Shown piece after piece: positions 1-64,000 of a stretch of 64,000 nt of DNA (positions within the stretch are counted from its first letter, which is position 1; every line of letters begins with the position of its first letter). The stretch lies in assembly GCF_003073045.1 (NCBI RefSeq), contig NC_037596.1, positions 12,459,950 to 12,523,949 on the forward strand, in the 5' to 3' direction. The stretch comes from Pomacea canaliculata. Lineage: Eukaryota > Mollusca > Gastropoda > Architaenioglossa > Ampullariidae. Below the pieces are notes generated by a model. That model did no database searches. It was given only the letters and a program-made list of their open reading frames with translations, and had not been told where the DNA came from. The position numbers and the translations under genes were made by a program.

Positions 1-11
1 TTGTGTTCTTA

Positions 12-1469
12 AGTTAGAACTAAACTAGAGAAAGTTGGGATGCAACAACTGTCTCTTCTGGAAGAGATGAAGAATGATACAAACAACCTTAAAAGGATGT
101 TTACATGGATGGAGGAACAAGAACAGGAAAGGCAAATGACACGGGAAATCTGCCAGAGGGGTTCCAGTCTCGCTTAACAATCAGCAGAAGATGTAGAGAG
201 TCTTGAGGGAGATATGAAGACAGACCCATAAAAAAGGACATGCTTGGTATGTGCTTATTCTGATTTGTTAGTAGGAGGAGTCAAATCTTTTTATCTGATT
301 CCCTTTAAAGGTTTCCATACCATTCATTGTATAAAACTAATGACATGTTTGCAGTACTAAAAGTAATAAAGGCATTGTTATGGTGGCATTGATTAGAGCA
401 GATAGTAAATTTTCTGTACCCACTTTTGCTTGGTTGTATGAAACTTCCTGAATTGTTGCTGTCTTTTTTTGGGGGGGGGTGTCTTTAAAACTAGTTGTCA
501 TAACAGGTATTATAATGTTGCCCACTGCAATTTTTTTTAAATGATGTGTATTTATTTTGTTCTGTTTTCAGGAATGCCATTCGGTGATGCGTCGGGCTTC
601 ACATTAAAGCATGTAGTGAGGGCATTCTATCTGTGCTATTTTCAACTGAGTTGGCCTGATCTTACAACTTCAATGGGACTCAAGAACCACCCTTCATTTT
701 ACAAACAGTTCAGGGTAAGGATTTAAATATTTGACTCTGTGTGTGTGTGTGTATACGGTACATTAATACATGCCTGTCATAAAATAGGACTGTTTGGATT
801 GTTTCTTTATCTTTTAGTTATGAACCTTAACCTTTGACTCTGCTAGGTGCAGACAAGAATTTCATGAGTCATAAAAAAAAAAACATGACAGGAAGATAAA
901 TCAGGCCTGGAGAACTGTCCCTACCTCATTTTATTGTGATTGAATTACATTGCCAAAATAAATATGGACACATGTTTACGCAATTTCTAGTGACTGTAGT
1001 CTTTAATCAGCTGGTTAACACTGTGTAGAAAGGAATTAACATGACAGTTTATAGACATCTTTACAGTTCCCATGTATTGGGATTGTTTTTGAAATCAGTA
1101 TTTCCAGAGTTTTCCTGCCTATAGAAATTCTAATGCAGTTCCACTTGTAGTTCCTTTCTGCTTATAACGCTTTAAATTTTTATGCCACTTTACATATCTG
1201 TATAATTTGCTTGTACCTTTCTTTATTTCACATTATATTCTGGATTTTAGGGTCAGTGACCTACAAGTGATTACTTTTTATGCAGACCTCATATTCTTAT
1301 ATTTGTTCTATTTTTAGATGCTGCAAGAAAAAGTTATCCTGAAGCTACGAATGCTGACTTGCATGCATCAACTTGGTTAGCTGGTGCTAGGATCAAGAGA
1401 ATGGCAGAAGGGAAAGGGTTGAGCACAGCCTATACGTCAGTTAATTGTTCTGGGGTGAAGGACAAGTAA
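12..1469 (+). pseudogene. Decayed DUF4806-like gene fragment, three exon-like blocks
   Basis: Three blocks on the plus strand resemble the C-terminal part of DUF4806-type proteins. Block A (about 18-246) encodes a charged coiled coil (LLEEMKNDTNNLKRMF) followed by EDVESLEGDMKTDP and ends at a good donor (CTTG then GTATGT). Block B (572-714) follows a TTTTCAG acceptor, encodes GFTLKHVVRAFYLCYF, matches the phase left by block A and ends at GTAAGG. Block C (from 1318) encodes SYPEATNADLHASTWLAGAR and stops at 1467-1469. Block A has an in-frame stop and needs a frame change; the open frame of block C does not match the phase left by block B. I therefore read this as a broken copy, though a missed exon between B and C is possible. 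The family call rests on the order coiled coil, LE-rich linker, TLKxxVR helix and WLxxAR tail, recognised by eye. Confidence 0.4.
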
Positions 1470-2082
1470 AGCTGTGCAACTTTCTACCTACAGTTGTAAA
1501 ATTCTTGTACATAACCTGCATATACTAAATCTGGATTATATAATTATATAAAACTGTGCTGTGATTATTATTTACTCTAACCCATTAATTTATCAATGAG
1601 GATATTTTCACCCGATCCAATAAGAGATGTGTTGTGGTAAATTCAGAATCATTTATATGTTTACAGTTCTTTTCTAATACCTTCTAAAATTCTTGAACAT
1701 AATTGTGTTTCAAACATGTGTTTGATGGTTCCTTTTCTTAGTGATAAAGGTGCAATTTAAAATTTTAATCTGTTTTAAAAGATTGTAGTTAATACCATAA
1801 GCTGCAATCCAACCTAGAACCTTTTATAGTTAATTTCATGACTTGATTTATTTTTAGAAATGTCTATTAAAGCATCACTCTTTTTGACAGCAATTCAGTT
1901 CATACTTATCATTTGATATATTGTCATAGATCTTGAACCTTTTCTTTGGGAAAATGTAATTAGTGTTAAGGAAACTGCAATTTAATTTTAATTGTTTTGT
2001 CAATGGATACATGGTTTTGCATCGTTCTACAACTTATAATTAAATAACGAATGTTGCATTAATATATCAAGAGGAAACATCT
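1470..2082. other. AT-rich flank, no gene seen
   Basis: This is AT-rich sequence after the DUF4806-like remnant. I see no open frame with splice borders and no repeat I can name. Confidence 0.5.
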
Positions 2083-2412
2083 TTTATGTATGCAAACAGA
2101 CAATGCTTTAAAAAAATTTTTATATATTTTTAAAATTATTTTTTTTTATCAGTTTGCTTTTTATCCTTATTTATGATAACATTTTTACCTGGATAAATGA
2201 TAAATTGTTTATGTATACAAATGAGACAATGCTTTAAAAATTTTTTTATATTTTTAACATTATTTTTTTATTAGTTTGCTTTTTATCCTTATTTGTGATA
2301 ATATTTTTACCTTGATAAATGATAAATTGTTTATGTATACAAATGAGACAATGCTTTAAAAAAAATTTTATATTAAAAAAAATTTTTTTAGTTTGCTTTT
2401 TATCCTTATTTT
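2083..2412. repeat. AT-rich tandem repeat, unit about 124 bp, 2.6 copies
   Basis: The phrase GACAATGCTTTAAA recurs at about 2099, 2225 and 2347. Each copy is followed by a T-rich run and then GTTTGCTTTTTATCCTTATTT. The third copy is cut short and runs into a CAATAAA motif near 2417. The copies differ by small changes and by poly-A/T length. Confidence 0.85.
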
Positions 2413-2540
2413 ACCTCAATAAACGCCAATAATGACAATCATGTTTGTTTTTTATAACATTTTGCACTTTTGTGCACTCTTTTGCTGCTTGTTATATATA
2501 TATAATTATTGCAAAATACACAAATTATTAATCCATTTGA

Positions 2541-2625
2541 TATTGGTATTTTTTAGGAATTTTGGCATGTCTTGATTTAGAAATATGTAAATCAGGATAT
2601 GCCGAAATCCCTAAAAATACCAATA
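2541..2625. repeat. Near-perfect 38-bp inverted repeat (hairpin)
   Basis: The arm at 2541-2579 starts TATTGGTATTTTTTAGG and the arm at 2588-2625 is its reverse complement with a few mismatches, ending CCTAAAAATACCAATA. The loop is about 8 bases. It could be a tiny foldback MITE or a relic formed by template switching. I see no clear flanking target duplication. Confidence 0.8.
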
Positions 2626-2664
2626 ATCTGAAGATATAAATAGTGGGATATATAAAAAAAAAAA

Positions 2665-2865
2665 GATGGGACGTACCCATGAGCCATCAGGGTTGACTAG
2701 CGGTCACAAGGGGGAGAGAAGCGTCCCACGCTTGTTTCACAGGTAAAACCGACATGACCCCGTTGTTACGGCCCGGTTTCACTTTCGCTATGGGTCGGAC
2801 GCCATTTTGCCACATGGCCCCCGGATACTCAAGACATGTGTCCCACCTGTAGCCAATATTCCTTT
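2665..2865. repeat. GC-rich island, unidentified, probably an interspersed repeat
   Basis: About 200 bp of markedly GC-richer sequence (starting GATGGGACGTACCCATGAGC) sits in AT-rich DNA directly after an A-run. It has no open frame of note. The sharp change in base composition suggests an inserted repeat such as a SINE, but I cannot name a family or find target duplications. Confidence 0.3.
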
Positions 2866-2882
2866 GCTGCTGGGGATTTTTG

Positions 2883-3935
2883 TATAAACGCTAAAGACAA
2901 TAAAAGAAGCATGTACACGCTCAACTGGTATAACATTTTATCGCTAAATAGCAAAAAAGATGGTCACAACATGGAGAGCTGATAAATCAGATGTTAGCTA
3001 TATTTCTGTAAATATTTCTGAATATACCTACAGTTTTTCTAAATTGAAACTGTAACATTAAGAAAAAATATGATAAAATCATTACCATAACTAGAAATAG
3101 TGACAGAAAAGTCACATTAAACACAGACAATACAGATAAGAGAATTTGAACAGACAGCTTGGAAATAGTAAATAAATGAACTACTTGAACGCTATAGTTA
3201 ATTCTGTAATGTTTAGTGCTTTAAATCATATGTATGTCATATTTGTGAGATTATTACTTTGTCTTTAGAGTGTCAAATGGCCCATGTATTTCAACAGTGC
3301 TTTAGAAAATAGACATGCTAATACTAGTCTGCATACCACTCTCTGTTTATGTGGTTCCATATGTGCTAAATCTATTAAGCGCCTTGCTTGAGCTGCTGTA
3401 GTAACAGGATTTTATAAATCTCATGTATATACTGCTGCTTTGGCATACTATTGCCTTAACTATTTGCTAGAATTGTGAAGCTCTTTATTTATGCTGTTGT
3501 AGTTCATGGTTTTTAAAATCTCATGCATATACTGCTGTTATGGCATACTATAATCAAAATTTTTTAAACCCTTATGAAAAGGATGTGATTATAAACAGAA
3601 TTGTGTATGTGTGTCATTATGTGATAACATTTACATCTAAGTTTAGTATTATATTTACATTTTTATATGTATATTATACCTAAATATTATCCGTGTAGCT
3701 GTTTTGAAATTTTTAACCAGTGTTTAATACATATTTTCTTGAAGTGGCATTTTTAGTCATTATGACAACAACAAATAAAAAGTCTTTTAAAGATGTCTAT
3801 ATTTTTGAAATATTCACATGTGTGTTTGTGTGTGTTTTAGTTCATTATCAACATAAATGTATAGATGTGTGCTTATATGCTAACATTCAAAATATTCACA
3901 TCAATACATCTGTGTTGGTGTTTTGTGTGGGTTTT
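2883..3935. repeat. Segmental duplication, copy 1 (partner 37062-37912)
   Basis: This 1-kb block matches 37062-37912 in the same orientation with many substitutions and small indels. Shared landmarks include TAACTAGAAATAGTGACAGA, GAACAGACAGCTTG, TAAGCGCCTTGCTTG and TTTGGCATACTAT in the same order. It is noncoding as far as I can see. Confidence 0.8.
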
Positions 3936-5179
3936 TTTCTGTAAACCTGTCGATAATTTGAAAGTTTTTTTTAAAGAAATTATTATCTGTAGCCAGCATA
4001 GTTTTGGACTGAAAAACAGCTGTTAAGAACCACTGGTCTACACAGTAAGAAGTCAAAATCCTTAAATTAGGAAATTCCACAGTTAATGTGTTTTCTGGTT
4101 GATACAAAAAGAGAGATAATTTTCAGATGGTGTACGTACATAATAAGAGTTTGATGTCCGAATACTAACTATATGTTATCATATTGACTCCTGCCGCTGT
4201 TCAGCTGGCAACCACATTTAATCTTCATTCATTTGACTGTCATTCTGCTCAAAATAAATGTCTACACCAAGCCCTAGCCGTAACATAATTCATGAAAAAA
4301 ATATTACAAAAACTGTTATTCTTTTATTAAAAGACAGTTACATATGTACACACACTAAACAGGCAACTCTTTAAATAAGTCAAAAACTATATTACTTAAA
4401 ATTTTTATTTTAAGTCCAAAAGCTCAAAAACATGCATGTGTGCTTAATTTTCATTTCTGATTTATTTTATTTATAATGGTAGATGATTATATAGCAACAG
4501 AGACTGCATAATGCATCTTTAAATATAATTAAACTGTAGGGTCTGATGATAATATATACACAGTAAAGTTATATGTACATCCTTTACCATGTACATAATA
4601 CTTAAACTTTAAAAGTCTGTGTAATAGAATGATGTGTTTAAACATGGGCAGCATAAAGGTATATATATACAAATCTCAGGTAAAAAAAAAAAGAACTATA
4701 ATGATAATATCTTCAAGGGAGGTAACATTTCAGAACGTGCATTATTGACTAGGGAAATAGGAATCATTTTAGCGAAAATATAAATGGTCATCCATTAATT
4801 TTTTTCGCTTAAAAACATTATTAATTTCCCTAAAAGAATTGTCAGCAAATTATTTTTTGCACATGCTCTATTTACCATTCGAACTGTAATGAGCATAAAA
4901 GATAAGAACATGATGACTATATTATTATTTTTTATTACCTTATAATAAAACAAAGCAGTGTTCACTACAAGTCTTTTATACAAAAGTACAAATTTGAATA
5001 GTCTTTGTGTCTATTTATTTGCAATGTTTACAATATGTGAGTCACCATGCAACTGTGGGCCAAAAAAAGCTGTTTATCTCTAAGGCCAAGGACAAAACTG
5101 TTTCCCAGAAATCTCAGCACTCTAGGCTGCTGGGACAAAAGATGCGCATTGCAGTGCACCTGCATGTTATTTGCAGTGA

Positions 5180-5355
5180 GCTGGAATTCCCGATTACTCA
5201 CTGGCAGGACTAAGCTACTGTGAGTAGACCCTGACATGAATCTATTTATAGTATGAGCTCAAACATTAGCTGGAATTCCCAATTACTCACAAGCAGGACT
5301 AAGCTACAATGAGTAGACATTGACAGGAATCTATTTATAGAATGAGCTCAAACAT
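5180..5355. repeat. Tandem duplication, two units of about 88 bp
   Basis: The two units begin GCTGGAATTCCC and end TATGAGCTCAAACAT or AATGAGCTCAAACAT, and they share GCAGGACTAAGCTAC. They differ at a handful of positions, so the duplication is fairly recent. Confidence 0.85.
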
Positions 5356-6634
5356 CACTTAGGGTGCAGCAAAAAAAGAAACACTGTTATGTTCTTAGCT
5401 TGTAAGTAGATAAGACTCAGGTTAAGTAGATATGTACATAAGAGGTATGTAGATATGAAAATTCAGTGTTGTGCCTTTTTCACATCCTCACTAGCTTTGA
5501 GACAAACAGCTGAAGTTAAACAAATAATTTTCATCCCTTTTCTTCTGCATCAGAAAGCCTCATAACCTATAGGTCTCTCCATAATCCTTCATGTATAGGT
5601 CTCCCAAAAACAACCCACCTATAAAAGAACTGACAAAATATTATCTTACTGATCACAATAAAATTTAAAAAAATAACTCTAAAACAAAACATGGCCAATT
5701 GCTAAAAGTATATTCATTAATTCCCATAATTAGTAAAACGTTTAAAGTTTATCTCGATTGTACAATAATAGAAGGATGATATAAAGTTTATTATGGCTCT
5801 ATGGTCCTCGAGGAGTAAAAAAGGAATAAACTATAACTAAACTAATATGAAGTTTATATAAAAGAAATATTATAAAGTATAGGTATAAAATATCATATAA
5901 AAGTAAACATATTTATTTGCTGATGTGGATCAGAAAAATTTAGAGAAGGTTTTCTGACATGTCTTCTGAGGCTCAACATTTAGAGCTCTTATAAGGAAAA
6001 AGAAAAGTTCTAAATAAGTTTACAAAATTACTTATTATTTTAAAACTTGATAGTTTCATATGATTATTAGTGTTTCACAACATGTTGCAAGAAAAATTAA
6101 ACAATAGCAATCAAGTATCACTTAACTGTAATGCTGTAATACACCAAAATCGTGTATATATAATTTATATACAAGAGCAAATCTTAATTAAAGGCTCATA
6201 TCTGTCCTTTCCCAAGAATACTTCTTAGTTGCAAGCTTTCTTTCCTGGAAAGTATTACTGAAAAACTGAAAGTAGGAGTTATGTAAATGTGTGCATGATT
6301 ATACACCCTGTTGGAGATATAGTAAAAAGATGTGTTCACATGCTGGAGTCAGGTGGGTGACAAGGGGCAATCGGCATATAAACATATAAACACATCACAA
6401 GGCATATAAATCAATGTGAAACAATGTAATAAGTCAGCTGATATAGTGTAAGAAACTATCAAAGTATGATGTACAATGATGTCAATGGCTATGACAGTAC
6501 TCCCACAATGTTTCGGCCTTTACACAGCCACAAACAAATAGGTTTTGTCTACAAGTTTATGATATGAGTGTTAGTGTGTGTGTGTGCCTGCAACAAGTAG
6601 CTTTTAGAGAGAACCTGATGCAGTGTAAGAAATT

Positions 6635-6654
6635 CTGCTGCTGCTGCTGCTGCT
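6635..6654. repeat. (CTG)n microsatellite
   Basis: A short uninterrupted CTG run of about seven units, followed by GATGAT. Confidence 0.8.
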
Positions 6655-8107
6655 GATGATTATGATGCGGATAAGAATGTATATAATTATATCTAATATA
6701 TTTACAATGTTTTACAATTTACAATTTTACTTTATAAGATTTATAATATGAATGGTAACAGTTTTCTGACAGAAAATATTCGTCACACCAGAGAAACCGT
6801 ATAATATTGTTTTACCAATTTGTTTGGTGGAAACGTAACTGAACAAAATAAAAGAATAGACAAGATAAAAATAACACTTTTGAAAAATTTCTAGTCACTG
6901 AGCAAATTTTAAAGGCAGGAAAACAGTTAAAAAGTCGTGGAAGTAACGGCAAGTGGGATCAAGTGTTTAGAAAAGGAAATGATGATAACCACAGCAATGT
7001 CACTTTAGTGCTCTTACAGATCAACAGTGCGTGGTGTACAAAGACATCACGTGACCACGCAGACAATGTCATGGTGGTCATCCCACGTCTATGGTTCGAA
7101 GTGACAGAGCATATGTGTGTCCATATATACAGATCTATATGTGTGTATATTTTAAACTAATTATCTCCCCAACCCTGTGGCAAACCGAAGTCACCCCTCA
7201 TTAATAAGCACATTCCTCTTTATCTTCCCAATATTTGTGTTGTAAAAATGATCTCAACATTCTTCATACATCTATATGTCTAATATAGAGAGTCTTACAT
7301 TAAGTTATTACATTATTTAAGTATTTATATTAAAACTAAATAAACATAGCAAATATATATGTACACGCGAGTAAACAGTATAATCTAAGCTATACATCTT
7401 TCATTCTAAATATGTGTAGATGTTTATGTCAGTTTTAAAATAAAACAACTTTTAACAGGAAGACGACTAAACTGAGAGGTCAACACAAGGACCATACAAC
7501 CATTAGGTCATCTGATTGTTCGCTGTGGAAAGACTAGACTTTGTACTATGGCCAGGGATGACACACAGTTCTCAGATCATGCATGCTGTATGTTCCTCTC
7601 ACATGGTTTCTAATTTGATTGACATGATGTCGCACATAATTCGTGCTCATCCTCTTCCGATTCCACTTTTCAGGTCCTATTTGCGTTAAGACAGTTCAAG
7701 GATGACAGTTCGACGAAGGGACCTGATATATCCTGATACATCCTGCATATCTATGTTCGTTTAATTATGTAGACACGTATGTGTATACATGAGTGATATT
7801 CTCGCTTAGACACGCAGTGTTTGAACAAGAATTTGCATTATTCAGTCAGGAAACACTAGAAATTTTCCTGTGATCTTTGCCATCCTCATTTCTGCATCCT
7901 GTTTTCGAAAGACTTACAACTACAGTTATTTATACTTCACACACTTACTCCCTGGTTTATCATGAAAGATAAAAACTGCTAAAGGAGAGACATTGTCTGT
8001 CTTTTTACTTGACACGGAGGACCACCAAAACTGCACTCTGAGACTGCAGGGTCCTATATCATTCACTTTATCTCTTGTTTTAAAACTAACAATGTCAAAA
8101 TTAGTTC

Positions 8108-8113
8108 TTTATT
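8108..8113 (-). promoter_or_regulatory. Candidate poly(A) signal of receptor 1
   Basis: AATAAA on the minus strand about 100 bases after the stop codon of receptor 1. A second AATAAA overlaps the stop codon itself, so usage is uncertain. Confidence 0.4.
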
Positions 8114-8210
8114 AAATATTTATAAAGCCCGTTTTTGTCAGACAGTTATCTGTTCTGCTTATTGGGTATATCTATCAGTCATCGCTCCAGTCTGTCTTTT
8201 TACTGTTGAT

Positions 8211-8372
8211 TTATTTTTTGTGATTTCGCGGAGGGACGATAGCAGTCATTGCGATGGTGGCATACTCTGTCTTCGTCTCCTGCTGGACGACGGGCTTGGC
8301 TGAACTCACGGCTGTGAAAACTAAGTCTCCATATATTAGTCCATTAGCATCTCTTTGACGGGAAGCCTTCTC
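8211..8372 (-). CDS. Receptor 1 exon 11: ITIM plus ITSM terminal exon
   Basis: A 162-base terminal exon in phase 0 after TTTAACAG. It encodes GLIYGDLVF (ITIM, consensus [ILVS]xYxx[ILV]; tyrosine codon 8331-8333) and, 23 residues later, TKTEYATIAM (ITSM, TxYxx[VI]; tyrosine codon 8262-8264). It ends RNHKK and TAA. The pair and its order resemble the tails of vertebrate Siglec and CD31-type receptors. Confidence 0.8.
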   Translation of the reverse strand, partial: EKASRQRDANGLIYGDLVFTAVSSAKPVVQQETKTEYATIAMTAIVPPRNHKK

Positions 8373-11300
8373 CTGTTAAATGAATAACAATGATGTGGAA
8401 TAACAATGATGGGAAATAGTTAAAACAATTCTGCTAATATTCTTTATTGTGAGAAAGCAAAGATCCTTTCACATCCATTTTCTCTCCATACATATAGATA
8501 GGCTTGCGAGTTAGGGGACTAGTGAATAAAGAAAATATTTTAGTAAAATCTTGACTAAGGCAAGCTAAGCACAACAAAGGTAATGCATTGTCCTAACTAC
8601 TTATACAGTGATTTAGCTTTTGCTTCTTCTAAAAAAATTGTAGAAGACTCAAGTCCATATGCTGATGTTCTGTGGTAAGCTAAAAGCACTGAAGCCTTTA
8701 ACTAACCAAAGACAGATTTTCTCAGTAATTTTCTCTTCCAGAGTTTTCCTGTCAAGCAATGGAAGACGAGGAAGTAAGAGGCTTACCATAGACTCTGCGG
8801 TTTCGGTTGTGTTATCAGTTTCATAAACAGGAGTAGTGCTGTCTGTAAAAGATTGGACAAACGTTTTTATTACTACTTAATTACAAATATTACGAAAGTC
8901 ATCAAAAATAAAAATCACTTGTTCTCACTTAAACATGAATGAGCTTAGGAATTTTTCTGGAAGATAATAGTGTGTGTGTGTGTGTGTGTGACAATCTAAA
9001 CTGTTTGAGAAACAAATGCAAATTTCAACCGTATTGCCCATTAATCTCAGACTAAGTATTAGTTAGCGAGTGTTATCGCACGGAAACACAGGCTTTCCTA
9101 GAAAATGTGAGAACATGAGGCGTTTGATTTGTCTAAATGCCAAGTACTATTCACAGATCAGTGATAAGGGAATTAGGAAAGTCAGTCCTTCGCAATCTGT
9201 TATCTTTCTCTCCATCTCTTTCACACACATTGCGTGCATATGCACGCCATCCAACCTGTCTGTCCTCTTGCCTAGACTACACAATATTTCTTTGTCTAGT
9301 TTATTTTTATATCTAAACATACCTACCATTCTTATGTTCCTGAGCACATCCCTACTTTGTTCCTACTTTGTTCCCTTATGTTGCTTACCTATCATGTTTG
9401 TATGTTCGAAGTTTGTTCCTACATTACATTGTCCATCCCTTTCTCATTGTTCCCGTCCTTTCATAAAAAATCATACATTCATCCATTCTCAGCTACTTAG
9501 CTCCACTGCCACTTTCTACTCTGTTGTAGTTAATTTTAACATCCTCTCATATTTCTAGGGTCATTAATATTATCTAATGTGTATTGATTTATATTAACCT
9601 TTGATTGCTCGATTCTTCTCCTCCTTGCGAACAGCACTTACAGAAGCATAAATGTCTCCTTTTACTCCCTCAGCACCTCCTGACAACGAAAACACGTTTA
9701 TTCGTTTTTGTAAAGTTTTGTCTTCCTCTTTTTGATTCAATCTTATGTATGTTGTATTTGGTAAGATCAGATAGCTATTTTTTTCAAGAGACATAACTAT
9801 GTGCATCTGCTCCAGATGAACCTCAATTAACTGGTCCTTTAAAAAAAACTAGAAAGCTGATGCAGTACAGATGAAAAAACTAAAATAAGGTGCTATTGAT
9901 TAAGTGCATTTAGCATATATCTTTATCTTTCTTCTTGTTTTTGTTTTTTGTAGCCATCTCTTTGTGTTCTTGCTATTTGCCGCTTGCCCTGCATCTTCTT
10001 TTATCTTTCTTACTTGCCTTACTTATTTAAGACAGCACCAGAGTACACATTCACCAGCACAACCAAAAATTCGAGACGTTAATCAGATTTCCCTGTGATA
10101 GCTTTTGAAGACATGGGCCATCGCATTCGAAGTGTTAACCTTTTTTCAGAAATGGGAGGACAAAGAAAGAGAGAGAGAAATAAAAAAGAAAGAGAAACAT
10201 ACCAGAGATGGACAAGAAATAGTATAAAAGGAAGAAAGCTGAAGAGAAAAGATTTTTACTTTGTTCTGTTTATAAAGTTTTTGTAATTTATTTTTTAAAT
10301 ATTACCTTTCTTCTGTTTTTTCTTGTTCTTGCAAACATCAGCGGATGTCAAGTAAGTCTGGCCATACGTTTCATGATCATAAGCTGATGAAAGATAAAAC
10401 ACACACACACACACACAATTTATAAGTAAGGGGATTTATTTGTTCTTTTCACAACAATAAACTGTATGATGTATGTAGCTACAACCAATTTTCTTTATAT
10501 GGAGGTGATACTAGACTTGAAACCATTGTCACAACAGTCAGCTATGAAAGGTCTTATGAAGCAATAATTCAAGAAAACGTTATGGAAGTCAAGAGAAAAT
10601 AAAGCCAGTGAGAGAAGTATGAGAGCTCACGAGAGTCTGACTGAGCGGAGCTCGTGTCGTCACGTGACCGCACGTGTTGAGCGCGTGGAGGGCGGGCTGG
10701 AGCCCTGGATGCTGTCAGGTGAAGAGAAAAGTCTCTGTTGGGAGGACAGAAGTTGTGGCTGACATCGTGTCTGATATTAGCTCCTCCAGTGGTCCCATAC
10801 ATGTCGTTCACGATCATCGCTTTGACAAAGAAAACAACTTTAAACAAAATTACTGACTGCATTTTTATTTCCATTAGATTGTCATCAAATTCTTTTTTCT
10901 TCCAAATCTCTGAAAAAATAATCAATCAACCACCCCTTCATCCATCTATCCATCCCTCCAAAGTAATCTCTGTTTACTAAGACTGCATTGTTTATTTGAT
11001 TTCAAATACTTACTTGCTCCTTCTGTGGTGTCGTTTGACTGTCTTCTTTCATCTGTAGGCCTATGAGTATATTTAAAGTAAGAGTTATTTGTTCAGTCAA
11101 GACATTATTTATTCCTGATCAGTAAGAAATAGTCTGTGGTATTGGTTGCTTGCTTGTCTATCCTATCTTACCGGAAGATTATTTTACCACAAGGACTATT
11201 CATTTATTATAAAAATAAGATGCTACAGGAAATCTGTGCTTAATATCTGGGCAGCTGATTTGCAAATTTAATTATTGTAGTTTTAAGTGTGAAACACATC

Positions 11301-14300
11301 TGTTCTTAATTACTTCAGAGTTAAAAACCAGAGAAATAATAAAACATTATCTCGATAGATCTCACATTATCATTCTTACACTGTTAATGAAAGTAAACAC
11401 GAATGACAGCAAATAGTTTAGAAAAGCTTTATCTACTAAAAATACAATAGAAAATAAAAAGAAAAGTGAACAGGTGAATGAAGGAGGCTCAACTCAAAAA
11501 GACAATTCTGCAAACCGAAGGGGGATAAAAAAAGGCAACCAGCCAGCTTAGAAGAAAAACTGGCAGTAAAAAGACATTTTAAATCTGTTACAAACAAATA
11601 GATTATATAAGGATAGGGACAACAACTATAAAGGGTTACCCATTAAGCAAAATTAGCGATGCTAAAACCTTTGAAGTTCACAACATGGGATTTCCATTTA
11701 AGGTAGCTCTGATGGCGCATTGAGAAAACTACTTGGCTGACAAAGTTCCAGAATGTTCAGAGACAGGAATGAGGAACAGTTACACAGTGTAGCTGTCGTG
11801 TAGTTAAACTTAACATCCAGTGTAGCTCTGTGAAAACTATGCAGTATGGCCAGGCTTCTGCTTGGGTTCTAAAAATTAGAACACAATGAAATTTCATTGA
11901 GATCAATCCCTTAACGGGACCTGCTCATTAGGGAAGGGAACAGAAGGGAATTAGTAGTTGACAAAGTTCTCTACAGTAGGTCTGCCATGGGAAACTATGT
12001 TTACCCTTTCACTTTCGCGAGCCACCTTTTCCCACTTTCCATCTCGCCATGGACTTACACCAAAGGTTTACTAAAGGATTGTCTAATTAAGACAATGTTG
12101 AGCCGGGATTAGCAAGGATCAGCGCTATCGCCATTTTCCAGATATTCAATGGGTCCCATCAGGAATTAAGACTGCTTCATGCATCTTTGTTGTTAGTCTT
12201 GTATTCCTGGAGAGATATTTAGAGCAGTTTCATTCTTTGACGACATCACGAGGTGTCCATATCTAGCACCCGTACAGAAAGTTGGGAACTGGAAGAAATT
12301 TCTACTGCAGATACTTGCTGGCCAAGATTACATGCTTTACATGCATTCTTCTCATTGCATGCTGTCGGATGTTTTATTTAACAACGTATGATTTGTAGGC
12401 AGCTGAAATCTCTAAATGAACATTGTCAAAACATGCAAAATACGTGTGTCGTCCATGTGCATTTGGTGTTCCTTCAACATGCAAAGCATTCGTTTTTATA
12501 GGAAATATGAAGAGAAGAGTTAATAAAATATTGCAAAATCAAGAAAGAGACAGAGTTTACAATAAAACCAACTTACCCAGTTGTTACTTCTGCACCATCA
12601 AATTTCAAGCCGCACCGAAAACATAATATCATTCAAAAATATCTTATGGATTTATACATTAAACTCCACTTAATATGGTCAGGAGAATTTTTAACTCAGT
12701 CGAATCAATGGTGGAAAAAGTGCACGGCAAATAGATAACATTTACGATGAATATTTCGATAAATCCAAACGATGATATAAGACGGTTTATTACTACTAAA
12801 TCTGTGGCAGGAAAATGAATATTTTATGCACACTCCAAATAACTCATTAGGCAGATGCGATTATCATTTAACCATGTGGAAATTATAGCCTCTACAAGTA
12901 TAAATAACAGACACAATGTATAACATAAGCATACCTTTCTGGGGTTCTTTGGTCGTTATTTTAATACGAACGACGACGATGGCAATAACTGCGGCAAGCA
13001 AGACACAACCACACGAGAGGACAATTGTTGTTAGTAAACCGACTGATTCGTCACTCTGGGCTGTCGTCTCAGATACTGATTCTTCATTCTGGGCTGTCGT
13101 CTCAGACACTGTAAATTAATTAAGGAAAGATTCTGGAATACATAGTCTATGTGTCGGTAAGCAAAACTGAAGCCATAAGAGTTTTTATGTTAACAAAGCA
13201 ATTACGGCTTGGTACTACATGACTATTGTACAAAGGTCCACAGTAATACTGCAAGTTTTCCATAGTACGCAGAGTAGTATTTAACATTTTCTAGCAAAGA
13301 TGTAGACCGATCTATATGGAATAAAATTTACACTGAATCCAAAATGTCGCTAGATATTCATTTTATAATGAGGAGCAAGATTCTCTTCAGATTATAAGGA
13401 TTTTTTAGTTTGTATACCAACAATCACCACCTGGACTTCACCAGATGGACATACCGAAAACTAGATGGATGACATCATCATTAATCGACAGTTTAGAAAG
13501 AGTCTGCTGGATGCCAGAGTGAGTGCAGGTGGAGATGCAGCCACAGACCCCACCTGTATGTGGCAACCATGAAGATAAAGCTAAGGTCTTTGTATAAGTC
13601 ATCAGACAGACCGCACCACAAATTCAACGTGCAGTTTCTTAGAGACCGTAGAAAGCAAGAGGAGTTCCTGCATAGTTAAAAACAGGTTTGCGACACTGGA
13701 AGGACTCCTGGAAGAAACGGTGGCTAACCACTGGTCAGGATTACAAGAAACGAGGAAGACTGCCTGCACACAAGTTCTGATTCAGAATGAAAAAAAGCAC
13801 AAGGAATGGCTGACTTTAAGGACCTGGTGAAAGATAGAGGAAAGAAAAGAGCTGAAGCAGAAGACCAACCAATATCAAGACCAGCATGAAAAAGAAGAGC
13901 TCAAAGCAAATGTACTAGGACAGGGGTGGGCAAACTTTTTTGTTGCGAGGGCCGCATCGCTGGGTCATGACTAGTCCGAGGGCCGCACCTTGTAATTGAA
14001 TACAAAACGACGTAAAATCGCCAAATTGTAAACAAACGCATTTATTTAATAATGAGCACATGAAATATGTAACACTGTAGGAACAAATATAAAACCAGAA
14101 TGAACAACTTAACACACACAATTTAATGAGAAAAATGTTTTTGAATACAATTTTGCTGAACAATTCTTTTAAAATAACGGAAATGATTGGCCAGCTGCCT
14201 TCTTTCCACTCTCACTTCCACAACTCAAAGGCCTTGTACCACTCAAAACTCCACTATTTATCCTGTCCCAGTCGAGCGTTCCAGAAACCGTCCTTTGTCT

Positions 14301-17300
14301 GTTCCCACATGGTTACGCAAACGTAGTCTCAACCATTATTTGCCCCCCTCCTCCACCCGTGGGACCAGACTTCCTAGTCTTGTTAAGTGTGTGTGTCCAC
14401 GTGTCGAGGGTAACTGTGTGTGGGTGTGAGCGCGCGCGTGTGCGTGTGCGTGTGCGTGCGTAAGTACGCTGCGACGGTTTGTGTGTGAAGGTGGGTACGC
14501 ACGCATACATCCCCCCTCCCGCACTGTCTGGTCATGACCTTCCTAAGTTGGTCAGGCCGCTTCGTAACTCAGGTGTAACACAGGGTCCACTGGCTACCGG
14601 CGAGACAGTTCAAGGCCGGCCATTACGTACGCAGCAGGCGTGGAAGGGACTAAGCGTAACTTGTTTTCGGTAATATTTTTTTTGTGTTGCCAAAGGACTT
14701 CTGCGGGCCGCAGAGAACCACTTGGCGGGCCGCATGCGGCCCGCGGGCCGCTATTTGCCCACCCCTGTACTAGGAGATGAACCGAGAAATGAAGAAGAAT
14801 GCAAGAGGCGACAAGAGACAGTTCGCACACAGGATGGCAGAAGAGACAGATGAAGCAGCTGCACAAAATAACACAAAGAAGATATACGAAATTACAAGAA
14901 TTCTGTCCGGAAAGAAAAGCACCAATGCGAGTAAGCCAGTACTGAATAAGAATGGCAGCGTCATTACCGATGATTCAGAACAAAGATCTCGCTGGGAGGA
15001 ACACTTTGAAGAAATATTTAACCAGCCACCACCAACACTCACTTTGGACTTTGCCCCAACCGCTGAGCAGCTACAAGTAAACACCAACCCACCAACCAAG
15101 GCAGAAATCATCAAAGTCATCAAGTCTTTGAATACTGACAGATGGCATTCATCCAGAGACATTCAAAGCAGACCCAACAGCCGCAGTGAAGATGCTACAC
15201 CCACTGCTTCAGAAACTTTGGGAACAGGAGCAAGTTCCAGTAGACTGGAAGCTTGTCTGTCTAATCAAGCTATCAAAAAAAGGCGACCTGACACAGTGCA
15301 GGGATTGGCGTGGGATTCCACTGTTGTCCATTTCCAGCAAGGTGCTGACCAGAATCATTCTCGAAAGGCTGATAAATGCCCTGGACAAGAAGTTACCTTG
15401 GCAGCATAGTCAGCAAAGATGGAGGTGCAGATGAATATGCAAGAAGACGAAGAAATAAATCCAAGCTTGTATTCCACACCCTGCGACCAATATGGAACTC
15501 CAAGACTTTATCTCTATACACCAAGATCCGCATCTTCAACGTTAATGTAAAGTCAGTCTTTCTATATGGATCTGAGACATGACGTGTGACAAACACCATC
15601 ACCAACAAGATACAGGCATTCGTCAACAGATGTCTGCGCCACATATCATCAGATGGCCCGAGAAGATCTCCAATACAAACCTGTGGGAGAGAGCCAACCA
15701 AAACCCTGCCAGTCAAGACATCAAGAATAGGAAGTGGGGCTGGATCGGTCACACCTTGCGCAAGCCAGCCAACAATTTATCGAGACAAGCTCTGGAGTGG
15801 AACCCACAGGGAAGGCGAAAGGTTGGGAGACCCAGACAGACATGGAGATCAGTCAACAGAGAGGTGGAGACAGCTGGCATGACGTGGTGCCAACTGGAAA
15901 GGGACGCCCAGAAACGGGTCCGATGGCGGGGTGTGGTTGCGGCCCTATGTTCCACTGGGAGCTATTATGAGCAAGAAGAAGAAAATACCAACACAAACAT
16001 AAGCACAACCAAAAAAACACTTTTTTCTATTTTCTGTTGTGTTTTCAATAAAGTAATACAACTTAGTTGTCATACGTACTAGAACAGGGATGCGCAACCT
16101 ACGGCCCGCGGGCCATATCCGACACGCGACGCGGTGCCATCCGGCCTGCGAAACTTTTGCCCACAGTGCAGGATATCGGCATGTTAGTCATAAAACAAGA
16201 CCTAAAAAAACGAGAAAAAACGGGAAGAAGAAGTATTTGTCCCTACGTAGGGGCGTCTCTCAATCTTTTTATCGATGGACGAACATTTCGATTCAGTGCT
16301 CCGACTTGGTGTCTCTACGATGCAGCCGGACATTCAGAGGTTGGTTTCGGGTAAACAACTTCAAATATCCCACTAATTAGTACATAATTAATGGTAAGTA
16401 CAACTTGTTTCTAATAAAAATGGTATATGATCTATTTTTTTTTTATTTCTGCGGTGAAGCGGCCAGCGACACACGTGCATGGCCCGCAGGCCGAAAAAGG
16501 TTGGGCATCACTGTACTAGAATATTCACCGATGTTCACTGTTGTAATGTCATAACCTATTTCATTGCCAAGAGTTATTTTCCAGCTTCCTTGGGTAATGT
16601 TTTCTTCCGGATGAAGCGTCAACACCAGATTAGGAGGCTGTCCACTCAGGTTGCAGTTCACCTTCGGTATGAATGTATCCTGTGACGGGGTCGATGTTAG
16701 GAAACATTCATTGAATATTGTTGTGTGTGCTTTTACACGAAATGTTACTTTCTCGAATTCTGAGGATAGAAGTGTGACAGGGCCGTCAACAAACTGAGGA
16801 GCACCTGCAAATATCAGGAACAAGAGTTATTCATAAAAAAAAACAGACTACCGAGTTGGCTATTAATTATATAAAACAGATATTTTATTATTGCATACAA
16901 ATGGAAAAATATAAACGTTTCAAGAGAATGTGTTCTTAAATAGATGCAAGTATCTTTACATCTTTGGATAAAATAAGTTTATCTTAAATTTGTCGAATAT
17001 CCATGACAATACCCAAAACAAACAATAGCCTTCACCACAACATAATCTGCCAGTTCCTGGGTTTGAGGTGTGAAGACGAGAAACAGTTTTTAAACATGAT
17101 CACACTAACACTCTCGTCAGAAAACGTCTAAGAACATGACTTCTTCTCCCTTTTTCATAGTGAAACATACATATATATAGTACGCAAACCTCCTGGGAAC
17201 AAAATTCAAATAAAAACATATGATTTTCCACAGATCATCACATTCACCAGACAAAAATATGTACAAAAACACATTTGACAGGTCAGGTTAAAAAAACATA

Positions 17301-20300
17301 TGTCAAGAGAAGAAAGATATTGAGTTGGAGAACGGATGATGTTCTCCATGCCCTCTGATGATGGTCTGCTACTTCTGGCGAGGAGCTGAAGGATCTCTAA
17401 AGCAACAAGACAGAGACACGAAGTTAATTCGAAAAGAAAATATGTTTGTCCTTGTCCTATCCCCTTGTCTGCTGATAACCTCCACGAATCAAATAATGCA
17501 GCTTCCATACCTAATATCATAGACTTTAAAGTTTTTGTATCTACCACGTAACCTAATTTATACACACAGACTACATAGTCGTCTACTCACATCTCACAAG
17601 AAAGGACACCGATCCATTTCTTTCCGACCCGTTTCCTTCGCAACGAACTGTCGGCCAGTCTTCTTGACACCTGACTGACAGCGAAACCTTCAGATGCTCT
17701 TCACCACTCTGAGTTGGCATTGTGGTTTTGTTCACTTTATTAACAATTTCCATTCCATTTTTGTCTAAGAGACTGAAGACAGCAGGAGGATTTCCTCTGT
17801 TAAAAGAGCAGCAGACGTCGACTTCACCCTCTTTAATGAGATGAGTACTGTTCACTTCTTGTCCGTCTACTGTCAGATTTGTGACTTTGGATGGGTCTGT
17901 ATACGGGTAAAAGCAAAAATGTACATATAAATATATTCCTATTCCTTTATTAATGCATTTACTTTTTAAAAAATTCAATAATAATTTCATCTACTAAAAC
18001 AATCTGATAACTATGTCAACCTTAAAATGTCTGGAAAAGCCATTGACTTTGACATATCTCACCAGTTTATGTCATTCACTGACTATATTTCCACCCTACG
18101 TATCATCATTGAGTTTATTGAGTGGCAATCCTCTCTTTATATAACTTATTTGAAATTTGACAGTGTAGTCACGGACGTCATTTGGAGGCTGTTTATCCAC
18201 TATGGCATTCCTCATAAGCTTATGAACATTATCCAGGAGTTGTACAAAGACTCTCCTAAGACGTTATCCACTACCACAAACTTTAAACCTTTCCTAATGA
18301 AGACAGGGTTGCATATTATCAACAACAATTTTCCTGGTGGTCATAGACTAGATTATGCGCAAGACAACCCAAGACAGCAACACCAGTATCCAGTGGACCT
18401 TCACCGAACAGCTAGAGGACCTGGACTTTGCAGAAGTCATTAGTCTCCTATCTTATCGGCAACAACATGCACAAACCAAACTGAGTAGGCTAACAGAGGA
18501 AGCAGAGAAGACTGGCTTAAAGGTCAACAAAAAGAAAACCGAAGCGATGAGAATCAACAGCAATCAGGAACTCCCAATCCAACTTCAAGTAGAGAGCATC
18601 CTGGAAACAAACTGCTTCACGTATCTGGGGAGCATTGTCGTCAACGACGGTGGAGCGGATGATAACATCAAAAGCCAGACATGCATTTAACAGCCTACGC
18701 GTCATCTGGAACTCCCGAACATTATCCTTCATCAGTAAGACCCGCATCTTTAACACCAATGTGAAGGCAGTCCTACTGTATTGCTCTGAAACCTGCAGAG
18801 TGACAAATACTGTCAACAACAAGCTCCAGACCTTTACCAACCGATGGCTACGCCATATTCTGGGAATAAGATGGCCTGAAAAGATCTCCTACAGCAGCCT
18901 GTAGAAAAGATCCAGCTAGAATGCTACTAACCAAAACATCAAAAAGTGCAAATGGAGCTGGATAGGACACACCCTGCGCAAACCACCTGACACCATTGCC
19001 AGGCAGGCACTTGACTGGAATCCTCAGAGGAAGAGGAGAGTTGGGAGACCAAAGCAGACTTGGAAAAGTACAGTAGAGAGCGAGGCAAAGGATACCGGAA
19101 CCGCACGGGCCCAACTGAGGGGGGCTGCCCTGTACCGGGTCGACGAGGTGTTGTTGCGACCCTATGCTCTTCGGGGAGCATCAGGGAAAAAGCTAAACTA
19201 AACTTGATCTATCTGTTAATATCTTGATTTCTTAAATATATTAATGTTTTAAATAATATATTAAAACCTATAATTTATTTGAAATGGTGTGTACATTTAC
19301 ACTGATGATTTGTAATCACACCATAAAAACAGCAAGTTTAACAGCGTATTCGTTTATGACCTTGTGGCTTATAACAGTCAGAGTTGTCCGAAACAGTAAA
19401 AAAAATATATTTATAGTCATAGTAAAATGTGTTGTTACGAAAATAACCTTTCATTTTATATATTTATTTTATTTTTAGTTTGACTCTTTCTGAATGCTTA
19501 TTTAACTTTCAATCCTTATACTTCAGAGAAATATTAGAAGATGTAGTTTATGCCGTTCGTCAGGCATAAATAAATTTTTTTATGCACCATTAATACTTTC
19601 TTTTTGTCAGAAACGTCAGTTGTATACTTCAGTGTATTTTTGCACCTGATATAATTTATTAGCAGGCCTTCGGAGGATTTGCTTTCTATTTGTCCCTTAA
19701 TTGTAGGCATGACCGTGTCACAGCCATGCAGCCATGCAGATTACCCATAATGGCTCAACTTCTAGTGGTTTCATTTTTTCAGGGAATTTTCGTGTATCAT
19801 GTTTTTTTGTGTTATTGTTGTTGTTGTTGTTATAGAAGAAGCGCATCAACATGTAGCTTCAAGCAGTCTTAGCAACAATAACGAACAAAAGTACAAAGAG
19901 CGATATGTTACCTTTGTTAACTCTGGTTACTTACATGTCACATCAATGGGTATCAGCAACACTGTCTGTCTCTGTAGTGTTTTATCCTGAATGTAGAGAT
20001 ATATAGCAGTGATGGACCGAGTGAGCAGCTGTGAAATCTTTATCTCCCAGGTCCTCATGGAGCTGGTGAAGTAGCGACGCTCTGCTACACACAGTGTGTC
20101 ATCTCCGACATCATTATTTTGCACAGTGAATTCCTGATACTGCGGTGGCCTTACAAACGTGCACAGAAGTGATCTGTTGTTATTTTTGCACACGTCAACA
20201 TAGAGACGTGTTGTGTCTGTAGATACTGAGTTTTCACTAACTTTTAGAAGATAAGTAATATTTAAAAAACGGCCTTCTTTTTGAGATAATATTTCACTGA

Positions 20301-20735
20301 CGTTCACCTTTCCACCTGAAAATACAGACATAATCGTATTTACAGACATATACAGTCATATGCCGACTAGTTTTTACTTATATGTATGGGTGCTCAATAC
20401 AAAAAGAAACCGAAAGGGTTATTCTTACACAAACTCTTTCTATAACCGTCTCTAGAACAACGATTTTATTTTTTAAATTTTTTGCAAATCATTTTTTCTT
20501 ACTTTTAGCTTACTATTGTTTACATTTACAGGTTTCAGTGTTAATAAAGTAAATGTTTGCAACATATATATATATATGATGTTATGCGTAGATGTGCACA
20601 CAAATAAACAGTTCATCTTTATTACAAAAAATTGTGTTACTCACTTGAATCACAAGAAGGAAACACCAGCTTGTGTAAACTAAATAGTAGTAGAAAAGAG
20701 AAAAATTGGAATGCTGTCTCCATGGCGATACACAT
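8211..20735 (-). CDS. Receptor 1: Ig-like transmembrane receptor with ITIM and ITSM, 11 exons
   Basis: Joined minus-strand exons: 20735-20645, 20315-19935, 17896-17591, 16804-16529, 13108-12935, 11052-11014, 10819-10631, 10383-10306, 9679-9599, 8842-8787 and 8372-8211. All borders have GT/AG. Introns 1-9 are phase 1 and the last is phase 0. The sum is 1833 nt, predicting 610 residues with no internal stop. Order: signal peptide (1 to about 26), Ig-like 1 (about 31-157), Ig-like 2 (158-259), Ig-like 3 (260-351), stalk with an 11-residue tandem repeat, membrane helix (about 375-398), and a 210-residue tail. The tail has an SH3-type PxxPxR motif, repeated tyrosine motifs, ITIM LIYGDL (Y571) and ITSM TEYATI (Y594). 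In vertebrates such pairs recruit SH2 phosphatases; that role here is inferred. Introns 2 and 4 carry transposons. I do not know a named orthologue. Receptor 2 has the same exon plan, which supports the model. Confidence 0.8.
8787..8842 (-). CDS. Receptor 1 exon 10: 56-base tail exon
   Basis: It enters in phase 1 and leaves in phase 0 at ATG then GTAAGC. It encodes DSTTPVYETDNTTETAESM. The receptor 2 exon 54776-54831 has the same length and phases. Confidence 0.7.
8970..8990. repeat. (TG)n microsatellite
   Basis: About ten TG units in the intron between receptor 1 exons 9 and 10. Confidence 0.85.
9599..9679 (-). CDS. Receptor 1 exon 9: tyrosine-repeat exon
   Basis: An 81-base phase-1 exon after TTGTCAG. 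It encodes GDIYASVSAVRKEEKNRAIK. The donor is GTTAAT, weaker than the others. Y-x-x-V (YASV) could bind SH2 domains. It is homologous in layout to exon 8. Confidence 0.7.
10306..10383 (-). CDS. Receptor 1 exon 8: tyrosine-repeat exon
   Basis: A 78-base phase-1 exon after TTTCATCAG. It encodes YDHETYGQTYLTSADV followed by a lysine-rich end (KNKKKQKK). It pairs with exon 9 and with receptor 2 exons 55683-55763 and 55471-55548 as members of one duplicated exon type: aromatic Y, small residues, then a basic tail. Confidence 0.75.
10631..10819 (-). CDS. Receptor 1 exon 7: tail with tyrosine and SH3-ligand motif
   Basis: A 189-base phase-1 exon, the same length as receptor 2 exon 56232-56420. It encodes MIVNDMYGTTGG and later PARPPRAQH. 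The PARPPR core is identical in receptor 2 and fits the class II SH3 ligand pattern PxxPxR. The exon ends TCTC then GTGAGC, also as in receptor 2. Confidence 0.75.
11014..11052 (-). CDS. Receptor 1 exon 6: 39-base tail exon
   Basis: Between CTACAG and GTAAGT, phase 1 on both sides, encoding DERRQSNDTTEGA. The receptor 2 partner (56691-56735) has the same position and phase and a similar RGSNDNRRGS core, which supports a real micro-exon. Confidence 0.7.
11053..12934. other. Receptor 1 intron 5, no element recognised
   Basis: This intron is 1.9 kb long. Its middle part (about 11640-12200) is more GC-rich and partly self-similar (the phrase TGACAAAGTTC recurs), hinting at an old insertion. I could not find ends, a coding frame or target duplications. 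Confidence 0.3.
12935..13108 (-). CDS. Receptor 1 exon 5: stalk and membrane helix
   Basis: A 174-base phase-1 exon. The stalk is an 11-residue unit in tandem (VSETTAQNEES then VSETTAQSDES). A 24-residue helix follows (GLLTTIVLSCGCVLLAAVIA, then IVVV), with a basic stop-transfer stretch RIK. The helix holds no charged residue, so pairing with an adaptor through a buried charge is not suggested. Confidence 0.85.
13425..16015 (+). mobile_element. LINE A: decayed RTE/CR1-type non-LTR element, split by a hAT insertion
   Basis: It lies antisense in receptor 1 intron 4. The first part (13425-13920) matches the end of an endonuclease domain (SPDGHTENQMDDIIINRQFR in one frame). After the hAT insertion, 14776-15405 encodes the pre-RT region (NTKKIYEITRILSGK and later VPVDWKLVCLIKLSKKGD). 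At about 15405 the frame jumps to LGSIVSKDGGADEY, so the catalytic RT core is missing through an internal deletion. The end (15407-15960) carries the C-terminal signature: KIRIFNVNVKSVFLYGSET, WGWIGHTLRKP and GRRKVGRPRQTW. Several frame breaks show it is dead. The clade is not certain. Confidence 0.8.
13921..14767. mobile_element. hAT-type nonautonomous element 1, 847 bp, 8-bp target duplication
   Basis: The ends are inverted: CAGGGGTGGGCAAA at the left, and its reverse complement TTTGCCCACCCCTG at the right. The 8-bp duplication TACTAGGA flanks both sides exactly (13913-13920 and 14768-14775). The subterminal DNA is rich in GGGCCGC. The interior has a GT/GC-alternating tract (about 14380-14465) and no transposase. 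It sits inside LINE A, so it is younger than that element. Confidence 0.9.
16085..16513. mobile_element. hAT-type nonautonomous element 2, 429 bp, 8-bp target duplication
   Basis: The left end is CAGGGATGCGCAACCT; the right end, reverse-complemented, is CAGTGATGCCCAACCT. The exact 8-bp duplication TACTAGAA lies at 16077-16084 and 16514-16521. The subterminal GC-rich ACGGCCCGCGGGCC resembles element 1 in style but not in sequence. The right edge is 16 bases into receptor 1 intron 4. Confidence 0.9.
16529..16804 (-). CDS. Receptor 1 exon 4: Ig-like domain 3
   Basis: A 276-base phase-1 exon after a TTTGCAG acceptor. It begins APQFVDGP, contains VNCNLSGQPPNLVLTL and GSWKITLGNE, and ends at donor GTGAAT. 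The receptor 2 partner (60132-60422) shares PQFVD, the CxLxGxPP strand and the W-x-x-T-L strand. A hAT element begins 16 bases into the following intron, very close to the donor. Confidence 0.8.
17591..17896 (-). CDS. Receptor 1 exon 3: Ig-like domain 2
   Basis: A 306-base phase-1 exon. It encodes KVTNLTVDGQEV, an acidic strand ending VDVCCSF, a GNPPAVFSLLDKNG turn typical of Ig domains, then SVRCQEDWPTVRCEGNGS with the second cysteine pair. It ends VRC across the splice. Its receptor 2 partner is 61098-61370. This is the most Ig-typical of the three domains. Confidence 0.85.
18020..19200 (+). mobile_element. LINE B: second copy of the LINE A family, decayed
   Basis: It lies antisense in receptor 1 intron 2. 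The start (about 18050-18300) encodes an RT segment (FDSVVTDVIWRLFIHYGIPH, then KLMNIIQELYKD). A further RT part around 18420 reads LDFAEVISLLSYRQQH, where the catalytic [FY]ADD motif has become FAEV. The C-terminal signature follows (CFTYLGSIVVNDGG, WSWIGHTLRKPPDT and GRPKQTW). Frame breaks and an internal deletion near 18350 are visible. The C-terminal third aligns with LINE A. Confidence 0.8.
19935..20315 (-). CDS. Receptor 1 exon 2: Ig-like domain 1
   Basis: A 381-base exon between a TTTTCAG acceptor and GTAAGT donor, phase 1 on both sides. It encodes a divergent domain with cysteines in VDVCKNN, SLLCTF and DDTLCVAE and several N-glycosylation sequons. The copy-3 exon at 42119-42499 has exactly the same length. 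Its C-terminal half is nearly identical while the N-terminal half differs at many residues. The domain lacks a classical YxC motif, so Ig-like is a cautious label. Confidence 0.85.
20565..20578. repeat. (AT)n microsatellite
   Basis: A short AT run within receptor 1 intron 1. Confidence 0.6.
20645..20735 (-). CDS. Receptor 1 exon 1: signal peptide
   Basis: The start is the first of two in-frame ATGs (20735; the second is at 20723). The protein begins MCIAMETAFQFFSFLLLFSL, a short N-region followed by a hydrophobic core. The exon ends at a GTGAGT donor in phase 1. The copy-3 signal exon (42917-42839) aligns from the first Met, supporting this start. Confidence 0.8.
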
Positions 20736-22515
20736 CAGGCGGCTGTGTAGACAACAGTGTCAGTGCGATGTCTACATCAAGTGGAGCTGAAGGTTGAGCA
20801 CATCCTGTACTATACTTACATCTTATAAACACTCCAAGCTTTTGTCTTCCTTGTACAGTTTAGTATAGTCATAGCTTCTATGTTCTTTGATAACAGACAG
20901 TGTGTCTTTGTTTCTGATAAAGCACAGTGTTTTAGTATAATGCTTTATGAATAGAGCTGAATTAAATAAATATAATCTAGCAGTAATTTTTGTTTTGATT
21001 ACTTATTTTACAGTCAGTATATTTTGTACTTTAAATTTATAAATCCGTTATAAATCCGTTTGTGTGTATATATGTATATAGCCATTATCTTCTAAGTAAG
21101 CTTTTTGTGAATTCCTTGCAACTAGTATACAGACTGAAAATATCGGTACCGTTATTGTTAAATAAAACCTTAATAGAGATGATGGATTTTATTTTTGGCA
21201 AACTCTGTTTAACTGGTATGTCTGCTTCCTTTTCTTAAACCCAGTTCAGGATCTTTGATTAACAAAAATAATTCAAATAAATGATTTTACAGTAAATTTT
21301 AAATACTAGTTATTTATCTTCTCTTTGGGAGTTCCGTTAGTATTGAAACAAAATTAAACAATAAACGTTCATATGATATATGGGTATCTTATTTTTCAAA
21401 TGTTTGTATTTTATCAAAACATCCATCCAGACCTGAAGAAGTACATTTTCGTCTGGCATTAGACACGTTTCTAAAACAATCTATATTACCTATACATTAT
21501 GTGTATAATTTTGGGGAATTTAGACAAAAGGTTTAATGCATGAGCAAACACGCTGTTCTATACCCCTAATCACTCACGCTCACACAAACGCAAACACTTA
21601 AATTATTCGTTGATCGGAAATTCCCGTACAATGAATGTGTCTATTAATAGTCTGGAGATCTTACAGTGGAGAGACGACCTAAGCCTCACTTCCTCCCGAC
21701 CTCGCAGCCATCAAACAAAGTATGTACAGATCGTTTTATAAATACTAGCTTGTAAACATTACTCAATCTATTATGTTTTTAATAAAACATCTTAAAACTT
21801 TAATGTATTCACGATCTCAGAATGGCATTCCTTTGGGTATAATGCCTGCAGTCTATAATATTAATCACACTTCGGATATACTGCATTATTACAACTCGCC
21901 AACATTGTGAACTATCCCATACTGAAAGTGCAACATGAATGGCTTGGGGGAGAGAGAATGAGCGACAATTCTGATAATTCGGATATTAAAAGTCTGCATT
22001 TCTCGTGCTAATGAAGCAGTTTTCTTAGAACCACGAAAATACAGCTAGGGTCCGAATAATCCAAAACTGTCAATCATTCTCTCCCCTTGACTGGTGTTGA
22101 CTGTTGGGAACCTTGTCAATGGTGTACAAACGTGACGTAGTACACTGTTAGCAGCGCGCGTTAATCGCAGGTGCGATTCGTAGCAGATAACTAATTCACG
22201 GATGGGTTTTGGATGCTGTAATTTAGAGGTTAGTTTTTTTTTAATGCCTATACCTATACAGTATCTGAAGAAACGCAAACCATTTAGGGCTGGTTTTTAA
22301 TCTCGCTAAGAGTGTTTAAATTTCCTCTTTTCTCCTTCCCTCTATTGAGCAAAGTGAGTATGTGACATGACAACAATTTTTTTACATATACAGATAAACC
22401 AGAGATAACCCTAAACTTGCCTTAAATCAGATATGTAGCATTAAAAAAACCTTTGTATACACTTCAGTTGATTTACGGGAACGTCTGTTAATGTTTATGC
22501 TTTTACATTTTACAG
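20736..22515. other. Divergent intergenic region between receptor 1 and the plus-strand membrane gene
   Basis: This 1.8-kb stretch separates two head-to-head genes and should hold both promoters and the missing first exon of the plus-strand gene. One possible start is ATGATGGATTTT at 21180 with a phase-1 GTATGT donor near 21216, but its peptide is a poor signal sequence. I could not place a TATA box or initiator with confidence. Confidence 0.4.
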
Positions 22516-22620
22516 ATATTTCAGAAATGAGTGGCGAAACGTCTCTGAAATTTCTAATTCCCGAGAGTTCATGCCAGAAAGCTTTTGAAGTCTGGGCCCT
22601 GTTTGCTAATGAAACAAAAG
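22516..22620 (+). CDS. Plus-strand gene: ectodomain exon a
   Basis: After TTTTACAG, phase 1 in, ending AAAAG then GTAATT in phase 1. It encodes EMSGETSLKFLIPESSCQK followed by AFEVWALFANETK. Confidence 0.6.
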
Positions 22621-25600
22621 GTAATTGATAAAACCACCAAATGTCTGTTTATATTTCTATCTTTGCTTCGGGATGCCTTTTCTTGGACCCTGTCTGCATT
22701 TCACTGACTCAAAGTTAAAACAAAGGCATTGAGGACTTGCTTTTCTCTGAACGTTTTTTTATGTTTATATCATTCAGTGTAATCTTGTTCTTCATGCTGC
22801 ACTGTTTTTTAATTCGATTTAGCAAGTGAAGTGTGCTTATAGCATGCAAAGTGTGTTGCAGTATGTGAGATTTAACATACAAACATGTGTAGACAGAGTA
22901 GTGTGCTTCTTAACATGTAAACAAGCACATTGTTACATAGAATTGACATGTGTAGACACACAGTGAGAAGTATATTAGCTGTTAGCTGGACTTATCGTGT
23001 AGACACACAGTGAGGAGTATATTAGACTTAACATGTGTTACATTTACAGAGCAGCAGAGCTGAGTAACAGTCGCAAAACTGTAGCCTAGGGGAAGTAACA
23101 GCGGGTAATCATTCTACTATAGACTGCAGTTGTCTCCCATTTATCATGTCCTTTTTTTTTCTGCTACATTTCTTCTTGGTCATAATCTAGTGAAGGAAAT
23201 GAAAGAACCCAGCTTTAAAATCCAATTAGATGAGCCTATGAAACTGCTATTATCCGCCACCATTACCTCTATTTACCTGTATACTTGATAATGTGATTGA
23301 AGTAGTTATTTCTGTATTAAAGTGTAAAACCTTTGAGCGGGTGTTCTTTATTTCTTACTCAACGAAAATGTAGCTTAACTACCCTTTTCATTTTCAGAAA
23401 AAAACATTCAAATAGCTTTTCGTATTCTTAAGAGCTATTTATTATAAAGTAACGAGATCCGTTTTTTTGTTTTATAATATGTTATACAGAAAGCGTTCTC
23501 CGTTGTGACTGGGTAGACATGTATTACTGCGACAGTGCTCCAGGGTATACCCATACACTTGAAAACCGCACTGCTGTAATCACAGTATCACGTGACTTGG
23601 AAAAGAAACCTGAAGATTTCATCTGTGAATCTCTCTTTAGGCCTAAGACTGACCCCATCAGGTGCCTTTGCAAAAGAGCAGGTGAGGATGTCAAAGGAAT
23701 CTTACTGTTTACAATTATTGATTAACTCCTTGTGTGATGATCGTAATTTAGTCGTAAATAACACTAATACAATACAATACACAGCTTTCCATATTAATCT
23801 TAGAGTTACGTAGTTAAAACAATTCACTTGACAGGTTTTAGAGGCGCCACACAAAACAGATAATATATAAAATGTTTTATACCGTGCTTCTGGTGCATGT
23901 TCGTCCCTGCTGACATATATATATATAGTTGTTTAAAGCTACAGAAAAACTTTACACGGCACAGACAACAAAACCTTAGGATCTATATATTAAAAGGGTA
24001 AATACTGTTAACATTTAAGCTGCCTTCTAGTTAGCAGTTTTTTTTCTAAGTCAGATTATATTGTGTCAATATATTTTATACATATTCTAAGATTATCTCT
24101 TGATTATATTATTTCCAGCTGTTTTCTTCAGTATTTAAACTTTGTGGTATTAACTACATCATTAATAATTGTAATGAAATCGGCTACAAATTATATTAGC
24201 CACTAAGACATTTTAGTTAAGGAAGATTCGTTACCATTAAAAACTAAACAGCTGCTCTGATGCACTATCTTTGTGGTTAAAACTGATTTAGAAAGTTAAG
24301 CTCATTACAATTTACAATTTCAATACATAGTACTTCAGATTTATTGTTCTTTGTAGTGCTAGGTGTGCTGCACTCTCATGACTTTAATTCCGTTGGTTGT
24401 TCTACTTTGTAATTACCATTACAAACAGCTATGACTACGATTCAAACTTTTTTAAAGGTAATGATCGAACGATAGGCAGTAACATCTATATATCATCGAG
24501 AAGCACACTTGGTATTATTATTTTCTTTTCGTCTTTACTTACCCTTATTGATATGAAAAATAATGATACCAAATATAAAAATTGTTCGCTTAAAACCATC
24601 AGAACTTTTTATTTGTTCTGTATTTGGTCAACAACTGGCCAATAACAATAATAATGATGATGATGATGATGATGATGATGATGTTGATAATAATAAACCT
24701 CTTCTCTTTCAAATACAGTTTAATCGATAAAACAGTTTAATTAAGGAATATTTGATGAAGAATGTTAGAAATAACAAAGCTATAAAGGAGGAGCATGACC
24801 AGTGTTGTCTGCTAGATTAGCAAAGGAGACAAAAGTATTCAGGGGTCTGAAGTCTACTAAAGACTAGCATCTTGTATTAGAATGATGAAAAAATGGCAAA
24901 AGCAACGAATCAACTTGCACACATGTACTTTCCACCATTTACACTACTGACCGCGATCATTAAATTTTTAAAGAACATCCCATTCACACATTTGCAAACC
25001 TCTGCTTCTAGTTGAGCTGATAGACAGTAACCGAAATTATCTTTTATGACCCTAATAGATGGTTTTCTGATGAGATCAAAAATTTTAATTACCTTGCAAT
25101 ACTGGCAAAAAACACAAACCATGTTGATAAACTTACCCAATTAAAAAAATATTTAATATAACAGCTTTCTTATTTCTGTCACCATCTCTTTGACCCTTCA
25201 ACAACACGCATACATTGAGACAGAAAAAGATGGCAAGGTAGGCAGTCGTTTGGTCTGTGGTCATATGTGTCATTTCAGGTACATTACTGAGGAGGCTGCT
25301 AACAATTCATAGCAACATACATATTGATATATTGACAAACGTCTCCAGAAGACGGCTGTAAATAATAATAATAAGAAGAAGAACAATAATAATAATGATT
25401 GATAAAACGCATGAAGGAGCATACTTTCAAAGCTTGTGACAGGAACGAGACATGGCAAACGAATGATGGAAGGATAAACAACCGCCATGACATGTAATAG
25501 AAGACAAACATAGAAAATATAAGCAGGACTGTAAACAAAAAGTAGGTGTTTAGAGTTTCGTGAATCTCCAGAGAAAAACGAGCAGGCGGACTAGTTAACA

Positions 25601-28600
25601 CATGGAAAAGGTAAAAGAAAATGATAGACTATAGACTATGGCTGTCTTTAAGACAACTTTCTCCATTATCTTAGAAAAGACAAGTTTGTAACTGGGTGGT
25701 AGTTGTTTGACACATTTACATCATGTGTGAACTTCATTAAGAAGTGGCCTCATCAGGGCCTTGGTAAATAATGATGGCAAAATTCCTGTTGACAAACTGG
25801 CCTTAACACTAGTGATGGCGGGAAGTAAAACATCTAAGCATTCTAGATAAAAGACCTGTTGGCATTGAGTCTACCTTGTTGGCTTGGCTTTGAGTGATCA
25901 TCTTTATATCAGTGAATCTTGTGGAATGTTTTGCTGTTTATTTTGGAAGGAAAAGAGCTTCCATCTCACACTGATTTTGCATTTGATCTTGTGGGGGATG
26001 TGTGTATGGGGGATGTGGGTAAAGAGAGGGGCATAAGTCTACTCGTGTATGTGCTCTCTTACCTATTAATGTCTAGGAGGTTTGCGAAGTTTTGGTGGTG
26101 AACTTTGTTTGTGCCTTCTTTTCTTGCTGTTGTCGCTTGCTTTCGGTTCGTATGAGGCGTGTCAAGTCCACCATGGTGGTGTACTGCATTGGTTGCCGTG
26201 TCCGTGTTACTCTCTTCTACTTTATTTGGCTTTCTGGTATGATTTTACTTTCTACTTTGTAGACTGGATTTTAGAACTTTTGATATCTCTTTTATGTGGG
26301 TGTTTAATTTATGGAGATATCTATGGCTATATATTGAGACATAATATAGACTTGAGAGATACATTAATAAAGTGAATTTATATAGCTTCATATCCCAGTA
26401 CAATGGACAATCTTATGGTCAATTACAAAAGCAGACAACCTAACCCCATCAACACAAACGGACAGACACGGATGCACACAACACAACATAAAACATTATT
26501 GTGTAGAGAATGCCATATAATGTGAATAAAGCTGCTCCAGTTTGAAAAACTGATCCAGGCTGCAAATGTTCCCGTCTACACCATAAGTCCAGTCATAGAA
26601 TGATAGGGTTTTTTTTTTCTCTGTTCATCTGGTTGCCTTCAGAATGTATATTTAGAAAACAATTTACAAGCCGTCGAAAGAGAACCATCTATTCTGGAGA
26701 TTGAATAGTGTGTAGTGTCAAGGTGTTCAAGTATTCGCTAGTCTTCACAAGTGATCTTTTCACAGATTAGGATGTGCAAGAGGTACAAAGCTAAAGCTCG
26801 TAGTAAAGATCCACAAATTCAGTATTAGTCTGGGATAAAGGCTGACCAATATATAACTGTAAATATATCTTGCCCATCGACTTAGTAGCTGCATGATGAT
26901 GTAGTAAATAGAAAGTGTGTATCCGTAGGTCAAACAGGATCAAGAACAACGGAGCTGGGAGAAAAATAAAATGAAACCAGAAAAATTTTCCTGTACAACA
27001 AAGTCAGTCCTAATTAAAATAACTGCTTGATAGCAGACTCCAATGAGAGCTTCATGTGGTTTTCGTGCGTACGTTCCGATGAAGTTAAAAAGGTATGACT
27101 GACACTGACAGTCCGAAGAATTGTTAAACAATAAAAGTTTACACATTATACAGGAGAACTAAATATACAGTTTTTTAATTAAAGAAAGAAAGAATGCATT
27201 TGGGACCAAATGCCTTAAAAAACTGTTAAGAATTCCTTAAGTGTAAGTACCATGAACGTGTAAATACCCACAATGCAGTCCTCACCCTGATTGTCTACCT
27301 ACAATACTTCAGGGCATCGTGTGACCCGTACAACTAAGACCATGTTTTAGCATCATGGGGGTGGTCGACACTTAAGTGGAAAGGGAGAAACATGGGCTAC
27401 ATAATGGATAATGGAATTAATTCTTACAACTATGGAAGGTTTTCTAACTGTCGCGATCCTTGTCAGATGCTGGATCTGTGTACTTCCACCACAACACGGT
27501 CAGGGTAGATAGTAGTCAGATGAGTACAGAAAAAAGGAATGGATGATGGTAAGTGGGTATGAGAGGCAGGGGCCGTAAAAAGGCAAGCTGTACACGATAA
27601 ACCTCAGGTTTAAAAAGTCAAGGAGATATATTTCGAAGCATCGACAGTAAGAAAATAAAAACCTGCAAAAGAGGGACAAATTCCCTTGTTGTTATTAGAA
27701 TGTTTTGTGTATACAACCATGTCAACGGGTTACTTCTTGAAAGACTCAGTGGAACAGGTGAGACGATAGTCAGCATCTCTTTAATAAAAGCTCTGGTTAA
27801 AACTAAATACGAGTCATGACAGGAGCATATCGCCATGTCTAGCAGGTGTTATATCGCCATTTTAATCTGGAACTTTTGGCTTCAACCAATTACAACCAAC
27901 ATTTGAAAAAATAAAACTTGGTGTTGACTTTGGAGATTGATATCCGTTTCTGGACAGCCTGCGAGCATCACTGACTGCTATTTATAAGCAAAGTTGACTA
28001 CTGTGCCATGTTAAGAGAGGATTGTGGGAAGGTGCCCTGTGAAATATGATTCCAAGACAATCCTCCCAGACTGTAAGATGTTTAGGTATTTCATCCGTGG
28101 CGTCGTATCCTGGGACAAAGTCTGCGGGGGACGTTCAGACCTCATAGGTGTCAATACTTTAGCCTCATATTGAGGTCACAAAACATTGTGAGGGCCTACT
28201 GATGGTTACATCCAACAGAACTGGATTGTTACATGTTGTGTGCACATTGGCGTTGAACCTTAAGATATTATTGACAAATGAATTGAAATCATTTATTGCA
28301 GTGGCTGGTTCGCTGTAAGCGTGTACTTGGTGGAAGTGTTTTACATTATTTTTCTATTTTCCTTTTCTCTGATATTTGCACAACATTATGTACTTGATTT
28401 TTAAGTAAATAACCATTGATAAACCTAGATTATCGACTGCCCAACAATATAGAGTTGTCCTTTTATTTTTTTTTTAATAATAAAGCTAAATAGTGAAATC
28501 AGAATATTTTAACTGACTGGAGATGTTGACATTAGTTAAACAATCAATTACAGGTTTGTAAAATACAGAAACTACTATACTTCATTGTATAATTTATAAT

Positions 28601-31600
28601 CAAATGTTTTAATTATTATTTTTAAAAAGTGGACTTCTTAGTTACACGTTTAGTGCACTTTTACTTTTGTGTATAGTGAATTGCTAGTCTAAAATAATAT
28701 CTTCGAGAAGAATAAAAAACGCTTAGTTTTCTGCAATTGGTGAATGTTAGTGAATGCTTTTGTTTCCTTGCTTGCTCTAAAAGTCTACTCGCTCTTCTTT
28801 TTTTTCTTTTTTTTTTTTATTCATTATTTATCAGTAATGTCTTTTATACTTGAAGCTGGATTTTTGACGAACAATGTTACAAGTAACAATGGGTTAAGAG
28901 ATGACTATGACCAAGTAATGCTATCCGCTAGATTAGCAATAGGGACGAAAGTGTCGAGTACTATTAATTATCAAAGAGGTCTGCACAAAGACATTGATAC
29001 ATCTAATTGATGATATTTCTTTTATACTAGCTTATTTTGACTGTGGTAGTATTTGTCTTTATAGAACTTTTAGTTCATATGATGGTAATAGCATAACTGA
29101 AAATCTTTAATATCTGTGCAGCCGTTATTATCCCGGAACAGCCTGACAGTGATGGTCCTTGGCAGGTTGGTTTAATCGTGGGCGTGAGCGTGGGCTTGGT
29201 CGTCTTGTTGGTGATCCTGGTCGGGATTTATATCTACATACGTTGTAAGAACGTATTTTATTCTAGTTTTATAATAGCAACAATGTGATACTAGGAAATA
29301 GGACAATTTAAACTATTTAAACAATTACCCTATTGTGTAATGCGAATTCTTCGTATTAAAAGGCTATAAAGAAAGCATTTTTTCCTTTTATATCTTGATT
29401 ATCATCATTTAAGATATTTTTTCAGCTATTCATTGATGATTAATTTTCGTCGGAACGTGGATGCTGAACTGCGTATTGACATATTTTGTAATGCAAATAA
29501 TTCGTATTTAATAGCTGTAAAAACAGCATTTGATTTCCTTCGATATCTTGACTACCGTCATAGTTAAGATATTTTATTTCAACTATTAATTAATTATTAA
29601 TTTTCTTTAAACGTGGATGATGAACTGCGTATGCTCGTATTTGATACGGAAGGTAACAGTCATATATTTAATATAAACTGAATGTTTTCAGGTTGCAGAC
29701 CAAACTCTTCAGAGTCCAAACCGTAAGTTGATTTAAAACATTCTTCCGTACATGTATAATGTATACCGCATCTTACTAAAGCTTAACAGGCATGAAGACA
29801 AACACACATTCATTCTAGCAGAAAGCAACACACACGCACACGCTTTCACGTATGTTAATGAAATTAATTTATGATTATTTATATTAATCACCTAAGCAGT
29901 GATTTATAGACTGCAATAGTTTCAAAGGCTTTGTCTTCATATCTTGTCTGTTGCTTTGTTATTATATTTCTTCCTCGTGGAATAAGGTATGTGGTTATAA
30001 TTGGAGCAGAGAGTTTACTTAATACACACAAATCATGTAAAATTTAATAGCTACAGTGAAAGAATTTTAAAACCAACTAAAATAGCTACTTTTAAAGGTG
30101 TGACACAATCTCGCATTTAAAAAAAATTAAAGTGTAAACAATATCGAATAGTCTGTATCTACAACACATCTTTTGTGCTTTCCTTCACTTTGCTTAGTTA
30201 ATTATTCCATCGTTGGTAAGCCACCTACTTTTGTAAATAATTTTTAAATTTTAAACGAGACTTGGTGTTTGACTACAGAAAGACTAGATATATAAAATGT
30301 CCTGGATCAAACCATTAGAACATGCTGACCGTTACATCTCCAAAGAATGCACTCGAATTTAGAAGAAATGAAACCTCATTTATATCTTTTCACTTATCCT
30401 TACCTGTTACACACAATCCATCTGAAACAATAATTCCATAACCTAGGAAATTATTCATAAGAAAAGTTGTTTGCTGCTTGTTTATAGAAAAAAACAAAAA
30501 CTAGCTATAATAATGTAACAATAAGTTATGATCTCCCAGGTAATATTTGCAATATTGTTCTGTAAAAGATAAAAACATTCATCAAACTTAACTTCTAAGA
30601 AAAACTGAGATTTTAGAAGCATGGTATGAAATAAATAGATAGCTGCCAACAGATTTAAACTATATAGTATGTTTATGATGTAATTACATTTCTAAAATTT
30701 ATTGTTCGGTGGCTATTTTCATTTATTTCTCTGCCAACTAATGATTATATTCACAAAAAACTATTCGACTTCACTAGTGTATACAAGGCCTGTTAAACAG
30801 TTTACATAGCACTGTATCAAAATACTTACAAGGCATCCGTGTCCCTCCTTTCATGGAATGATAGTCTGTTTAACTCTACATACAATGATGTGTGGAGTTT
30901 TGTATACGACTACCAACCAGTTAATCTCATCAAATTATCATTAAGTAACAAGACAGGATCAAAGATTTCCTGTAAAACAAGTGACAGCAGTAATTAGGTT
31001 CAAATCATGGCATACATTACTTAATGAGACCAGAAGACGTATCATGCTTCGAAAAGTCTTGCTATTGCTATTTCCTTAATTTTCTAAAGAAATTCCCATT
31101 TCTGGAATCGTAGGAGAATCACTATTGTTTACAATGACTGTAGATATATATCAGGTAAAGAACTTATAATGCAGTAGCCCTGTGATAAAGTTGTATAACC
31201 CAATATCCACAGAAATTCAGAGACCACTGCGTAAATATAATGGCAATATAAGTAAGATATTAGTTCCAAAATTAGTTTGATATTTGTCCATCACTTCATC
31301 TCTATCTCTCCACCCACCCATGCACGCACACACACATTTTTGTACTGAAATGTGTGTGCGTTAGAGATGGAGAGAGTGATGTACTAATAACTAACTGCAT
31401 CTAGAACTGGTCCCGTGCAGAAAGTGAAATTCTTTTATTGAAGATATCACAAAGCCTGGTGTAATCTATTTCTCCTTCCTTGGACGTGAGCTCCTACGAC
31501 TTTTTTGCAAGAAAAATATTTTGGTTATATGTAAACATGTTAATATTTAATACGTGTTTGTTAGAGATTAAGAGAGAGTGTGTGTTGCATTTCTTTAGAG

Positions 31601-34600
31601 ATGTACTTATTTCAGAAAGCAAATTAAGTATAGAGCTGATTGACCCTCTAGGTGAGCACTAACGACTTTTATGAGGGGAAAATGTTTTGGCTTCTTGCTG
31701 TTAATAGTGCACTTTTAAAGTATATCTCATTTCCGCGGAATGATTAAAAAAGTCAATGTCAACAATATCTGTTCCGTTTTATATGATGAGATGTTAGTTT
31801 TAAATTTAGTTTGATATTTGTCCATTACTGTGTTTCATTCTCCCCTCCTCTCTTCACCTCACACAATCCCGCACGCACACAGATCTTTATATTTTAATAT
31901 CTGTTTGTTAGAGAGGGGGAGAGTGATGCATCTAATTAAATTTACAACTGGTACCTCATTTAAAATGTATTTCTTTGATTGCAGTGATCTTAATGTGAGA
32001 CCTGATGAGCGTAAACCTTTGAAGTGAGCACTTTTAAATTTTTTTGAAGGGAAATATTTTGGCTGTTAATAGTGCACTTTTAAAGACTATCTCTCATTTC
32101 CACGGCACGATGAAAACTATTTCTGGTTATTATTTATTTATTTTGTTTTGGTTTTGTTTCACATATTAAACTTCATCATCAAGACTTTCCGGTTATGAAT
32201 TGCAAATAATAGAGGAATTCACTGCGTCTAAGCTACATAACATGATATCTGATGATAGACGTTTCTGAACCTCTTAAGAAATGGCCTAAAATATAGTTGT
32301 AACTTGACTGTCTCCTACAATACCATGCTACTGGGTTCTTATCGTTTTGACAAAAAAGAAGCTTAGAGGCAACATTGAGACTCCACAGAAAATATCTTTA
32401 CTTTTATGTTTTGTTTTTGTGTTTGTAAAGTGCTGTAGCCTTGACCTGCACTACGATTCCGTGCTAGAAAGGCTTAGTGATGATGATAGTAATGTTGTTG
32501 ATGATGATGATGATGATGATTGATGATTGATGATGATGGTGATGGAGTTTTGTGTTTGCCTATCTTGATGATGTTCTTTAATTGTTTGTAGACATTTTTA
32601 CTGTCACCCAGTAACATTCCCTCTTCTCTGGTACACCACTGGTCCTCAATCGCTTTCTCCCTAGCTTACTTGATGGTACAGTTCTCATCTTTTTATTTTA
32701 AAGCTCCTTTGGGTTAGCTCTTTCCCATCTCTTCGTGGACCTTCTCTGGCCAAATAAAAATTTAAGATGTTGTTTCTTACCCAAAATTATGTCTTATTTT
32801 CTCTACTTCCTAGCACTTCCTGTGTTGTTGACAGTAGCACATTTGATATCTCTAGCGAGGGTGTGTCTAAATTAATTAAGGGCGACGATCGATGTCCTTG
32901 AAGATCTTAGCAATGTTTGAGTCTTGAAATCTCTTTACATTTGGAGGAAATTTTAGTTTACCCACCAATGAGGTGAACTAGTATGCGGCCCAATTATTTT
33001 GCCTTCTGCTCTTTTGATGGAGTCGCCTGAATCACTTCATTCCCAGCTGATAAGCTGAATGGTCCGTTAGTTTTAGCTCTGTTTGATGTTTCTGTTTTTG
33101 AAGGGGGTACCCCTAGTGACTGCGTTCATTTTTGGGGCCATTCTTTGCGTTTCCAGACTCCTTGGAACAGAACTGTGAAGGCCTTTGTAGTTTTTTCCCA
33201 ACCTGCTTAGGCAGCTTAGCTGGCACATTATCAGACCAGGTGACATTTCTCTCTTTAGACTGCTTACATCTCTTTCGACATCGTCCCATAGCACTAGTAG
33301 GTGTGCAGGTATTTCTTTATTGATAAGTTTTAATCCTTATTACTCCCAGAAAGTGCTTTCCTGTCGCTCCTATTGATGTTAATCTTTTATTCATTATTTT
33401 TTTCGATTGCTTTTCTAGCACTGAATTGCCGTGATATTGCCCTGGTTGCTGGCACGTTATAAAACACCAACAAACAAATCCTAGCACTCACGAACCAAAC
33501 GAAAATGGAAACTGATTTTAACTAGTTTAAATCAAACGGAAATATCACAGAGCAGGTTTTACTTACTGATTGGATTATATTATATGAATAATATTGTTAC
33601 TGAATTGCGTGTAAATATATATGTATGCGTGATAACTATTTTGGTACACATAAATGCTCATCTTCACCTTTTTTTGTATGAAATGTTTACATTGCTTTAT
33701 CCAGTTTCCTTGCCTCTTAGAATGATGTTATAGTTAAGTGTTTCTAATCGAATGCAACTTTATTCAGCCTCAAGGAAAAGTCTAGAAATATTACGAATAG
33801 GCACTTGAGCACACATCTTTAGGGAGGCATCTCCATAAATACAAATACATGAAAGAAAAACAAAGCTGTAGATTATCAAGTAGAGATACTGGCAGTGGAG
33901 AAGAGTGGCAGATGTTTATTAATGACAGCATCGGACTTTCCTGTCATGTGTCCTTCACTAGTGACTGGTAGAATGGGTGAAGGAAAAACTAATACTCCTT
34001 TTTAGATGACATCATTTTATTTGCTTCTCTCTTTGCTTCGGTTATTTAAGATGTAAGCTATTCTGTGTCCATGTTTACATCAGAATTATTGATCGTTATT
34101 GACTTTGTATTTTAGCCCTGGTAGTTTCAATTTTTGTTTTCACCTTAAGAATATTAATATTCTTGCTTTCTTGCATTGTCTTCAAACTAGTAAAGAAAAG
34201 ATGAACGCACCGAAAATTTCTGCGACTGACTCACAGAAATCTTCAACGGCGACTTTGATCTGTTTTTCATGTGGAGCTGTGCAACCAAAAGAGGAGACGA
34301 TGTGAGTAAAGTGCTGTAAAGTCGTTACTGTTATTTTTACTTGTGTTTACAAATATTCCTTCACTAACACCACCACACGCAGCTACCACACACACATAGA
34401 CGTCGCGCACAAACATACAAACATGTACTTCCACATTTCAAATACTCATTGTTTAGTAATAAGTTAAAGATTTATTTAATAATTGTTCACGTATTTTGAA
34501 AATGTTTGCAGACGAAGAATATTTCTAATCAAAAATGTAATCGTTACTAAGTTTTACATCTCTTTCGACATTACCGGTAGCACTAGTAGGTGTGCAGGTT

Positions 34601-35313
34601 CCCTGTTTCTAGTCTGGTTGTTTTGAAGGATGTCAGGTTCTTTCTTCAGTTGGATGTTGTAAGTTCTGTGCAGTACATGTCTGTGTATGTGTCGATATGC
34701 TTACGTATCCACTCTCTGACAATTTTAATTAGTTTTTCCTTAGAAGTAAACAATACTTGCTGCTATAGAGCTAATTAAACTGAAAAATGCTGAAAATTAA
34801 CTTTCAAATTGTTTTCTGCATTTTTCTTATCTTTTCTTTCTTCTTTGCAATCTTTTTCTTGGAAGAATTTTGTTTTATTTGATTAGTTTCTTTGTATTCT
34901 TTTTTCAGATGACATAATTTTATTTGCTTTACTCTTTGCTTCGATTATTTCAGATGTAAGATATTTTATGTCCATGTTTACATCATAATTATTGATCTTT
35001 ATTGACTTTATCTATTAGCCCTAGTAGTTTTAATTTTGTTTTCACATGTAGTATATTAATTTTATTGCTTTCCTGCATTGTCAAACGCAGATCTCAAACT
35101 GGTGAACCAAGTATGGACGTACCGCAAATGTCTGCGGCTGACTTGCAGGAATCTTCAACGCCGGCGGTGACCCCTCCTCCAACTGAAACTGTGCCACCAA
35201 AAAAGGAGACCAAGTTAGGAAGGTGCTGTAAAGTCATTACTGATATTTTTACTTGTGTTTGCACATATTCCTTCACTAACACCACCACAAGCAGCTACCA
35301 CACAAACACATAG
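22516..35313 (+). CDS. Plus-strand single-pass membrane gene, divergent to receptor 1 (5' exon not found)
   Basis: Exons: 22516-22620, 23490-23681, 29122-29244, 29692-29722, 31985-32023, 34191-34301 and 35091-35313. Phases agree at every junction (1,1,1 then 2,2,2), which is strong support. The ectodomain (about 99 residues) has cysteines in SSCQKAF, VLRCDW, YYCDS, DFICES and RCLCKR and a strand-like RTAVITVSRDLEKK, so a divergent Ig-like fold related to receptor domain 1 is possible. The membrane exon follows directly. The tail is Ser/Thr/Pro-rich, with no tyrosine motif until a doubtful C-terminal extension. The last two coding exons are tandem duplicates. The signal-peptide exon is missing from my model. 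Function is unknown; the head-to-head position suggests a partner or paired receptor, which is inference. Confidence 0.55.
22945..23030. repeat. Short tandem repeat in the first intron of the plus-strand gene
   Basis: The phrase GTGTAGACACACAGTGAG (with AAGTATATTAG or GAGTATATTAG after it) occurs twice, about 49 bases apart. Related ACATGTGTAGACA pieces lie just upstream. Confidence 0.7.
23490..23681 (+). CDS. Plus-strand gene: ectodomain exon b
   Basis: A 192-base exon after TTATACAG, ending GCAG then GTGAGG, phase 1 on both sides. It encodes VLRCDWVDMYYCDSAPGY, RTAVITVSRDLEKKPEDF and ICESLFRPK. The cysteine pattern and ITVSRDLEKKPEDFIC strand look Ig-like. Confidence 0.7.
24653..24683. repeat. 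(GAT)n microsatellite
   Basis: About ten GAT units, then GTTGATAATAATAA. Confidence 0.85.
24790..24880 (+). repeat. Short interspersed piece shared with 28890-29000
   Basis: The phrase GCTAGATTAGCAA followed by an AAAGT-containing stretch is present here and at 28927-28960, with similar flanks. In both, one plus-strand frame resembles RARLAKxTKVxRG, a segment seen in some retrotransposon proteins. The family is not identified. Confidence 0.35.
25625..25895 (-). mobile_element. CR1/L2-type LINE reverse-transcriptase fragment
   Basis: Read on the minus strand, several frames together give the N-terminal RT signature: MPTGLLSRMLRCF, ITSV, an ALMRPLL block, a degenerate NYxPVxNL block and SKIMEKVVLK. 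This matches the region ahead of the RT palm in CR1/L2 elements. Stops and frame changes are frequent, so it is an old fragment. Confidence 0.6.
28890..29000 (+). repeat. Short interspersed piece shared with 24790-24880
   Basis: Partner of the 24.8-kb piece (GCTAGATTAGCAATAGGGAC). The open frame through it (DDYDQVMLSARLAIGTKV) is probably repeat-derived, not an exon of the membrane gene, because it has no splice borders. Confidence 0.35.
29122..29244 (+). CDS. Plus-strand gene: membrane-helix exon
   Basis: A 123-base phase-1 exon between TGTGCAG and GTAAGA. It encodes VIIPEQPDSDGPWQ and then a helix of about 24 residues (VGLIVGVSVGLVVLLVILVG) ending IYIYIR. There is no charged residue in the helix. 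The transition to R then CCR after splicing is a typical stop-transfer. Confidence 0.85.
29338..29640. repeat. Tandem duplication, two units of about 150 bp
   Basis: The units begin AATGCGAATTCTTCGTATT and AATGCAAATAATTCGTATT and each ends near GTGGATGCTGAACTGCGTAT or GTGGATGATGAACTGCGTAT. They lie between the membrane exon and the next tail exon. Confidence 0.85.
29692..29722 (+). CDS. Plus-strand gene: 31-base tail exon
   Basis: Between TTTTCAG and GTAAGT, entering in phase 1 and leaving in phase 2. It encodes CCRPNSSESK. The two cysteines next to the membrane could be acylated (inference). Confidence 0.7.
29723..31257. other. Intron of the plus-strand gene, nothing recognised
   Basis: This is AT-rich intron sequence. 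I see no exon with matching phase and no named repeat. Confidence 0.4.
31258..32130. repeat. Tandem array carrying one intact and two decayed copies of a tail exon
   Basis: The unit start (ATTAGTTTGATATTTGTCCAT) is found at about 31272 and 31806. The unit end, a GTGAGC donor followed by a TTTGxxxGGAAAATATTTTGG-like stretch, is found at about 31486, 31652 and 32024. Only the last copy (31985-32023) keeps an open exon in the right phase. The earlier ones have lost their reading frame or acceptor. Confidence 0.7.
31985..32023 (+). CDS. Plus-strand gene: 39-base tail exon
   Basis: After TGATTGCAG and before GTGAGC, phase 2 on both sides. It encodes DLNVRPDERKPL. The phase agreement with the neighbouring exons is the main support. 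Confidence 0.6.
32502..32540. repeat. (GAT)n microsatellite
   Basis: GAT-rich run interrupted by TGATTGATGATT. Confidence 0.75.
32640..33330 (-). mobile_element. LINE D: decayed reverse-transcriptase fragment
   Basis: On the minus strand, 33250-33090 reads GPDNVPAKLPKQVGKKLQ, then an SQFCSKESGNAKN block and GYPLQKQKHQ in one frame. This matches the PDNIPAELLK ... VWKxxEWPxDW ... LPKKGN region before the RT palm of non-LTR elements. Stops are frequent and the downstream part is only faintly recognisable. It lies in an intron of the plus-strand gene, antisense to it. Confidence 0.55.
33423..33480 (+). mobile_element. Short 3'-tail retroposon fragment with target duplication
   Basis: ATTGCCGTGATATTGCCC continues to GCACGTTATAAAACACCAAC and AAACAAAT. 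CTAGCACT flanks it at 33415-33422 and 33481-33488, a likely 8-bp duplication. The same tail is inserted at 40215-40267. Tails ending in TAAAACACCAACAAACA-like repeats are typical of mollusc SINE/LINE 3' ends (recalled, not searched). Confidence 0.7.
34191..34301 (+). CDS. Plus-strand gene: tail exon, first tandem copy
   Basis: A 111-base exon after TTCAAACTAG, ending GACGAT then GTGAGT, phase 2 on both sides. It encodes MNAPKISATDSQKSSTATL and AVQPKEET, plus a CFSC pair absent from the second copy. It is Ser/Thr/Lys-rich with no tyrosine. Confidence 0.6.
35091..35313 (+). CDS. Plus-strand gene: tail exon, second tandem copy, probably terminal
   Basis: After CAAACGCAG, in phase. It encodes MDVPQMSAADLQESSTPAV and TPPPTETVPPKKET, homologous to the 34.2-kb exon. 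The donor of the first copy (GTGAGT) is GTTAGG here, so reading probably continues through CCKVITDIFTC to a stop at 35311-35313. It is equally possible that a weak GTTAGG donor is used. Confidence 0.5.
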
Positions 35314-35880
35314 ACGTCGTGCACAAACATACAAACATATACTTCCACATTTCAAATACTCAGGGTTTAGTAATAATTTAAAGATTTTATTTAATAATTG
35401 TTTACGTATTTTGAAAATGACTGCAGTGGAAGAATGGTTCTAAACAAAAATGTAATCGTTACTATGTTTTAAAAGACAAAGAATAGGAATTATGCGAAAG
35501 AATCCGCGTCAGGCAAAATTACTGTAAAAATTAGAAAATGATCTATTATAAAATTAATTTATTAGAGAGATGCAGAGCAGGTGTTACTAAATGTGTTGCT
35601 TTTTTATTAGTTATATTGTATCTTAATCGCGTCTGCATTTTAAATAGTTTTTCTATAGAAGTCAACAATACTTGCTGCTTGCGAGCTAATTAAACTAAAA
35701 AAAAAACTGACAGTAAACTTTATTATAATTTTTCTTTATCTTTCTTTTCTTTTATTTCTTTTTTGATATTTTTTGGGTAGGGGATTTTGTTTTATTTGAT
35801 TAGTTTCTTTGTACTTAATTTTTTCAGACGACAACATTCTATTCGCTTCGCTCTTTGCTTCGGTTATTTTCCAAAATAAA

Positions 35881-37061
35881 ATCTCTTTTAAATTGCCTAA
35901 CCAATTTTCCTGATGTGGGACATTGTTGAATGTTTATCATACATGATACAGTGGGAAAGATGTTGTGCATGCATTCGAATAAAAAGCAATTTTGGTATGT
36001 CTAAAGTATTGTCGGTAATTTTTTTCATATTATCTCATATCAGATGTTTTCTAATCATTTTGTCACCAGAATAAAACCCCATCCCTAACCTGACAACACA
36101 AGCGGGATGACCAGAATTTAACTGTACAGAAAATCCACCTTCTAGAACTTTTAACATTAAAACAAGCACGTCAGTTGTCCTCCAGACTAACAAAGATCTT
36201 TGATGAGTTTTCCAGCTATATTGTTGTGTGTTTTTATCCATTTCATCGATGATGATGACTGAAGGGCGATGGGGCTGGAATGATTTATAGTTTTGAACAT
36301 ACCAGGTGAGTATAACATAAGAGTGTTTACAATACAGAGACAGAAAGGATGAAGAGAGAGAGAGACGTCCTTCTTTGCAAATAATTTTTAAAACTTAAGG
36401 ACCGTTTTTGTTGATCCCATTTTGTTATAAGAAATACAATCAGCTTTGTTTTTGCTTTGTTTGTAAGGCCCCAGCAAATTGCAAAAATCCGTATGGTGTA
36501 AATGCACAGCTTTTTATGATGTTTTAATAAGATACTGGTACAGTTCAGTGGTAAATATGTGTTCAGTGCCTGAACTTACATACCTTGGTGTTTCAAAAAA
36601 ACCCATTGGTATGTTGACAAAGGCTGCTGGTTTTTAGTAGACATCAAGCTCTCACCTTTGGCGCACATATATGTCCATTATCAAGCCAGCATCTAGTCAC
36701 CTCTTCGTGTGTGCATTAATCAATTTGTACTGAACATTACTTCATGTAATTATTACTTAAATTATCATGTAGTGATAAGGATGGTTCTTAAGATGTAAGC
36801 ATGTCATTGTAGCAGTTATAAAACTGTTTTCAACCCCAACAGCTGTAGCTTCTAAGTATATTCGTGAAGTTAAACGGAAATGTTTTATACACATCCAGAA
36901 ATGGATATATATTTAACATATTGATATCAAACATGTTTATGTTAAAAAATGATTGTTATTTAAAAATAACTCTTACTAGGATTTTTTAGACTCACTAGTC
37001 TTCTGTGCTTGTAACCATTTAGAAACAACTACAAGGTCAGGATTATTGCATGCATATTTAT
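35881..37061. other. Intergenic, nothing recognised
   Basis: This is AT-rich DNA with a short GA run near 36353-36362. No exon or element is identified. Confidence 0.4.
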
Positions 37062-37912
37062 TTATAAACGTTAAAAACAATGAAAAGATGCATGTACACA
37101 CACAGCTGCTATAACATTTTATTGCTAAATACCAACAAAGATGGTTACCACATAGAGTGCTGATGAATCAGATGTTAGCAGGCAGTCAAACATATTCAGA
37201 AAATGTAGGATAAACAGGCACTGTTAGCCTGCATAAAATATCTACATTGCTGTAAATTTAAACTGTAGCATTAAGGCAAAATATGATACAAGGGTTACCG
37301 TAACTAGAAATAGTGACAGAAAGTCACATTAAACACTGACAATACACAAGAGCGTTTGAACAGACAGCTTGCAAACATGAATTTATCAAACTAATTTCAA
37401 ACCATGTTTAATTTTTTTAATGTGTCAAGCTTTACAGCATATGTATGTAAGGAAAATATGTGCATTACTTTTTAGATGTCTTTTAGATGTCAAATGTTAC
37501 ATGTTTCTCAACAGTGCGTTAGAAAATAGAAATGCTAATAATATTAGCATACTGTTTTCTGTTGATATGGTTCCATATATGCTAAATCTAGTAAGCGCCT
37601 TGCTTGTACTGTTATAGTAACCGGTTTTTCAAATGTCATATACGTACTACTGCTTTGGCATACTATAGCCATAACCTCCAAGAGCCTTATGAAGGGTTGT
37701 GTATAATAAACATGAATGTATATTTGTGTGCTGATACCCACACAATTGCTGTGCCTTTGGTTTGCGTATGTTAATTTGTGTTTAATGCATCATTTCTTGT
37801 CCTGACATTTTTTCGCTATTATGGCAAAAGAAAATAAAGAAGCTTTTATTGAAGTCTAAAGTTTGATAGTATCAAAATATTCACCATAGTACATGTGTGT
37901 GTGGGGGTGTCT
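37062..37912. repeat. Segmental duplication, copy 2 (partner 2883-3935)
   Basis: Same order of landmarks as copy 1: GCATGTACAC, TAACTAGAAATAGTGACAGA, GAACAGACAGCTTG, TAAGCGCCTTGCTTG, TTTGGCATACTAT. It is somewhat shorter through small deletions. Confidence 0.8.
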
Positions 37913-37934
37913 TCAATTGGAAATACTGTGTTAC

Positions 37935-38160
37935 AGGTGAGGCGTTACAGGTGAGGCTGCCCTGTGGTCCCATCCATCCAAAGGGTCCGCCCCTATGAAC
38001 CCCTCACCCCTTCACTAGATCCACCCCTCACCCGCTACCCACCCTCCACTTTCCCGCTGGTGAGCTGGTCACCTACTGTGGCACCTTCACGCCCTCAGAT
38101 GATGGCGCTGTCCTGTAAAATATGTACTGAGGGACTCACTTGGTGAATTTAGGCTACACG
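37935..38160. repeat. GC- and C-rich block, unidentified
   Basis: The sequence turns abruptly to CCCCTCACCC-type composition with a repeated AGGCGTTACAGGTGAGGC phrase at its start. It breaks the match between the two segmental copies, so it probably arrived as an insertion. No family is recognised. Confidence 0.35.
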
Positions 38161-38929
38161 CAGAAGAAAGGTGTCTTACGAATGTCATTTTATAAAAGAG
38201 TTATATTTTCCTTAACATTATTCGTCACTTTTAAAAAGCAGGCCATTCTTACACCTCCCCCCTTCTTTGACAGAGCCCTGATGTTAAAACTGACCCTTCT
38301 CCTGGTGGGTCTACAGAAATCATGGTTTACCACTGTCAAGCGACCAAAGTATGCTTGATTCGGGCATGTAGGTAGACATAAAAACTTACTGAATTCAGTC
38401 CTCCAGGGATACGTGGAAGGAAGACGGCGTCAAGTTACACTGGTTGGCGTACGTGACGAAGTAAACAATCCACCCAGTGACAGACCTCCTAACAGGTCTA
38501 CACGACAATTTCTTTGACGAGCCTTACAGCTTCTGTCTCAACAAGTATCCCCCACACTACACACCCCAGCTCCAGTCGGTCCCTTAATAAGAAAGTCCTG
38601 ATAAAATTGATGATGTCAGTAAGTCCGACTAGGGCTGTTTGGTTAACCAAGTAAATGAATGTGGCTATATTTTCTTCACATTCTTTGATTAAGGCGATTT
38701 AAATGAAGGATTCAAACTTTCAAAGAAAGCTTATTAACTGCCAGTCTCAAGTTCGTTCTTGGAAGTAGTCATGTATGTGCAAGATGTTGAACTAGAGATA
38801 TCTGCGTATAGGAAGTACTCGCGATTGTCGTGGATGAGTGAAATAAGATAAGTACAAATGGTAACCTTGGAACACACTCACTATCCCTCTGGCACACATG
38901 CGCGCGTGTGAACACACACACTAAACTTC
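38161..38929. other. Intergenic, nothing firmly recognised
   Basis: Around 38390-38600 a GC-richer stretch could be part of a transposon. I cannot identify ends or domains. Confidence 0.3.
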
Positions 38930-40030
38930 ATAGATGTCGTGTTATACTTTTTATTACACTTTTTAATTTTTAACATCCCTTCAGCAAAGTAAAACACCAT
39001 GATGACTTAAGTGTCATATAAACTATATAATTTTTATAACATAGCAATAAAACATCGCAGAGGCATGTGTGAACCAGAGTCTGTAATAAAGATTGGAGGA
39101 AGCAGACGGTGAGAAAGTCAGACCACTGGTCACAAAAATAGTAATATTAATTACTCTTTTCTTAACTAGTCAAACACTTTATAGACTATTAATTAGTAGA
39201 TTACAATAAGAAAGAAAGAAGCAGCTCTAGCTTTATCAGGGGCAAGTAATCAACCCTGTACACTGCAGCCACATCCATAGTTTGTCCAACATTTTCTAGA
39301 GATCTCAGTACAGTACAGGATATTTAGCCATTCTTCATTGAATTTGTGCCTAGAGCCTAAGTAGTCATTTTTCCGCTTTATCATGGAGAAATAGCATATA
39401 CAACTGTTAAATTACAGACTAAATATATACTAAACTCTGTCATCAAATGTGTCTGATGGTAGCTGAAAGCTATTAAATCACAAAATTATCAAAACAGAAA
39501 GAATAATATTTTTAATACAAATCTCCAAGTCATTTAGCGAAAGCAAATGGTTGTAGTAAAGTGTGTGAAGCATTGGTTGCACAAGTACACGTGGATAATT
39601 TAATTAACAAACTAGAAAAAATAATCATAATCAATTCGTGAGACTTATTTATAAACGTTTTGGGACACCTGTGAAATGCCATCTATCAACAAATGAAATA
39701 GGTACAAGTAAAAAATAAAAACTTGTTTCTTGTTATAAAATACTCGCGGTTATATAAGTAAAGAAAAGGGGAGTCAAAATTTGTAATACATCAAATATAG
39801 AGACCAAAGGCTTGATGAATGATACTTTCTAGCAGAGGTAATAGAAAACTGATGCAGGAATCCATTGCAGTGTTAGCTAGGACTTGCATGGACCGCAAGA
39901 CTTGTAGTCAAGAACCTGCTGATGATCATTAAAAGTGCAGAGTAAATGGAAATCACAAGAACTTTAGCCAACACTCTTTATCCAGAAGTAGCCATTGTGC
40001 ACCAAAATAATCTCACTACAACTTGTAAAC
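38930..40030. repeat. Receptor 3'-flank repeat, copy downstream of receptor 3
   Basis: Diverged homologue of 50030-51275 and 51830-53055 in the same order. Landmarks: GGAGGAAGCAGACG; GGATATTTTCTAGC-like sequence; GCATGACxTGTAGTCA-like sequence; an AGTGTAAAT-like stretch; AGCCATTGTGCACC. It lies just 3' of the receptor 3 tail exon, as the other copies lie 3' of receptor 2, so it probably belongs to the duplicated receptor gene unit. Confidence 0.65.
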
Positions 40031-40214
40031 TTGCTTGTCAAAACAAGCTAAAACAGTGTCTCATTCAGTGAGATGAGTTTTATTCAGTTCCAATTTCTAC
40101 ATTTAAATGAGTAATTACCACCGCGTCTTCTTTTGTTTCTTTCTGTCAATATTCATACATCAGTCATTCCTCCTTTAATTTTTTTTACTGTCTGTCTTCT
40201 GTTTGTAGTCTTGG

Positions 40215-40267
40215 AGTTGCCGTGATACAGCCCTAGTTGCTTGCACGGCATAAAACACCAACCAACA
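40215..40267 (+). mobile_element. 53-bp retroposon tail inserted in the receptor 3 terminal exon, 12-bp target duplication
   Basis: The 12-base TTGTAGTCTTGG lies on both sides (40203-40214 and 40268-40279). The insert starts AGTTGCCGTGATACAGCCC and ends TAAAACACCAACCAACA, matching the element at 33423-33480. The exon sequence resumes after it (CTACAAACAGAA on the minus strand, as in receptor 2). Confidence 0.85.
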
Positions 40268-40479
40268 TTGTAGTCTTGGGGAGGTGGAAGATGTTGGTGG
40301 CTTTGATGTCGGCGTGCTGTGTTGTGTTGTGATGCTGATGGTCGTCGTGGACGAACTCTAGGTTGTATAAAACTCCGTCTGCGTACATCAGTCGTCAGCA
40401 TTCCTACCACATGATGGAGTATCCTGTAAAATAAATAATAAATAACATAATTCATCATCATAAAAACCAATCTCTCTTA

Positions 40480-42118
40480 TGACATTAAAGCAAAAAGGTT
40501 GGAGCAGCAAGCAGTCCCCAATGTGTCCGTACAAACCAAAACGTTTTTATGTTTTTCCCCTCCGGCTTAGTACTGAAGAGAAAAGACTTCTATTATCATA
40601 TTTAGTAGAGCAGTGTGACTGTAGTTATCAATGTTTTATAAGTTTGAAATGTAATTTTATAATTTCTTACTAAAACAGGACGACAGTTACTTTAGTTTTT
40701 GTGGGTGAGAGTGCTAGTTTTTGTAGGCGTTGTTTCTTTAGGGCAGAGAGTGTACCTTTTTTGTAAAAAATGAATGTGTAATTAAAATACACAGGGCCTA
40801 CAACAGACAGGTGTAGTCTGTCGTTCTGTAGGAACGAAAGAGCGTGAAAATGTCTGGATGAATGCGTGTGTGTGTTAGCACGAATGTAAGCAACCGAAAA
40901 CAGCACGTGAGTGAGTGATATGATTTGTGTGATGTGACTAGTGTGAAGGCAAGCAAATGTGTGATGTTGCTGATATTGTTTGTAAAGTATTTAATCTCGC
41001 GTAGACATTTTTAGCGATTCATTTATATTGATACAAAGATATTGTTTATGTTTATTTGTTGGTGGTTGCTTGTGGTCAACGTGTCGGACCATTTCTATGG
41101 TGTGCTGCTCAGCGGTTATACATCAATACCTGCTGGCTCGGCGTTAAATATCTGTACCACGATCTTCTATTTAATTTCCTCCCAGGAGATGGGGAGGTTC
41201 ATAATTTAGAAATAATTCTACTTCACAATTTTTATACGATTGCTCTGTTAATTTTAAATTTCCATGCATTTCGTTGACCACAACAGTTTCATAATTCCCT
41301 AATATTTCGTTAAATCGCTACGGTCTCTTTACTGTAATCGGATGAGAAACGAACCTAATACATCTAACTCATCAAAGTCAATAAGCAAGGTATTACAAAC
41401 ATAAGCATCTGTCCTCAACTCAGTGTCATTTTATTACAAACAGCTTCACTCTCGACTTTAAGACCTAAGTACGCGTGAGTCTTATCGCCAGGAAACACTC
41501 TTGCTATTCTCTGTGAGAGCAAGGCAACATTTCTTGATAAACTCTAAATATTATTACAAGAACAGTCTTTCTCTCTCTGTAATTGTGTTTATCAATCTGT
41601 TCGCTTTTTTTCGGCGCGTCTGCTTGCCTGTTTGCCTCTCTAGGCTTTTCAGTCTAGTTTATTTGCTTTAACAATACTTTCTTTCGACGTCCTTTTCTTT
41701 CTACATTCCTTTATGTGCTTCTACTTCATTCTCTCTTTTCATCGTTCTTTTTGATGTTTGCTGATTTTCCCGTTACTTAAGTTCCCTGACATAATAGTCT
41801 GTTATAGATCGATGATTTTGTGCATGTAATATCATCCATATTGATGAAATCTTGAAATAAATCTTTCTATTCTCATCTTTATCGGAGTTATCTTCATGAC
41901 TATCTAGACTGGGTGCTTCCGGTTATTAATAGAACCTTTAACTGTTTTTTTCTTGATTAGAGTTCTTTCGTCTTTCCAACTTATTGCTTCGTCTCTCCTT
42001 ATAATCTTACTTTATATTCACAGTACTTTGTTCCTCTTTGTGCAGTTTTATAAATAACATTGGTGATAGCAATAATAAACAGTGATAGAATGATGGATTT
42101 GTATATCTAATTACTTAC
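40480..42118. other. Region where receptor 3 lacks its middle exons
   Basis: I searched by eye for the GNPP turn, the WPxVRCEGNG strand, PQFVD and a hydrophobic helix on the minus strand and found none. Confidence 0.5.
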
Positions 42119-42499
42119 ATGTCACATCAATGGGTATCTGCAGCACTGTCTGTCTGTGTAGACTTTTATCCTGAATTTCGAGATATATAGCAGTGATGGA
42201 CCGAGTGAGCAGCTGTGAAATCTTTATCTCCCAGGTCCTCATGGAGCTGGTGAAGTAGCGACGCTCCGCTACACACAGTGTGTCATCTCTGACATTACTA
42301 TATAGCACAGTGAAGTCATGAGACTGCTTTGGCCTTATTAAATTGCACAGAAATGATCTGTTGTTATTATGGCACACTTCAACATCGAGATGTGTTGTGT
42401 CTGTAGATACTGAATTTTCGCTAATATTAAGAAGATAACTAATATTTAAAAAACTGCCTTCTTTTTGAGATAATATTTCACTGACGTTTACATTTCCAT
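42119..42499 (-). CDS. Receptor 3 Ig1 exon, intact
   Basis: 381 bases, open throughout, with TTTTCAG acceptor and GTAAGT donor, phase 1. From DDTLCVAERRYFTSSMRTWE to the donor it differs from receptor 1 at only four residues. Upstream of that it differs at roughly one residue in three, around VEVCHNNNRSFLCNLIRP. Confidence 0.8.
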
Positions 42500-42838
42500 C
42501 TGAAAATACAGAGCATTAAAAAATTAATGATGTTTCAAAATTATTCTCATCGTTATTTGCTCTCATTCATTTGTACGAATGCCAAACAGAACAAAATAAC
42601 CTGAGTAATAGTTTCTCTTTGCTACACTCGTGATGAGGAAACTGGTTTTATTTTTATTGTTTTTTTAATCTTAGCACATTTCATTTACTTGATTAAAATA
42701 TTTTGTATATACACAAAAAGACTTTCAATGAATTAATATTTTATAATATATGGAAATACATTTAATCTGTTAATGCAAGCAAACGCTATACTTAGTGAAT
42801 CAGTCTGTTATTAGTATAAAAAATTGTAATACATTTAC

Positions 42839-42917
42839 AAGGAAATGTTTGATTGAATACATTCACTAGTATTAGAAAATAGCACACTTGAAGAAATGTC
42901 TCCATACTTAGGCTCAT
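42839..42917 (-). CDS. Receptor 3 signal-peptide exon
   Basis: Encodes MSLSMETFLQVCYFLILVNV and ends FP followed by GTAAAT in phase 1. It aligns without gaps with the receptor 1 exon (METxxQ, FLxL, FP at the same positions). The donor differs in sequence from receptor 1 (GTGAGT) and the exon is 12 bases shorter. Confidence 0.65.
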
Positions 42918-44845
42918 TAGACGACTGTATGTTGGGTTTAGCGGTGTGATCATGATATAAGTAAAGCTTTGCCAGAAAACTGAGCAAGTCCTTTACTGTT
43001 AAACTCTTGGCATCCGGACAAGCTTTTAGTTTCCTTGTTCAGTTAAAGCATAGTCAAAGTCTCTGTAGAATTTGCTAGAAGGCATTCTGTCTTTTTGGTA
43101 GCATTAATGTATGCATGCTTCATGGATAGAGTTAAATGAAAAGGTATATTTGTTTATGTTTATAAAGTATCAGAAATATGATAAAAATGAATGTAATTTT
43201 ATAGCATATTTACAAATAGTTGCTTGTTAAATATTACTTTTGTATGAGAATGATGGTAAAGTTCCACTGAAATCGACCCCAGTTTTTTTGGTCTTTCTTG
43301 TATTTTGTATATATGTAGCTTGTTTATCAAAATAGACAGACCGACAGACAGCTGTCACTTGTTTATCAAAGATCAAACATGCAGTGGCAATGAATCGCAG
43401 ATTTCTTAAAAGTGATGTCATAAAGGTGAAGCTAGTTTCACCCACCCTAATGCGACTTGGTGATTTCGAGCAAAGAATTAAGGGATCGAGTCTGTTTTAT
43501 CGACATTGAGTTTGAGTTGGTTTTTTTTATTGAAAAATGATCCGTGAATGTCAGTGTGTTAGATGGGGGTGGGGTGGTGGGTGATAGGAATGTGTGTGAA
43601 TATGTATATATTCTAAATATCTCAACACCCCTGTCAGGATGAAAAAATCGAATATTATCAAAAATTCTGCAGTGTGTACCCTCCCACCCTGTTTGGCGCT
43701 GACGCTGGCTGGGTTACTACAATACAAGCAGACAAGAAGAATAAATGTTAGCCACGGTCTGTACTTGATTATTTCCTTTCTATTCCGAAATAGATTTTCC
43801 TTAAAAATTAATATATATTGCAAGGGAAAAAACATCTTTATTGACTAAATTTTTAGTCCCTCCTGCAGCTGCCTTGGCAATGCCAGAAAAATTATTTTGC
43901 CTGCTTTGCAGCCATAGGGCTGGGCCTTGCCCTAGTCTGTTGTAGAAGGAGGTAACAAAAGGAGTCCTATAATCGCATCAATCACAGCACTCACTTCTTA
44001 TTATTATTTAGTTTAAGCGAAAGTTTAGTCTGCCTTAAGAGAAATATATCATATATTGCTTCTACTCAATGAAAGTTCTTCGAAGTTCAATCCGTTAATA
44101 TTTTAAAAAAAATATTTGTCACTTTTCTGAAATACTTTTTTTAAAAATCAAATAATAATATAAAAAAACCGGAAGTAGCACTTTTGAAAATTTGAATGAA
44201 CAGCGGTTATTTAACGGTTGTATCCCTGTGTTGTACTAAAAATGCTCGCTGCCGCAAAGATAAACCACTTCATTCTCAACAAATAATAAAACACTCCTTT
44301 ATACTTTTCTTACATTTTTATTTTAACAGTTGTTCCCTTGTCCATGTGTGAAACTCTAGTCCGTTATACAAACAATTTATATATTTATATCAATCGGGAA
44401 TTTCCGTGCATGGCAGGGGCAGGCCTAGGCTTCTTTGACTAGATATTTCTTGGAAGCTGGTGGTTTTTAAGAAACTGGAGTTTCTCTTTATGGAATCTGA
44501 CACATACGGGAATTGCTGGTCTTATAGTAATCATTGCGCTGTTTATATCTTCCTGTCAAGCATGGAAATAGAAACCCTCTGCCATGCTAGTAAACACATT
44601 TAAATCAAATCTTTGTGCACGCTTTAACAAATGTTAGGAACCAATATATTTTTAATAGCAAGTTTTATTTCATTATCTGTTTATGCAGATTTAAAACGAA
44701 AATACTGCAGCATCTGAGTATTAGTAGCAAACAGTGTGAAACTTATCAATACAATTTTAAGTAAACAAAATCCAAGGTGCTGCAGCTCTTTATGGGAACT
44801 GCCTGTGGTGAAAACAGAAGTCTTGCTGGCAGTGCTGAAGCTAAC
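42918..44845. other. Intergenic region upstream of receptor 3
   Basis: AT-rich DNA with no firm gene. A plus-strand stretch at 43870-43951 could encode a membrane segment and is listed separately. Confidence 0.4.
43870..43951 (+). other. Possible isolated membrane-segment exon (+), weak
   Basis: After CCTCCTGCAG the frame reads LPWQCQKNYFACFAAIGLGL then ALVCCRR and meets a GTAACA donor. The PW-Q followed by a hydrophobic run recalls the membrane exon of the plus-strand gene (GPWQVGLIVG). No neighbouring exon is seen. It could be a relic of a second copy or chance. Confidence 0.2.
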
Positions 44846-44955
44846 TCAGCATGGTATAAAGTGTTTATTAGTGTGATAAGTCACATCCTGTCCATGTAAC
44901 ATAGAATGGTTCTCATAGTAATACATGCTGCCATCAGTTTCATCTGTAAGCTTGT
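44846..44955 (-). other. Possible terminal exon with a tyrosine cluster (-), weak
   Basis: After GTGTTTGCAG a 110-base frame encodes DKLTDETDGSMYYYENHSML and then HGQDVTYH, and ends in a stop. Entry phase 1 would fit the receptor family. No partner exon or homologue was found, so it may be chance. Confidence 0.25.
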
Positions 44956-46713
44956 CTGCAAACACAAATATCACACAAGGAAAAGAAGTTATGACTCTAG
45001 CTATCAGAAATAATAATAGTAATAACAAGTAATTCAGAAACCAATAATTCAGTTTTGTGAATCCAGCACTTAAAGCTGTTTTGTGACAGAGGAAATTATG
45101 GCGCTATTACTACTTTATTACTATTACTATAATTATTACCTACTGTTACTTCTGCTGATGCTGCTAATACCATTACCACATGGTTCAGCATGAGGTAGAC
45201 CATGTCATCTTAGCTAGGAGCACATCAACCTTTGACCTGCTGTATTTTATAGCATTCATGTATATCATTAACTCTATATGTCTCACTTTATACTTTTAAT
45301 TTGACTTTTTACTATTTTTTTTCTCCCAAAAAAGGATGGGGTATTTGTCTTTGCTTGTAGGTCTGCTGGTACTGTAATTGTCAGGATTACTTCTTTTGAA
45401 TGTTACAGTAAAAATAAATATCAGAACACTGGAGGTAAAACAGGTAGAAAAATATTTTCCTTGAAATGAGAGTACATTTATTTCTGTAGGTGATCTGTTT
45501 CAGTGTAAATGTGAGGATCAGCGCGAGGTCAAACACTGAACTGTGACCTGTTGTTGTGCCTGACATAATCCAATATTTTTTCCTCCCACACACATCTCCC
45601 TTCCTCACACAAAAGACAAAAAGATAAAGCATAGCAATAACAAGCCATTTCTTGTATGTAAACTGATAACATCATAGGTTTAACCTGTCAGTGTAAAATA
45701 TGCTGTTGATAAAATAGGATAATTCATTGTTTTTAAAATGTATCCCTCAAGATTATATCTGTGGGTAATAACATTGAGCTCACTTAGTCTGTATCAGAGT
45801 ACAATATGATCAATATTGTTTTAGAAAGACTGTGAAATCCTCAAGGAAATTTTACTATTTGCTAATATTTATTAGATAAGCACTGAAGAGTATAGTGGAA
45901 CAAGTAGTTAAACTAAGAAACATTGCATTAAATGTGTTCTCATGTAGTATGTGCAGAATGAATTATCCAGAGGTCACACATCTTGTTGTCATGTTTACAA
46001 ATATACAAAAGTTCTTGGGCTGCGTTACCTCGTATGTGTAGTCCTTTGAAGATTCGCAGTAAAATTCCTGTAGTCACCATTCACACACCTTCTGAAACAA
46101 GAAAAAGGATGGATTCAGTGTCTCCTGCCTTTGACCTAAGATGTCAAAACATTCTAAAAATATTTTATTAGCAATGACTAAAATTTATTTTCCAGCACAT
46201 ACCACTGATATAAATAAGGATGTGATTACAGGTCATATGCTGGATGAAGTTTGCGCTTGTGTAACAGAGTTATTAAATTATCTCCCTTAGAACAAGAGAT
46301 TGTTATTTGTGTCAACACACGTGTGGGGATCAGGATGAGGTGGACCAGAGTGTCTCCACTAGGAACACATCAACCACTGATCATTCTGATTTAAAAGTTA
46401 ATAATTATTTACTAGAAAATTTATAAATTACAAAACAAAAAAAACTTCTAAATCAAGCATTGTGAATTTATTTTTATTGAGAATTTAAAGATTTCAGGCT
46501 TGTCTGTCCTCTTGTTCTGAATTTGTTTTCTTCATTTTGGTTTTCGCGATGTTATGCAGGACACATTTCTATTGACTATACTATTTTCTTTTTCTGTATA
46601 AGGTATTCCTGATGCACGTTTAATAACCTGTTTCAAAGTAAGTTTGGTAGTTGGTAGTTTTAATCACAATGTATCATGTTTGAGAGTATACCTTCTCCCT
46701 GCTCTTGATTTTT

Positions 46714-46829
46714 TTATGACGCAAAGCAGAGTTCCCTTTTCTCTATAATGGCATTTTCTTCAACAGTACAGCTCCCTCTCCTGACGCCCTGTCCATCAAA
46801 CTTAACGCTGCATCTGTTGTCTGCATTTT
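46714..46829 (-). other. Possible cysteine-rich exon (-), weak
   Basis: After TTTTTTTGCAG a phase-1 frame encodes NADNRCSVKFDGQGVRRGSC, then TVEENAIIEKRELCFAS and a stop. Three cysteines and the CxVxFxGxGVxxGxC spacing look like an extracellular domain fragment. No family is recognised. A possible upstream exon at about 47213 has a hydrophobic EAVWTLFFIYFLHAG but no start. Confidence 0.3.
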
Positions 46830-47291
46830 CTGCAAAAAAATTCATTGGAGGATTAATAGTAATGTTTTAACTCCATGATGTTTAAGCATGGTCTATTAAT
46901 GTTATCCCTTACAGTAAATGTTATGTTACACTTTAATATGTAATGTTTGCAGAGTCAAAGCAGTTCTTAAAAGATAAAGCAAAATAAAGGAACTCAGTTG
47001 ATTGATCTCATTGTTCAGATTGTTTCAAATGCCTTCATGTTTTGTATTCTCAGATTGAACAACTTGATACTTAAGTTAATTTTACAAAATCCACGTTATT
47101 ATTCATAAGTATTATTATCACTATAGTTTCTTTTAAATAACTTGACTTTGCCCTGCATGTAGGAAATAGATGAAGAATAGTGTCCACACTGCCTCTCCAT
47201 CATTTTCAGCACCTGTAGGAAATAACACAAAAACAATAATTTACAAGAGGCGACGTAAAGAACACTAAGCTCTTTTTGAAAGGAAACGAAA

Positions 47292-49100
47292 GACAAGACT
47301 TATTATAACTTTAATTGTTTTTTTTTAAAAATATTTTTTATTACAGTGTTGAAATTAAGTGGACTCTTATAAGAGTGGTGATTTACCGTAGTAATACTAT
47401 TTAAAACAGCTAGTGAAAACACCTAGTGTACTATTTTGATGAGGAAAAGTTTTGGAAACAGCTTATCCCACCTTACATCTGCTGTGACATTAGGATATTT
47501 TCTTTCTTGATGTTTTGTGCCAAGATATTATTCTTTCTTTCTATCTGACCTCGGCTATCGAAAGCTGTTGCTGGTAGACGATGACTAGTCTGAGGTTAAA
47601 CCCGAAGACAGATGGACCGTTCTCCGGAAGACATTTCATTGGCTTTTGAGATGAGACGAGAGATGAACATCTCGCTGGCATTTGTAATCACTGAGCCGGA
47701 AAGAAGAGACAGCCTGTCTGGAAGCGATAAGCACTCGTCTCTAAAAATAATGAAGGAGCCTAAGCTCTTGTGACCGAACTGTGTAATTCTATTCTTTGGA
47801 CATTCCCTTTTGAGTCAGCTTGGTCAGTAAATAGGCCTGAGCTGCTTTTACTAGAAGTTTATTCTATTCCAATTTTAACTTATATATGACTAAAACACCG
47901 TTACTTTTGATTGAATGAATAATTAACTAATCAGAGGAAATCAGACTTGCTTACTGCAAATAACCCAAGCGTCATACCCAGCAATAAATTTTATTAGCAT
48001 CATTTTTTTCAGTCACGTAATAGTGGATTTTCCCTGTTTGACTGTAGCAGGACCTACATGCAGCTTATATTTTGTCATCTCTGTAAAAGGGAAGTGAAAC
48101 TACACACATGATGAGGAGGAAATTACACTGATTGTGACAGGAAACTTAAGGTCAGAGCTACTTCCACCTCTCGCAATACCTTTCACCAAATGGTTTTTCG
48201 CCATGTAGTCAGACAAGACTTATTATACCTTTAATTGTGTTTTTTTATATTTTCAGTACAGTGTTGAAATTAAGTGAATTCTTAAGAGTGGTGATTTACC
48301 GTAGTAATACTATTTAAGACATATATATATATACTATTTTGCGTAGGAAAAGTTTTGGAAACAGCTTATCACAACTTACATCTGCTATGACATTATTGTA
48401 TTTCCTACCTCGATGTTTTGTGCCAAGACATTATTCTTTCTTTCTATCTGACCTCGGCTATTGTTGGCAGACGATGACTAGTCTGAGGTTAAACCCGAAG
48501 ACAGATGGACAGGTTCTCCGGAAGACTTTCCACTGGCTTTTGAGATGAGACGAGAGATGAATATCTTGCTGCCATTTGTAATCACTGTGCCGGAAAGGAG
48601 AGAGAGCGTGTCTGGAAGCGATAAGCACTCGTCTCTAAAGATAATGAAGGAGCTTAAGCTCTTATGACAGAACTGTGTAATTCTACTCTTTGGACATTCC
48701 CTTTTGAGTCAGTAAATAGGCCTGAGCTGCTTTTACTAGAAGTTTATTCTTCTCCATTTTTAATTTATATATGACTAAAACACCGTTACTTTTGATTGAC
48801 TGAAAAATTAACTAATCAGAGCCAATCAAACTTCCTTACTGAAAATAACCCAAGCGTCACACCCCGCAATAAATTTTATTAGCATCATTTTTTTTTCCAG
48901 TCACGTAATAGCGGATTTTCCCTGTTTGACTGTAGCAGGACCTACATGCAGCTTGTATTATGTCATCACTGTAAAAGGGAAGTGAAACTACACACATGAT
49001 GAGGAGGAAATTACACTGATTGTGACAGGAAACTTAAGGTCAGAGCTACTTCCACCTCTCGCAATACCTTTCACCAAATGGCCTGAGTGATGATGAGTCT
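47292..49100. repeat. Recent tandem duplication, two units of about 0.92 kb
   Basis: Unit 1 (47292-48210) and unit 2 (48211-about 49100) both start AGACAAGACTTATTATA and end ACCTTTCACCAAATGG. They match over nearly their whole length with scattered substitutions and a small (TA)n difference near 48320. No coding content is seen. Confidence 0.9.
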
Positions 49101-50029
49101 GTTGGGCAAACTGTCTCTGACTAATATGTCAGTAAAAAGGAAAAACAAACACAAAATTAAAAACCAATAACTTAAGTGTCGTACTTGAAATAGCTTTGTA
49201 TAGGATTCAAAGGGGTTCGTTTCGAAGACATATTTTCATTAACTTGTAGGATTGTTTATACATTGAAACTTTTAGGATGGTAGGAATTTCCGTGGAGGTG
49301 GACGACCATTATATTCCCATGATTAGTCATTTGCATAGACAAAATTATTTTCCCGTACTGTCAATTAACCTAAGAAGAACTATGAATTACGAGGTTTGCA
49401 CGAAAATAAGACAATCCAAACATTAACCCTAAAATGATTTGTAAGGATGTTCGTGATAAAAGCTTTTCTCCACCACTAGTCAAGATCATCAGCCCAACAG
49501 ACGTAATTCGTTCTTTCGACATAAAATAATATAAAACCTGCTCTTATTCACGAGTAAACATGGTAGCATAAAAATACTGGCCCTATGGGATGGGACTGTA
49601 AACAATTACAATTAAGGGAAGCTAGGTCTTTCCTGGAACTCGTTGCCTGATGAGAAGAAAATAGCTGAAGAAATGTGCCCTGGTGAAGTGCCAAGGACCT
49701 GACGTGGAGTGGAGTGAGATCACCACAAGTGGGTGTTGTGTGCATCGCTTCTTCCGAGAAATTCCCAGTGCTGGGAAAACCGCCAACATGATGGCCATAT
49801 CTGGTCTGGATTATTAATGGATCAGTGTGGGAGCTTAGATATCTGTGAACCTTAGTCACAAATACTTTCCTGGTGGGTGTATGTGTGTGACTGTGTGTGT
49901 TGCTTTGTGTGTTTGTGTGCGTGTGCTGGCGTATTTATTCCATGTGTTAAAATATACCGCCATGCATTACAGCAATAAATACACAGGGTCGAAAGAATGT
50001 ATATTAAATAAAGTTATAAATTAAAGTCA

Positions 50030-51275
50030 CGCTGGTACACGAACAAGGAATATAGGCATCGGATGCTTTAATGTGGTTTAAAGTTGAAATAATAATTCTA
50101 AACCTTTAGCTTTATTCACTGGGATCTGCGATGGACACGTACTTCCAGCCAAGTAACAAATACCATTGTTCTTGTTCTCTGTTAACTTACATATCATCTT
50201 TAATAATAATAACAATAATAATAAAGCAGCTAATTTTGCTGTTGGACGAAGGTTGGAGGAGGAAGCAGACGATCAGCTGCAGGAAATGTGTACACAAGAG
50301 ACTTGTCTGAAGGCCAGCAGTGAGGGACTCAAAGATAGTCTCTGTGCAAACCCCTACAGAAGAGGATATATATAACGGGGTCTGGCAGTTTGCCCAGTAA
50401 ACAACTGCCTCTTGTACCGGTCAACGTGTCCTAGACAGGATCTGAATACAAGACAACCAGTCTGAACACTTAGCCTTGTAGTTACTTGTTCGCCGCAGTA
50501 TTAGAGGAAAAATGAGGACAACAGCTGTTGAAGTTCTGGTCATCAGAAAATATCCGTAAACCCCATGTCTAAAAGGAACAAAATGTCATAATAATCAAAT
50601 AAAAAGACAAATATAATCAGTTAATGTAACTCTTCAAGTTATTTTATTAAAGTAAAGGGCTATTGCGGTGTTGGCGCAGAGTCAAACATGATGTCAACAA
50701 CAGACTGTAAACAAGCTGGCACGTGGCATGAGCTGTAGCAAGTGTAGTCACATGCTGCACAGTCATCACAGGGCAACGAGGTACATATGGAGGTTTTCAT
50801 GAGATAAATTAAAAAAACAACTGATGCAAAAAATCTATGCGTACGAATTATTTACATCAGCCGTTGGTCGATATCTGGAAAACTCTATTGATCACCAGAA
50901 CCTTGTATCAAACATGTACACAAAGTAAGTAAACACAGAGAGATGCTTAATGTTACACGATGTACAGTTAATGTGAGTTTAGATTGTAAATAACATGACT
51001 AGTGTAGAGGACGTGGAGACCACATGTTTGATTCTGGATATTTTCCAGCACAGACTAAATAGAAAGCTGATGTAGAAATCCATTTCAGTTTTGCCCTCGA
51101 TTTGTGTCGTCTGCATGACATGTAGCCACAAACCTGTGGCTGACCATCAACAGTGTAAATAATAATGAGTAATAAGGCAGGGACAAGAGGTTTAGTGCAC
51201 ATACTGCAGTCATAAATAATTATTGAGAATCAAAATATGCTCCATAGAACTTGAAAATTTTTGCTGGAACATTTG
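50030..51275. repeat. Receptor 3'-flank repeat, tandem copy a
   Basis: Homologous, in order, to 51830-53055 and to 38930-40030. Landmarks: GATGCTTTAATGTG; TTTATTCAC-GGGA-CTGCGAT; an AATAATAATAA run; GTGTACACAAGAGACTTG; AGTGTAAATAATAATG. Noncoding. Confidence 0.8.
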
Positions 51276-51829
51276 ATGAGATTTTTGGATATTTAGCCAT
51301 TTCTGACATGTTGTTAGAGTGAGTGTACTTCTGTGTATGAAGTTGTTAGCGCGTATGTGTATGCTTCTTAGGGATAAATAAACAGACGGAGAGACAGATG
51401 GGATGGAAAGAGAAATACTTACGAGGTTTTAAATCCTTACAATCAGGACACACTTCTTCAAGGATTCTTGTAATCTTCACACTTGCAATCCCAGTATCAT
51501 ATTATCTTAGTTTAATACGGAAAGTATTAGTCGCGTCTTTAGAGCTCTAAGGATTTGTCTTATTCACTAATGTCTAATGTGAAGACATCGTTTAGCCATT
51601 TAGCGAGAAGTAATTTATCGCGTGTTTGTTTGTGTGTTGTGAGTGTGTAAATGATTTTAAAGTGCAAGTGATGCCCGTTAAATGTGGGTGTTAATGTACC
51701 TAAGGTGTATTGTGGGTGTTTGAGCCCACTTTCAGTAGTGGGACAAAATGCCCTACACATCTTCTATAAAGGTTTATAAAGCCATAAGTTAAAGTGGACT
51801 CGGTACCTGACACACCCTCAACAAAAGCA

Positions 51830-53055
51830 ATGAAGAATATATAATTCAGATGCTTTAATGTGATTTGATGTTTCAAAAAGAATTCTAAACCCTGTATCTT
51901 TATTCACAGGGAGCTGCGATCAACAAGTACGTCCAGCCAAGCAACACATTTCATTCTGCTTGTTCCCTTTTGACTTACATATGCATCTATACAATAATAA
52001 TAAATCAACGCATTTTACAGCTTAACAAACGTTGAAGAGGGGAGAAAACGATAAGAAATTCAGACCACCAGCTACTGGATATATGTACACAAGAGACTTG
52101 GATGAATTTGAGCAGCACAAGGCTCAATGATGGCCACTGTGTGAATCTTTAGAGGCAAGGATGTAACAGGGCCTGGCAGTCAGCCCACCACACAGCTGCT
52201 TCTTGTAGATAGAGGACAACTTGTCCTAGACAGGATCCGAATACAAGAAGCCCAGTCTACACTGAACTTGTGTTCAATCTTGTAGTTCCTGTTTGCTGCA
52301 GTATAACAGGAGAAATAATGTAGGCAGCTGTTGAAGTGATGGTCATTAGAAAAAATAATCTGTAAACGAAATATGTCTCACGTTAACTAAAAGAAAAAAA
52401 TGTTATAATAATCAAAACATAAAAAAGAATATGATCAGTTCATGTAAAGTGTGAATGTAAATGGCCATAGTGAGGTTGGAGTATAGTCAGACAAAATCTC
52501 AGTAACAATCAAAATCTGTGTCACGTGACGTGCCGTGAACTGCAGCACGTGTGGGTCACATGTTGCACAATCACTAATGAGGTACATGTGGAGGGTTTTC
52601 TGAGACAAACTACAAAGCTTATACGAAAATCCATTCCTAGGAATTATTTACAACAGCCGTTGAGCGACACCTGGAAATTGCTATTAATCAGCAGAACCTT
52701 GTATCAAATATATACACTAAATAAAAATAAAGATTTATTATGTAACAAGATGTACAGTTTATGCGAATAAGGATCGTAAATAACATGAGCAGAGTAGTCA
52801 GGTATTGTAATATGGAGACAAGGCTTGATTGTGGATATTTTCTAGCGAAGACCAACAATGATGCGGGAAAAAATTCCAGTATTTGGCAAGATGTGTGTCC
52901 AATGCATGACGTGTAGTCACGTGGCTCATCATCAGCAGTGTAAATATACAATGCTGACTAATGTGGGAATGGCAAGTGTTTTAGTGGACATACTTTAGCC
53001 ATAAGTACTCATTGTGCCCAAAATATGCCAACTAGAACTAAAGCAAGCAAGAACA
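51830..53055. repeat. Receptor 3'-flank repeat, tandem copy b
   Basis: The second member of the tandem pair, 1.8 kb from copy a, lying directly 3' of receptor 2. Shared phrases: CAGATGCTTTAATGTGATTT, GTACACAAGAGACTTGG and GTAAATAACATGAGCAG-like sequence. Confidence 0.8.
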
Positions 53056-53713
53056 TTATGTGTATATAAATGCCTACTTGTATTATACATTATCATCTCT
53101 CAGACAGAAATTCAGAAGCTCGACACATGATACATTGAATACCTTGGGTCATGAGATAGTTCACACCGGATATGAACAGCTTGTGCACTTGGCTGGAGTG
53201 AATTACAATTTTTGGTAAATGCTTATCTCCCTTAGTGTTACACTATTAATTAATGTCAAGTTAGCTCAGTACATAATTAGGATCATGACACAACACGCAC
53301 TGACAACTTCCAAGTTCACTCTTGTGTTTCTAGCATAGTAATCGGATCCCAGTTAGAAGAAAGGAGCGGAAAAAAACTTGAACTTTGGACAAATTTAACA
53401 TTTTGACTTGTGTTGGTGTGCGAGAGAGAGAGAATACAAACAAAATATACAACCAGGACACATTGAAGGATTCCTGTAACCATTACACTTTACATTCATT
53501 AAATCCTGTTAATGTGAGATTAATAGGGAAGGTATTGGAGGTTCTTTAACAGCTGTAATAGTGCAGAGTTTAATCAGACCCTGTTCAGTATTGTACTCGT
53601 AATTAGAATTGTTGTCTTCTAAGCACAAGTTAAAAACAAAATATTTAGCAAGACTATTTTATCGTGAAGTCCTCTTTCCTTTCCATCCCGTTCATTATTT
53701 AGTAATACCTCCT

Positions 53714-53903
53714 TTACTCTTTCTTTGGTCTGTTTATTTTCTGTTTGTAGCTTCGGGGTTGGGGGACGATGGCGGTGCTTTTGATGTCGGCGTATTCAGT
53801 TTTTGTTGTGGAGCCGATGATGTCCTTGGGCGAACTTGTGGTTGTAAAGTCTAGGTCTCCGTAAATTAGTCCATCAGCGTTTCTACTTCCGGATGGCTTC
53901 TCC
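53714..53903 (-). CDS. Receptor 2 terminal exon with ITIM/ITSM and a one-base frame offset
   Basis: After GTAACAG it begins GAGAAGCC like receptor 1, then an extra A in the run at 53880-53883 shifts the frame. Beyond it the open frame reads ADGLIYGDLDF (tyrosine codon 53861-53863) and TKTEYADIKS (tyrosine codon 53792-53794), ending at TAA 53714-53716. Conserved motifs behind a frame offset suggest a recent event or an assembly error in a short homopolymer. Confidence 0.75.
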
Positions 53904-56900
53904 TGTTACACGAATAATAAACCAAATAATTCGTTATCGTAAAATCCATATTTCTCTCTCCTAACTGAATAACAATGGTTGAATCTACAAAAAAGAGACG
54001 AAGCACATATATTTGTCGTAGTGATAAGTACCTAAATTAATACAAATAGATGTATGCCCGATGTAAGGGAATGCATGCGTGAAGAAGTGAAGGTGTGAGC
54101 GAGGATAAGTAAATATTGGGTAAGTAGACGTATAAATCTTGAGTGAAACTGAGTAAAAACAGTCTCGTGCTCATAAATAATCCACCACTACATTTACAAT
54201 TTTCGTCACAGTTCAATCGTCAATGAACTCAATGAACTAACTAATATTTATTGGAGACTTCGTGTTATTCTATTCTCACTCTGTTGTTTTACAGTAAGTG
54301 GAATGTGCTGTGGTCCTTAACCACGAGAGGGTCAATTATGGGAGTAGTATCTTTTGGACTCATTGCCAATGCCAGCGTCCTTTCCCATTTCAAGAAATCC
54401 CTATTTTGAGATACATTTAGGGGTTTTCACTTGATGTCACGTATTCTCAGAAATACTAATTCTCTGTTACATATAAATCAAGATACTTGAAGAGCACTCC
54501 TAATGTTCTGCAGAAAATTTCGCTCACAAGGAAGTTAAATATTCTTTCAATTCTTGCAGCAAGATGAGATGAGTGAGTCACTGTTTCAATTTTGTGAGAG
54601 TAAAGGTTAAAGTCCAAGTAGTGTCATGATGGCGGCTTTGACAACGATTTCGAAATTAAACGAACGTTACAACTTCAAGGTTAGGGATGTTAACCCTGAC
54701 CAAAAGTCCTGATAGAAAGCTAATCATGCTGAGACCTCATAATCCCATCCGCAATGGAATTCACTGCATGCTCACCAGTAACATCGTTGTTTGGGCTTCA
54801 TCGCTGACTTTGGCTAGAGGTGCCTTGCATTCTGCAAAACATTAAAATAAATACTGAAATATATATTATAATACAACAAGCATCACTTAAATAATTCCTC
54901 TACTTCTACAAATGTTTTCGGCCAATCTAGAAGGACATATCTATATTCCGTATTTATTTATTATTTACTGGCCATGTCAGGTTCGATCGTTAGCATTTTC
55001 AAACACAGCTATGAACAGAAAGAAGAATGAAGACAATGATGATGTTGATGATGATGACATTGATGTGTCGTTTTATTACATACAAAATAGCGAATACACT
55101 CTTAACTTAAAGCCCTCATTGGCCATGATCCTAGTCTAAGTACAGATTAACTAAAGTGTTAACTCTAGGAAATATTTCCCGGTTCCTTCTTTAAATCAAG
55201 CTTTGAGTTGATGGCAAGTGCAAGTGGCTGTTGCACAGAACAGACTCTTATTTCACAGAAGAAAAGAAGAAAGTTGTTCACCATGAAGCCGTTATTCAAA
55301 AGTCAACTATGTCCCTACTGTCTTTCTGTCAACCCGTCTGTGTTACCTCGTCCGCCAGCACACTGCTTCATTCATTCATTTTCCCGCTCACTCGCACGTG
55401 CACCCGTCCATCCGTCTTTTTTTCTTTTTTATTGGCTCTGACATTATTCGCTGTAATATTTGACACTGACCTTTTTTTGCTCTCTTCTTTTCTTTGCGAA
55501 CGTCTCTTGCCGAAACATAGGTGTCGCCCCGTGAGTCATCAGCTCCAACTGACAACCAAAAAGAGTTTTTGTTATTGTAATTTTATATGTTACCTTATAG
55601 ATTGGTAAATTTGGAAAATCAGACTTAAAGTTTGTCAAGTTTAATACAAAGTTTGAAATGAACATTGTTCTGTTTGTCTCACCTTGTTTTTTCAATCGTT
55701 TTTTCTCTCGAACCTCAGGTGCAGACACGTAGGTATTCTCTTCTGCTCCCAATGATGCGTTACCTGAGTAACAGCAAAACGTTCCCATGAAATCCGACCA
55801 TGCTTTTGTCATTGTCAACAAAGAATTTCTTTACTGCTACTATAACCCCTGTCTTAAGTTTTTTTTCCCTTTGTCTGTGTCTTTTCCCTTCCACACATGC
55901 TTTTATCCACGGCATCACGTATCTTTGTGGCTTAATGAAGACATGTCACAATTGCTAATAAAAGAAAGGCCAAACACAACAGAGGTATGTCAAAGAAAGC
56001 AAGGGCACTGTGGCTTAACGTAGACATGTTCATTACTTTTTTCCTACCAACAACAAAGGCGATAAAGGAGGACCAGCTATGATTATTATCTATATTCTTT
56101 TTATAGATGTAAGGCTTAAAAAACAATTTTTCTTCCAAGATATCCTATGCATTCATTTGAAAGTTACATCAAACTGATTCATTAAAGTCCTACTGAAGCC
56201 AGAGTAAAATAAAGGTCCTATGATAGCTCACGAGAAACATGATGAACATCAGCAGCAGTGACTCGTGTCTGCGCGTGCTGTGAGCGTGGAGGGCGAGCTG
56301 GCATCTCCGACATGGTCAGTGGAGGAAGAGGGTCTCGGGTGGGAGGACTACACGTGTGGATGGCGTGGTTGTTGTTGTTAACAGCTCCACTCGTTTCATA
56401 CACATCATTGACAATCATACCTACAAAGAAAAGAAAATGTCTGTATTAAAAGAATAAATATCCCGCAGACTGAAAAAAAGCCTTAATGACGATTGTAGCC
56501 TTGTAAGATTAGTTCTCTTCAAAAAGAGCGTGGGAGTTAGAGAACATAATTCTACTTCTTTCTTGGAACTCTTTTTTTTTTCTTTTTTTTTCGTTTTCTT
56601 TAAGAAAGCAAAACAAAAAATGAAGTTTAAAAAATGGACTAATTTAATGTAATAAAGATAGAACTAATAATATAGTTTATAATCACTTACTTGCACAACT
56701 TCCTCGTCGATTATCATTCGATCCACGGTTTCCAACTGTATGTCTACAGTTTGATTAAAAAATATTGTATGTTCAAAGAGTACAAATATACCTATTGCTT
56801 TTAATCAAAAAAATATAAGGCTTTTATTCTGGTAATTGAAGATTTATAGATGAACTGTAAATTTTGTTTTTAATATTAATATTAGTAATTAAGCAAAGAT

Positions 56901-59900
56901 GTCTACAACTTTGAATGACATTTAACAAAGACATTTACAAACTTTTTATGTAATCTTAATCAGATTAAAAAGCATTTTATTGAATTCCGTTCAGGATGCC
57001 ATCTTTTTCCATAATAATAATATTAGTACTCAAAACTGATAATCAGCACATTACTCTGTATACTATGTGTATTTATGATGTGTACTCCATCTATAAATAA
57101 ATCTTCGTGATCATTTTTATAATTCCCAGTTCACAAGCATGTGGGTTTCGAATACATGTGAACCCAGCAATAATATTAAAAGATTAGTTATGGCATAACG
57201 CGTTTTTCAGTTGTCTTTCCCCGTGAGTACAAGAGGAAGGAAGCACCTCATGCTCATTAAGGTGTTACGCATGCGTGGAAAATGACAATATTGCGTGAAT
57301 GTCCGAAGGAAATCGATAAAAGTCTTTTAAAAGATTTAAGTGAGATGGAGATACTTTACAGAAACTCGTTTTACAAACCTTATAAACAAATCAAGACGGT
57401 CAGTCGAATCATAGTGACTTTACCTAGGGGATAGTGCGCTAGGGATGATCTACCTGTCCACGTGTACCTGTCCAGCCAGACAATGGGCAAGCAAGAAAGT
57501 CATGCAGCAGATAGAAGCTATCGGGAACATTCATTAATTCAGCAATCATTCAAGTAAGTCCTTATGTCGTGAATGAGTGTATGAAGTCATAAAAAATACA
57601 AACCTATTTGTCTCCACTGATCCTGTTGGCCACATTGGAAACACAAACGCAAAGCAATATCAGAATAAAACTAAACACAATCAGGTCTCTTAATCGACAA
57701 ACAATTTATACATGAAATTAAATTATCTACTAAAGATCTGAGAACAAGAGCAGTACAATTGTAAATAATGTCGAACAGTCAAAGATCATACAATAATCCC
57801 AAAATAAAATACCTTTATAGGGCCTTTCTACCATATGTCTTTATGCAAAAGGCAGATAACTCCACACCCTCCTCCTCGAGCTTCATTGGTTGCATTGATT
57901 ACAATATTGCCCCACTATACTGCCATCGTCTTCACGGTCTTGCCCCAAAAATACCTTGGCAAGTAATGACTAATCGAGTCTACTAGTGTTTCCTTCCTCT
58001 GTGTGCCACCCATCAGACGGGAGAAATTCATCGACAGCTAGTTTCATCCTCAGGCCCCATGCTCGGACTTGTTTTTCTCTGTCTCTTCGAACTGTGCTTA
58101 CATCAAAAGCCTTCAAATTCAGTCTCGAATTTTTTTTTAAAAGAAAAACCTTGCAAAATTGGGCGTACAATTCTGATTATTCCTCGACTCTTCATATACT
58201 CACTCTTTATGGTCTCATCTGTCTGCTAAAGATTAAGTTTATTGTAGAGCTGACTGTGGGTTTGTTTATAGCTTTTTGTGTTTATCGCTTTGATGTTATA
58301 TCCGGGTGAATAAATTCCCTTTACACATCCAATCATAATTAGTAATTTTACAACGAATGAACTAAGAGTAGAAAGAAAACAAGCACGTAGCCGCCTTCAG
58401 AAAAATCATTGCTTTAAAAATGTTTTTTTCTTGTATCTTAGCCTGAAGGAATAATAGATGTGAGCTTAATATGTTTATAACAGCAGGCGGCTAATAGTTT
58501 TAGGAAGACTGGATTCTATATTCCATCCTTACGATCAATCATTAAGACTGCAACATCTTGTAGATCGAAACCTATTTCTATTGGTTTTCTCTTAAAGAGT
58601 GAAAAAAATTTCTTCTTTCTTCTAGGGTGGAGCTAGTGACCGGTGACCCAACGAAGCCAATGAAATTAAATTAGAAAACTTCCTAGATATAACACAACAT
58701 AAATCAGAACAGCTCAGGGAAGAGTTAGGCAATCACTGGCCACACATGCACACATGCACATCTAAGTGAACCACTAAAGGTAATTATCATCTATCAACCG
58801 GACACAAAGTAATTTTTTTCTATTCCTCATCTTATGACCTTTAATCAGTCTAAAGGTCTTGGGTATAGTACTCTTGGTTTAACCAGACCTAAGTCCATGC
58901 AGCTAATGAAGGATCAAGGAACAAATGAAACCTGTTATTGGGATGAAATGGTTTCTGGTTTTTCTAAATTAATGAGGTAAGTAGTTATTATCTAAACTCG
59001 AATCCAAAAATATGTTAATCATTGTTCGTGTGGGTGAAAACTTTAGAGTAACGCTTCTCACTGCAAGTGTTATTATGGAAAAAAGTACTTAGTAGTTATA
59101 AATAGACGTTTTGAACACGTGATAAACAATCTTCTGTACAGTTAGCATTTGTGAAAGTGGTAAGCTATTTTTAAGATAATATCTGTCAATTTCGTCTTTG
59201 CCATTGTCATCGTCGTTAGCGTCATCATCACCACAAAATCAATCATATGTAGTAGTTTAACACCATTAATAACGGTTTAGACGTGTATTACATATAGTAG
59301 TTCTGTGTAATCAATGTGACTAGAATCCAAAAAAATAAAGAAATACCCGAGTTTCACCATCTGGTAAATTGGACTGTGTTACTTTTTGGAAAAAAATATT
59401 ATTGAAATCTAGACACAAATAATATCGCGATGTTTATAGAGAAAGAGAGAGACAGCAATAACTTTTTTTCCTACCACTACTTTTAAAAAGTCTTACCATA
59501 TCTCTTCTCTGTGACCTTTTTAATTGCAAGAGAACTAGCAACAGCGATCAAAACAACAGCAGCCACAATGCCGCACACGAGTATGATGTTGATTGTCTTC
59601 CATAAAGTTAATGCTGGCGATTGCTCTGGCGCTGAAACAACAAAATAATTATATTTCCTAATGTGTACATTCTTCGTGTACATTGTCATAGCTTACAAAT
59701 AGGTTTTATTCAATGTTCATACATCACACTATTTTATGCTAATGTGATCGTCGCGTTAAGTATTAAGAACATTTTTCTTTAGAAAATTACAGTACATATA
59801 AAAATAAAGCTTTTATCATCTTTCAAAAGAGTGTATACGCACACGTGTGATTTAATTTTGCATTGAGGGTTTTTTTTATATAGCATTGCTCAAGTACCAT

Positions 59901-62900
59901 TTCTGGTATCAAAATATATATATATAGCAGTAGTTATGTTTTTGCTTATAGTTGCTAACTAACTAACTGAGGCTCTTAACATCCCACATCACAACATTGC
60001 ATGACAAGGCAAATATACAAGTATAATTTTATTACTCATGTCTAAAATCTATTTCGTGAACTTAAACAACTGGCCACAAATGATCCATTAAGACGATTAA
60101 GTAATTAATATTTTTTAAAAAGTGTACTTACTTAACTTATCTAAGACAATGAAAGTTGTGTTGGAAGAACCCCAGTCATTGCTTAGTGTCAATGTCCAGT
60201 TTCCACTGAAACTATCTTCTCTCTTGAGCTGAAGACTCAGGACGAGGTCAGGTGGATTCCCAGTAAGGATACAGTTCACTTCGCTCTCGGTGTTATGTTG
60301 TAAAGTGAGAGATGTCAAGAGACATCTATTGACTGCTGTGGTGTGAGCCTTGACACCAAACGTTATAGTGTCAACATCAGGATCAACAGTTTTCGTTGAC
60401 TTGTCAACAAACTGAGGACGACCTGGGCAATTAAAAGAAGAAACCTTCTTAGAAGTTAGGTTATTATGAATCTTTTCATTCTAAAATGTGTTTAAAGTGT
60501 AAGCTTTTTTTAAAAAAAAAATTCATTTTAACACTAAAATCTTTGTTGCCCCCAAAAAATCTATTTAAAAAAATTGTAGTTTTTGTTAGCAGTTTTTTTC
60601 TGAAGTTTTAAGTCTAATGTATTGAAAGTATTCTTGATATTGTAAAAACACGTTTTTAAATAATATTTTTCGAGCAAAATTTCACTCATTTTCTTGGTGA
60701 GAATATTACTTTCCAATATTAATGATCTTGAAGCACATCTCTTAAAATTTCTTTCCATGTTTACTGATCGCATAAAATATTAACTAGAAAATTTTGATAA
60801 TTATCACACCACACAGGCACCACGTTCGCATACTTTCATTAAATTTAAACAACGATCGTTTTACATAGGATGGTCCCTGCCCAAAGGGACAATATAAATA
60901 TAGACATTAGTCAACAAAGAACAACAAATATCAAATCAACAAATATCGAAACAGGCCACACTTCTATCGCAACGGTCACACCACACTATTTAGCTCACTA
61001 GCATGTTTTCTGTGTTTGCAAATCTTGTCAGCTCTTTGCGTCCTTGTATAAATACACTGTTGTGCTGAAGGTTTAGACATTAAGTTTGTTTACTTACATT
61101 TGACGAGGATTGTCACGGATCTATTATGTTGCGACCCGTTGCCTTCACACCTGACGACTGGCCAGTCATCTTCACACCGGGCAGTAAGAGAGTAGCTAAG
61201 GTGTCCTTCAGAACTAGAGGAATTCAGCTTAGTTCCATGTTTATCCAGCAAACAGAAGTGAGCTGGAGGATTGCCCTTCTCAAATAAGCAGAAGACATTG
61301 ACTACCTGACCCTCATCGATGGTGACATTATCGCCCCCGTCCACAGTCAGACTCTTGACATTGGGTGGGTCTGCACACATACAAACACTACAGAAGAATA
61401 TGACAGAGGGAAAAAGAATAAAACAGTAATATGTTGTGATTATTTATGCCTTTTTATCTGTTTAATAAATGTCAGATGCATGGAATTTTCGCCTACCACA
61501 CACCTTGTCTAGGTAAAGATTCTTATAAGTGTAAAACTGTTTGGATGATTACTATGACGATGTATTATTACAGGTAAATTATTCATATTTTTGTAGGTGT
61601 ACATGCGATTTGTTGTGTACATAGTTTCGTGTTACTAATATTCTTTATTAATTATTGTTAATTTAGGAATGAAGGCTGAATGTGTCTTAAGCACTGTAAC
61701 AAAAGCATGTGTATAAATGTAATGCACAAGTGACAGGTTTCATAAGTATTTTTCATAACAACAGGCCACACAATGCAAGTTCATCTTCAAACTTCCCTAC
61801 TTGTCTTCGTCTCCAGACTCACGATACCCTTGGGTCTCATTGCTCTATTCCACTTTGCGTTTTTTTGAAATTTATCTTTCATTAGTTATGTCAAGGACCA
61901 GTTCGTGCCTCCGTGATTTTTAGATTATTTTAAACCCATTGCAACTGACGGAGTGCAAGTGTATGTTGAATGTATGGGAGAATGAATGTGAACATTAGAT
62001 GGGAAAGAGTTAACTGTGACACAAAGCGGCTGGTGAACCCCCTTCACCAGAAGGTTTTGGGGGAGACGAGGTATGACGATTACTCAGGCCTTGGATACCA
62101 AAGGAAGAAGACCTGCCCGAGTCACGACATGTAAATCTCGCGAGTTGAGATCATAGTAGAGCAGGGATGTGTCCATCGATGCTGGATGCGGCGCGATACT
62201 GACCCCTTGTGAATAAACCTCACCTGTTCGCGGTTTTTATTATAGGGGGTGATTGAGCTGAAGCCCTTCTGAAGGAGGAAGAATAACCTCCCCAGACTAT
62301 CCCTTGGTCGCCTTTGGTCCAACACCCAGCAGCACATGGGCTAGGAGCACCGTTAGCCCCATGACGTCACCGTGGAATACCTCTGCTATGACCCCGGACA
62401 CCACCTGACATCACGGCCAGTGTGTATACGGCGTTCGCGTGTCGTCAACCGCTGAGTCACGCGGGGGAGTCCTTACCCCCACCCCTCCTCGGGGAAGGAT
62501 TAACCGATTCTATGTGAATTGTATTTATGTGATGTGGATTCTAGTTGGCTGGAGATGCGTACAGCGACAACCCCAAGATAGTGGGGCTATGAACTGTGAG
62601 TAACGTAAACAACGATTGCTAGAGCGGTTATAAGGCAGGTAACTGAGCCGAAACATTAGAACTGGAACCTTATTACTCAACAGTAGAAGAGAGTACGAGG
62701 AGTGTCAAATCTTCATACTTCATACTTTTCTGAGATTGATCGTGGGAAGTATCCCGGATGCAAACATTGCATATCTCGTTTAGATTTTCGTTACCTGTGT
62801 TAGGGTAAATTGTTATGAATACGTATTTTTGTCGTAGTCTGGAAATCCCACAGCAACTCGATAACACAATTAACATGATGTGGACAGCCTCAGGCAATCG

Positions 62901-64000
62901 TTTTGCCGTGTGTTGAAAGAACGCGCACGTGTCTGGTTCTAGTGTGTTTGAACCATATATATATATATAAATCATGAGTTGATATTATTTTCTTCAGATA
63001 TCGTTTACCTCCCAGTGACAAGTCACGTTTAGACTAGGTCACTAGTAGCGTTTGATACAGCAGCCGACTAAATTGTAAAAGGAAATTATAAGTTCCCTAA
63101 GGGAGTACAGCTTCTTAGGGAGTTCGTCACCTTGATGACTTTATTCAGCAAACTGCTACAAACATAGACGGAGCAAAACAATAGATAACACTAAGTGCTT
63201 ATAAATCGACAGTATCTTAAAAGATCTTAGGTATTAGAGATGTAAAGATCACAATCTTCACAATCGTGCACAAAAAAAGTCTGAAAAATGAAGAATAAGT
63301 ATACATCGTGGTCTCAGTCTCTTGTTACAGTTCCCCAAAGTGTGTAGCTGCAACTTATAGGCTATTTATTTAATCCATAGAAAAATATGTTTAAGTTTAG
63401 ATAGGACTAAAACACGACTATCTCCACATCAAAACTAATGGTATTTGTATGAATATCAAAGCTAAGAGCAAGAATAAAGATAGACTGGGAGAATATACAG
63501 AAAAATTGTCTGCCATCGTTAACCTATAAAATCGAAAGTATTCCAAAAGTTACTATTTATTTAGTTACATTATATTCGATGAAACACAAATTTATGAAAC
63601 AAACTAATCAACACATCTTAATAAACGTCTTAGTACTGATCCTTTGTACCTACTAAAGGTTGCACTAATTTATAAACATTTAAATAATGTAGTTGAATGT
63701 TTTTCATTACTTACACAACACCTCAACACGTATCAGTCGGGTAGGTTTGGGAAGTTCACCTCTGGCAGTGGAGATTATCATCGCACTCAGTGACCTGGTG
63801 ACGACCTGAGAGATGTAGATGTCTAAAGCCACCACAGAGCTGCTCACGTGTCGTTGTTCCCAGTAGCAGGTAACTCCTGTCCTCGCACTCAAGTCCTTCT
63901 TAAACTCGCTAGTATAGTTTTTGCCGTAAAATAATACACATACAGTTCTCAAAACGTTTTCTTCACAAACCTCATAAAGAGCGTTAAACGTGTCTGTAGC
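53714..64000 (-). CDS. Receptor 2: paralogue of receptor 1, 5' end beyond the window, one extra base before the ITIM
   Basis: Minus-strand exons: 64000(+)-63715 (Ig1, partial), 61370-61098 (Ig2), 60422-60132 (Ig3), 59631-59497 (membrane), 56735-56691, 56420-56232, 55763-55683, 55548-55471, 54831-54776 and 53903-53714. Exon count, order and phases equal those of receptor 1, and five of its tail exons have the same or nearly the same length. The tail carries NDVYETS, PARPPR, two TYVSA motifs, ITIM LIYGDL and ITSM TEYADI. In the last exon, however, an AAAA run (53880-53883) adds one base compared with receptor 1. The spliced frame would then stop shortly before the ITIM, while the ITIM/ITSM frame stays open and conserved. 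This is either a young frameshift or a sequence error. Confidence 0.75.
54776..54831 (-). CDS. Receptor 2 56-base tail exon
   Basis: Phase 1 in, phase 0 out, the same length as receptor 1 exon 10. Encodes ECKAPLAKVSDEAQTTMLL. It has lost the VYETD tyrosine found in receptor 1. Confidence 0.65.
55471..55548 (-). CDS. Receptor 2 tyrosine-repeat exon b
   Basis: 78 bases, phase 1. Encodes GADDSRGDTYVSARDVRKEK and KRAKK. Tandem partner of the preceding exon: identical TYVSA, then a basic end. Confidence 0.75.
55683..55763 (-). CDS. Receptor 2 tyrosine-repeat exon a
   Basis: 81 bases, phase 1. Encodes NASLGAEENTYVSAPEVREK and KRLKKQ. One of the duplicated TYxSA exons. Confidence 0.75.
56232..56420 (-). 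CDS. Receptor 2 tail exon with NDVYETS and PARPPR
   Basis: 189 bases, the same length as receptor 1 exon 7. Encodes MIVNDVYETSGAVNNNNHAI and later MSEMPARPPRSQHAQTR. The tyrosine and SH3-ligand motifs are conserved while the stretch between them is not, which points to selection on the motifs. Confidence 0.8.
56691..56735 (-). CDS. Receptor 2 45-base tail exon
   Basis: Between ACATACAG and GTAAGT, phase 1. Encodes VGNRGSNDNRRGSCA. Counterpart of receptor 1 exon 6. Confidence 0.65.
56736..59496. other. Receptor 2 intron between membrane and tail exons
   Basis: 2.8 kb. A GC-richer stretch (about 57840-58310) may be an old transposon piece, but I could not identify it. No exon seen. Confidence 0.35.
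59497..59631 (-). CDS. Receptor 2 membrane-helix exon
   Basis: 135 bases, phase 1. Encodes PEQSPALTLWKTIN, then a helix IILVCGIVAAVVLIAVASSL and AIKKVTEKRY. It has a shorter stalk than receptor 1 and lacks its 11-residue repeat. Confidence 0.85.
60132..60422 (-). CDS. Receptor 2 Ig-like domain 3 exon
   Basis: 291 bases, phase 1. Encodes RPQFVDKSTKTV, FGVKAHTTAVNRCLLTSL, VNCILTGNPPDLVLSLQL and GNWTLTLSNDWGSSNTTF. The donor is GTAAGT after TTAA. It is homologous to receptor 1 exon 4. Confidence 0.85.
61098..61370 (-). CDS. Receptor 2 Ig-like domain 2 exon
   Basis: 273 bases, phase 1. Encodes VKSLTVDGGDNVTIDEGQVV, then VFCLFEKGNPPAHFCLLDKH and CEDDWPVVRCEGNGSQHN. Classical Ig cysteine pair. 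Clear homologue of receptor 1 exon 3. Confidence 0.85.
61740..62700. repeat. GC-rich insertion-like block in receptor 2 intron, unidentified
   Basis: About 0.9 kb, much more GC-rich than the surrounding intron, with phrases such as CCCCCACCCCTCCTCGGGG and GCGATACTGACCCC. The composition change is sharp. No coding domain, terminal repeat or target duplication could be established, so the class is open. Confidence 0.4.
63715..64000 (-). CDS. Receptor 2 Ig-like domain 1 exon (cut by window edge)
   Basis: Open from the window edge to a GTAAGT donor. It encodes ATDTFNALYEVCEENVLRTV, CYWEQRHVSSSVVALDIYIS, QVVTRSLSAMI and IRVEVL. The QxxTRS(L/I)(S/T)A strand aligns with receptor 1 QLLTRSITAI. About 95 bases of the exon should lie beyond 64000. 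Confidence 0.75.

Follow-up and report, generated by a model that had tools for sequence, protein, structure and literature searches.

Paired ITIM and ITSM motifs in the tails of two clustered mollusc receptor genes: candidates for phosphatase-docking Ig-like receptors

Does a mollusc possess Ig-like receptors whose cytoplasmic tail could dock a phosphatase, as do the tails of vertebrate inhibitory receptors? The question arises from a preliminary description of the stretch of DNA analysed here (64 kb in all, hereafter the window), which had reported a multi-copy receptor family with an ITIM followed by an ITSM at the end of the protein. We found the minus strand to carry two receptor genes in co-linear arrangement, along with remnants of a third copy, and the family is indeed multi-copy in that more than one copy is present in the window (two intact, one broken). 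By analogy with vertebrate receptors we lean towards the view that the two intact genes encode type I Ig-like receptors that would dock a phosphatase of the SHP2/Corkscrew class, probably via both motifs, with an inhibitory output. The evidence for this view, and for the alternatives, is given below.

Gene models and ectodomain of the two receptors

Receptor 1 extends from 20723 to 8211 on the minus strand, with 11 exons encoding 606 amino acids. Receptor 2 extends from 64000 to 53714 on the same strand, with 10 visible exons encoding 540 amino acids, its 5' end lying outside the window. Both models were built by hand and checked by script: splice sites were set by eye, guided by the homology between receptor 1 and receptor 2, and were afterwards verified by script. 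All 19 modelled introns are of the GT-AG type (10/10 in receptor 1 and 9/9 in receptor 2), no internal stop was found by the script check in either model, and the intron phases match in both genes, all being phase 1 except for the last intron, which is phase 0. The exons follow the order leader, Ig1, Ig2, Ig3, transmembrane exon and six small cytoplasmic exons.

Receptor 1:
20645..20723 (-): exon 1, start codon and hydrophobic signal-peptide-like leader METAFQFFSFLLLFSLHKLVFPS, the signal peptide being judged by eye
19935..20315 (-): exon 2, Ig1, N-terminal Ig-like domain (AlphaFold and PDB fold matches)
17591..17896 (-): exon 3, Ig2 (weak Ig profile matches)
16529..16804 (-): exon 4, Ig3 (AlphaFold and PDB fold matches)
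12935..13108 (-): exon 5, stalk and transmembrane helix
11014..11052 (-): exon 6, cytoplasmic C1; its receptor 2 counterpart is at the same place and in the same phase
10631..10819 (-): exon 7, cytoplasmic C2, with the VND[MV]Y tyrosine and PARPPR (PxxPxR)
10306..10383 (-): exon 8, cytoplasmic C3, with TYLTSADV
9599..9679 (-): exon 9, cytoplasmic C4, with GDIYASVSAV
8787..8842 (-): exon 10, cytoplasmic C5, with PVYETD, whose tyrosine is absent from receptor 2
8211..8372 (-): exon 11, LIYGDLVF (ITIM) and TEYATI (ITSM), stop codon included

Receptor 2:
63715..64000 (-): Ig1, truncated by the window edge
61098..61370 (-): Ig2
60132..60422 (-): Ig3
59497..59631 (-): transmembrane exon
56691..56735 (-): cytoplasmic C1
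56232..56420 (-): cytoplasmic C2, with VNDVY and PARPPR
55683..55763 (-): cytoplasmic C3, with NTYVSAPEV
55471..55548 (-): cytoplasmic C4, with GDTYVSARDV
54776..54831 (-): cytoplasmic C5, without tyrosine
53714..53902 (-): last exon, LIYGDLDF and TEYADIK

The donor of C2 in receptor 1 was inferred from the GTGAGC common to both receptors; read-through of this donor would lead to a protein that terminates without the last-exon motifs. Each receptor has a single strongly hydrophobic segment (Kyte-Doolittle peak of 3.12 in receptor 1 and 2.99 in receptor 2), and basic residues come after this segment in each. The best reading of these sequences is that both proteins would be single-pass type I receptors, with the motifs on the inner side of the membrane.

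The two genes differ strongly at synonymous sites. Comparison of receptor 1 with receptor 2 gave a dS of 1.35 and a dN/dS of 0.41 for the Ig exons, a dS of 1.24 and a dN/dS of 0.36 for the tail exons, and a dS of 1.14 with a dN of 0.33 for the last exon. By these estimates the receptors are old paralogues, whose synonymous sites appear near saturation. The dN/dS values at such high dS, together with two long stop-free spliced frames and the uniformly canonical introns, argue against the explanation that the family is in decay, with tail motifs that are mere relics and genes that no longer yield a functional protein. The broken third copy and the retroelement-like fragments within receptor 1 introns would fit such decay, which we nevertheless consider extremely unlikely for the two receptors.

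Assignment of the ectodomain was approached with profiles and models. Neither full receptor gave a Pfam match above cut-off, the best being a sub-threshold match of PF17736 on receptor 1 Ig2 (19.5 bits for a cut-off of 26, E 0.0011), and when five single Ig exons were compared with Pfam a sub-threshold Ig match was obtained for receptor 1 Ig2 only. Profile searches against PDB gave weak matches for Ig2, 9 of the 11 being Ig proteins, Dscam and SYG-2 included (best E 0.018), and likewise for Ig3, whose three matches were all titin (best E 0.15); the Ig1 profile had no match in PDB, and the Ig2 and Ig3 profiles did not match one another. AlphaFold models of Ig1 and Ig3 were built on alignments as shallow as 3 and 2 sequences, respectively, and are of modest confidence. 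The best Ig1 model was all-beta, with a pLDDT of 74.8 (63.4, 51.0, 34.9 and 33.5 for the other four), while the best Ig3 model, of pLDDT 68.7, was mainly beta. Antibody-complex entries, followed by butyrophilin and beta-2-microglobulin, were the top PDB matches of the Ig1 model (best E 9.3e-4, TM about 0.5, rmsd about 5), the matched chain being inferred in several of them from the entry title. Those of the Ig3 model were basigin, titin, NCAM and Dscam (best E 1.4e-3). Taken together, the weak profile matches and the Ig1 and Ig3 models make three Ig-like domains per ectodomain the best reading, although not a proven one. Of the architecture proposed in the preliminary description, the receptor layout and the membrane helix are thus retained, whereas the three Ig-like domains went undetected by Pfam and are suggested by weak profiles and models.

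The presence of NCAM, Dscam and titin among the Ig3 fold matches, and of Dscam and SYG-2 among the weak Ig2 profile matches, would also fit a non-immune adhesion or recognition receptor (neural, gamete or epithelial). In such a receptor SHP2/Corkscrew would act as a positive Ras/MAPK arm, in line with the report that SHP2 raises Ras/MAPK signalling (PMC10231330). We regard this explanation as unlikely: three copies within 64 kb, one of them decayed, are reminiscent of immune-type gene clusters, as is the lower conservation at the N-terminus (Ig1 of the two receptors is 27% identical over 95 codons, Ig2 58%), both points being matters of resemblance.

The ITIM-ITSM pair of the last exon and its known counterparts

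The last exon of receptor 1 corresponds exactly to 8372-8211 on the minus strand, stop included, with the acceptor TTCATTTAACAG, and its product is EKASRQRDANGLIYGDLVFTAVSSAKPVVQQETKTEYATIAMTAIVPPRNHKK followed by the stop. It carries LIYGDLVF and then TEYATIAM, while that of receptor 2 (53902-53714) carries LIYGDLDF and then TEYADIK, and the distance from tyrosine to tyrosine is 23 residues in both. The ITIM pattern is [ILVS]xYxx[ILV] and the ITSM pattern is TxYxx[VI]; LIYGDL of both receptors fits the former, and TEYATI (receptor 1) and TEYADI (receptor 2) fit the latter. The terminal exon of receptor 1, the 23-residue interval and the occurrence of the same ordered pair in receptor 2, as described earlier, are therefore confirmed by the gene models, and both tyrosines and their +3 residues are conserved in the two intact copies.

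We estimated how often such a pair arises by chance. When each tail was shuffled 20,000 times, an ITIM with an ITSM 15-40 residues after it (tyrosine to tyrosine) appeared in 0.155% of the shuffles for receptor 1 and in 0.165% for receptor 2. A loose pair pattern was found at 4 places in the raw six-frame translation of the 64 kb, two of which are the receptor tails, and the motif alone is therefore unconvincing without gene models and conservation. Conservation was measured over the 47 last-exon residues that align without gaps, where the core motif residues are identical at 11 of 12 positions, compared to 18 of 35 for the others. When nine- and eight-residue motif windows were used, 14/17 positions were identical inside and 18/36 outside (Fisher one-sided p = 0.023), a figure that stands for a single comparison of one gene pair, with two intact tails, and not for a survey. 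In neutral simulations (20,000 runs each) both motifs were kept in 3.0% of the runs when 26% of sites had changed, in 0.275% at 40% and in 0.005% at 59%.

Outside the last exon the tail is rich in other candidate signalling sites. It contains 8 tyrosines in receptor 1 and 7 in receptor 2, of which only the last-exon pair fits the ITIM and ITSM patterns, so that six tyrosines of receptor 1 and five of receptor 2 fit neither. VND[MV]Y and PARPPR are kept in C2 of both receptors, PxxPxR being an SH3-type pattern. C3 and C4 look alike, each with one tyrosine and a basic run, and the C5 tyrosine of receptor 1 is not retained in receptor 2. Inspection by eye of the list of tail tyrosines revealed no ITAM pair.

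Among vertebrate receptors, the tail resembles those of the CD33-related Siglecs (-6, -7 and -9), in which a proximal ITIM is followed by a distal motif (TEYSEI in Siglec-9, TEYSEIK in Siglec-6). Human Siglec-7 has Y437 and Y460, with a distal NEYSEI, and Siglec-9 has Y433 and Y456, the tyrosines being 23 residues apart in both (PMC7226588). The preliminary comparison with a Siglec tail agrees with the spacing, and receptors 1 and 2, at 23 residues, lie within the reported Siglec tail spacing of about 20-23. They differ from Siglec-7, whose distal motif lacks the Thr, from Siglec-6, whose spacing is 20, and from Siglecs generally in that their tail is split over six small exons and has extra tyrosines.

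As a family label, however, the name Siglec found no support in sequence relation. Comparison of receptor 1 with PDB sequences gave a histone as the sole match at E<=10, with no Siglec; none was present among the 11 Ig2 and 3 Ig3 profile matches in PDB, and the Ig1 profile again contributed nothing. Siglec structures are present in PDB.

A similar order is seen in PD-1, where ITIM Y223 and ITSM Y248 engage SHP-2 and only Y248 is indispensable (PMC7078208); compared on motifs alone, it differs from the receptors described here by a spacing of 25 rather than 23.

Inhibitory Ig receptors are, to judge by the literature cited in one review (PMC11999971), already in print for molluscs, so that the novelty earlier suggested for the system is not supported. 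Both IgIT of the oyster Crassostrea gigas (Sun 2020, J Immunol, PMID 32989090) and CgIgIT2 (Yan 2023, Dev Comp Immunol, PMID 37044269) are inhibitory according to the titles cited there. The text of the same review gives CgIgIT2 five Ig domains and has it act through ERK by way of an ITAM, an account that sits awkwardly with the inhibitory title of its source. These oyster proteins are mollusc Ig-domain membrane receptors signalling by tyrosine motifs, as receptors 1 and 2 would be, and CgIgIT2 is set apart, by description only, by its five Ig domains versus the three Ig-like exons of receptor 1. Another mollusc Ig protein with inhibitory activity, and a Siglec by name, is the oyster CgSiglec-1, which has two I-set domains (PMC5877582) rather than three Ig-like ones.

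Further afield, ITIMs are reported in Botryllus fester co-receptors and in Hydractinia allorecognition genes (PMC12065747), and Hydractinia Alr proteins have Ig domains (PMC11999971). Both are invertebrate multigene Ig-type receptors with ITIMs, as here, but those loci serve allorecognition, and the Botryllus co-receptors (FcoRs) have a sushi domain between Ig domains. No sushi family appeared among the Pfam matches of our two receptors at E<=10, a search in which filters drop most weak matches. Relative to CgIgIT2 as described, what distinguishes the present receptors is the number of Ig-like domains and the ITIM-ITSM pair with its spacing. No description of this receptor family was found among the open-access titles and abstract openings listed, which is weak evidence.

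A proposed phosphatase-docking mechanism

From the gene models, motifs, spacing and conservation observed here we argue, by analogy, to phosphorylation, phosphatase docking, inhibition and an immune role. Upon ligand binding, a Src-type kinase would phosphorylate both tyrosines of the last exon. The ITIM (LIYGDLxF) and the ITSM (TEYAxI), 23 residues apart, would then recruit a phosphatase of the SHP2/Corkscrew class, most likely with one motif for each of its two SH2 domains, and the recruited phosphatase would damp activation in the manner of CD33-related Siglecs and PD-1. The upstream tail exons, with their extra tyrosines and SH3-type PxxPxR site, would probably serve adaptors or kinases.

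Several published observations are consistent with such docking. The N-terminal SH2 domain of SHP2 is reported to have an unusual requirement for a hydrophobic residue at pY-2 and, in peptides from IRS1 and PD-1, to bind the Phe at pY+5 (PMC7337045). In both receptors the ITIM tyrosine is accompanied by Leu at -2 and +3 and by Phe at +5; the residues at -2 and +5 match these reported features and fit docking of the SHP2 type. SHP2 is activated by two linked phosphopeptides, whose orientation and spacing are critical (PMC10231330). In flies the ITIM of Draper-II is bound by Corkscrew, and the pathway therefore exists in a protostome (PMC9008705). For Siglec-6, inhibition survives either single tyrosine change and is nearly all gone with both; SHP-1 binding is lost in the double mutant, while SHP-2 binding depends on the proximal ITIM (PMC9652399). 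Because of these data and those on PD-1 (PMC7078208), two-site docking is not the sole possible mode.

The same motifs could also support the opposite output. SH2 adaptors (SAP-like, Grb2-like or of the PI3K type) might bind the ITSM and the other tyrosines, and SH3 kinases the PxxPxR site, making of these proteins a switch or activating receptor comparable to the SLAM family, in which ITSMs can recruit SAP and EAT-2 for activation (PMC7226588). Retention in both receptors of VND[MV]Y, of the TY/IY tyrosines of C3 and C4 and of PARPPR would fit that case, and oyster CgIgIT2 is itself said to act through ERK (review, PMC11999971). On the other hand, the best-conserved stretch of the last exon holds the ITIM with its Leu at -2 and Phe at +5, an SHP2-type site, and the tail tyrosines include, by eye, no ITAM pair. 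We therefore judge an activating role fairly unlikely, although by no means negligible. A further point against an inhibitory output is that SHP2 promotes Ras/MAPK signalling in other settings (PMC10231330).

Should the tail dock an SHP-type phosphatase, as we favour, an invertebrate would have reached, or kept, the two-tyrosine geometry of the vertebrate immune brake, and would carry it on an ectodomain without detectable Siglec relation. The age of ITIM-ITSM checkpoint signalling relative to that of adaptive immunity would then become testable, with a defined peptide pair and spacing.

A broken third copy and the neighbouring sequence

The remnants of the third copy, all on the minus strand, comprise three pieces.

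42839..42905 (-): copy 3 leader exon, open
42119..42499 (-): open Ig1 exon of copy 3, which agrees with receptor 1 Ig1 at 343/381 bases (90%)
40268..40477 (-): copy 3 last-exon relic, with an early stop before the motifs and the ITSM Tyr codon changed to His

When receptor 1 exons were used in tblastn, no Ig2, Ig3 or transmembrane exon of copy 3 was detected. In the frame set by the conserved phase-0 acceptor, the last-exon relic reaches a stop after 11 codons, ahead of the motifs; one of the other frames has stops, and one is open but encodes neither motif. The DNA alignment of the relic showed that the ITIM tyrosine codon is kept while the ITSM tyrosine codon has become CAC (His). In this copy, loss of the reading frame thus goes together with decay of the ITSM, which speaks for the docking reading of the intact copies.

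The likeness of copy 3 to receptor 1 is unevenly distributed. The intron flanks of the two Ig1 exons (40-300 bases on each side) resemble each other within the range of 30 random window pairs, and the leader exons, which agree at 47 of 65 aligned bases, are no more alike as DNA than random pairs, although 41% identical as protein. This confinement of the likeness to the Ig1 exon suggests, from sequence, gene conversion or exon transfer. Comparing Ig1 of receptor 1 with that of copy 3, we counted 30 nonsynonymous and 7 synonymous changes (dN/dS 1.35), with 16.5 nonsynonymous versus 0.5 synonymous in codons 40-75, a segment chosen post hoc. Positive selection on Ig1 was considered but is not claimed, Fisher tests being non-significant for codons 20-75 (p = 0.45) as well as for codons 40-75 (p = 0.11).

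With Ig1 exons 90% identical and flanks and leaders at random level, the cluster can also be read as a mollusc family comparable in its working to the vertebrate KIR and Siglec systems. A conserved phosphatase-docking ITIM-ITSM tail would be combined with a fast-changing N-terminal Ig-like domain, and truncated copies such as copy 3 would act as gene-conversion donors or alternative first exons diversifying that domain; we consider this extended reading rather improbable. A decayed neighbour with a common Ig1 exon would also offer a case of receptor birth, death and diversification within 64 kb.

Relatives outside the window were sought with the Ig2 alignment. In viral contigs 63 pattern matches were obtained, none of which was confirmed, and in prokaryote genome contigs 34, with one confirmed locus in a Pirellulaceae MAG. 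This 28-residue match was dismissed as chance, its frame being overlapped by a longer ORF of 695 aa. Comparison of the tail exon with PDB returned a putative carbohydrate binding protein and the hypothetical protein PA1324 (E 0.37 and 0.53), likewise taken as chance. Rfam had no match within the 64-kb window.

A generic scan of both strands for Ig-like and membrane exons recovered only the Ig2 and transmembrane exons of receptor 1, together with two plus-strand candidates inside the receptor 2 locus, which were judged implausible. The scan overlooked most modelled exons and hence does not exclude further genes. Just upstream of receptor 1, in divergent orientation, open stretches with splice-like ends at 22517-22620 and about 23491-23679 (+) are jointly cysteine-rich and Ig-like by eye, with no Pfam match. 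A segment resembling a membrane helix occurs at about 35023-35230 (+), with a tail that is rich in proline and threonine and devoid of tyrosines; it is situated in an 84% direct repeat, and an apparently degenerate copy of it lies near 34120-34310. This segment could be the end of another receptor gene; its ORF had no Pfam match.

Repeated sequences are scattered over the window. The introns of receptor 1 contain retroelement-like fragments at 14774-16082 and 18352-19201 (+), which are in part 68% alike; one intronic fragment gave a weak reverse transcriptase match below the Pfam cut-off, and two others gave none. Direct repeats of about 0.9 kb (89%) and about 1.2 kb (69%) occupy 47291-49081 and 50048-53039, between copy 3 and receptor 2, and the stretches 2876-3460 and 37056-37675 are copies of a dispersed repeat, about 0.6 kb long, with 75% identity.
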